Positions 1 to 34,034 of a stretch of DNA of 34,034 nt are shown piece after piece; within the stretch, counting starts at the first letter, position 1, and each line of letters begins with the position of its first letter. The stretch covers positions 1 through 34,034 of the forward strand of contig CAMYKI010000028.1 of NCBI GenBank assembly GCA_947258985.1, written 5' to 3'. The translations under genes and the position numbers were made by a program. The DNA is from an uncultured Acidimicrobiaceae bacterium (GTDB taxonomy: Bacteria > Actinomycetota > Acidimicrobiia > Spongiisociales > UBA5794). The notes under the pieces are model-generated. The model saw only the letters and a program-made list of their open reading frames with translations. It did no database searches and had not been told where the DNA came from.

Positions 1-39
1 CCGGTCTGCGACGCCAAAACAGTATGGACGGCGCGCATT

Positions 40-45
40 TATGCT
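40..45 (+). promoter_or_regulatory. Candidate -10 box (TATGCT) of a leaderless transcript
   Basis: TATGCT is followed by exactly 7 nt and then the ATG at 53. The same TANNNT-N6-8-ATG layout precedes at least ten other genes in this window, so I read it as a -10 element with transcription starting at or next to the start codon. No convincing -35 element is seen, and the window begins only 39 nt upstream. Confidence 0.5.
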
Positions 46-52
46 GCCGGTC

Positions 53-1585
53 ATGAAACCCTCCAAGTCGCTGTTCTTCGTCTTGCTGCTGTCGGTTGTC
101 GCGCTAGGAACCACCGCATGCTCCGAACCGGACCCGATGGCTCCTGATCCCGGCCCGGAGACAACGGCAGCCTCAGCCGACACCCAAGCGACGACGACTA
201 CCACCACCACCACACCGCCCACAACTTCCACCCTGCCTGCGACGGCGGTCGAGACACGACTCGGCGTCGGCGACACCCGCTACCCGATGCTCGGCAACGG
301 CGGGTACGACGTCACCCACTACACCGTTGATCTGACCTTCGACCCCGAGCCGAACACCGTAAACGCACTCGTGACCATCGAAGCTCTGGCTGCCGAACCA
401 CTCGATTCCTTCAGCATCGACTTCGTAGGATTCGAGATCACATCGATCGAAGTCAACGGTGCGCCGGCCGGAGCGCAACGAACCGACGGTGAACTCATCA
501 TCACCACCCCGGACACGCTACCCGCCGGAGAATCGTTCCAAACCAGGATTGCATACAACGGCACCCCCGCACCTGTGTTCTCGGAAGCCCTACCGTTTGA
601 GGTGGGATGGCGCACGGCCGTCGACGGCGTCGCCTACGTAGTCGCTGAGCCTGATGGAGGCCACAGCTGGCTACCGCTCAACGACCATCCCAGCGACAAG
701 GCCACGTACTCGTTCATGATCACCGTGCCCGATCCGCTGGTCGCTGCCGCCAATGGAACTCTTGTTGAGCAGATCACCGACCTGGGATGGTCTACGTGGG
801 TGTGGGAATCGTCCGACCCCATGGCCTCATATCTGGCCACCGTCGTCATCGGCGATCTGGTAATCATCGAGGACGCCGGCTCAACAGCGACATCGGGGAT
901 TCCGGTGCGGAATGTACTCCCGCCCGATCTTGCCGACCCGCTCCCACAACCTCTCGAGGCGCAGGGAGAGATGATCGCCTTCTTCGCCGACCTCTTCGGT
1001 CCCTACCCATTCGAGGCCTACGGTATCGCTGTCGTTGATGGATTCGAAGCAGCACTGGAGAACCAAACCCTGTCGATATTCGGGCGTGACCTGGCCGGGT
1101 TCCCCGAGTTCTTCGAGACGGTCCTGGTCCACGAGCTTGCCCATCAGTGGTTCGGTAACAGCATCACACCGGGCGATTGGGGCGACATATGGCTCAACGA
1201 GGGATTCGCCACCTACGCCGAATGGCTCTGGATCGAACGACAGCGGGGCCCGGCTGCTCTGCAGGCCACGGTGGAGGGCGAGCGGAACCGTCTTGCACTT
1301 GCAGCCGACCTACCGCCTCCCGGTAACCCGCCTGCGGGCGACTTGTTCAACACGAGCGTTTACAACTGGGGAGCACTGGTGCTTCATGCCCTCCGCGTCG
1401 AAATCGGTGACGACGCCTTCTTCGAAACACTCCTCACTTACGCCGACAGATATCGGGATTCCGTAGTCAGGACGGCCGACTTCGTAGCAGCAGCAGAGGA
1501 TGTTTCAGGCCGTGACCTCAGCGAGCTGTTTGACACATGGTTGTTCAGCGAAACGGTCCCCGAGTTGCCCACAGGCAGGGGTTGA
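53..1585 (+). CDS. Secreted M1-family zinc metallopeptidase lipoprotein
   Basis: The 510-residue product is a gluzincin aminopeptidase of family M1, expected to trim N-terminal residues from peptides outside the cell. The zinc site is complete: HELAHQW with H360, E361 and H364, and the third ligand E383 in NEGF, giving the classical HEXXH-x18-E spacing. A variant of the GAMEN exopeptidase motif (AALENQ, E336) lies just before it. The N-terminus has a basic start, a hydrophobic stretch and a Cys after GTTA, so a lipoprotein signal is likely, followed by a Thr-rich linker. The protein is shorter than the ~850-residue PepN type and lacks its large C-terminal helical domain. I chose the ATG at 53 rather than the in-frame ATG at 41 because it gives a cleaner signal peptide and sits 7 nt after a -10-like box. 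Substrate unknown. Confidence 0.88.
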   Translation: MKPSKSLFFVLLLSVVALGTTACSEPDPMAPDPGPETTAASADTQATTTTTTTTPPTTSTLPATAVETRLGVGDTRYPMLGNGGYDVTHYTVDLTFDPEPNTVNALVTIEALAAEPLDSFSIDFVGFEITSIEVNGAPAGAQRTDGELIITTPDTLPAGESFQTRIAYNGTPAPVFSEALPFEVGWRTAVDGVAYVVAEPDGGHSWLPLNDHPSDKATYSFMITVPDPLVAAANGTLVEQITDLGWSTWVWESSDPMASYLATVVIGDLVIIEDAGSTATSGIPVRNVLPPDLADPLPQPLEAQGEMIAFFADLFGPYPFEAYGIAVVDGFEAALENQTLSIFGRDLAGFPEFFETVLVHELAHQWFGNSITPGDWGDIWLNEGFATYAEWLWIERQRGPAALQATVEGERNRLALAADLPPPGNPPAGDLFNTSVYNWGALVLHALRVEIGDDAFFETLLTYADRYRDSVVRTADFVAAAEDVSGRDLSELFDTWLFSETVPELPTGRG

Positions 1586-1621
1586 GCATTACTCTGGGCG
1601 GGCGCAACGAGAGAGGCACCT

Positions 1622-2521
1622 GTGCGTACACCTCCCCATTACATGCCGGCGTTGATCACACCCTTCGACGATGAAGGCAACATCATCTTCGAAGCTCACG
1701 TCCACAATCTCCGGATCCAGCAGGATCGAGGGGTCACCGGCTTCGTGCTTGGTGGCTCTACCGGAGAGGGTCCGTATCTGGAAACTGGCGAACGTGCACT
1801 GCTCCTCGCTGAGACGCGTGCCGAACTCGGCGAGGACCCGTACCTTGTTTCTGGCGTTGCCGGACAGTCCGTCCGCCAGGCTCAGGTCCAGGTCGAAGAA
1901 AGCGCAACCGGCGGAGCGGACGCTGCTCTCGTGTTGACCCCCACTTCGTTGGCCAGGGGTAACCACGGTGCGGTGATCCGGTTCTACGAGGCGGTCGCCG
2001 AGGCCGCCCGGATACCCATCTTCCTCTACTCGGTGCCTGCCGTCACCGGATACGAGCTGCCGGTGGAATCGGTTTCGATTCTTGCGCAGCACCCGTCGGT
2101 GATAGCAATGAAGGACAGCGGGGGCCGCCCGATCCACATGAAAGAGCTCTCGCAGGCAACGCCCGACGACTTCCTGCTCTATTCGGGTTCCAGTAGCACT
2201 GTGGTCAAAGCGATCGCGGCTGGCGCCATCGGGGCGATCACCGCATCGGGCAACTACGCACCGGAGCTGCTCTCGTCGTTGGTGTTGGCAGCCCGTTCGT
2301 CGGTGTCTGCAGCAGAACCAGAGCAAATACGACTTGCCGAGACGACTCGCGAGATCGAGGCATTCGGCGTCGCCGGCACGAAAGCCGCAGCAGGCGCCGC
2401 CGGATTGTGGACCGGTATCCCACGCCGGCCCCTTCATCCCATCGATCGGACCGAGTTGGCGAAAATCGCCGAGATCGTTGCCACCGTACGCAGGGGCATC
2501 GAAGCCGCCGTCACCGGCTAG
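1622..2521 (+). CDS. Dihydrodipicolinate synthase/N-acetylneuraminate lyase superfamily aldolase (not typical DapA)
   Basis: A 299-residue class I (Schiff-base) aldolase of the DapA/NAL (beta/alpha)8-barrel superfamily. The GSTGEG motif is near residues 45-50, the catalytic Tyr is Y136 in YSVPAVTG, and the Schiff-base lysine is K164 in AMKDSGG. In genuine DapA the Tyr motif reads YNVPSRTG, and its Arg binds the carboxylate of aspartate semialdehyde. Here that position is V141, so a different pyruvate-type or other keto-acid substrate is more likely. The start is a GTG with a good Shine-Dalgarno (agagagg, 1610-1616) 5 nt upstream. The gap to the peptidase gene is 36 nt, so the two may be co-transcribed. 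The stop codon's last base is the first base of the repeat element downstream. Confidence 0.85.
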   Translation: MRTPPHYMPALITPFDDEGNIIFEAHVHNLRIQQDRGVTGFVLGGSTGEGPYLETGERALLLAETRAELGEDPYLVSGVAGQSVRQAQVQVEESATGGADAALVLTPTSLARGNHGAVIRFYEAVAEAARIPIFLYSVPAVTGYELPVESVSILAQHPSVIAMKDSGGRPIHMKELSQATPDDFLLYSGSSSTVVKAIAAGAIGAITASGNYAPELLSSLVLAARSSVSAAEPEQIRLAETTREIEAFGVAGTKAAAGAAGLWTGIPRRPLHPIDRTELAKIAEIVATVRRGIEAAVTG

Positions 2522-2619
2522 GAGACTGCTGAACAAGGGCGGTGAAGGCTCGCCGGACCGACGATGTGCCTGCTCACGGCGCAGCCATCGAGCCAAACTC
2601 GCACTGTTCAGCGGGCTCC
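2521..2619. repeat. Palindromic repeat element, copy 1 (MITE-like)
   Basis: A 99-bp element bounded by 15-bp terminal inverted repeats: GGAGACTGCTGAACA at 2521-2535 and TGTTCAGCGGGCTCC at 2605-2619, 13 of 15 positions complementary. Inside, GGCTCG and CGAGCC form a second nested pair and CGATG/CATCG a third, so the whole unit could fold into one long imperfect hairpin. It has no coding capacity. A second copy starts 2 bp downstream. It resembles a non-autonomous (MITE-like) or REP-type element; no transposase is nearby. Confidence 0.75.
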
Positions 2620-2621
2620 CA

Positions 2622-2781
2622 GGAGACTGCTGAACAAAGGCGGTGAAGGCTCACCGGAACAACAATGCGCCTGCTCACGGAGCAACCCTCGAGCCAAACT
2701 CGCACTGAAGGCTCGCCGGAACAACTAGTGCCTGCTCACGGAGCAACCCTCGAGCCAAACTCGCATTGTTCAGCGGGCTCC
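2622..2781. repeat. Palindromic repeat element, copy 2, with 62-bp internal tandem duplication
   Basis: This 160-bp element has the same termini as copy 1 (2622-2636 and 2767-2781). It is longer because an internal block is tandemly duplicated with a period of 62 bp (2644-2705 and 2706-2767). Removing one block leaves 98 bp, almost exactly the length of copy 1. Both copies end in CTCC followed by CAGGA. The pair fills the gap between the aldolase gene and the convergent mscS-like gene. Confidence 0.72.
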
Positions 2782-2806
2782 CAGGAACCGCCCCTCGACA
2801 GGCGGC

Positions 2807-3508
2807 TCAGCGTTGGTCGACCTCGATAACGTTGGCAATGAAGTCGAGATTGGGCACATCCACGAATCGGCCGTCGCCGACCTGAATGCGGGTGGAGGCG
2901 AGTCCGATCTCTGCGATGGACCCCTCGGTGTCACCGACCCGGACCCTCTCTCCCGGCTCGTATCGCCGCGCTACGTGGCGACCGGCAGCTACCTGTTTGG
3001 CGAGCGGTACCGAGCCGAGGCCGGTACCCAGGGCGAGCGCCAGGGTTCCCCCGAATGCGAGGGCGGCAACCAGGATGAGAATGATGTCGGTCGATACCCC
3101 GACCTGTTGGAGGGCGATGATCACGCCAACGCCCAGGATGACACTGGAGACGATGAGGCGGGCGCGCCCTGCCATGCTCGCCGAAATTGGGCGCAGGGCG
3201 GTCTCCGTGAAGAGGCCGACGATTCGCCCGAGGGCGCGAGCCACGATCACGACGATTACGGCAATCATCACCTTCGGCACAGACTCGATCACGGATTCGG
3301 AGAGCCGCTCTGCTTGATCCGGATCGATGATGACCAGGACCCCGATGACTCCGATGGCGGCAATGAGCACCGGGATCAGCTGACCCACCAACTCGGAAAC
3401 CTGTCCGCCCGACTTGCGAGCTACAAAACGCCCTATCAGCCAGACCACCAGCATCAAGCCGACGACGACGGCAAGAGCAATTAGGCGGCGCTCCAGTTCC
3501 GGATCCAT
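2807..3508 (-). CDS. Small MscS-like mechanosensitive channel family protein
   Basis: The 233-residue product has five hydrophobic segments (about residues 8-28, 43-62, 78-97, 113-135 and 139-165). A Gly/Ala-rich pore-helix-like stretch (ALAFGGTLALALGTGLG) is followed by a short beta domain (EPGERVRVGDTEGSIAEIGLASTRI...) as in MscS. The C-terminal alpha/beta cage domain of E. coli MscS is missing. Such proteins release solutes when membrane tension rises, though small variants may have other roles. The start lies 2 nt after the anti-sigma stop codon, so it is the last gene of a sigma/anti-sigma/channel operon, which suggests an envelope or osmotic stress link (inference). Confidence 0.8.
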   Translation of the reverse strand: MDPELERRLIALAVVVGLMLVVWLIGRFVARKSGGQVSELVGQLIPVLIAAIGVIGVLVIIDPDQAERLSESVIESVPKVMIAVIVVIVARALGRIVGLFTETALRPISASMAGRARLIVSSVILGVGVIIALQQVGVSTDIILILVAALAFGGTLALALGTGLGSVPLAKQVAAGRHVARRYEPGERVRVGDTEGSIAEIGLASTRIQVGDGRFVDVPNLDFIANVIEVDQR

Positions 3509-3510
3509 GT

Positions 3511-3834
3511 CTACTCCTCATCCTCCCCGTTCGGGGGCAAGCTAGCCGCTTCCGGTGTGGCGGATTGATCATCTGCACCGGGCCCGTATGCAACAAAGGC
3601 CTTACCCATCGCCGTGGCGACATCCATGGTCAGTTGCCCTATCTCGCGAAGGAACTCGTCGAAGCGAATCTGACGCAGCACGGGCTGGGTGAGATCCATC
3701 GGCAGTTCTCCGATCCACAACTCGGCAAGGAACTCCTGGCAGTGATCACAACCGGCAACGTGGCTCTCGAGGTCGGGATCGACGCCGTCGACGAAGTTGA
3801 AGAGACGGTCGTCGGTGGTGCGGCATTCCCTCAT
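3511..3834 (-). CDS. Soluble zinc-finger anti-sigma factor (ZAS-like)
   Basis: The 107-residue product has an HxxxCxxC motif (H25, C29, C32), typical of zinc-binding anti-sigma (zf-HC2/ZAS) proteins that hold ECF sigma factors inactive. No membrane segment is visible, so it should be cytoplasmic; the acidic C-terminal tail is low in complexity. The chosen ATG forms an ATGA overlap with the sigma stop codon, implying translational coupling. A GTG two codons upstream (3840) is the alternative start. Pairing with the sigma gene and the motif support the function; the signal it senses is unknown. Confidence 0.75.
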   Translation of the reverse strand: MRECRTTDDRLFNFVDGVDPDLESHVAGCDHCQEFLAELWIGELPMDLTQPVLRQIRFDEFLREIGQLTMDVATAMGKAFVAYGPGADDQSATPEAASLPPNGEDEE

Positions 3835-4388
3835 CGCCACGCCTCCATCCGTTCCCGGAGCGATCGCCTGCCGCGCAGGATGCGGGTTCGCACGGTGTTG
3901 AGCGGTAGATCGAGAGCGTCGGCTATCTCCTGATAGCTCATGCCCTCATACTCTCGCAGCACCAGCGGCTCCTTTAGTTTCTGTGGCAATTCGCTGATGG
4001 CGGCTTCTAGCTCGTCGCGAAGCGCCGATGACTCGGTGACAGTCGCGGGATCGCGACGGGCCGGTCTGTCGGGAACCTCATCTGTCGGATATTCCCGGCG
4101 CCGCTGCACTGCATTCAAAGCCAGGTTTGTCGCTATGCGATACAACCACGATCGCACCTGGGCCTGGCCGCGGAAACCGGGGAGGGCTCGATGCGCCCTC
4201 ACAAAGGCCTCTTGTGCGAGATCTTGGGCCATTACCGGGTTCCTCACGATTCGCAGTGCCGCTCCGTAGACGAAGTCCTGATGCCGTCGCACCAACTCGC
4301 CAAACGCATCCAGTTCGGTGAGCGATAGCTCAACCAACTCCGGATCGGACAGCGCTGCGTACTTGCTGTGTTGCTCGCTTAGACCCAT
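3831..4388 (-). CDS. ECF-type RNA polymerase sigma-70 factor
   Basis: Sigma region 2 is visible (DAFGELVRRHQDFVYGAALRIV...DLAQEAFVRAHRALPGF, then the SWLYRIATNLALN helix). So is region 4, with its helix-turn-helix (LPQKLKEPLVLREYEGMSYQEIADALDLPLNTVRTRILRGRR). Regions 1 and 3 are absent, as in group 4 (ECF) sigma factors. I prefer the ATG at 4388 (185 residues), which gives a normal short N-terminus and has AGGCGG 4 nt upstream. A GTG at 4457 would add 23 residues of unlikely sequence. It is followed by its presumed anti-sigma factor (ATGA overlap) and an MscS-like gene. Confidence 0.85.
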   Translation of the reverse strand: MGLSEQHSKYAALSDPELVELSLTELDAFGELVRRHQDFVYGAALRIVRNPVMAQDLAQEAFVRAHRALPGFRGQAQVRSWLYRIATNLALNAVQRRREYPTDEVPDRPARRDPATVTESSALRDELEAAISELPQKLKEPLVLREYEGMSYQEIADALDLPLNTVRTRILRGRRSLRERMEAWR

Positions 4389-4474
4389 CAACCCGCCTGA
4401 GGTTCCGCCTGAATCTACCCGTCTCTTCACCAATCGAGAGAACCCGGCGGGTATCACTAAGTAGCGAGCGGAAT

Positions 4475-4504
4475 GAGGGAACTTCCCTCGAATCTCAGTG
4501 TCAA
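4475..4504 (-). promoter_or_regulatory. Promoter and perfect palindrome upstream of the sigma operon
   Basis: On the minus strand a perfect TTGACA (-35) lies at 4499-4504. Seventeen nt downstream, where a -10 is expected (4476-4481, TTCCCT, a poor match), sits a perfect 7-1-7 palindrome, GAGGGAA-c-TTCCCTC (4475-4489). A palindrome over the -10 region suggests a repressor or activator site controlling the sigma/anti-sigma/mscS operon. Its binding protein is unknown. Confidence 0.45.
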
Positions 4505-4555
4505 ACCCATGGTTGGCGGGATGAAGGTGGAATGTGCCGAGCTCCCTCCGGCTGC

Positions 4556-4613
4556 GGCGGCCGCAAGGGGATCGTCTGTCTTAACCCCCTCACGGGTCTC
4601 CCTTGCGGCCGCC
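4556..4613. repeat. 14-bp perfect inverted repeat around GCGGCCGC
   Basis: Arms 4556-4569 (GGCGGCCGCAAGGG) and 4600-4613 (CCCTTGCGGCCGCC) are perfectly complementary, with a 30-nt intervening segment that itself contains ACCC...GGGT. It lies in the intergenic region between the divergent sigma and pntAA genes. No T-run follows, and neither neighbour needs a terminator here. Confidence 0.6.
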
Positions 4614-4630
4614 CCCATTCTTCCTGGGTA

Positions 4631-4654
4631 GCCACTCCGGTATCCCGGAGTGGC
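4631..4654. repeat. 10-bp perfect hairpin with 4-nt loop upstream of pntAA
   Basis: GCCACTCCGG (4631-4640), loop TATC, then CCGGAGTGGC (4645-4654). It lies 17 nt downstream of the larger inverted repeat and 59 nt upstream of the pntAA ATG. If transcribed it would be very stable; there is no U-tract. Possible protein-binding site, small RNA or repeat remnant. Confidence 0.6.
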
Positions 4655-4700
4655 GTACTCAGGAACGGACGGGCGAATAGCTTCGACACCAACAATCGAT

Positions 4701-4706
4701 TAGCTT
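4701..4706 (+). promoter_or_regulatory. Candidate -10 box (TAGCTT) of leaderless pntAA mRNA
   Basis: TAGCTT, 7 nt, then ATG at 4714. No Shine-Dalgarno is present before this ATG. It matches the layout seen before many genes in the window. Confidence 0.5.
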
Positions 4707-4713
4707 CCGTCGG

Positions 4714-5874
4714 ATGCAGCTCGGCATTCTTTCTGAATCGACCCCCGGTGAAAGACGCGTCGCGGCGACACCGCAGACGGCAGCAACCTTCATCGAATGG
4801 GGCTGGCAGGTTGACGTCGAATCCGGGGCCGGTACCGAAGCCGGCTTCCCTGATCGACAGTTCACCGAGGTTGGGGCCAACATCGTGGATGGTGCGACGG
4901 CGCGAAACGCCGACATCGTTCTGTGCGTGAATGCGCCTTCGCAAATGGGCGATCTGAAGAGCGGCTCGGCTCTCGTCGGCTTCCTCGACCCGTTCGTCGA
5001 CGGTGAGCTGATCACCACACTCCGCGACCGCGGAGTGAGCGCGTTGGCGGTCGAAGCCATCCCCCGCACCACCCTCGCCCAGAGCATGGATGCCTTGTCG
5101 TCACAGGCGAACATCGGCGGATATGCCGCGGCGCTGCTGGCAGCATCGTCGTCGCCAAAACTTCTGCCGATGATGGTCACCGCTGCCGGCACTATCCCCC
5201 CGTCACGCGCCCTGATCCTCGGCGTCGGCGTGGCTGGCCTCCAGGCGATCGCCACCGCCAGACGGCTCGGTGCAATCGTCTATGCCTATGACATCAGGCC
5301 TGAGACAAAGGAGCAGGTGGAAAGCCTCGGCGCAAAGTTTGTCGCCGCTCCGACCCAGGAAATGGACGAAGGCGGATATGCCAAGGAGGTCGGGCAGGAC
5401 ACCCAGGCGGCCCAACAAGCCGCCCTCGCTTCCCATGTCGCCGAATCCGACATGGTCATTACAACCGCCCAGATCCCGGGGCGGCCGGCGCCGCTGCTGG
5501 TGACGGACGAGATGGTTGCCGCCATGATGCCGGGATCGGTGATCGTCGATATGGCTGCCGGGTCCGGCGGAAACGTAGCTCCCTCGGCGCCGGACACCAT
5601 GGTGGACGTCGGCGGCGTCCACATCTACGGACCGACGAATCTCCCGGCCCAGATTCCGCACGACTCGAGCCGGATGTATGCCCGCAACCTGGTTGCGCTG
5701 CTCGAGCGCACCCGCACAGACGAGGGTTTCCAGATCGACCTCGAAGACGAAATCATTGGCGGAACCACCATCACACACAATGGTGATGTGGTCCATCCGA
5801 GAAGCCGCCAATTGCTCGGTTTGCCTGATCTCGCAGTCGAGCCGACCCAAACCGCGGAAGGAGGCGACGAATGA
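4714..5874 (+). CDS. pntAA: NAD(P) transhydrogenase alpha subunit, soluble part (PntAA)
   Basis: The 386-residue product is the NAD(H)-binding domain I of the proton-translocating transhydrogenase, which moves hydride between NADH and NADP+ at the expense of the proton gradient. The N-terminus (LGILSESTPGERRVAATP) and the Rossmann glycine motif (ALILGVGVAGLQAIATARRLGAIVYAYD, about residues 167-194) match the alanine dehydrogenase/PntA family. It lacks the membrane helices found in single-chain E. coli PntA; these are encoded by the next gene, as in other split three-gene systems. The stop overlaps the next start (ATGA). Confidence 0.93.
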   Translation: MQLGILSESTPGERRVAATPQTAATFIEWGWQVDVESGAGTEAGFPDRQFTEVGANIVDGATARNADIVLCVNAPSQMGDLKSGSALVGFLDPFVDGELITTLRDRGVSALAVEAIPRTTLAQSMDALSSQANIGGYAAALLAASSSPKLLPMMVTAAGTIPPSRALILGVGVAGLQAIATARRLGAIVYAYDIRPETKEQVESLGAKFVAAPTQEMDEGGYAKEVGQDTQAAQQAALASHVAESDMVITTAQIPGRPAPLLVTDEMVAAMMPGSVIVDMAAGSGGNVAPSAPDTMVDVGGVHIYGPTNLPAQIPHDSSRMYARNLVALLERTRTDEGFQIDLEDEIIGGTTITHNGDVVHPRSRQLLGLPDLAVEPTQTAEGGDE

Positions 5875-6164
5875 GCGAGGTGTTCATCAACGGCATCGTG
5901 GTGTTCGTCCTGGCAGCATTTGTCGGCCTCGAGGTCATCTCGAAGGTACCGCCGACATTGCACACGCCGCTGATGTCCGGAGCAAACGCCATCTCCGGCA
6001 TCACGATCGTCGGCGCCGTCATCGCCGCCGGGGTGGGCGAGGGTGCCTTTGCCATCGTCCTCGGCTTCCTCGCAGTGACGGCCGCGACCATCAACGTGGT
6101 CGGCGGGTTCCTCGTCACCGACCGAATGCTCGAGATGTTCAAGAAGAAGCCGGGGCGCGGCTGA
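5871..6164 (+). CDS. pntAB: NAD(P) transhydrogenase alpha subunit, membrane part (PntAB)
   Basis: The 97-residue membrane protein has three or four helices (MSEVFINGIVVFVLAAFVGLE..., SGITIVGAVIAAGV, FAIVLGFLAVTAATINVVGGFLVTDRML). It ends in a basic tail (FKKKPGRG), which is diagnostic of PntAB. It forms part of the proton channel (domain II) with PntB. The overlap with pntAA upstream (ATGA) and pntB downstream (TGATG) indicates coupled translation of a 1:1:1 complex. Confidence 0.92.
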   Translation: MSEVFINGIVVFVLAAFVGLEVISKVPPTLHTPLMSGANAISGITIVGAVIAAGVGEGAFAIVLGFLAVTAATINVVGGFLVTDRMLEMFKKKPGRG

Positions 6165-7522
6165 TGACCGAACTCCTCTACCTCGGTGCGGCCGTACTCT
6201 TCATTTTCGGCCTGAAGAAACTCTCGTCACCGCGCACCGCACGGCAAGGCAACATGCTTGCGTCGGTCGGCATGCTCATCGCAGTGATCGTCACGCTGGC
6301 CAACATGGAGAACATCGGCTGGGGTCCGATCATTGCCGGTCTTGTCGTCGGCGGTGGCGTCGGAGCAGCTCTGGCATTGCGGGTCAAGATGACATCGATG
6401 CCGGAACTCGTTGCCGCCTTCAACGGCTTCGGGGGTGTCGCCTCTGCCCTCGTCGCCCTCGCTGAGATCGAACGGTGGGACGCCTCCTTCGACACTGAGA
6501 CAGGCGTCGTCGTAGCTCTATCCCTGGCGATCGGTTCGATCACATTCTCCGGAAGCTTCGTGGCTTTCGGGAAGCTCAACGGGTCACTACCGGGCAGACC
6601 CGTAATGCTGCCCGGCGGCCAGTTGATCAACGCCCTCCTTGCCGTGGCGCTGGTTGCGACCGCGGTTTGGGCGATATCTGCAGAAGACGCCCTCGCATAT
6701 TGGATCGTCGTCGGTCTCGCCCTCGTGCTCGGCGTGCTCGCAGTAATCCCGATCGGCGGGGCCGACATGCCCGTCGTCATCTCACTGCTCAACTCCTTCT
6801 CCGGCGTTGCCGCCGCCATGGCAGGATTCGTGATCAACAACACGGCGCTCATCATCGGTGGGGCGCTGGTTGGTGCGGCCGGATTGATCCTCACGATGCT
6901 CATGGGCGAGGCGATGAACCGGACAATTGCCAACGTGTTGTTCTCCGGTTTCGGAGCCACACCGTCCGGTCCGGTGACGACCAGCGACAAGCCCGTCAAG
7001 AAGGCAACACCGGACGATGTGGCCATCGCCCTGGCCTACGCTGAGAACGTCATCGTTGTGCCCGGCTACGGCCTTGCGGTCGCCCAGGCCCAACATGCTG
7101 TGAGGGAACTGGCAACGGCGCTCGAGGAGCGCGGCGTCAACGTTGACTATGCCATCCACCCGGTAGCGGGCCGCATGCCCGGCCACATGAACGTCTTGCT
7201 TGCCGAAGCTGATGTTCCCTACGACCAGCTGCTCGACCTCGACCAATCCAACCCCCGTTTTGGGCAGACAGACGTAGTGCTGGTCATTGGAGCCAACGAC
7301 GTGGTCAATCCATCGGCCCGGGACGACGACACCAGCCCCATCTACGGGATGCCCATACTCGAGGTGGATCTGGCCACGACGGTGGTTGTCGTCAAGCGAA
7401 GCCTGTCTCCAGGGTTTGCCGGTATCGACAACCCGTTGTTCTACGACGAAGGCACCATGATGCTGTTCGCCGATGGCAAGGCCGCGGTGGAGTCGGTGAT
7501 TGGAGCGCTCACCAACGTGTAG
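6164..7522 (+). CDS. pntB: NAD(P) transhydrogenase beta subunit (PntB)
   Basis: The 452-residue product has about nine hydrophobic segments in the first ~265 residues (domain II), followed by the soluble NADP(H)-binding domain III. The latter contains VIVVPGYGLAVAQAQHAVRELATAL, YAIHPVAGRMPGHMNVLLAEADVPYD and VLVIGANDVVNPSARDD, all hallmark PntB segments. The ATG at 6164 shares one base with the pntAB stop; the reading frame is open far upstream, but that part is a shadow of pntAA and pntAB. No clear terminator follows. Confidence 0.95.
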   Translation: MTELLYLGAAVLFIFGLKKLSSPRTARQGNMLASVGMLIAVIVTLANMENIGWGPIIAGLVVGGGVGAALALRVKMTSMPELVAAFNGFGGVASALVALAEIERWDASFDTETGVVVALSLAIGSITFSGSFVAFGKLNGSLPGRPVMLPGGQLINALLAVALVATAVWAISAEDALAYWIVVGLALVLGVLAVIPIGGADMPVVISLLNSFSGVAAAMAGFVINNTALIIGGALVGAAGLILTMLMGEAMNRTIANVLFSGFGATPSGPVTTSDKPVKKATPDDVAIALAYAENVIVVPGYGLAVAQAQHAVRELATALEERGVNVDYAIHPVAGRMPGHMNVLLAEADVPYDQLLDLDQSNPRFGQTDVVLVIGANDVVNPSARDDDTSPIYGMPILEVDLATTVVVVKRSLSPGFAGIDNPLFYDEGTMMLFADGKAAVESVIGALTNV

Positions 7523-7600
7523 CGACGTGTGGCCCGACCGACGTCTGGAAACTCCCCGACTGGGTCTACCATCACCAATTCGCCTCATCCCCGGGCTCCC

Positions 7601-8488
7601 ATGCTTGAAATCGACACACTCCACAAGGCATACGACGACGTCGTAGCCCTCGATGGCTGTACGTTTCGAGTGCGCCGCGGCCAGCTACTCGGGTTTCTCG
7701 GCCCGAACGGCTCAGGCAAGACAACAACGATGCGGTCGGTTTTCTCCCTTGTGCAGCCCGACAGTGGCGAGGTGCGCTGGGACGGTGCCGTTATCGCCCC
7801 GGAGGCGCGGCTCGGGTTCGGCTACATGCCGGAGCAACGAGGTCTGTATCCGCGGATGAAGGTTGCTCCGCAACTGGTCTACTTCGCCAGGCTCCACGGC
7901 ATTGCCAAGGACGCCGCAGAATCAGCAACGGCCGAATGGCTCGAGAGGCTCGGACTCTCCGACAGAGCCGACAGCAGACTCGAGGAGCTTTCCCACGGCA
8001 ACCAGCAGCGGATCCAACTCGCGGCAGCGCTCATCCATGATCCGGAGTTGCTGGTACTCGATGAACCGTTCTCGGGTCTCGACCCCATCGGCGTTCAGGC
8101 GATGATCGACATCCTCTTGGAGCGAGCTGCGGCAGGCGCTGCCGTTGTTTTCTCCAGTCACCAACTCGACCTCGTCGAGGATCTCTGCGAGGACGTGGTC
8201 ATCGTTGCTGCCGGCAAAGTCGTACTCGCCGGACCGGTGCGCGAGTTGCGCTCCCGCTCGCACCACAGATATCTGGATATCGAGCTGGCACCGCCGGCCG
8301 GCGACCTGGCTGCGGCGTTCGGCGGCTTCGACATCGTCGCCTCTGCCGATGGTCGTGTCAGACTTCGCCTCACCGACGCTGCCCCGTTGCAGCCGCTGAT
8401 CGACACCGCATCGTCCTTGGGGAGGATCCAGCAGTTCAGCTTCACACCCCCCAACCTGTCCGAGGTGTTCCGCGAGGTGGTCGGGTAA
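7601..8488 (+). CDS. ABC transporter ATP-binding protein (NatA/YhaQ type)
   Basis: The 295-residue ATPase has Walker A GPNGSGKT (K40), a Q-loop region near PEQRGLYPRM, the signature variant LSHGNQQRIQLA and Walker B LLVLDEPFSGLDP. The C-terminal ~80 residues form the extension seen in exporters paired with ABC-2/NatB permeases. The family drives export of drugs, sodium or other small solutes; the substrate here is not evident. I chose the ATG at 7601 by homology (MLEIDTLHKAYDDVVALDG); the open frame extends to a GTG at 7529. A TACCAT -10-like box lies at 7567-7572. The stop overlaps the permease start (TAATG). Confidence 0.9.
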   Translation: MLEIDTLHKAYDDVVALDGCTFRVRRGQLLGFLGPNGSGKTTTMRSVFSLVQPDSGEVRWDGAVIAPEARLGFGYMPEQRGLYPRMKVAPQLVYFARLHGIAKDAAESATAEWLERLGLSDRADSRLEELSHGNQQRIQLAAALIHDPELLVLDEPFSGLDPIGVQAMIDILLERAAAGAAVVFSSHQLDLVEDLCEDVVIVAAGKVVLAGPVRELRSRSHHRYLDIELAPPAGDLAAAFGGFDIVASADGRVRLRLTDAAPLQPLIDTASSLGRIQQFSFTPPNLSEVFREVVG

Positions 8489-9663
8489 TGAGTGGCTGGT
8501 CTGCGATCAAGCTCGTGGCGGCCCGGGACTTCCGGGAACGCATCGCCAGCCGCGCCTTTCAGCTGTCGACGGCGCTGACGGTGTTGCTCGTGGTTGGGTT
8601 CATCATGGTCCCCACGTTCATCGATACCGATACGACCGAGGAATGGACGATCGCAATCGTCGGTGATGTGCCGCCCGGCCTGGTCGAGACGGTCGGTGCC
8701 GGAGCAGGCGACGCGGCGACAGCCTCGGCATCCGAGTTCGCTACCCGCGCCGAAGCCGAAGCCGAACTCGAGGACGGCAATGTCGATATCGTCATCGACG
8801 CCTCGGGAACGGTGATTGTTGGCAATTCCACGGATGAACAACTCACAACGCTGGTAGCTGCGGTTCTAGCCTCGTTGGATGTCGCCGAACAAGCGGAGGA
8901 ACTGGGTATCGACGCAACGGCGCTAACCGATCTCTTCTCGGGCGGCTACGCGGTCGTTTCCCTCGACGAGCAACCGGATACGAGCAACGGGGACCGCGCA
9001 TTCGCCTTCTTTGCGACGATCATCCTCTTCATGTCGATCATCACGTACGGTTCCTGGATCCTCATCGGGGTGATCGAGGAGAAGACCAACCGGGTAGTCG
9101 AGGTCGTGCTCGGCACCGTGCGCCCATCTCATCTTCTCGCCGGAAAAGTGCTGGGAATCGGCATCCTGGGCGTCGCCCAGATAGTCCTGATCGGTGTGGT
9201 CGCAATCACCGTTCTCTCGCTACAGGACGCGCTCAACATTCCGGAGGCCGCGCCCAAGGTGCTGGTGTGGGCGTTCATCTGGTACTTGCTTGGATTTGCC
9301 TTCTACGCCGTCGCCTACGCAGCTGCCGGGTCGCTGGTATCTCGCCAGGAAGAGGCCCAGAACGCCGCGTTCCCCCTTACCCTGATGCTCATGGCCTCCT
9401 ACTTCATCGCGTCGTTTTCGATCGCAGGCGAGAACCCGGTCCTGAGGGTGGCCTCACTGCTGCCGATGTTTGCACCGATGACCATGCCGCTGCGAATAGC
9501 CGGCAACGATGCCCAGACATGGGAAGTGGTGGTGTCGGTCGTATTGATGATCGCTGCAACGTATGGGCTGGTCCGCTTCGCCGGGCGGGTCTATGCCGGT
9601 GGGCTCCTCCAATCGGGAAGCCGGGTCAAGTGGAGAGAAGCGTTTCGCGCCTCAGAGGCATAA
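8488..9663 (+). CDS. ABC-2 type exporter permease (NatB-like)
   Basis: The 391-residue product has one N-terminal membrane helix (about residues 24-46), a large external domain (about 50-165) and then five or six membrane segments to the C-terminus. This is the ABC-2/NatB permease architecture. The segment SWILIGVIEEKTNRVVEVVLGTVRPSHLLAGKVLG is typical of the family. It is translationally coupled to the ATPase gene, so the two form a single exporter. Confidence 0.88.
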   Translation: MSGWSAIKLVAARDFRERIASRAFQLSTALTVLLVVGFIMVPTFIDTDTTEEWTIAIVGDVPPGLVETVGAGAGDAATASASEFATRAEAEAELEDGNVDIVIDASGTVIVGNSTDEQLTTLVAAVLASLDVAEQAEELGIDATALTDLFSGGYAVVSLDEQPDTSNGDRAFAFFATIILFMSIITYGSWILIGVIEEKTNRVVEVVLGTVRPSHLLAGKVLGIGILGVAQIVLIGVVAITVLSLQDALNIPEAAPKVLVWAFIWYLLGFAFYAVAYAAAGSLVSRQEEAQNAAFPLTLMLMASYFIASFSIAGENPVLRVASLLPMFAPMTMPLRIAGNDAQTWEVVVSVVLMIAATYGLVRFAGRVYAGGLLQSGSRVKWREAFRASEA

Positions 9664-9737
9664 CCCACCATCCGACGGACATCTCTACGAGATCGCGACC
9701 ATTGTCAACTACCATCGCATTCCGACCCTGAGGGACC

Positions 9738-10889
9738 ATGAAGCTTTCGATCACCAACCGAAGTCCGTACTCCCCGACCGTCGAATTCGTTGAACGGAAA
9801 GGCACCGGTCATCCGGACACCATCTGCGACTATCTCGCCGAGGAGTTGGCCCGCGAGCTCGCTACCGAATATCTGACGCACACGGGCGCGGTGCAGCATT
9901 TCAACGTGGACAAGGCAATCCTGGCTGCCGGGTCGGTCGACGTCGGGTTCGGCGGTGGCACCCACACCCGGCGTTCGCGTCTGGTTCTCGTGGGAAAGGC
10001 CGACTCGCTGCAGGAGTGGGCACCGGATCCCGAAGAACTTGCCGAGAAGTACAAGAGCAAGCTCCTGGCGCTTCTCCCCGACGCCACTCCCGAGGCTTTC
10101 GACGTCGAAATCTGGCTCAACCAGTCGTCGGCAGATCTTGCCTCGGTAGTGACCACGCGAGAAGACGATGTTCCCCTGGCCAACGACACGAGTTTCGCCG
10201 CGGTGTCCCTGCCCCGATCTCCCCTGGAAAACACCGTCTACCAGATCGAGAGAACCCTCAACAGTGCCGACTTTCGCGCCAACTTACCGATCGGGCGCGA
10301 CATCAAAGTCATGGGAGCTCGGATCGATGGTTCAACACACGTGACGGTCGCATGCCCCGTCCTGGCGCGCCGTGTCGCCAACAGGTCGGAATACGACCAG
10401 GTACTCAATCAGGTCGAGTTGGCTGCCGGCCGCATCGCCGCTGAGGAACTCGAACACGGCGTGACCATCAAAGTGAACCAGGCCGACCAGGACGACAGCG
10501 CCTACCTCACCCTCACCGGAACATCGGCAGAAGCCGGGGATGACGGGCAGGTCGGCCGAGGTAACCGATTCGGCGGCCTCATTACCCCCTACCGTCCAAT
10601 GAGCCTCGAAGCCGCCGCCGGCAAGAACCCTGCTGCCCACGTGGGAAAGACCTACCACGCTGCCGCCGCCGACATCGCCGCCCGGCTGCAGACGGAGACT
10701 GCGCTCTCGGAATCAACGATCAGGATGCTCAGCTCCATCGGCAGACCGGTCTCCAACCCCGAAGCCGTGCATATCGAGGTCGTGGGCGAGGCAGATCACG
10801 ATCAGGTGCAGATGATCGTCAGTGAGTGCCTGGAGGATTGGCGCGGAGTGCGCGATCGCCTCATTGCCGGTCACTACGAGCTGTATTGA
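9738..10889 (+). CDS. mat: Archaeal-type S-adenosylmethionine synthetase (methionine adenosyltransferase)
   Basis: The 383-residue product matches the archaeal MAT family (PF01941), not bacterial MetK. The ERKGTGHPDTICD segment lies at residues 19-31, the GDDGQVGRGNR segment near 268-277, and TPYRPMSLEAAAGKNP near 283-298, followed by VGKTYH. These are the most conserved blocks of the archaeal enzyme, which makes S-adenosylmethionine from methionine and ATP. The start has a Shine-Dalgarno (TGAGGGA, 9729-9735) and a TACCAT -10-like box at 9710-9715, so it has its own promoter. The stop is only 6 nt from the convergent alkA-like gene. The family is secure; whether this is the cell's only SAM synthetase cannot be seen here. 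Confidence 0.87.
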   Translation: MKLSITNRSPYSPTVEFVERKGTGHPDTICDYLAEELARELATEYLTHTGAVQHFNVDKAILAAGSVDVGFGGGTHTRRSRLVLVGKADSLQEWAPDPEELAEKYKSKLLALLPDATPEAFDVEIWLNQSSADLASVVTTREDDVPLANDTSFAAVSLPRSPLENTVYQIERTLNSADFRANLPIGRDIKVMGARIDGSTHVTVACPVLARRVANRSEYDQVLNQVELAAGRIAAEELEHGVTIKVNQADQDDSAYLTLTGTSAEAGDDGQVGRGNRFGGLITPYRPMSLEAAAGKNPAAHVGKTYHAAAADIAARLQTETALSESTIRMLSSIGRPVSNPEAVHIEVVGEADHDQVQMIVSECLEDWRGVRDRLIAGHYELY

Positions 10890-10895
10890 GCCGGC

Positions 10896-11789
10896 TTAGC
10901 CCCGACTGATCACGCTCTTGGGGCTGCGTGGCCCGTAGCGGGGTGCGTGTGCTCCGGAGAGCTTGAGAAGAATCATTGCTCTGCGCCGGTACGGTCGGAA
11001 TGGTTCGAGAAGCTCCTCCATGCGGTCGTCGGTGCCCCTAGGTTCCCCCGCAAGCATCCAGGACACCAGATTTGGCAGGTGATAGTCGCCTCGCGGGATC
11101 GCATCCCGGTCGCCCCAAACAGGCCCCAATATCGAACCGACGGTCCATTCGCCGATGCCGCGGACCGCGAGCAGCCGCTGCACAGCGGCGGCCCGCTCCA
11201 TATCGACGATCTCTTCGAGGCGTCTCGCCCGACGTGCGATCTCGATGACAATGCCGGCGCGAGCGCGTTCCACACCGAACGGGTGAAGGTCCTCGTATGA
11301 CATCGCGGCGACGGCGTCCGGGGACGGCGGGAGCCGGAGACCGGCGTCGCCCGGTGCCGGTTCGCCAACCGCGGCCACCAGCTCCCGGTAACTCCGCTTG
11401 GCCTCGTCGGTTGTCACGCGCTGACCGAGGACCGTTGGCAGGAGCGAATCGAACACCCGGCCGGTACTCCCCAGCCTGAGACCGGTGTGCCGAAGGTGGA
11501 GCTCCCGGAGCGGGCCCGTGGAAACCGGAAAAGATGCGGGGTCGTCATCCAATCCGATGGTGCGCGGCACCGCGTCGATGGCTTCAACCGCCCCCGGCCC
11601 GATGGCAGTGGCCTCGATCGCCCCCGCAGAGAGCGACACAGTGACTGTTGCCGGTCCGCCGGCAGTGCGCAACGCATAGGTTCCGCCATTTGGCGACAGG
11701 CGGAGCGCGGCGCTAGTCCCGGGCAGGGAGAATCGCATAGTCGTCCGCGGATCGAGCGGACTGGAGAGCAGCCACGAGCGGGTGATCAT
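10896..11789 (-). CDS. DNA-3-methyladenine glycosylase, AlkA/HhH-GPD family
   Basis: A base-excision repair glycosylase removing alkylated bases. It has a helix-hairpin-helix (LLAVRGIGEWTVGSI) and, downstream, the catalytic Asp in a GDYHLPN segment, the usual HhH-GPD order. An AlkA N-terminal-like region precedes them. The frame opens at an ATG at 11828, but I prefer the ATG at 11789 (297 residues). AlkA-like proteins begin just before the ITRSWLLSSPLD-type strand, and a TACCGT box lies 6 nt upstream of this ATG. The first 13 residues of the longer version look non-homologous. Confidence 0.82.
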   Translation of the reverse strand: MITRSWLLSSPLDPRTTMRFSLPGTSAALRLSPNGGTYALRTAGGPATVTVSLSAGAIEATAIGPGAVEAIDAVPRTIGLDDDPASFPVSTGPLRELHLRHTGLRLGSTGRVFDSLLPTVLGQRVTTDEAKRSYRELVAAVGEPAPGDAGLRLPPSPDAVAAMSYEDLHPFGVERARAGIVIEIARRARRLEEIVDMERAAAVQRLLAVRGIGEWTVGSILGPVWGDRDAIPRGDYHLPNLVSWMLAGEPRGTDDRMEELLEPFRPYRRRAMILLKLSGAHAPRYGPRSPKSVISRG

Positions 11790-11795
11790 TTCCTC

Positions 11796-11801
11796 ACGGT
11801 A
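11796..11801 (-). promoter_or_regulatory. Candidate -10 box (TACCGT) for the glycosylase gene
   Basis: On the minus strand TACCGT is followed by 6 nt and the ATG at 11789. The same hexamer precedes the TPM-domain gene. It supports the shorter start; alternatively it is a chance match inside the longer reading frame. Confidence 0.35.
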
Positions 11802-11958
11802 GGAGAACGGCCGGATCTCCACCAACATCTGCGAACTCGCAGCAATAGCCGGTAATCGGTCACCGACATACTCGAATGCGGCTGCTAGTTTCGCTGCAGT
11901 TGCCGGGATGGGGCACCGATAACGTCCCGAGAAGCTTTGCCGAGCCGAGGGGTTTGCT

Positions 11959-12822
11959 GTGGACGAAAATCGAGAAGACCAGCCGCTGTCGAGCGAAGAG
12001 CTGCTGCGCCGGGCCCGCGAGGGCCTTGGCGAAAGCGACAGCTCCCTCGAGCAGCCGGCGGATTTTCAGATCGAGTCCTACCCGCCCCCTGTGGCGGAAC
12101 CCACCCCCATGGAAGAGCCGGAGTTGCCAGAAACGTTTGCGGCGCCCCCTCCCCCGCCTGTGGAAGCGACCCCGCCTGCCGAGCCCCCGGTGATTGATGC
12201 GCCGCCCGCCTCGGATCCATCTACCTGGGCACCTCCACCCTCCGATCCGGATGACCCGTGGAGTGGGGCGGGAGAGGCCGACGGCGAAGACTGGCGCGCC
12301 TCCACGCCCGGTCCCGCTCCAACCGAGGTTCGTAAGAGCGGTGGGGGCATCATGAGCAAGCTGTGGATCGTGGTAGTACTCGTCATCGGCGGATTCGCTC
12401 TGTTCAGTTTCTTCGACAGCTCAAAAACTGTCGACGAGATTGCGGTAGGAGATTGCCTCAACACCCCGGAAGACGACGTATTCTTCGAGATCGATCCCAT
12501 CGACTGCACCGAGCCGCACGACCTCGAGGTCTTTGCCCTCATCGATCTCGGATCGGTGTCTTCCGAATTCTCCACCGCAGCGCTCTACCCGGGCGACGAT
12601 GTCGTCTACGAAGCCTCCATCGAGGAGTGTTGGGACGAGTTCGAACGCTATGTCGGCGTTCCCTACGAGGACTCCGTCCTATTCATGGACGCGTTCACGC
12701 CAACACTCGAAGGGTGGCAAGAGGTCGACGACAGGATCGTCAACTGCGTCCTATTCGAGGTGAACGCCGACCAAACCGAGATTGTGCAGAGCCGGACTTC
12801 CCTGCGCGGCGCCGGACGGTAG
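11959..12822 (+). CDS. Membrane protein with septum-formation-like extracytoplasmic domain
   Basis: The 287-residue product has an acidic, Pro-rich cytoplasmic N-terminus (about residues 1-125), one membrane helix (about 135-152, LWIVVVLVIGGFALFSFF) and an external domain. That domain carries the pattern VGDCLN...V.CTEPHDLEVFA...C...W..VDDRIVNC, characteristic of the septum formation family (PF13845) of actinobacteria. The four Cys residues probably form disulfides. The precise role is unknown; family members are linked to cell division by name only. The start is a GTG with GAGGGG 6 nt upstream. Confidence 0.7.
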   Translation: MDENREDQPLSSEELLRRAREGLGESDSSLEQPADFQIESYPPPVAEPTPMEEPELPETFAAPPPPPVEATPPAEPPVIDAPPASDPSTWAPPPSDPDDPWSGAGEADGEDWRASTPGPAPTEVRKSGGGIMSKLWIVVVLVIGGFALFSFFDSSKTVDEIAVGDCLNTPEDDVFFEIDPIDCTEPHDLEVFALIDLGSVSSEFSTAALYPGDDVVYEASIEECWDEFERYVGVPYEDSVLFMDAFTPTLEGWQEVDDRIVNCVLFEVNADQTEIVQSRTSLRGAGR

Positions 12823-12838
12823 GCAAAGGCCGGGTTGG

Positions 12839-12844
12839 TAGCCT
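12839..12844 (+). promoter_or_regulatory. Candidate -10 box (TAGCCT) for menC
   Basis: TAGCCT, 8 nt, ATG at 12853, with no Shine-Dalgarno. It fits the leaderless pattern of this window. Confidence 0.4.
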
Positions 12845-12852
12845 GACCCGCA

Positions 12853-13920
12853 ATGGAGCAACCAACCGTTCCCATCGACCGGATTTCCGCGTTTGCGGTT
12901 GAGTTGCCCTTGCGGCACCGTTTTGCGACGGCTGCAACCGTCCTCGACAAACGTAGCCTGATCCTGGTCAGGGTCGACTCAGGACCTGTGACCGGCTGGG
13001 GGGAGGCCGCCCCGTTCCCCGGCCATACCAGCGAGTCGATGGCCGACGTGTGGGACGCGCTCGAAGACGCCGTCACAAGAAGTGTCGCCGGATCCAACGC
13101 CGGTGCGACGGGGATCGCAGGTGCTGCTTTGGCCCAGGCGGTTGACGACGTCGCGGCCCGGGCGGCGGGACTGCCGCTCGCCGAATACCTTGGAGCTTGC
13201 GAGCAGATCTGGGCAAGTGCCGCCATCGGTCTGCTACCGGACGGTACGCCTGACCGGGAAGCAGTCGCCGGGGTCGCCGCGGCCGGTTACCGCCACGCCA
13301 AGCTAAAGATCTCGCCGGAGACCGACGTCGCTTCGCTTGCCGAGCTGGTGACCGAATTTGACTCGCTTGCGTTTGGGCTCGACGCCAATGGGTCCCTGAG
13401 CGCGCTGCCACCATCACATCTCGAGGCCCTCGACGACCTCCACCTCGGCTATCTGGAGCAGCCGGGACCATTCGGCGATCTCGAATGGCACCGCAGCCTC
13501 CGGAACAACCTCTCCACCCCGATTGCGCTCGATGAATCCGCGGACACCAGCGACGCAGTGCGCCAGATCATCGCCACCGGCGCCGCCGACATCATCAATC
13601 TGAAGACGGGGCGTTTCGGGACCACGGCGTCACTTGCTCTCGCCCGGGAAGCCAACTCCGCAGGCTTGAGCGCTCGCGTCGGTGGCCTCATCGAGAGCGG
13701 GGTGGGACGGGCGCATGCCGTTGCCCTGGCAGGGTGCCCCGAGTTCCGGATCGTTGGTGACATCGCCGCCTCAAATCTGTACTTCGACAACGACCTCGTT
13801 TACCCGCATTGGGAGCTTGCAGATGGGCGGCTGGTGCCGACTTCTGAACCGGGTATCGGAGTCGAGGTGGACGAGGAACTGGTCTCCGGCATGGCGTTCT
13901 GGTCGTTCGTCGCTGAGTAG
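12853..13920 (+). CDS. menC: o-Succinylbenzoate synthase (MenC-like, enolase superfamily)
   Basis: The 355-residue enolase-superfamily enzyme dehydrates SHCHC to o-succinylbenzoate in menaquinone synthesis. The catalytic set is complete and regularly spaced: K150-x-K152 (AKLKIS), metal ligands D177 (GLDANG), E202 (YLEQP) and D227 (ALDES), and K251 (INLKTGRFG). The late segment VGGLIESGVGRAHAVALAG...GDIAAS...DLV matches actinobacterial OSBS. N-succinylamino acid racemase or dipeptide epimerase activity cannot be excluded from sequence, and no other men genes are in view. Confidence 0.83.
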   Translation: MEQPTVPIDRISAFAVELPLRHRFATAATVLDKRSLILVRVDSGPVTGWGEAAPFPGHTSESMADVWDALEDAVTRSVAGSNAGATGIAGAALAQAVDDVAARAAGLPLAEYLGACEQIWASAAIGLLPDGTPDREAVAGVAAAGYRHAKLKISPETDVASLAELVTEFDSLAFGLDANGSLSALPPSHLEALDDLHLGYLEQPGPFGDLEWHRSLRNNLSTPIALDESADTSDAVRQIIATGAADIINLKTGRFGTTASLALAREANSAGLSARVGGLIESGVGRAHAVALAGCPEFRIVGDIAASNLYFDNDLVYPHWELADGRLVPTSEPGIGVEVDEELVSGMAFWSFVAE

Positions 13921-13938
13921 GACCGCTTGCTCAGCGGC

Positions 13939-13944
13939 TACCGT
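13939..13944 (+). promoter_or_regulatory. Candidate -10 box (TACCGT) for the TPM-domain gene
   Basis: TACCGT, 7 nt (tgaggcc), ATG at 13952. It lies only 19 nt after the menC stop and could give a separate leaderless transcript. The intervening tgagg could also act as a weak Shine-Dalgarno. Confidence 0.4.
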
Positions 13945-13951
13945 TGAGGCC

Positions 13952-16267
13952 ATGGCAAGAAGAGTTGTTGAAATCCTCCTGGTGGTCGGTTTTGTTGTGA
14001 CCGCATCGGCGGGAGCCCTGGCACAATCTGAGCCGGTCGAGCCGGCCAATTGTGGAACCTATGAAGGCGTCGTCTGTCGCGGTTGGTTCTCCGACGATGC
14101 CGGCGTTGTCGAAGACGACGATACGATCGAGTCCGCCGTCGGCGCCCTGGTGGTGCGCTACGGCAACGAGATTGCGGTCGTGACGGTGAGTGAGAGCCCG
14201 TATGGGTCCCCGCTGGAATTCGCCCAGGATCTTGGCAACGCCTGGGGCGTCGGCGATGCCGAACGCCAGGATGGCATCGTCGTATTGGTCGATGTCGGGA
14301 ACCGGCGAACCGAGATGACAGCCGGTCCCGGCGTCCCAGAACTCGACTACACGAGGATCACCGGTGCCGGCAATTCGTTCTTTGGAAGGGGCGATTTCGA
14401 CTCGGGGATCATCGCCATCGTTGGCAGCCTGGAGCAGGAGCTGGCGTCACTCGACGGCAGCGCGGGCGCCGGCGAGTCCGTGGTCACTCCCGGAGTTGAG
14501 GTAGCGCCGTCCACCGATAGCCCGCCCCCGGCCGGTCTCGTTGTCGGGGCGCTTGCCACCGCCGGCCTGGTGGGTGGTGCGATCGGACTTGCTGCGGCGA
14601 GAACCCGCCGCCGGGATCGTATCTCTCGGGAGCGGGCCGAATTGGTCGACGGCGATGTGGATGCCCTCGAGCCAGCCGGACACGAGTTGCCCCGTATTGC
14701 CGACTACGCAATCCCCTACCGGGGCACACCGCCACGCATCGAAACCAGACCTGCACTCCTTGCTCTCGAACGCCTCCAGGCCGGGACCGAACCCCATGAC
14801 CCGGATGCCGTCGAGGCCATATGGGGCAACGGTCTGGTCGCGGTGATCGATCGCGACCGGCTGGTTGCGGAGACGGACGTTCCACTGGAACTGCGGGTGT
14901 CCGACGAGCAACCCATTCTCGAAGGAGCCCTGCAGACGGCGATCCGGGATGCGGTCGACGTGGATCCCGGCGATGATGCCGAGTTCGAGGTGAAACGGCA
15001 GGAACTACTGCGTATCATCGCCAGCCTTCGCCCCCATCGGATCGCCAACGCCCGACTTCGCATCGGCCACACCATTACCGACCGTACCGTCAAGACCGCG
15101 CTCGGGTTTGCCACTCTCACCGATTCCGGGGAGCGGTACCTCGAAGCCGGACCGGTCCTCGACACCACCTTGACGCTGGAGGAATCTCTGGCCGAACTCG
15201 AGCTCGTCTACGCCACGGCCAAGAACAAGGCGAGCAAGATGGAAGCGCTGTACGAACAGTTGCCATCCTCTACGACAAGGCCAGCGGTGGCGGCGGCTCT
15301 GGCAGATCTGTCGGACGATGTCGATGCCTCCTACCGCCGCTACGAGGCGTTGCGGCAGACACTGGAGACAGAGGGCGCTGCGCTCAGCCGGGACGGACTG
15401 TCGATTCCGGCCGTCTCTGCTCTGTTGTTGATGAATAACGACGGCGATGACGTAGGCGACTTCATCACCGCATACGAGGCGAACCGGGGCCGGGGTATCG
15501 ATGCGGAGACTGCGGTCGAGTACGCCCTCGCCGGTCTCACCCACCCTGGGGAGATCGGGCGGATCCGCAACGAGGCCGACCGGCTCGGCATCCCGATCTC
15601 GTTGACCGCGGCCTTGCTCCGCCGCCGGGATGACGGGCCCGAGGTGTACCGCGCCCTTGCAGATCAGCTCGCAGGAGCGGGCGTCAAAGGCGACGCGCGG
15701 CGGACAATCGCAGCTGTGCTGGCAATATCGCTGGAGCCGGCGCAGGCCATGCGCCGGTGGAGCGAGGCCCGGCAGGCCCTTGCCGCCCTGGGATTGATCG
15801 GGGTCTATGCCGATGTCGCCGCGGCGTTCGGCGCGTCCGACCCTCGCGGCTCACGGGCCTTCGCCCTGGCGTACGCCGCACAGCGGCAGGCGCTGAGCCG
15901 CAGCAGCATCGACGACGCCGACCGATTCGCTCCGGAGCTGGCTCACGACGGTACCGGGCGGCAACGCGACTCGTGGAGTGGAAAGCCCATTCCTCGGGGA
16001 TTGGGTCACTTCGACCCTTACACGCTGCTTTTCTATCACTGGATCATCACCAAGGGCCATCGTGGCGCCTACGGCTGGGAGCCGGTGTACCGGGACGAGT
16101 CCTGGTCGCGTGACTCCAATTCGTGGTGGGGCGGCGGCGGTGGCTTCGGCAGCTCCGGTTCCTGGGGCGGCGGCTCATCGTGGGGCGGCTCCTGGAGTGG
16201 CGGGAGTTTCGGGGGCGGCTTCGGTGGAGGCGGTGGCTTCTCAGGAGGCGGCGGCAGCGGGTGGTAG
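13952..16267 (+). CDS. Large TPM-domain membrane protein with Gly/Ser/Trp-rich C-terminal tail
   Basis: The 771-residue product has a signal peptide (cleavage probably after AGALAQ) and then a TPM domain (about residues 45-160). The TPM domain includes the segment DAERQDGIVVLVDVGNRRTEMTAGPGV typical of TPM_phosphatase/YgcG-like proteins. A second membrane helix lies at about 194-213, followed by a basic RTRRRDR stop-transfer and a ~500-residue cytoplasmic region rich in helices. The last 47 residues (725-771) are almost only Gly, Ser, Trp and Phe, as in many TPM proteins. The family has been linked to photosystem repair in plants and to membrane stress in bacteria; the function here is unknown. 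The open frame begins at 13682 inside menC, but the signal peptide fixes the start at 13952. Confidence 0.8.
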   Translation: MARRVVEILLVVGFVVTASAGALAQSEPVEPANCGTYEGVVCRGWFSDDAGVVEDDDTIESAVGALVVRYGNEIAVVTVSESPYGSPLEFAQDLGNAWGVGDAERQDGIVVLVDVGNRRTEMTAGPGVPELDYTRITGAGNSFFGRGDFDSGIIAIVGSLEQELASLDGSAGAGESVVTPGVEVAPSTDSPPPAGLVVGALATAGLVGGAIGLAAARTRRRDRISRERAELVDGDVDALEPAGHELPRIADYAIPYRGTPPRIETRPALLALERLQAGTEPHDPDAVEAIWGNGLVAVIDRDRLVAETDVPLELRVSDEQPILEGALQTAIRDAVDVDPGDDAEFEVKRQELLRIIASLRPHRIANARLRIGHTITDRTVKTALGFATLTDSGERYLEAGPVLDTTLTLEESLAELELVYATAKNKASKMEALYEQLPSSTTRPAVAAALADLSDDVDASYRRYEALRQTLETEGAALSRDGLSIPAVSALLLMNNDGDDVGDFITAYEANRGRGIDAETAVEYALAGLTHPGEIGRIRNEADRLGIPISLTAALLRRRDDGPEVYRALADQLAGAGVKGDARRTIAAVLAISLEPAQAMRRWSEARQALAALGLIGVYADVAAAFGASDPRGSRAFALAYAAQRQALSRSSIDDADRFAPELAHDGTGRQRDSWSGKPIPRGLGHFDPYTLLFYHWIITKGHRGAYGWEPVYRDESWSRDSNSWWGGGGGFGSSGSWGGGSSWGGSWSGGSFGGGFGGGGGFSGGGGSGW

Positions 16268-17046
16268 TAGAAAACGTCTCTTCTGCGTCCAACCCGCGCA
16301 TCAAAGCGTTCGCCCGTCTCAAGAAGGCACGGGCACGCTCCGAGACCGGCCTGTTCCTCATCGAGGGCGAACGCGAGATCGAACGGGCGTTGGCGGCCGG
16401 TGTCGCCGTCGAGACTCTGCTCATCTGCGACGATCTGTTGACTCAGCCTGCTCCCCAAGTCGGCGGTTCGATTGACGTCTTGAGAACCACTCCGGCGCCA
16501 ATGGAGCGGGTGTCGGTGCGGCAAAACCCATCGGGCCTGATCGCCGTAGCCCGACAGTTCGATACGGACCTCGCCGCGCTGCGTCTGGGACCTCGGCCCC
16601 TGGTCCTCATCGCCGAGGCGGTCGAGAAGCCGGGCAACCTGGGGGCGATGATGCGCACCGCCGACGCCGCCGGGGCCGACGCCGTGGTCATCGCAGATGC
16701 GGCGACCGACGTCTTCAACCCCAACGTCGTCAGAGCATCTCAGGGAGCGCTCTTCCTTGTCCCGCTGGCGATCGCTTCGACCACCGAGGCTATCGAATGG
16801 GCGGTGACCAGATCTCTGAATCTCGTCGGCGGCTTCCCCGACGGAGCAACCGATCTGTGGGATGTGGATCTCGGACAACCGACGGCAGTCATCGTCGGCG
16901 CAGAGGATGTTGGTTTGAGCACGGCATGGAGCGAGGTGGCGGTAAGGGCTCGGATCCCCATGGCAGGTCGCACCGATAGCCTCAACGCTTCGGTCTCAGC
17001 CGCCCTGATGTTGTACGAAGCCGTGCGCCAACGCCGCTCCGCATGA
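16261..17046 (+). CDS. TrmH/SpoU-family RNA 2'-O-methyltransferase
   Basis: The 261-residue SPOUT (trefoil-knot) methyltransferase uses SAM to methylate a ribose in rRNA or tRNA. An N-terminal substrate-binding domain (NPRIKAFARLKKARARSETGLFLIEGEREIERAL) precedes the three SpoU motifs: AEAVEKPGNLGAMMRTADAAG, AVIVGAEDVGLS and IPMAGRTDSLNASVSAALMLYEA. The start is a GTG at 16261, overlapping the last 7 nt of the TPM gene. An AGGAGG at 16243-16248, formed by Gly-tail codons of the TPM gene, lies 12 nt upstream. The frame is open further upstream, but that part translates the Gly-rich tail out of frame. The modified nucleotide cannot be told. Confidence 0.87.
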   Translation: MVVENVSSASNPRIKAFARLKKARARSETGLFLIEGEREIERALAAGVAVETLLICDDLLTQPAPQVGGSIDVLRTTPAPMERVSVRQNPSGLIAVARQFDTDLAALRLGPRPLVLIAEAVEKPGNLGAMMRTADAAGADAVVIADAATDVFNPNVVRASQGALFLVPLAIASTTEAIEWAVTRSLNLVGGFPDGATDLWDVDLGQPTAVIVGAEDVGLSTAWSEVAVRARIPMAGRTDSLNASVSAALMLYEAVRQRRSA

Positions 17047-17054
17047 CCCGCCCC

Positions 17055-17123
17055 AAAAGCACGCTCCCAACCCAGGGTTCACAACCGGCAAAAAGCACGC
17101 TCCCAACCCAGGGTTCACAACCG
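17055..17123. repeat. 33-nt tandem repeat, two perfect copies (period 36)
   Basis: Two identical 33-nt copies, 17055-17087 and 17091-17123, are separated by the 3 nt GCA. Each begins AAAAGCACGCTCCC, has the short palindrome AACCC-A-GGGTT in its middle and ends CACAACCG. They fill the gap between two convergent genes (RNA methyltransferase and lipoprotein). On the minus strand the unit reads as a short hairpin followed by GGGAGCGTGCTTTT, so it might help end transcription of the lipoprotein gene. Confidence 0.75.
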
Positions 17124-18188
17124 TTACCAGCTTGCGAAGATAAAGCCGTCGCCGAGGGATCCGGCTTGGCCGGCGCCCTGCCACCGCACGGTGTTCTCGC
17201 CGTCGACGTAGATGAGGAACTTGCCAGTTGGGTCGTAGCCACCCCACAACGATCCGGTCTCGACCGGGAAGTTGGCCAACACCTCCCCGACAGTGGAGAA
17301 CACGACACCCTCTGTTTCGGCGACCTCAGTGTCACCATAGGTGTGGAGGAATCCCACGAGATTGCCGCTCGCCTGCGTCCCGATGCCGTCGAGGAATTGA
17401 TGGACCCCAACCCAGGGGAGCACCGTGACATGACTTGGTTCATCCTCAGCGAGTACGTGCGTGGCTAGAGCAGTCACCTCTTTGAGCTGGGTGGTCCAGT
17501 AGAGCTGCGATCCGTCGCGGGTCCAGGCGGCAGCACCGTTCGGGAAACCCAGAGACGGTTCATCGATCCAGACACCGGCACCATCGGTCGACCGCGCTCC
17601 GGGATCGTGAACCTCGAGCGAGTATCCGACAGACGCAAAACGCTCATCTGCGGGAGAAGGCGAGATCGTCCAACCGGTGTTCCACGGCTGAGACTCGGTG
17701 TACGGATCGTCACCTAGATCGCCACCGGCTTCGACATAGAAGAGCCTCCCCGCCGCGGGCTCGCAACAGTCGCTGAGACCAACTACCGAGCCGTCGCGGT
17801 TCCTCCAAGCACCTACCAGAACATTCGGTGGCATCTCCTCGGCAGCCGCCATCTGCTCCGCGGTCCCGGTCTGGCCGAATACATGCAGGATCTCACCCGT
17901 GAGCGTGTCGACCTCAACTGCAAAGTAGTCATCGGTGATGGCGACGAACGTTGCCGGGCGCCCATCGTCGATTGTGGGTGTTGCGGGGACCGTCGTGGCG
18001 GTAGAGGAGTCCGGAGCTTCTGTCGTGGTCGGGGGGGCTGTTGTGGTCGGCGCCGCGGTGGTCGTCACCGTCGTTGAGGTCTGCTCCGGCGCGGATGTCG
18101 CCGTGGAGGCGGTCGTGGACGTTGGAGAGGCATCACCGCCGCATGCAGCGAGCAGCATCAGACCTGCGATAGCTATCTTCGTGCGCAC
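17124..18188 (-). CDS. Secreted lipoprotein with Thr-rich linker, function unknown
   Basis: The 354-residue product has a short signal ending in LMLLAAC (lipobox), then a ~55-residue Thr/Pro/Ala-rich linker, then a globular domain with repeated beta-strand-like segments. Examples are FVAITDDYFAVEVDTLTGEILHVFG, AAAWTRDGSQLYWTTQ and GGYDPTGKFLIYVDGENTVRWQG, which suggest a beta-propeller-like fold. I do not recognise a specific family. The chosen GTG at 18188 gives the signal MRTKIAIAGL and has AAGGG (18200-18204) 11 nt upstream; a GTG at 18200 is the alternative. The gene is convergent with the RNA methyltransferase gene. Confidence 0.7.
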   Translation of the reverse strand: MRTKIAIAGLMLLAACGGDASPTSTTASTATSAPEQTSTTVTTTAAPTTTAPPTTTEAPDSSTATTVPATPTIDDGRPATFVAITDDYFAVEVDTLTGEILHVFGQTGTAEQMAAAEEMPPNVLVGAWRNRDGSVVGLSDCCEPAAGRLFYVEAGGDLGDDPYTESQPWNTGWTISPSPADERFASVGYSLEVHDPGARSTDGAGVWIDEPSLGFPNGAAAWTRDGSQLYWTTQLKEVTALATHVLAEDEPSHVTVLPWVGVHQFLDGIGTQASGNLVGFLHTYGDTEVAETEGVVFSTVGEVLANFPVETGSLWGGYDPTGKFLIYVDGENTVRWQGAGQAGSLGDGFIFASW

Positions 18189-18278
18189 GTCTGTGACCAC
18201 CCTTCTGTCCGGCAGGAACGATAGTGATACATCGGTTCGGCCTCACCAGACTTGATGTCCCGCTTCGTTCCCGACGGG

Positions 18279-18284
18279 TAGTGT
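18279..18284 (+). promoter_or_regulatory. Candidate -10 box (TAGTGT)
   Basis: TAGTGT, 7 nt (cgactgc), ATG at 18292. No Shine-Dalgarno is present, consistent with a leaderless mRNA. Confidence 0.45.
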
Positions 18285-18291
18285 CGACTGC

Positions 18292-19071
18292 ATGCTCGAC
18301 TACATGCAGATCGTTCGGTCCGAATCCGCCCGTTTCTACGATTTGGTTGCTGCCACGGATTCCTCTCTCGCAGTACCTACATGCCCCGGATGGTCGGTTG
18401 CGGATCTCACCTGGCATCTCGCCGAGGTGCAGTACTTCTGGGCAGCCATTGTCGGTCGGCTCCTGCTCGAGCCGGGATCGATCCCGGATCTCGAGCGGCC
18501 TCGGGATGAAGCTCTTCCCGACCTCTTCCGGGAGCAGTCGCAGCGCGTTGTCGAGGCATTGCAGCGCAGGAACCCCGCCGACGAATGCTGGAGCTGGCAC
18601 AAATCCGGCGACACCGTTGGATGGGTCCGCCGTCGGCAAGCGCACGAAGCCCTCATCCATCGGGTGGATGCGGAATTGGCTGCCGGCAACGTGCCAGCCA
18701 TCGGAGAAAACATCGCTGCCGATGGCGTCGAGGAGGTGCTCAGCGTCTACCTGGACGCCGGTGATCTTCCTGAGTGGGCGACGTTCCATGGTGATGGGTC
18801 GAGCGCTCGACTCCGTTTGGATGATGGCGCATCCTGGACGATGCTCCTCGGCCGCTTCACCGGGACGAGCCCTCAGTCGGGCACAACTTACGACGAACCT
18901 GCGATGTGCCTCAGCGACCTCGACGCCACGCCGGATGTAGAGCTAAACGGGTCGGCGAGCAGTCTCGACCTGTGGTTGTGGGGCCGGGGGCCGGTCGACG
19001 ACATCGAGGTCGTCGGCAAAGCCGAGATGGTCCCGCTGATTCGCGAGATGGCCCGCGCCGGTACTCAATAG
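18292..19071 (+). CDS. Maleylpyruvate isomerase family (mycothiol-dependent, DinB-fold) protein
   Basis: The 259-residue product has the N-terminal DinB-like four-helix metal-binding domain. The opening ...TCPGWSVADLTWHLAEVQYFW contains metal ligand H42, and RRRQAHEALIHRVDAE supplies the later His pair. A C-terminal MDMPI-like domain (SGSASSLDLWLWGRG...) follows. The family (TIGR03083) contains mycothiol-dependent isomerases and many thiol-transferases of unknown substrate. No aromatic-degradation genes are nearby, so a true maleylpyruvate isomerase role is unlikely or unproven. Confidence 0.82.
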   Translation: MLDYMQIVRSESARFYDLVAATDSSLAVPTCPGWSVADLTWHLAEVQYFWAAIVGRLLLEPGSIPDLERPRDEALPDLFREQSQRVVEALQRRNPADECWSWHKSGDTVGWVRRRQAHEALIHRVDAELAAGNVPAIGENIAADGVEEVLSVYLDAGDLPEWATFHGDGSSARLRLDDGASWTMLLGRFTGTSPQSGTTYDEPAMCLSDLDATPDVELNGSASSLDLWLWGRGPVDDIEVVGKAEMVPLIREMARAGTQ

Positions 19072-19079
19072 GACCAGGT

Positions 19080-19622
19080 CTACGGCTTGGTCATCTCCCA
19101 AATGCCGTCGTCACGAAGCATGTGATCGATCAGGCGCAGCCTGGCGGCGGCGCTGCCGTGGTTGGCGGCGGCATTCGTCTTGATCAGCACCGGAGGGCCG
19201 TGGCGCTCGATCGAGGGCACATCGGAGACACCGCGTTCTCTTGCTTCGGCGACGGTCGACTCCAGCTGCGCCAAACCGGCCCCGTCGGCTTCCGTTAGAA
19301 CGGCCGTTGCATCGATGGTGGCGACGTGCGCCGCTACTGCCAGGGTCTTGTCTGCCCCCGGCTTGTCACGCTCCTGATAGACGAGGGTGAGCAGCGCCCG
19401 TACGAACTTCTCGTGGTTCTCGGGATAGGCGACCCGTACCGCTTCGCACGCCGCCAATGCCCGGATGTCCGGCGCACCCGTGGCCAGGTCGTCGTTGGTA
19501 AACGCACGCCACTCGACGCTTACCGACACATTCTTGTCCTGCGAAGCCCGGATCAGCACCGTGTAGATGCGCCAAACGTCGTAACTATCGAAGTTGAAGT
19601 GGACCGTCCCGGTGAATTCCAT
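19080..19622 (-). CDS. DsbA/FrnE-like thioredoxin-fold protein lacking CXXC
   Basis: The 180-residue product resembles the DsbA/2-hydroxychromene-2-carboxylate isomerase fold: a first strand VHFNFDSYDVWRIY, a helical insertion (ALAACEAVRVAYPENHEKFVRALLTLVYQE) and a C-terminal cis-Pro region (VSDVPSIERHGPPVLIKT). The CXXC active site is replaced by a segment without Cys, so it should not act as a disulfide oxidoreductase. There is no signal peptide. It is convergent with the DinB-fold gene (8 nt apart) and divergent from the exonuclease gene. The fold assignment is moderate; the function is unknown. Confidence 0.6.
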   Translation of the reverse strand: MEFTGTVHFNFDSYDVWRIYTVLIRASQDKNVSVSVEWRAFTNDDLATGAPDIRALAACEAVRVAYPENHEKFVRALLTLVYQERDKPGADKTLAVAAHVATIDATAVLTEADGAGLAQLESTVAEARERGVSDVPSIERHGPPVLIKTNAAANHGSAAARLRLIDHMLRDDGIWEMTKP

Positions 19623-19629
19623 CGGACGC

Positions 19630-19635
19630 AGCGTA
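19630..19635 (-). promoter_or_regulatory. Candidate -10 box (TACGCT, minus strand)
   Basis: Read on the minus strand, TACGCT is followed by 7 nt (gcgtccg) and the ATG at 19622. It is one half of a compact divergent promoter region. Confidence 0.45.
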
Positions 19636-19658
19636 ACCGGCAGGACGTTCGGCGATTC

Positions 19659-19686
19659 TTGACATCGAACGTGTGTTCGGTATCGT
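19659..19686 (+). promoter_or_regulatory. Complete promoter (TTGACA-N16-TATCGT) for a leaderless exonuclease gene
   Basis: A perfect -35 TTGACA (19659-19664), a 16-nt spacer, and a -10 TATCGT (19681-19686), then 7 nt and ATG at 19694. This is the clearest case in the window where both promoter boxes are present and transcription must start at the start codon. It decides between the ATG at 19694 and the upstream GTG at 19673, which would lie between the boxes. Confidence 0.65.
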
Positions 19687-19693
19687 CTCCGCC

Positions 19694-21325
19694 ATGGCGT
19701 TACCCGTGCAGAGAACGTTCGACGACCTCAGCACCCCGCTGCACGAGGTTGCATTCTGCGTTCTCGACCTCGAAACGACGGGCGGCTCTCCCGCTACGTG
19801 CGAGATCACCGAAGTTGGCGCCGTCAAGTACGTGGCAGGGGAACTCGTCGGTACCTTCGACACATTGGTCAATCCCGGTGCGGCCATCCCGCCCACGATC
19901 ACGGTCCTTACCGGCATTACCCAGGCGATGGTGATCGATGCCCCGCGCATCGAAGAGGTGCTGCCCTCTCTGCTCGAGTTCATCGGCACAGCCGTGATCG
20001 TGGGACACAACGTCCGATTCGACATGTCCTTCCTCAATGCCGCCGCGGTACGTCTTGGCTACGGCAAAATCCCCAACCCAACTTCCGATACTCTCGGCCT
20101 TGCCAGGCGACTCGTGCGTGAAGAGACCAGGGGCTTGAACCTGCAGACTCTGGCGGCCCACTTCCGGTCCCCGGTAACCCCCAATCACCGGGCACTTGCC
20201 GACGCCAGGGCCACGGCGCATGTGTTCTGGGGCTTGCTCGAACGCGCCGGAACCATCGGCGTGAGCGACCTCGACGAGCTGTTGCGGCTACCCACGGCTC
20301 GAGGGGCACCGCACTACGACAAGATCGAACTCACCGAGCGTCTCCCCCGCAAACCGGGCGTGTACATGTTCCGCGATCGCGACCAGAACATCATCTACGT
20401 CGGCAAAGCCAAGAACCTACGCACCAGAGTTCGGTCGTACTTCTACGGCGACTCCAGGCGTTCCGTTGGACAGATGTTGCGCGACCTCTCCGACATCGAT
20501 TTCCGGGTCTGCGCAACGGAGCTCGAAGCCGAAGTCACGGAGATCCTATTGATCTATCACCACGTCCCGAGGCTCAATCGACGCTCTCGCCCACCAAAAT
20601 CGCCACAGTTTGTGAAACTGACCGCAGAACGCTTTCCCCGGCTTTCGATTGTGCGCACCTTGCGCGACGACGGCTGCCTCTACCTCGGTCCCTTTCGCAG
20701 CAGACGCATCGCCAACACGGTCGTTGCGGCGATTTGGGATGCTATCCCGATACGCCGGTGTATGACGACCGGCGGCAAACGCAGCCCCGCATGCAGCTTT
20801 GCCCAGCTCGGGGTCGCGATGTGCCCCTGCGACGGCTCGGTGCCGGAAGCCAACTACCAGGACGTGGTCTCCCGGCTGCGGCACGGAATAGAAGAGGATC
20901 CGGCAGAACTCCTCGATCCCCTGGTCGCCCGGCTCCGCGAGTACGCCAGGACGGCACGTTTTGAGGAAGCGGCAGATCTGCGGGATCGCCACCGGGCCCT
21001 GTCGCTGGCCCTCGAGAACCGACGGAGTTGGGGGGTCCTGCGCCGGGCCGGCTTGCTGTGGGCTGAGGACTCGAACGGCGACTCGGTACTCGTCGAGAGC
21101 GGGCGGCTTGTCGGCGCCTGGGGACCCGACGACCAACCGCCGCTGACAACGACGGCGACGGTCGAGGCGGCCCCCCACCTGGTGCCAGAGACCGTCGGTC
21201 AGGCCGAGGAGGCTCGACTTGTGTGGAAATGGCTCGACCGACCAGACGTTCGCATCGTCGAGTCAACTCATCCGCTCGCCACATCGCGGCACCCGGTCGC
21301 CAGGCTCACCTCTCTGGCGGGCTAG
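19694..21325 (+). CDS. DEDDh 3'-5' exonuclease fused to UvrC-like GIY-YIG endonuclease half
   Basis: The 543-residue product begins with a DnaQ/epsilon-like exonuclease. The DEDDh residues are visible: D25 and E27 in LDLETTG, the VGHNVRFD motif, and the HRALADARATAH motif. A UvrC/Cho N-terminal half follows, with GIY-YIG residues G222-Y224 (GVY) and Y235-G237 (IYVG), then KNLRTRVRSYF. Four Cys (C356, C367, C377, C379) match the UvrC cysteine cluster, and a UVR-like helix pair (RLREYARTARFEEAADLRDRHRAL) follows. The C-terminal RNase H-like nuclease and HhH domains of UvrC are absent. Such DnaQ-UvrC fusions are known in actinobacteria (for example Rv2191 of M. tuberculosis) and are linked to DNA repair. 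Confidence 0.88.
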   Translation: MALPVQRTFDDLSTPLHEVAFCVLDLETTGGSPATCEITEVGAVKYVAGELVGTFDTLVNPGAAIPPTITVLTGITQAMVIDAPRIEEVLPSLLEFIGTAVIVGHNVRFDMSFLNAAAVRLGYGKIPNPTSDTLGLARRLVREETRGLNLQTLAAHFRSPVTPNHRALADARATAHVFWGLLERAGTIGVSDLDELLRLPTARGAPHYDKIELTERLPRKPGVYMFRDRDQNIIYVGKAKNLRTRVRSYFYGDSRRSVGQMLRDLSDIDFRVCATELEAEVTEILLIYHHVPRLNRRSRPPKSPQFVKLTAERFPRLSIVRTLRDDGCLYLGPFRSRRIANTVVAAIWDAIPIRRCMTTGGKRSPACSFAQLGVAMCPCDGSVPEANYQDVVSRLRHGIEEDPAELLDPLVARLREYARTARFEEAADLRDRHRALSLALENRRSWGVLRRAGLLWAEDSNGDSVLVESGRLVGAWGPDDQPPLTTTATVEAAPHLVPETVGQAEEARLVWKWLDRPDVRIVESTHPLATSRHPVARLTSLAG

Positions 21326-21398
21326 CTAGGTCATTTCCGTAGGGCGGGCTTGTCTTTGTCATAGGACCCGTCGGATCCGGTTCGCCCAGGTAGGGCTG

Positions 21399-21674
21399 TT
21401 GCGGATGCTCAAACAGCCCGACCTGATCGGTCATGGATACCGCAGACGGTTGTGGAACCACGCCGTCGAATCGGCTGCCTCGATGTCGGAGCGGATGCTC
21501 ATCATGGCCGATCCCGGTTCCGTCGGGTTCTATGAGGCGATGGGAGCCAGCCTGGAACGGCACCAAGAGATGGCACCCGGCTTCTCGGTCGGGGTGTACT
21601 GGTACGACCTGACAAGAGGCGGCCCAGGGCCGCCCGCTAGCGGGATATCTGGTGCGGATAGCACATCAGAGTGA
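21399..21674 (+). pseudogene. Remnant of a GNAT-family N-acetyltransferase
   Basis: The 91-codon frame encodes only the second half of a GNAT fold. QPDLIGHGYRRRLWNHAVESA corresponds to the acetyl-CoA pyrophosphate loop (Q/R-x-x-G-x-G/A) and MADPGSVGFYEAMGASLERHQEMAPGFSVGVYWYDL is the typical C-terminal part. The last Gly of the loop is Arg here, and nothing upstream encodes the N-terminal strands in frame. It has a TTG as the only start and no Shine-Dalgarno. It ends in a Gly/Pro-rich read-through tail. Most likely a decayed, truncated gene. Confidence 0.5.
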
Positions 21675-21913
21675 CTCGGCACCCGTACGCCATCTTCCCG
21701 ACATATCCTTCCAGCTCGAAGTTGTTCGAGTTGAGACTCCCGGGCTGGATCGGTTTATCCCGTCGATTGGTCGCACAGATCGAGTCCTAGGCGGATAGGT
21801 TGAGAGCGCGGGTGGAGGTCGCTGCCCAATAGCGAGAGGGAGAGCGCTGCTATCGCCACGCCGCAGTCAATGCACCGCGTGGTGACTAGCCGTCCCGGGA
21901 GGAGACAGAAATC
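21675..21913. other. Gene-free stretch between the GNAT remnant and a small membrane protein gene
   Basis: Together with 21326-21398, this forms the least coding part of the window. I see no credible reading frame, tRNA or long repeat. A short hairpin CTCGAA-GTTG-TTCGAG lies near 21716-21731. The last bases hold a strong Shine-Dalgarno (GGGAGGAG) for the next gene. Confidence 0.5.
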
Positions 21914-22129
21914 ATGAGGAACTGGAGCAAGATTCTACGGTGGGTTCACTTCTTGGCAGGATTGACTATCAGCTACTACTTCTTCTTCATGCCCGCCGAC
22001 GGGTGGTCCGATGGGGTCAACAACGCATACAAGTTCGGTATCGTCAGCTTCGTGTTTTGGACCGGAGTGATTCGCTGGAATCTACCGCGAATTCGCAAGT
22101 GGGCAAAGGGACGCACTGCGTCGGCCTAG
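21914..22129 (+). CDS. Small two-helix membrane protein, unknown function
   Basis: The 71-residue product has two hydrophobic segments (about residues 10-28, WVHFLAGLTISYYFFFMP, and 41-58, FGIVSFVFWTGVIRWNL) and a basic C-terminus (RIRKWAKGRTASA), with both ends probably cytoplasmic. GGGAGGAG ends about 10 nt upstream of the ATG, a strong ribosome site, which supports real translation. I do not recognise a family. Confidence 0.65.
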   Translation: MRNWSKILRWVHFLAGLTISYYFFFMPADGWSDGVNNAYKFGIVSFVFWTGVIRWNLPRIRKWAKGRTASA

Positions 22130-22251
22130 CCCGCGGAATACTTGAATCGCAACCAAACCGGCCATTCAGGAAGATTTGCACGCCCCCATCGGCACCGCTG
22201 ACCTTCCCATAGCCCGGTGTTGAGGGTCTGGTTTCTGTCACTGCGGCCTGA

Positions 22252-22257
22252 TACTGT
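22252..22257 (+). promoter_or_regulatory. Candidate -10 box (TACTGT) for the DUF222-HNH gene
   Basis: TACTGT, 7 nt (cgaacat), ATG at 22265, no Shine-Dalgarno. It supports the start at 22265 rather than the frame's upstream opening at 22217. Confidence 0.45.
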
Positions 22258-22264
22258 CGAACAT

Positions 22265-23524
22265 ATGTTCGGTACTGTAGAAGACCAGATCGATTGGATT
22301 CCCGAGAATCTCGGTGCCATACCTCCGGGTGCGGTGCTCGCTGCGATGCTGGATGACGTAGACCTCGAGAGGTGCTCGGGCTATGACCGCATCCGGGTAC
22401 TACAGGCTCGTCAGCGACAGGTCGCCCACTATCAGGCCGAGAGCTACGAAGCGATCGCAGCCGTCGTCGACGCGCTGGCCGACACCTGCGAAGACGACCG
22501 ATTCCTCGACGAGGCAGCCATTGCTGGTTCCGCGGAGATCGCAGCTGCGCTCCGCATCACTCGTCACCGCGCCGACGGCGAAGTCTCTTTGGCGCTGGAG
22601 CTAGAGCGCAGACTCCCCCGCGTGTGGCACGCGCTCCGAGAGGGCCTGGTCGACGTTCATCGAGCCCGGGCGCTGGTCGACGAAACACTCCATCTGCCCC
22701 TCGCAGCCGCTCGTGAGGCCATCGAACAGATCATCCACGACGCCCCGCTTCTGACCACCGGGCAACTCCGAGCCAAGGTGCGCAAGCTCTGTATTCAGGC
22801 TGACCCGGACGATGCTGTCGCACGCTACCGCCGCGCAACGGAGGACCGTCGGGTGACCGCTGAGGCCAACACCGACGGCACCGCAAGCCTTCATGCGATC
22901 AATCTGCCGCCACACAGATTGGCCGCTGCCAAGAACCGGATCAACAAGCTGGCGCTGGACCTCAAACGAATAGGCGATGGCCGCAGCATGGATCAGCTGC
23001 GCGCCGACGTGCTCCTCGACCTGCTCGAAGGTCATGGGAAGACTGTGAGCCGTGGCACGTTCCACATGACTACCGACCTTGCGTCGCTGACAAGACTCAA
23101 GAACACTCCCGGCGATCTGGCAGGCTTCGGACCGGTGGTCGCCGACATCGCCCGGCAGGCCGCCGAACAGCTACGAGACAGCGAATGGCAGTGGACCGTC
23201 ACGGACCCGGACAGCGGGATGCCGCTCGCCGGCGGAACCACACGCAGGAGACCGAGCGCCGCCCAACGCCGCTACGTGCACGCCCGATACCCGACTTGCA
23301 TCCACCCCGGGTGCCGCATGCCGGCGATGGATTCCGATCTCGACCATCGCATCCCCTGGGTGCAGGATCGCCGCACCCAGACCGGGAACCTCTACCCGCT
23401 GTGCCGCCACCACCACACGCTCAAGACACGCTACGGGTGGACATATGAACCCCTGGACAATGGGGATTTTGTGTTCACGACACCGCTCGGCCACTCGTAC
23501 ACCTCCACCGGTCGCCCCCCGTAG
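22265..23524 (+). CDS. DUF222 / HNH endonuclease domain protein (13E12 type)
   Basis: The 419-residue product has a helical DUF222 region over the first ~280 residues (LQARQRQVAHYQAESYEAIAAV..., then RVWHALREGLVDVHRARALVD). A C-terminal HNH nuclease follows: YPTCIHPGCRMPAMDSDLDHRIPW, then GNLYPLCRHHHTLKT. The two Cys pairs and the D-H pair of the HNH/zinc site are intact. The family is abundant and often multicopy in actinobacteria (M. tuberculosis 13E12 repeat proteins); its role is not established. It sits next to the GNAT remnant and the gene-poor stretch, compatible with a variable region. Confidence 0.87.
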   Translation: MFGTVEDQIDWIPENLGAIPPGAVLAAMLDDVDLERCSGYDRIRVLQARQRQVAHYQAESYEAIAAVVDALADTCEDDRFLDEAAIAGSAEIAAALRITRHRADGEVSLALELERRLPRVWHALREGLVDVHRARALVDETLHLPLAAAREAIEQIIHDAPLLTTGQLRAKVRKLCIQADPDDAVARYRRATEDRRVTAEANTDGTASLHAINLPPHRLAAAKNRINKLALDLKRIGDGRSMDQLRADVLLDLLEGHGKTVSRGTFHMTTDLASLTRLKNTPGDLAGFGPVVADIARQAAEQLRDSEWQWTVTDPDSGMPLAGGTTRRRPSAAQRRYVHARYPTCIHPGCRMPAMDSDLDHRIPWVQDRRTQTGNLYPLCRHHHTLKTRYGWTYEPLDNGDFVFTTPLGHSYTSTGRPP

Positions 23525-23599
23525 GGCGGTTGGCGGCTCATCTTCCCCACCTCCGATCCACGCCCTCTCCTCTCCGCAACAGCGTCGGCCAGGCCGCGT

Positions 23600-23605
23600 T
23601 ACCCT
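23600..23605 (+). promoter_or_regulatory. Candidate -10 box (TACCCT) for the Cdc48-like gene
   Basis: TACCCT, 6 nt (gcccgc), ATG at 23612, no Shine-Dalgarno; the same arrangement as for other genes here. Confidence 0.4.
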
Positions 23606-23611
23606 GCCCGC

Positions 23612-25606
23612 ATGAAATTCATCGTTCGCAAAGGCTCCGACCCGGTGGCGAGGGCAGACTCGGCGTTGCTCGCCGCTCTTGGATTACCCGGCGGGGGCAT
23701 CGTGAGTATTGGCGCCAGTCACGTTCTGGTCAGCCCCGGCGAGACCACATCAACGAACTCGATCATGCTCGGCGAGGGCGTAATCGCCAATGCCGGGCTG
23801 GCCATCGGCGACACTGTCGACGTCAAGCGGGCGCTGCTTCCCGAAGCCCACCGCGTGACAATCTCCCGCATCGACGCAGCAATCGATGCCAGACACCTAG
23901 CCCGCTCGCTGCAGGGGTCGCCGGTGTCGGAGGGAGACTCAGTCGCCGTCAAGACCGGGTACGGTGCCGACCGCTCGCCGGAATCCGTCGCCGTAAGGAT
24001 CGTATCCGTCACTCCCGGCCCGGCGGCCGTCGTCGGTAGCCGAACGGTCGTCCACGAAGTCGGAGAGACGACAGAAGATGTCGTCGATCAACCGCCTGGC
24101 AGCCCCGCCGGCGAAGCCCCGACAACCGCCGAAGCCCTCCTCGCCGGCCTACCCACCGAAGTCGAAGTCATGACCGGCTGGCTCTCCCTGCTCACCGCAC
24201 CAGGAGACCTGCCCGACGCCTGGGGACTCCCCAAGGTCGCCGGGGTCCTTCTCGAGGGCCCCGCCGGGTGCGGAAAATCCGAGATCGTCGCTGCAGCCGC
24301 CGAAGCGGTCGACGTTTCCGTTCACGAGGTGTCGCTCGAACTGGTCTTCAAGCCGCAGAAGCTGCTCGAGCTGTTGGAAAAGGCCGTCAACAACTCGCCG
24401 CGGCCGTCGGTCATCTTCCTCGACCGTCTCGACGCAGTCGTCGGCGACGACGCCATGTTCCGCAATCAAATCGCCGCCATCATGCGATGGTTCCTCGATG
24501 CCGTTGCCGACCGGCCCCGGCTCGCGTGCGTTCTCGGTGTTTCTTCGGTAGCTCGGCTTCCCGAGGCAGTAGCCAAGTCGGCGTTTCTCCCCCGCACACT
24601 GAGCATTCCCCCGCCCGACCTCGAGCGGCGCGAGCTGCTCTTCGAGGCGGCCCTGGCCCGGGTGCCGAGCGGCGAGATCGACTATGCAGTCCTGGCGGCA
24701 CGAACCGCCGGGTTCTCCGGCGCCGACGTCATTGCTGCCGTGGTCCACGCCTCTGCCCTGGTGGCTCAAGACGGAAGCAACGTCACAGAAGAACTTCTGC
24801 TCAGGGCAGTCGAGGAAACCACCCCATCGCTCGGAACAACCTCTCTCGGAGAGATCCCCAGCTACGGCTTCGAACGGGTAGCCAACCTCGACAAGGTCAA
24901 ACAGCGCCTCACCGAATCGGTGATCTGGCAGATGCAGGAGCCGGAACGTTTCACCCGTCTCGGCATCGAGCCGCCACGCGGACTCCTTCTCTACGGGCCG
25001 CCGGGTACCGGGAAGACATTTGTAATCCGGGCTCTTGCCCACGAAAGCGGCGCTGCCTTCTTCACCATCAAGGGAGCAGAATTGCTCGACAAATACGTCG
25101 GCGAATCGGAACGGGCGGTTCGGGAGGTATTCGCCCGGGCCCGAGCAGTAGCGCCCGCAATCATGTTCTTCGATGAGATCGATGCTCTGGCGCCGGTGAG
25201 GGGCAACTCAACCAACTCGGTCACCGACTCGGTTGTGGCGGCCCTGCTCACTGAACTCGACGGGGTATCCGATCGAGGGGACGTGTTCGCCATCGGGGCC
25301 ACCAATCGGCGCGACCTCGTCGATCCGGCGTTGCTGCGGCCGGGCCGTCTTGAAACCCATCTCCATCTGGGTCTGCCGGCACCGGAGTCACGGCGGGCAT
25401 TCTTCGGCATCTCCGACGTCCCCTTCGCCGACGACATCGATGTCGATGAACTGATCGACGCTACGGAGGGCCTGTCGTTTGCAGACCTGTCCGGCTTGTT
25501 GCGCGAAGCAGCGCTCGGGGCGTTGCGCCGGGACTCCTCCGCGCTGGCCGTCACCAAGGTCGACCTCGATGCGGCCGTCGCCCACTACGAGGACCGCAAG
25601 AGCTAG
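23612..25606 (+). CDS. Cdc48/p97-like double AAA+ ATPase with degenerate first ATPase domain
   Basis: The 664-residue product has an N-terminal substrate-binding region (about residues 1-150) resembling a double-psi barrel, and then two AAA domains. Domain 1 has Walker A GPAGCGKS (K222), but its Walker B reads IFLDRLD, with R272 in place of the catalytic Glu, so it may bind ATP without hydrolysing it. Domain 2 is canonical: GPPGTGKT (462-469, K468), MFFDEID (D521, E522), ATNRRDLVDPALLRPGRLE with sensor and arginine-finger residues, then the lid. Homologues exist in actinobacteria (M. tuberculosis Rv0435c). The expected role is unfolding or disassembly of protein complexes; the partner is unknown. 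It is convergent with hisA, 8 nt apart. Confidence 0.87.
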   Translation: MKFIVRKGSDPVARADSALLAALGLPGGGIVSIGASHVLVSPGETTSTNSIMLGEGVIANAGLAIGDTVDVKRALLPEAHRVTISRIDAAIDARHLARSLQGSPVSEGDSVAVKTGYGADRSPESVAVRIVSVTPGPAAVVGSRTVVHEVGETTEDVVDQPPGSPAGEAPTTAEALLAGLPTEVEVMTGWLSLLTAPGDLPDAWGLPKVAGVLLEGPAGCGKSEIVAAAAEAVDVSVHEVSLELVFKPQKLLELLEKAVNNSPRPSVIFLDRLDAVVGDDAMFRNQIAAIMRWFLDAVADRPRLACVLGVSSVARLPEAVAKSAFLPRTLSIPPPDLERRELLFEAALARVPSGEIDYAVLAARTAGFSGADVIAAVVHASALVAQDGSNVTEELLLRAVEETTPSLGTTSLGEIPSYGFERVANLDKVKQRLTESVIWQMQEPERFTRLGIEPPRGLLLYGPPGTGKTFVIRALAHESGAAFFTIKGAELLDKYVGESERAVREVFARARAVAPAIMFFDEIDALAPVRGNSTNSVTDSVVAALLTELDGVSDRGDVFAIGATNRRDLVDPALLRPGRLETHLHLGLPAPESRRAFFGISDVPFADDIDVDELIDATEGLSFADLSGLLREAALGALRRDSSALAVTKVDLDAAVAHYEDRKS

Positions 25607-25614
25607 GGAGCCTG

Positions 25615-26328
25615 CTATCCGCGGAGCGTCGCCGCCGCCTCGGCAAACGAGAACCGGCCGTCGTAGAGCGCCCGGCCCACGATGACCGCTTCGGCGTCTG
25701 TCCTCGTCAGGGTTGCCAGGTCGTCGAGTCTCCCCACTCCGCCGGAGGCGATCAGCGCCATTTCCGGTGCCGCCTCTCGTACCGACTCGATGAGAGATAC
25801 ATCCGGCCCCGTCAGCATTCCATCGCCGGCGATGCCCGTCACCAATGCTCGCTCGACGCCGGCGGCGACAAGATCTCCCACCACGGCAGCGACGTCGCGG
25901 CCCTCGTCGCGCCATCCCGCCCCGGTGGCCCGCCCTTCTTTCACATCAATTGCAGCGACCACCGCGGCGGCACCCACCGTCGCAACGATGTCCGTCACGA
26001 CTGCCCTGTCCCATACGGCTGCGGTGCCGAGCACCGCCCGGCTTGCCCCTGCCTCGATGAGGTTCGCCGCATCCTGGAGAGATCTGATCCCGCCGCCCAG
26101 TTGAAACGGCAAACCGGTTGCCCCGAGTCGTTCCCACAACGAGCGATCGCCGGTTCCATCGCGGGCCCCGGCGAGATCAACGACATGAACAATGCGGGCG
26201 CCTTGCCCCACCCACCACGCAAGCGTTTCTGCCGGGTCCTCGGCATAGACCGTCACATCGTCGTAGCTGCCTTGCCGCAGCCGTACCACACGCCCGTCGA
26301 GAACGTCCACCGCCGGAATCACATACAC
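25615..26328 (-). CDS. hisA: Phosphoribosylformimino-AICAR ribotide isomerase (HisA)
   Basis: The 237-residue (beta/alpha)8-barrel catalyses the fourth step of histidine synthesis, the ProFAR to PRFAR isomerisation. The start reads MYVIPAVDVLDGRVVRLRQG with catalytic D8, and the second catalytic Asp is in VVAAIDVKEGRATGAGW. Phosphate-binding loops are at QLGGGIRS and ASGGVGR. Actinobacterial PriA, which also does the TrpF reaction, is a close relative; I cannot exclude that dual function. The GTG start has GGAG (26336-26339 on the plus strand) 7 nt upstream. It is divergent from the rest of the his genes, sharing a probable operator. Confidence 0.92.
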   Translation of the reverse strand: MYVIPAVDVLDGRVVRLRQGSYDDVTVYAEDPAETLAWWVGQGARIVHVVDLAGARDGTGDRSLWERLGATGLPFQLGGGIRSLQDAANLIEAGASRAVLGTAAVWDRAVVTDIVATVGAAAVVAAIDVKEGRATGAGWRDEGRDVAAVVGDLVAAGVERALVTGIAGDGMLTGPDVSLIESVREAAPEMALIASGGVGRLDDLATLTRTDAEAVIVGRALYDGRFSFAEAAATLRG

Positions 26329-26346
26329 GCTTCTTCTCCATCATTC

Positions 26347-26393
26347 TTGTATTTCTGTGCTAACGTGTTAAAACACTAGCGCATCGAACTCAA
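26347..26393. promoter_or_regulatory. Divergent his promoters with shared TTAA-centred palindromic operator
   Basis: A 22-bp imperfect palindrome at 26359-26380 is centred exactly on TTAA (26368-26371). It has outer arms GCTA/TAGC and 8 of 11 symmetric pairs. It covers the -10 of a plus-strand promoter (-35 TTGTAT 26347-26352, -10 TAAAAC 26369-26374). It also covers the -10 of a minus-strand promoter for hisA (-35 TTGAGT at 26388-26393, -10 TAACAC at 26365-26370, minus strand). The CTA...TTAA...TAG layout resembles the E. coli TrpR operator (CTAG/TTAA/CTAG), and the first plus-strand gene encodes a TrpR-family protein. I infer autoregulated control of all his genes. Confidence 0.55.
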
Positions 26394-26411
26394 CGATGAA
26401 AGGACACCGGA

Positions 26412-26723
26412 ATGGTGATGGCAAGCGACGACTGGCGCAACGACGCCACGGCTGCGCTGTTTGAAGCCGTCGTCACGCTGGAAACCCGGGACGAAGCAGC
26501 CCACTTCTTCCGTGACCTCTGCACGCGTCGCGAATTGGAGGAGATTTCGCAGAGGTGGGCGGTCGTACGCCAGCTCGGGGCCGGGCGACCTTATCGAGAG
26601 ATAGCTGCCGATACCGGTGTCTCGACCGCAACCATCGTGCGCATCAACCAATGGCTCCAGCACGGTACCGGGGGCTACCGGGCGATGCTCGACAAACTTG
26701 AAACCACCCAGGAAGAAACATGA
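26412..26723 (+). CDS. yerC: TrpR-family regulator, YerC/HisR type
   Basis: The 103-residue protein of the TrpR/YerC-YecD family has the core helix-turn-helix (ELEEISQRWAVVRQLGAGRPYREIAADTGVSTATIVRINQWL). Family members of this kind have been predicted (as HisR) to repress histidine genes in Gram-positive bacteria. Here it is the first gene of the his operon, directly beside a TTAA-centred palindrome, which fits autoregulation with histidine as corepressor (inference). The Shine-Dalgarno AAAGGA (26399-26404) lies 7 nt upstream. The stop overlaps hisG (ATGA). Confidence 0.87.
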   Translation: MVMASDDWRNDATAALFEAVVTLETRDEAAHFFRDLCTRRELEEISQRWAVVRQLGAGRPYREIAADTGVSTATIVRINQWLQHGTGGYRAMLDKLETTQEET

Positions 26724-27574
26724 CCTACCGACTTGCCCTACCCAACAAGGGACGGCTCCAGCAACCGACGGCGACCCTGCTCAAGCAGGCCGGTCTCGGA
26801 TACGAGAAGACCGACCGCGCCCTGGCAGTCCCGGTGCGCAATATGGATCTCGAGGCGTTGTTCGTCCGCACAGACGACGTTTGCGAGTTCGTTGCCGATG
26901 GTGTCGCAGATCTGGGAATCACCGGCATCGACCTGCTCAGCGAGAGCGGAACGAACCTCGAGATAATCGCCAAACTCGGCTACGGCCATTGCCGGCTCGC
27001 TGCGGCGGTGCCCAAGGCCTCCCCCATCGCCTCTCTTGAGGATCTCGCCGGAGCCAGGATCGCCACATCGCACCCGGTCACCACCCAGGCATTCTTCGCC
27101 GACAGAGAGATTCCGATCACAACGGTGCCGCTGAGTGGATCAGTCGAGGTTGCTCCCAAGCTCGACATCGCCGACGCCATCGTCGACCTCGTCTCGAGTG
27201 GCTCGACCATGCTCATCAACGGCTTGCGGCCGATTGCCGACATCATCGAATCGGAGGCGGTCCTTGTCGGTCGACCGGGAACTCTTGCAAAGACCAACGG
27301 GACGATCGCACAGGTAGTGCTCATGATGCAGTCGGTGGTTGCTGCGAGACGCAAGCGCTACATAATGATGAACGCCCCGACCACGGCCGTCGCCGACGTC
27401 GAATCCATAATCCCCGGGTTCGAAGCGCCCACGGTGATCCCGCTCGCCCACGAGGGCATGGTTGCGATTCACTCCGTCGTCGACACGGATGAACTGTGGC
27501 GAGTGCTCCCCCGCCTCAGAGAGGCCGGCGCCAGTGGAATCCTGGTTCTCCCGATCGACCAGCTGATCCAATGA
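26720..27574 (+). CDS. hisG: ATP phosphoribosyltransferase, long form (HisG)
   Basis: The 284-residue enzyme joins ATP and PRPP in the first committed step of histidine synthesis. RLALPNKGRLQQPT starts the catalytic domain, and the PRPP-binding loop is recognisable around DLVSSGSTMLINGLRPI. The C-terminal ~75 residues (KRYIMMNAPTTAVADVESIIPGFEAPTVIPL...VVDTDELWRVLPRLREAGASGILVLPI) are the ACT-like regulatory domain of the long form, so it is probably feedback-inhibited by histidine and does not need HisZ. It overlaps yerC and hisD by 4 nt each. Confidence 0.95.
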   Translation: MTYRLALPNKGRLQQPTATLLKQAGLGYEKTDRALAVPVRNMDLEALFVRTDDVCEFVADGVADLGITGIDLLSESGTNLEIIAKLGYGHCRLAAAVPKASPIASLEDLAGARIATSHPVTTQAFFADREIPITTVPLSGSVEVAPKLDIADAIVDLVSSGSTMLINGLRPIADIIESEAVLVGRPGTLAKTNGTIAQVVLMMQSVVAARRKRYIMMNAPTTAVADVESIIPGFEAPTVIPLAHEGMVAIHSVVDTDELWRVLPRLREAGASGILVLPIDQLIQ

Positions 27575-28878
27575 CCATGAATGTCAGAACCATCTACCTC
27601 GAAGAATTGGCACCTGAAGACAGGTCCGCGCTCCTCCGCCGATCTGCGGTTCCGGATCAGGAGATGCGAACGGCCGCTGCCGAAATAGTCTCCAGGGTCC
27701 GCCACGGAGGGGACGATGCGCTCCGGGCCGCCAACGACTCCTACGGAGGCGGGCGGAGCACCGGCGATTTGCGTATCGAACCGGCTGAAATCGGCCGTGC
27801 TTTGGCTGAGATCGACGTCTCGACCCGCCTCGCTCTGGAGCAAGCGATCACCAACATCCGCAAGGCCCATGAACAGCAACTCCCCCAAGACCGGACCATC
27901 GAGACCGTACCGGGCGTGACTATCGATCGTCGCTGGACCCCGCTGCGCCGCATCGGTGTCTACGTTCCCGGCGGTCGAGCCGCCTACCCGTCGAGCCTTC
28001 TCATGGGCGTGATCCCAGCCCAGGTCGCGGGCGTCGGCGAAATCGCCGTCACCAGCCCCGCCGACGATACCGGCACCGTCTCTTCGACCATGCTGGCAGC
28101 CGCGGCGCTGCTGGGAGTCGACGAGGTCTATGCAACAGGAGGGGCCCAGGCAATAGCGGCTCTGGCCTACGGCACCGAAAGCATCGAACCCGTGCAAAAG
28201 ATCGTCGGCCCGGGCAATGCGTGGGTTACCGCGGCGAAGTTGATCGTCTATGGCGATGTTGGCGTCGATCTGCCGGCCGGACCCAGCGAAGCCCTCGTCC
28301 TGGCTGACGGTACCGCCGACGCCGAGATCATCGCCGCCGATCTGATGTGCCAAGCCGAGCACGGTCCGGAATCACCAGTGGCCCTGGTCACAACCGACAC
28401 CGTGTTCGCCGAAGAAGTGATCGGACACATCGACAAGCTGCTCCCCCAACTCGAGCGCAGCGGCACCATTCGGGCGGCACTGGTCGACCACGGCCTCATT
28501 GTCATGTGCAACTCGATGGATGCCGCCATCGACTTTGCCAACGAGTACGCACCGGAGCACCTCACAATCCACACCGAGAACGCCACCGACGACGCCTTGC
28601 GCGCTACCGCCGCGGGCTCGGTCTTTGTTGGTCACTGGGCACCCGAATCCGCCGGCGACTACGCCACCGGAGCAAACCACGTCCTTCCGACCGGCGGCCT
28701 CGCTGCCGCCTATGGGCCGTTGAGCGTCGAGGACTGCGGATCATGGCGCCAGGTGCAAACGTTGTCTGAAACCGGTCTGGCCACTCTCAGACCAACGATC
28801 AGCTCGCTTGCTGAGGCGGAAGGCCTCACCGCCCACAAGCTCGCAGTCGACATTCGCTTCGAAAGGGAAGGCCAATGA
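27571..28878 (+). CDS. hisD: Histidinol dehydrogenase (HisD)
   Basis: The 435-residue zinc enzyme oxidises histidinol to histidine in two NAD+-dependent steps. Signature segments are GVYVPGGRAAYPSSLLMGVIPAQVAGV, KIVGPGNAWVTAAK, GVDLPAGPSEALVLAD and QAEHGPESPVALVT (metal and catalytic residues). GDYATGANHVLPTGGLA lies near the C-terminus. The ATG at 27571 overlaps the hisG stop (ATGA); the upstream extension of the frame is a shadow inside hisG. The next M (27577) is a possible alternative. Confidence 0.96.
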   Translation: MTMNVRTIYLEELAPEDRSALLRRSAVPDQEMRTAAAEIVSRVRHGGDDALRAANDSYGGGRSTGDLRIEPAEIGRALAEIDVSTRLALEQAITNIRKAHEQQLPQDRTIETVPGVTIDRRWTPLRRIGVYVPGGRAAYPSSLLMGVIPAQVAGVGEIAVTSPADDTGTVSSTMLAAAALLGVDEVYATGGAQAIAALAYGTESIEPVQKIVGPGNAWVTAAKLIVYGDVGVDLPAGPSEALVLADGTADAEIIAADLMCQAEHGPESPVALVTTDTVFAEEVIGHIDKLLPQLERSGTIRAALVDHGLIVMCNSMDAAIDFANEYAPEHLTIHTENATDDALRATAAGSVFVGHWAPESAGDYATGANHVLPTGGLAAAYGPLSVEDCGSWRQVQTLSETGLATLRPTISSLAEAEGLTAHKLAVDIRFEREGQ

Positions 28879-29927
28879 AGGCTCCCAAGTATCAATGGCA
28901 ACCCACAACGGCCGAAATCGCAACCGCCGCCGGCATCCCCCCGGACCAAGTGGAGCGTTTCGACCACAACACCTCCCCCTTCCCCACGGACTGGGCCCCA
29001 GCCGTAGCGATCCGTTCCCTCTCCGGGCTCAACGAGTACCCGGGTGCCGACTACCGCGGTCTCCGCGTCGCTGCAGCCGACTCGAGCGGGCTGACCTCCG
29101 ACCAGATCGTCCCCGGAGCCGGTGCCGACGAGCTCATACTGCTGTGCGGCAGGGCCTTCCTCGAACGGGGCGATACCGCCGTGGCGGCGACACCGACATA
29201 CCCGCTCTACGAGATCTCCACACTCCAGGCAGGCGGAGTATTCCAGTCGATCCCGAGCGCCTCACCGAATTTCGAGTTCCCCGCCGACGAGGTAATCCGT
29301 TCCGCCCGCGACGCCGATCTTGTGTGGATATGCACCCCCAGCAATCCGATCGGCAACACTGTTGATGACGACGTCGTCGAGGCTGCCATCGCTGCCACCG
29401 ACGGACTGGTCGTCGTTGACGGCGCCTATGCCGAGTTCGGGGATCAAGACTGGACCGAGCGTGTCGAGAGTCACCACAATCTCATAGTTCTCCGAACCCT
29501 GTCCAAGGCCTATGGACTTGCCGGGGCACGAGTCGGCTATGCCATGGCCCACCCCGACCTCGTCGCAGCAATCGACGCGGTACGGCCGCCGGGCAGCATC
29601 TCGTCGACGTCGGTCGACCTTGCCCTGGCCGCGCTGGACTCACCCTCCCAGATGCGCCGGACCGTAGCCGCCACCATCGAGAGTCGTAGTGAACTCGCTA
29701 CCCGGCTGACGGATCTCGGCCTTCGGGTCCTACCGTCGACGACCAACTTCTTGCTGTGCGAGGTGGGCCCGGAGTCCCACTCTGTCGCACAACAACTGAT
29801 CGACGTGGGCCTAGTACCGCGCAAGTTCCCCATCGACGGTCCCCTGGGGGAACACCTCAGGTTCACGGTGCGAACCGCCCCGGCTCACGACCGTCTCATA
29901 TCGGCCTTGGAAAGGTGTCTGCGATGA
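28875..29927 (+). CDS. hisC: Histidinol-phosphate aminotransferase (HisC)
   Basis: The 350-residue fold-type I PLP aminotransferase converts imidazole-acetol phosphate to histidinol phosphate. The N-terminus carries FDHNTSPFPTDWAP and LNEYPGADYRGLR. The cofactor region GAGADELILLCGRAFL, the cofactor-binding CTPSNPIGNT and the Schiff-base lysine K211 in RTLSKAYGLAGARVGYA are all present. The last residues (HLRFTVRTAPAHDRLISAL) include the usual carboxylate-binding Arg. It overlaps hisD and hisB by 4 nt each. Confidence 0.94.
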   Translation: MKAPKYQWQPTTAEIATAAGIPPDQVERFDHNTSPFPTDWAPAVAIRSLSGLNEYPGADYRGLRVAAADSSGLTSDQIVPGAGADELILLCGRAFLERGDTAVAATPTYPLYEISTLQAGGVFQSIPSASPNFEFPADEVIRSARDADLVWICTPSNPIGNTVDDDVVEAAIAATDGLVVVDGAYAEFGDQDWTERVESHHNLIVLRTLSKAYGLAGARVGYAMAHPDLVAAIDAVRPPGSISSTSVDLALAALDSPSQMRRTVAATIESRSELATRLTDLGLRVLPSTTNFLLCEVGPESHSVAQQLIDVGLVPRKFPIDGPLGEHLRFTVRTAPAHDRLISALERCLR

Positions 29928-30508
29928 AAAGAAGCTCATCTGTGCAAAGAACCACGAGGGAAACTGATGTCAGCATCACTCTGGATCTCGACGGAACCGG
30001 ACAGGTGGACATCTCGACCGGTGTCGGGTTCTACGACCACATGTTGTCCGCATTCGGACACCATGCCCTCTTGGACCTTTCGATAGCCACCACCGGAGAC
30101 CTGCATGTCGACGAGCACCACACGGTCGAAGACACTGCGCTCGTCCTCGGTTCCGCCATCGCCGACGCCATCGGGGACCGATCAGGGATCCGACGGTACG
30201 GCTCGGCGACCATCCCCATGGACGAAGCCGTGGCAACAGCTGTCGTCGACATCGGAGGGCGACCCTATGCCGTCATCGACCTGCCGTTCACGACCGAACG
30301 ACTCGGAACGCTCGGCACCCAGATGATCCCTCACGCGCTCGAGGCGTTCGCACGCAGCGCCGGGGCCACGATCCACATAACCGGCACTGGCGTCAACGAT
30401 CACCACATCGCGGAGGCTGCCTTCAAGGCTCTTGCCTATGCGGTGCGGGCGGCCGTCGAACTCGACCCACGTCGCACCGGCATCGCCTCGACAAAAGGTA
30501 CCGCGTGA
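29924..30508 (+). CDS. hisB: Imidazoleglycerol-phosphate dehydratase (HisB)
   Basis: The 194-residue monofunctional enzyme is without the phosphatase domain found in E. coli HisB. Mn-binding motifs are present: FYDHMLSAFGHHALLDL, VDEHHTVEDTALVLG and GVNDHHIAEAAFKALAYAVR. As no phosphatase is encoded in this cluster, histinol-phosphate phosphatase activity must come from elsewhere in the genome. The ATG at 29924 overlaps the hisC stop; the long open frame upstream is a shadow of hisC. Confidence 0.95.
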   Translation: MKRSSSVQRTTRETDVSITLDLDGTGQVDISTGVGFYDHMLSAFGHHALLDLSIATTGDLHVDEHHTVEDTALVLGSAIADAIGDRSGIRRYGSATIPMDEAVATAVVDIGGRPYAVIDLPFTTERLGTLGTQMIPHALEAFARSAGATIHITGTGVNDHHIAEAAFKALAYAVRAAVELDPRRTGIASTKGTA

Positions 30509-31119
30509 CCTCAGTCGCCGTCGTCGACCACGGGGCGGGCAATCTCGTGTCCATCGCTCAGGGGCTAGAGCGGGCCGGTGCTGCGGTGACCGTCACCGGA
30601 ACACCAGACGGCCTGGCCGGGGTAGATGGCGTGGTCCTTCCCGGAGTGGGCACCACAGGGGCCGCCATGCGCCGGCTAACCGCTGCCGGGTTGGTCCAAC
30701 CGCTGCGTGCCTGGGATGGGCCTCTCCTGGGCATCTGCGTCGGACTGCAACTGTTCTTCGAGCACTCCGAAGAGGATGGAACGGACGCCCTGGGACTGAT
30801 GCCGGGCCGGGTCACCCGGCTCGAGGGAGCCCCGCTGCTCCCTCATATCGGATGGAACGATGTCTCGTTCATGTCCGATCCTCTGTTCGCCGGGATACCC
30901 GAAGAAGCGACGTTCTACTTCGTTCATTCATTTGCCGTAGTGCCAGAAGACGCCGGCGCCATCATCGCCAGAACCGAATACGGAGAGTCCTTCGTTGCCG
31001 GGGCCCGCTCCAGCAATCGGGTGGGGGTTCAGTTCCACCCGGAGCGATCCGGACCCGCCGGCCTGAGGATGCTTGCTAATTTTGTCACCGCTTGCGGGGA
31101 GGCCGCGAATGCTACGTAG
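30505..31119 (+). CDS. hisH: Imidazole glycerol phosphate synthase glutaminase subunit (HisH)
   Basis: The 204-residue class I glutamine amidotransferase feeds ammonia to HisF. The nucleophile is C78 in [13 protein letters not shown]; the remaining triad members are H178 and E180 in FHPERSG. The N-terminus ([22 protein letters not shown]) is typical. The GTG start overlaps the hisB stop (GTGA), and the gene overlaps hisF by 11 nt. Confidence 0.95.
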
Positions 31120-31873
31120 GCGGGTCATCCCCTGTCTCGACGTGACCGAAGGACGGGTCGTCAAGGGCGTCAACTTCGTGAACCTCACGGACGAGGGCGA
31201 TCCCGTCGACCTCGCCGAGAGATACGTCGCTGAGGGCGCCGACGAGATCTGTTTCCTCGACATCACCGCGTCCTCCGACAACAGAACCACAATGCTCGAC
31301 GTGGTGCGACGGACAGCCGAACACGTCTTCGTCCCTCTCACCGTCGGTGGCGGGGTGCGGACGGTCGCCGACATGCGGGCAACACTGCGGGCGGGCGCCG
31401 ACAAGGTATCGGTGAACTCTGCGGCGGTACAACGACCCGATCTGATCGACGAGTGCGCCGCCGCGTTCGGCTCGCAGTGCGTGGTGCTGGCGGTTGACGC
31501 CAGACGCCGGAAGGAGACTGCGGGCTGGGAAGTCGTCATACAGGGTGGCCGCACCCCAACCGGCCTCGACGCCATCGTTTGGATCTCAGAGGCGGTGGCA
31601 CGAGGTGCAGGCGAGATACTGCTCACATCGATGGATCGTGACGGCACAAAGGACGGATACGACCTCGAACTGCTGGAGGCGGTCCGGGACGCGGTGACCG
31701 TTCCGGTGATTGCATCGGGAGGAGCAGGAACCATCGAGCACTGCGTCGATGCTCTCCAGCCGGGGCGGGCCGACGCCGTGCTGGCCGCATCGATATTTCA
31801 CAGATCGGAGATCGACATCGAAGACCTCAAGCGAGGACTCGCTTCCGCCGGACTACCCGCGAGAACATCATGA
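31109..31873 (+). CDS. hisF: Imidazole glycerol phosphate synthase cyclase subunit (HisF)
   Basis: The 254-residue (beta/alpha)8-barrel makes imidazole glycerol phosphate and AICAR from PRFAR and ammonia. The start [20 protein letters not shown] carries catalytic D11. The second catalytic Asp is in [28 protein letters not shown], and phosphate loops are at VGGGVRT and IASGGAGT. The ATG at 31109 lies inside the end of hisH; the frame's upstream opening at 31073 is not needed. It overlaps hisIE by 4 nt. Confidence 0.95.
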
Positions 31874-32481
31874 CGAGCAAGATCACGTTCGGGCAAGACG
31901 GCCTCGTCCCGGGGATCGTGCAGGATGCCACCACAGGACGGGTTTTGATGCTCGGGTACCTCAATAAGGAGAGCTTGAAGCTCACGACAGAAACGGGACG
32001 GGTCCACTTCTGGAGCCGATCCCGGTCCGAGATGTGGGAGAAGGGAGCGACAAGCGGCAACTACCTGGATGTGGTGTCGATTACCGCCGACTGTGACACC
32101 GATGCCCTTCTCATCAAAGCGCACCCCCAGGGCCCTACCTGCCACACCGGTGCCGTCGGCTGCTTCGAAGATAGTTCTCTCGGCGAGGGCTTTGCGGAGC
32201 TGGAGCGACTGTGGAGCACCATCACCGATCGGGTTGCCGCGCCCACGCCCGACTCGTATACGGCGAGGCTTGCTGCTGCCGGGCCAGATCTGACCGGCCG
32301 CAAGCTCGTCGAAGAGGCAACCGAAACACTTATCGCCGCCAAGAATCACGAAGAAGGGGGCTCGGCAGAGCGGGTCATCGAGGAGAGCGCCGACGTGGTT
32401 TATCACCTTCTCGCTCTTCTGGCAGAGCGGGGCATCCCCGCCCGAAGCGTCATCGCAGAGCTCGACAAAAGGGCGCGCTGA
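31870..32481 (+). CDS. hisI: Bifunctional phosphoribosyl-AMP cyclohydrolase / phosphoribosyl-ATP pyrophosphatase (HisIE)
   Basis: The 203-residue fusion performs steps 2 and 3 of histidine synthesis. The N-terminal cyclohydrolase (about residues 1-110) shows [32 protein letters not shown] and the metal/zinc region [26 protein letters not shown]. The C-terminal pyrophosphatase (about 115-203) shows [15 protein letters not shown] and [17 protein letters not shown], the MazG-like metal motif. The fusion differs from the separate hisI and hisE genes of mycobacteria. It is the last gene of the his operon; no terminator is evident. Confidence 0.94.
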
Positions 32482-32503
32482 CACCGCCGGTCGGTTGAGG
32501 TCG

Positions 32504-32509
32504 TACACT
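32504..32509 (+). promoter_or_regulatory. Candidate -10 box (TACACT) for the TlpA-like gene
   Basis: TACACT, 6 nt (cccccg), ATG at 32516; no Shine-Dalgarno. It suggests that the downstream pair is expressed separately from the his operon and supports the ATG at 32516 rather than the frame opening at 32495. Confidence 0.45.
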
Positions 32510-32515
32510 CCCCCG

Positions 32516-33001
32516 ATGCGCCGCACCCTCTCAATCCTGTTCATCGTTCTGGTCATGGCTGGGTGTGGGGGCGAGACCGCCGACATTTCGGCCGTCCCCG
32601 AGCTCCCGGAGACGACGACCGAGGAGCTCTCGGCGATCATCGCCCGATCCCCTACCCCGGTAGTGCTCAACGTGTGGGCATCCTGGTGCATCCCTTGCCG
32701 TTCCGAAGCGCCTCTGCTGGAGCGGGCGGCACAATCGGCCGGAGGGGACGTCACGTTCATCGGCCTCAACGTGCAAGACGATCAGGAGGGAGCCCGCGGC
32801 TTCATCGCCGAGTTCTTCCCGGACGCACAGATCGACCACTACATCGACGTCAGGGGCAACATCCCGGTCGACCTCGGCGGTGGGCGTGGGGTCCCGCTCA
32901 CGTTCTTCTACGCCCCCGGAGCAGAGCTCGTCGAGTTGCACAGCGGGGTCATCGACGAAAGAACGCTGGCACTGCAAATTGACGAGATCCTGAGCCGCTG
33001 A
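32516..33001 (+). CDS. TlpA/ResA-like thioredoxin-fold lipoprotein
   Basis: The 161-residue product has a short signal and a Cys after VMAG (C17), so it is probably lipid-anchored outside the membrane. The thioredoxin fold has the active site WCIPC (C58, C61) in VVLNVWASWCIPCRSEAPLLE and the cis-Pro region GVPLTFFYAPGAELVELHSG. WCxPC and this layout fit TlpA/ResA reductases, which reduce disulfides in apocytochromes or other exported proteins. The stop shares one base with the next start (TGATG), so it is coupled to the Lgt-like gene. Confidence 0.87.
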   Translation: MRRTLSILFIVLVMAGCGGETADISAVPELPETTTEELSAIIARSPTPVVLNVWASWCIPCRSEAPLLERAAQSAGGDVTFIGLNVQDDQEGARGFIAEFFPDAQIDHYIDVRGNIPVDLGGGRGVPLTFFYAPGAELVELHSGVIDERTLALQIDEILSR

Positions 33002-33720
33002 TGGAATTCACTCTCCTTGGGGCGGTCCTCTTCGCTGTTCTCCCTCTTTATGGCGTGCTCTACTGGGAGGCGCGGCGCGGCAACGCCGCATCGTGCACAA
33101 AAAATCTCTGGGACATCGCCCTTGCCGGAGTAATCGCAGGTGTGTTTGTCGGACGTCTGGCGGCAATGATCGGAGACGGGGTGAATCCCATCACTCATCC
33201 GGCGGACATGGTGCTCATCCGCGGCGGCGTCGCCACCGGCCCTGCGGCCGTTGCAGGGATCGCAACCGTCGCCTGGCTGGGCCGCGAGGAGCTGTGGCCG
33301 GTCTTCGACGGTCTTGCCGCCGCCGCTCTCGCCGGGCTCGGAGGATGGCATGCCGGCTGTGTCGTCCGTGACGCCTGCCTGGGCACTGCCTCTGATCTGC
33401 CCTGGGCGGTCGCCCAGGACGGGAGCACGGTAACTCGGCATCCGGTAGAGATGTATGCGGCACTCGGACTGTTTGCGGGCGCCATTGTGATCGCCGTGTG
33501 GAGACAGCGCGGGAGACCGGCGCCTGCAGTGCCGGCCGGGCTGGCTCTCGCTTGGGCAAGCGCCGTGCGATTGCTCACGGAACCGCTGCGCCCCAACCTG
33601 AGCGGCGGCCCGATTGCCTGGTATGTGTTGGGCTTCGTCGCAGGCTTCGCCCTCGCACTTTGGGCCTGGAATCGTCACCGGCATGGCCGATCGGCCGGGA
33701 ACGCTCCGGTAGGTGACTAA
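33001..33720 (+). CDS. Prolipoprotein diacylglyceryl transferase (Lgt)-like membrane protein
   Basis: The 239-residue product has six or seven membrane segments. Features recalling Lgt are GRLAAMIGDGVNP early, IRGGVATGPAAVAG in the middle, and HPVEMYAALGLFAGAIVI (compare the RHP-QLYE region of Lgt) later, followed by a conserved-looking RLLTEPLRP. The usual HGGL motif is not present in standard form, and the protein is shorter than most Lgt enzymes. It may therefore be a divergent Lgt-family member rather than the housekeeping enzyme. Coupling with a thioredoxin lipoprotein suggests a shared envelope role. Confidence 0.55.
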   Translation: MEFTLLGAVLFAVLPLYGVLYWEARRGNAASCTKNLWDIALAGVIAGVFVGRLAAMIGDGVNPITHPADMVLIRGGVATGPAAVAGIATVAWLGREELWPVFDGLAAAALAGLGGWHAGCVVRDACLGTASDLPWAVAQDGSTVTRHPVEMYAALGLFAGAIVIAVWRQRGRPAPAVPAGLALAWASAVRLLTEPLRPNLSGGPIAWYVLGFVAGFALALWAWNRHRHGRSAGNAPVGD

Positions 33721-33894
33721 CCAGGAAATGACACCCGAAAGCCCCCGCGCGGTATTACATTCGGATGTAGAGACCTAGAGGGGTACCAGGAACCTCTTCC
33801 ACAACTCGGGAAGAAGGTGGGTTGCAGCGCATTTCGTTGACGTTTCGTATTCTCAGTTCGATCGCGATCTCGCGTTCGGGAAGGAGACCCGGTT
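33721..33894 (+). promoter_or_regulatory. Leader region of the terminal secreted-protein gene
   Basis: This 174-nt gap holds a small hairpin TACAT-TCGG-ATGTA (33756-33769), a TTGACG box at 33837-33842 that could be a -35, the self-complementary GATCGCGATC near 33859-33868, and a strong Shine-Dalgarno AAGGAG at 33881-33886, 8 nt before the TTG start. A matching -10 is not obvious. No known riboswitch pattern was recognised. Confidence 0.4.
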
Positions 33895-34034
33895 TTGGAC
33901 AATCATCTGACAATTCGTGTACCAAAAAGACTGATCAAAGCAACACTTGTGCTGGCACTCGTTGCGGCCGTCATCTCACCGATTGCAGTATCCGCCAGCC
34001 ACACATTCACCGATGTCCCGGACGAGAGTCTCTT
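33895..34034 (+). CDS. Secreted protein with S-layer-homology-like start (partial, runs off the window)
   Basis: The frame starts with TTG at 33895 and stays open for 46 codons to the window end. It begins MDNHLTIRVPKRLIKATLV, continues through a hydrophobic stretch (LVLALVAAVISPIAVSAS), and then HTFTDVPDESL, which resembles the opening of SLH domains and of many actinobacterial surface proteins (FxDVP). The signal peptide and the AAGGAG 8 nt upstream make the unusual start credible. The C-terminal part is not visible. Confidence 0.65.
   Translation, partial: MDNHLTIRVPKRLIKATLVLALVAAVISPIAVSASHTFTDVPDESL

Follow-up and report, generated by a model that had tools for sequence, protein, structure and literature searches.

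The uncultured acidimicrobiial bacterium studied here appears to use an archaeal-type methionine adenosyltransferase (MAT, PF01941) as its housekeeping SAM synthetase. We consider it probable, from sequence comparisons and a structural model, that this enzyme stands in place of metK by non-orthologous displacement, with a later reversal in two sublineages. The gene is located at 9738..10889 (+) of the window, that is, the whole stretch of 34,034 nucleotides that was analyzed, and its host, known from a metagenome-assembled genome of 3.6 Mb and 93% completeness, belongs to the Acidimicrobiia (Actinomycetota). SAM is the universal methyl donor and its synthetase is essential; the enzyme normally separates the domains, with MetK in bacteria and eukaryotes and PF01941 in archaea. 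The archaeal form has been called restricted to Archaea (PMC2481427). A single bacterial family displays here the whole series, from metK in a given slot to MAT in the same slot, both enzymes together, and a new metK elsewhere with the slot left empty, so that the order of steps in the replacement of an essential enzyme becomes testable. If the pathway is annotated from MetK alone, these bacteria are overlooked, and in Acidimicrobiia MetK serves poorly as a universal marker.

The archaeal-type MAT of the window

The gene runs from ATG to TGA and codes for 383 amino acids. Its only Pfam match was PF01941 (E 6.7e-103, 345 bits versus a cut-off of 27), spanning residues 11-378 or 368 of the 383 residues, so the profile search left the protein in the family to which the earlier note had assigned it. 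None of the NCBIfam MAT models (PRK04439.1-1 to -5) was reached, as the best score was 365 bits where 435 were required, and by these sub-threshold scores the protein is classified as a divergent branch beyond the curated subfamilies, still within PF01941. The MetK domains PF02772 and PF02773 gave no Pfam match in this protein and BLAST against a MetK of the same family gave no convincing similarity (E 0.010, 25% over 176 aa). Sequence matches in the PDB were to archaeal MATs only (E 3e-61 to 8e-70, 34-36% identity). The AlphaFold model, obtained with 27 homologues, had a pLDDT of 89.8 and was closest by fold to the MAT structures of M. jannaschii, P. furiosus and S. solfataricus (TM 0.90-0.94), compared with a TM of 0.56-0.66 for MetK-type enzymes.

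Residue equivalences were established by alignment to 6s81 and conservation was scored over 39 acidimicrobiial rows, with the roles described for the active site of archaeal MAT (PMC8727953, PMC3853416). The GHPD motif and the full archaeal active-site set are present, all codons being on the forward strand. H25 (9810..9812), the equivalent of the catalytic histidine (His30 in P. furiosus MAT, His14 in E. coli MetK), was invariant in the 39 rows. The H54-F55-N56 codons (9897..9905) include the counterparts of His59 and Asn61 of archaeal MAT, with N56 invariant and H54 found in 33/39. The alignment also located the flexible-loop residues D133-L134 (10134..10139; Asp141/Leu142 in P. furiosus MAT), N149 (10182..10184; by motif, Asn161 of T. 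kodakarensis MAT), the ribose-binding aspartate D188 (10299..10301; Asp198 in P. furiosus MAT) and the stretch from Y256 to D268 (10503..10541), with the adenine-stacking tyrosine (Tyr268) and the ribose/methionine aspartate (Asp280 of P. furiosus MAT). With the single exception of H54, the listed residues were conserved throughout. Given the fold matches and the presence of all these residues, it is very likely that the protein makes SAM from ATP and methionine by archaeal-type MAT chemistry.

Upstream of the gene, the Shine-Dalgarno sequence mentioned by the earlier note exists as GAGGG at 9730..9734 (+), but it is weak and closely spaced, only 3 nt before the ATG. The promoter-like box of the same note was not recovered, as no sigma70-type consensus promoter was found in 9400-11000. 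No SAM riboswitch or other known RNA was found in the window.

Distribution of the two SAM synthetases

The rest of the genome was searched for metK, as had been suggested, and PF02773, the C-terminal domain of MetK, was not found anywhere in the window genome, where the sole match to PF02772 (E 0.57) is noise. One PF01941 gene is present. With MetK not found in a genome 93% complete, the window MAT would be the only SAM synthetase of its genome, and the same seems to hold for the genus, in which all seven genomes contain PF01941 and the MetK domain was not found. The proposal of a housekeeping role fits with this, with the good conservation in the family and with the native composition of the gene.

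Within the host family (50 genomes) PF01941 was found in 33 and MetK in 11, one of them having both (G066), while 7 had neither. Hence MetK was not found in 32/33 of the PF01941 genomes of the family, among them some with high completeness (G011 100%, G026 98%, G028 97%, G009 96%). Nearly all of these genomes are incomplete draft assemblies (MAGs), so single absences are weak evidence. Within the limits of such incomplete genomes, the native bacterial enzyme appears to be missing where PF01941 is present, as expected from a non-orthologous gene displacement. In the whole class (395 genomes), 37 genomes had genuine PF01941 and 333 had MetK above the cut-off, a patchy presence that agrees with the earlier statement that PF01941 is uncommon in bacteria. 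Besides the host family, genuine PF01941 was found only in two genomes of family f7, where MetK was not found, and in two of f2, with MetK. Both enzymes together were present only in G066, G131 and G149. The PF01941 ORF of one genome (G064:C188:10108-10344) also matches PF02773 weakly (E 5.8e-4), perhaps a trace of a deep common origin of both MAT families.

The seven family genomes with neither enzyme are G018, G033 and G070, all from genus g13, plus G015, G020, G022 and G069. Genus g13 lacks both in 3/3 genomes, with completeness of 94% (G018), 79% and 73%, and the MAT gene is absent from the slot region of G018 (the slot is described below). These genomes either have missing contigs or contain an undetected third route to SAM, and with seven such cases, including G018 and the whole of g13, an undetected MAT is also possible in the window genome. 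A PF02772 search in the genomes without either enzyme gave no match. Two candidates for a third MAT were inspected by eye and discarded: the 1.2-kb gene in the slot of G015 is a serine-hydrolase-like ORF (SxxK motif), and in the slot of G018 there are instead nucleoside-phosphorylase-, cystathionine-synthase- and kynureninase-like genes.

A slot shared by metK and MAT

A point beyond the earlier note is that the window MAT occupies the slot that metK holds in sister genera. On the left, the slot is preceded by a pntA-like gene (AlaDH/PNT; 4714..5874, +), an anchor conserved in MAT-, MetK- and empty-slot genomes, and by pntB (PF02233; 5678..7522, +), whose true start is probably later than that of the ORF since the domain match begins at residue 165. 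An ABC transporter ATPase (7529..8488, +) is directly upstream of the slot and an ABC-2 permease (8488..9663, +) forms its left edge, ending 74 bp before the MAT start codon. The right edge in the window is a HhH-GPD DNA glycosylase-like gene (10896..11828, -); in many other genera a kynureninase lies between. The downstream syntenic anchors are a TPM-domain protein, a SpoU rRNA methylase (itself a SAM user) and a DnaQ/GIY-YIG protein (13682..21325, +, with genes on both strands between them). A CDC48-like double AAA ATPase (23612-25606), with weak CDC48 N/2 matches, is also syntenic downstream in several family members. The names kynureninase, nitroreductase, metF and metH were assigned by reading the sequences and are not profile-based.

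The neighborhood of MAT is nearly always the same in PF01941 genomes, and it recurs in >20 genomes. The upstream order is pntA-pntB-(nitroreductase)-(ABC ATPase-permease)-MAT and the downstream order MAT-(kynureninase)-HhH-GPD-(septum formation)-TPM-SpoU-DnaQ-AAA, where brackets mark members that some genera lack. In four genomes of two genera, G025 (g20) and G017, G032 and G068 (g12), this slot is occupied by bacterial metK. G025 has the permease, 120 bp, metK, 14 bp, kynureninase and HhH-GPD, and in G032 the order is permease, 74 bp, metK and HhH-GPD, to be compared with permease, 74 bp, MAT and HhH-GPD in the window. In f7, G042 contains a nitroreductase-metK pair and G346 a MAT beside an inverted ABC-nitroreductase group. 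The pntB-nitroreductase-SpoU locus of G131 contains neither metK nor MAT, its MAT being elsewhere. A gap of 1.2-1.3 kb after MAT in several genera was considered as a possible remnant of metK and turned out, by eye, to be the kynureninase.

Trees of the upstream and downstream flanks had MetK- and MAT-slot genomes intermixed, without sorting by slot state beyond kinship. They agree in the large clades with a ribosomal-operon tree of 18 markers, in which several deep nodes have no firm order. G034 has two distinct genes for ribosomal L2 and its branch in the first tree was very long; it is probably a contaminated bin and was left out of the final species tree. A neighborhood that is vertically inherited, and in which the slot gene alone differs, points to a displacement in situ between metK and the archaeal-type MAT, as far as the sequences indicate.

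The exchange seems to have also run in the opposite direction. The ribosomal tree places three genomes, G012 and G029 (g7) and G061 (g4), in the midst of PF01941 genomes, yet they have MetK and PF01941 was not found in them. Their MetK, together with that of G066 (g7), forms a separate clade joined with f8 (100/100) and shares only 51-52% identity with the MetK found in the slot of g12. This metK is adjoined by metF, with metH behind in G012 and G029, where the contig reaches. The slot is empty in G012 and G029, nitroreductase being followed by TPM, and also in G061, with 38 bp between nitroreductase and kynureninase at the place where its g4 mate G009 has MAT. G066 has both genes, MAT in the slot and metK linked to metF, and is likely the expected intermediate of the reversal. 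In addition, the slot is empty in genus g8 (G013, G030), with an older-type MetK elsewhere.

The displacement probably proceeded as follows. An ancestor within the host order would have gained the archaeal-type MAT gene long ago, and the gene would have come to lie at pntAB - nitroreductase - ABC - [slot] - kynureninase/HhH-GPD, the place that metK also occupies. Descendants would then have kept either metK or MAT, whether by replacement or by way of a tandem from which one copy was lost. Later, two sublineages would have reversed the exchange, with a different metK beside metF (and metH) and MAT gone from the slot. For the middle step, an ancient possession of both enzymes by the ancestor of the order, with one lost per lineage and the slot derived from a metK-MAT tandem, is a serious candidate to which we give slightly less than an even chance. 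G131 and G149 still carry both enzymes, three families of the order contain MAT, with a branching compatible with the species tree, the distance ratios given below are similar across families, and f7 has both states (G042 and G346). However, no tandem was found, the locus of G131 lacks either gene, and many losses are needed. Repeated replacement in situ by homologous recombination of short fragments with conserved flanks, by which MAT would have passed from one relative to another without any tandem stage, seems possible though rather doubtful. The slot is exactly shared, with similar spacing after the ABC permease for both genes (~50-120 bp), and the family requires a minimum of 2 to 5 changes of state. 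On the other hand, MAT divergence scales with ribosomal divergence and the large subclades agree; any exchanged fragment must be short, since the flank trees show no grouping by slot state other than that due to kinship. We lean slightly towards dual possession with loss over short-range replacement. More tentatively, and on balance unlikely, the slot downstream of pntAB might be a swap site where metK and MAT were exchanged more than once by short-range recombination, with later reversal via a metF-metK-metH cassette; if true, nature would here be re-enacting the replacement of an essential gene, with the intermediate stages still living.

Displacement, by whichever route, has to be weighed against two further explanations. 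The PF01941 protein could be an accessory enzyme and the real metK be missing from the assembly. PF01941 may indeed be accessory in Streptomyces plasmid clusters or as the second enzyme of Geobacter and Cupriavidus, MetK is also present in 18 of 26 genomes tested of other bacteria with PF01941, and the window genome is only 93% complete. We regard this as very improbable, given that MetK is absent from all the genus members and from all but one of the family's genomes with PF01941, including several with a completeness of 96-100%, that the slot is common to the housekeeping metK of sister genera, and that the catalytic residues are intact. An artefact of assembly or binning, with an archaeal contig placed in a bacterial genome, is hardly conceivable even if all the data are metagenome-assembled. 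The 34-kb contig has typically actinobacterial genes (mycothiol-type MDMPI, septum formation, DUF222) and its neighborhood recurs across the family as described. Furthermore, the window MAT is 62-81% identical to its homologues within the host family and at most about 45% beyond the class, and its GC3 of 0.75 and codon-position GC are like those of the neighbor genes.

Origin of the gene and other bacterial PF01941

A tree of PF01941 proteins, also suggested by the earlier note, placed the window MAT in a purely acidimicrobiial clade. In this tree the acidimicrobiial MATs group as a single clade (100/100) on a long stem (1.4), inside no sampled archaeal group, and no close archaeal relative was found in the sampled tree. 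Grouping this clade with other bacterial PF01941 was not rejected (p-AU 0.29). MAT and ribosomal distances correlate within the family (Spearman 0.71, the pairs not being independent) and their ratio has a median of 1.6 within the family, 1.46 to f7 and 1.98 to f2. Neither nesting in an archaeal clade nor foreign composition, as would characterize a recent archaeal transfer, was found, and the acquisition looks old. Regarding a phage origin, the window MAT had no match in phage records. The matches in IMG/VR were distant (32-35%), their joining with the acidimicrobiial clade in the first tree was flagged as a meeting of long branches, and these sequences were left out of the second MAT tree. 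These viral-labelled contigs (L137-L145) code for a PF01941-like protein of ~300-320 aa, 32-35% identical, with a shorter C-terminus.

The archaeal MATs of M. jannaschii, S. solfataricus, P. furiosus and T. kodakarensis resemble the window MAT in fold, approximate length and active-site residues. The latter differs in forming a deep separate clade, in the HFN instead of HHN at the His/Asn motif and in its bacterial host. Archaeal-type MAT in bacteria is already known; for its sole use and same-slot exchange in Acidimicrobiia we found no description in the open-licence literature. Geobacter has an archaeal-type SAM synthetase isozyme beside the classical MetK (PMC545781, 2004), whereas in the window genome no MetK was found. 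An exchange in situ with an undisturbed neighborhood is known for L30/L15 in Thermus, a xenologous gene displacement (Omelchenko et al. 2003, as summarized in PMC1274311); by that summary orthologues were exchanged there, while here the two proteins have no convincing BLAST similarity. In eukaryotes, MAT and MATX hardly ever occur together, a pattern attributed to transfer or to differential loss (PMC3923989). They are likewise complementary, but MATX is a paralogue of the eukaryotic MAT and the abstract of that work gives no locus evidence.

Among 23 non-acidimicrobiial bacteria with PF01941, 18 also had MetK and it was not found in 5: two Aminicenantes, two Desulfurobacteriaceae and one other Aquificota bin. 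The Aminicenantes and Desulfurobacteriaceae (G395-G398) resemble the window genome in that no MetK domain was found and PF01941 is the apparent sole MAT of these possibly incomplete genomes, although their PF01941 proteins belong to other clades than the acidimicrobiial MAT. PF01941 is also found in Aquificota, Brocadia, Aminicenantes and others, and on plasmids of Cupriavidus, Burkholderia, Bosea, Methylocystis and Streptomyces. Four loci come from genomes with PF01941 plus two MetK-type genes (L063 in G399, L065 in G400, L121 in G415 and L109 in G412), that is, three apparent SAM synthetases. On two Streptomyces plasmids (L050, L054) and one of the rickettsial endosymbiont Candidatus Megaera (L055), MAT is beside sugar-phosphate/xylose isomerase-like and Gfo/Idh/MocA-type oxidoreductase genes, often with a NUDIX gene. 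Perhaps the plasmid MATs have a specialized, natural-product-like role.

Follow-up and report, generated by a model that had tools for sequence, protein, structure and literature searches.

A predicted HisR operator shared by divergent hisA and yerC-his genes in an uncultured Acidimicrobiaceae bacterium

Introduction

HisR (YerC) is a repressor of known type. According to the main text of the principal study, HisR regulons, their motifs, their autoregulation and their dependence on histidine have been described in the Firmicutes, Coriobacteria, Proteobacteria and Synergistetes, with the Coriobacteriales and Eggerthellales as the Actinobacteria covered (PMC9413887). The same text describes the HisR of Ruminococcus gnavus, which binds a 20-bp operator only with histidine and is the sole case in which histidine-dependent binding has been shown, and states that a TrpR dimer recognises two half-sites at a spacing of 8 bp (PMC9413887). 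TrpR dimers also bind cooperatively in tandem (PMC8745587; title of PDB entry 1trr).

Here we report a locus of the class Acidimicrobiia that shares with the HisR regulon, as presented in the main text of PMC9413887, the TIGR02531/PF01371 repressor family, the predicted control of the his genes and of hisR itself, and a 20-bp palindrome (TTTAnnnnnnTAAA in Firmicutes) whose half-sites, each centred on TA, are spaced by 8 bp. Unlike the published regulon, it has one site between divergent hisA and hisR-hisG, a consensus of its own, and outward half-sites in 8-bp phase (three to five), which do not appear in that main text. Acidimicrobiia and Chloroflexota lie outside the lineages of the main text, in which a text search found neither “Acidimicrob” nor “divergent”. 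E. coli TrpR and its trp operators have in common with the YerC system the TrpR fold, two half-sites per dimer and known tandem dimers (1trr; PMC8745587), but differ in operator sequence and pathway, and in that arrays here reach five half-sites, with seven in one promoter of hisR from another class (L198). His operons are likewise controlled by ribosome-mediated attenuators, which also differ from HisR and are seemingly used by relatives that lack yerC; they differ in being RNA-based with no repressor, and none is present in the window.

Results

The his locus and its repressor

The window, by which we mean the whole stretch of 34,034 nucleotides analysed (contig CAMYKI010000028.1), carries hisA and, divergent from it, yerC followed by hisG, hisD, hisC, hisB, hisH, hisF and hisIE. 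With hisA starting at 26328 and yerC at 26412, the gap between the divergent genes is 83 bp. The nearest named relatives of the window are metagenome-assembled genomes of Acidimicrobiia.

25615-26328, minus strand: hisA, divergent (PF00977, 204 bits; TIGR00007, E 1e-58, under its cut-off)
26412-26723, plus strand: yerC/hisR, 103-aa TrpR-family repressor (TIGR02531, PF01371)
26720-27574, plus strand: hisG (TIGR00070, 196 bits)
27496-28878, plus strand: hisD, open reading frame, true start probably near 27574 (TIGR00069, 481 bits)
28875-29927, plus strand: hisC, open reading frame with homologues within relatives' his loci
29756-30508, plus strand: hisB, open reading frame, true start probably near 29924, with homologues within relatives' his loci
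30505-31119, plus strand: hisH, open reading frame with homologues within relatives' his loci
31073-31873, plus strand: hisF, open reading frame, true start probably near 31109, with homologues within relatives' his loci
31870-32481, plus strand: hisIE (NF002747, 223 bits)

A gene for a CDC48-like double AAA+ ATPase (23612-25606) is convergent to hisA, and in many relatives it stays next to the his operon.

A sequence-only reading of this DNA had assigned the gene adjoining a proposed palindrome to the TrpR family as a YerC/HisR-type protein, and the profile scores bear this out. YerC scores 77.4 bits against TIGR02531 (cut-off 42.2), which places it in the HisR (YerC) repressor family, and 79.1 bits against the Pfam Trp_repressor model PF01371 (cut-off 27); at 27.6 bits it falls under the 67.25 cut-off of the TrpR equivalog model and is therefore not a TrpR of the E. 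coli type. The AlphaFold model of YerC (pLDDT 90.8) finds its best PDB matches in the solved YerC-like proteins 3kor, 3frw and 3g1c, with TM scores of 0.84-0.86 as against about 0.63-0.73 for E. coli TrpR entries, and by sequence the same three structures match at E about 1e-27 versus 3e-4 for TrpR. YerC is nearer to the solved HisR-like proteins than to TrpR in both sequence and fold.

A conserved dyad upstream of yerC

Three overlapping elements lie in the gap.

26359-26380, no strand assigned: the 22-bp palindrome first proposed, GCTAACGTGTTAAAACACTAGC, from the sequence and its symmetry by centre
26356-26375, plus strand: core putative HisR operator, TGTGCTAACGTGTTAAAACA (position weight matrix (PWM) score 32.3; conserved in 38/38 yerC upstream regions; sole site in the genome)
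26364-26383, centre 26373.5, no strand assigned: second overlapping register, from half-sites 26369 and 26377 (PWM score 12.4, minus strand)

The imperfect palindrome centred on TTAA is present, with 8/11 complementary pairs, but is weak by itself: the same pairing is reached at 85 centres across the window, and shuffling the 83-bp gap yields an equally good palindrome 8% of the time. Taken alone it is hardly more than chance, and the case depends on relatives.

The yerC gene is present in 38 of 60 relatives, mostly in the order hisA (divergent), yerC, hisG, hisD, and the arrangement of divergent hisA, yerC and hisG is kept across the Acidimicrobiia and in Chloroflexota. A PWM iterated on the 38 yerC upstream regions converged on a 20-bp dyad, TGTnnTArCrTGyTAaaACA, with TA at motif positions 6-7 and 14-15 in every one of them and G2, T3 and C19 nearly invariant. 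Its match in the window is the maximum there, the next unrelated match scoring 3.3. A point against the operator reading is that this particular copy of the core has only 7/10 complementary pairs. Across five species of the same genus, 24 of the 28 columns of 26356-26383 are invariant, versus 10/57 in the remaining gap.

Scanning contigs gave 80 loci, in all of which the top-scoring match anywhere in the locus, on either strand, lay just upstream of yerC; 54 of these 80 (Acidimicrobiia, Chloroflexota and others) had no overlap with the training set. The same held for 16/16 loci drawn from across the class, which partly duplicate the 80 and include a further order in which hisA is also divergent. 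True sites score mostly 15-35, two of the most distant ones 6-7. This predicted 20-bp palindromic operator is conserved upstream of the his genes and hisR, as in a HisR regulon. A sequence-only model finds a single site in the 3.6-Mb genome (93% complete assembly), and on that model the predicted operator is confined to histidine genes in this genome.

Conservation in relatives, which had been put forward as the test of the palindrome, holds for the operator with its register shifted by 4 bp. The core dyad is centred at 26365.5, to the left of the centre first proposed; across 34 non-redundant sequences, pairing averages 0.69 at this position, the maximum, and about 0.2-0.3 at most other centres. 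We consider it extremely unlikely that the element is an operator of the TrpR type with its centre on the TTAA at 26369.5 and CTA and TAG as its arms. Such an operator could point to its 8/11 pairs in the window, and symmetry about that centre is elevated in relatives as well (0.56); the conserved TGT...ACA arms and the invariant TAs are nevertheless symmetric about 26365.5, and in several relatives (for example L014, TGTTTTAGCATGTTAAAACA followed by GAGG) the core dyad is nearly perfect and the right arm is gone. As a recognition dyad, the centre at 26369.5 was rejected on the symmetry in relatives. The classical trp operator, CTAGTTAACTAG, has CTAG half-sites about a TTAA centre with a spacing of 12 bp. 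The suggested likeness to it does not survive: the CTA/TAG flanks here span 20 bp, not 12, and the conserved dyad is 4 bp off.

An array of half-sites in 8-bp phase

Additional TAs flank the 20-bp core at regular distances. Among 92 sites, one is found at +8 in 68, at -8 in 48 and at +16 in 26, and counts at most other offsets are near zero; beyond the core, TA has a frequency of 0.23 in phase and of 0.014-0.053 in the remaining seven phases. In-phase half-sites that extend the core without a break number 156, where 9.8 were expected and 20 was the maximum in 1000 flank shuffles, a figure that is not a strict probability because the 92 sites are related by descent. Runs of two, three, four and five half-sites occur at 11, 26, 35 and 20 sites, that is, three to five in 81/92.

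The window has three half-sites, with TA at 26361, 26369 and 26377, and the second register that they create scores higher than any other place in the window except the core itself. Judged on sequence, the half-sites repeat at the dimer's own 8-bp spacing, as tandem binding of the TrpR type would have it, and the three in phase are consistent with two overlapping HisR dimers. They also account for the first-proposed palindrome, which reads GCTAAC, GTTAAA and ACTAGC separated by gt and ac. The symmetry axis of the three half-sites runs through the middle one, which is the centre at 26369.5, and the palindrome is therefore a probable by-product of two overlapping dimer sites. Just two copies of the pattern TA-N6-TA-N6-TA exist in the 34-kb window, at 26361 and 33768.

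Another account, which we regard as possible but doubtful, is a 20-bp operator at 26356-26375 for a single dimer, the TA at 26377 then belonging to a promoter or arising by chance, and a second dimer never binding. It agrees with the published HisR motif, given in the main text of PMC9413887 as one 20-bp palindrome, with the far lower score of the second register (12.4 vs 32.3) and with the 11/92 sites that have two half-sites only, at which tandem binding would not apply, so that it is not universal. Against it stand the concentration of flanking TAs at +8 and -8 and the excess of half-sites in phase over the shuffles.

Comparable arrays were seen elsewhere. In family f70, from another part of the phylum, stand-alone hisR genes have three to seven upstream TAs at strict 8-bp spacing (L189, L194-L196, L198, L201, L202, L204 and L205), seven of them in L198. 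Stand-alone hisR in several other actinobacterial families showed no upstream array, so hisR is not always accompanied by one. Four phased TAs are present in the his promoter of Listeria (L215:3060-3090) and three upstream of hisR in Staphylococcus (L212:1444), while the hisR and his promoters of Collinsella have, by eye, two phased TAs only; the Firmicutes comparison consists of three records and is anecdotal. The TAs of Listeria and Staphylococcus hint at possible arrays in published HisR sites as well. We give roughly even odds to the broad proposal that HisR operators in general are 8-bp-phased TA arrays (two to five half-sites, up to seven) that load several overlapping dimers, with array length setting the strength of repression, one array switching two divergent promoters, and the published 20-bp motif being the core only.

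Promoter elements

A simple consensus scan returned one sigma-70-like promoter on the minus strand (TTAACA at 26371-26366 and AAGAAT at 26348-26343), whose -35 overlaps the site, and no sigma-70 promoter on the plus strand. There are -10-like hexamers on both strands: on the plus strand TAACGT at 26361-26366, with TGC before it, and on the minus strand TAGTGT at 26378-26373. One half of the core, TArCrT, looks like a plus-strand -10 element and the other half like a minus-strand one. These hexamers make the earlier idea of overlap with the -10 of both divergent promoters plausible, although the scan recovered the minus-strand promoter only. In either case the predicted operator would overlap core promoter elements, whose positions are uncertain.

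The site follows yerC

Relatives that have hisG and lack yerC gave no PWM match above 3.8. In family f6 (G041, G048 and G054), hisA is not adjacent to yerC; yerC has the site (L024, L030 and L031), and none was found at the remote hisA (L055-L057). Three Patescibacteria (L140, L157 and L160), whose loci gave no match to a his homologue, keep the operator before yerC. A remote hisA without the site and patescibacterial yerC genes with it indicate that the element belongs to yerC. In L160, hisS lies two genes downstream of yerC, and in L157 a PLP decarboxylase gene is next to it. One bin of family f3 (G058), which may be mixed, has two yerC genes on contigs C50 and C53, each with an operator (L006 and L039).

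The his operons without yerC, whose HisG is only 26-30% identical, have a different leader. A short open reading frame with four to six consecutive His codons, for example MHVHHHHHQSVVG or MSRRFAEFHHHHHPNRVG, lies 175-260 nt upstream of hisG (L041-L048) in 8/8 yerC-lacking relatives tested with a readable hisG start, and after most of them come a hairpin rich in G+C and a stretch rich in T. An Rfam search of these his leaders gave no match. We regard them as a candidate his attenuator in place of HisR.

It is very unlikely, in our view, that the site serves another regulator, or serves a YerC that answers not to histidine but to a different effector (tryptophan, tyrosine or an intermediate). 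Tyrosine/tyramine genes are linked with a described HisR2 branch, and the L157 site stands upstream of a yerC beside a PLP decarboxylase gene, both of which would suit this alternative. The site, however, tracks yerC itself and lies on his genes throughout the Acidimicrobiia and Chloroflexota, and the R. gnavus HisR responds to histidine, as reported in the main text of PMC9413887.

Discussion

We propose that the hisA-yerC gap very probably holds the operator of an autoregulated HisR, common to hisA and to yerC-hisGDCBHF-hisIE, with repression by the histidine-bound protein and tandem dimers. A HisR dimer would recognise the two TA-centred half-sites 8 bp apart in the core, and the third half-site, 8 bp further at 26377, would admit a second dimer in tandem on the same array. 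By analogy with TrpR and the R. gnavus HisR, we infer that YerC loaded with histidine as co-repressor would cover both overlapping core promoters, shutting hisA on one side and yerC-hisG-hisD-hisC-hisB-hisH-hisF-hisIE, its own gene included, on the other. When histidine is scarce, HisR would leave and both promoters would open.

The shared, autoregulatory operator suggested by the sequence-only reading gains support from a conserved site before yerC in all relatives whose upstream DNA could be read, and from its absence from his operons that lack yerC. Its further claim, control of the entire histidine pathway, fits hisA and the eight-gene yerC-his operon but is slightly too strong: hisN-like candidates for histidinol-phosphate phosphatase are on other contigs and the 93% complete assembly has no second site, so the predicted control may not extend to every step. 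New here are the class and phylum concerned, an operator shared by divergent genes, its corrected register and the phasing of its array.

These results extend predicted HisR control of histidine synthesis to the Acidimicrobiia and Chloroflexota, where the members found are almost all uncultured metagenome-assembled genomes, and the operator model can be used to annotate his regulons in both groups. Within one class, the exchange of HisR for a candidate His-leader attenuator offers a clean case of control replaced together with its operon. The 8-bp array suggests that, in the YerC branch, natural operators widely follow the tandem mode known from TrpR, and the sites with two to five half-sites form a natural series suited to the measurement of cooperativity.
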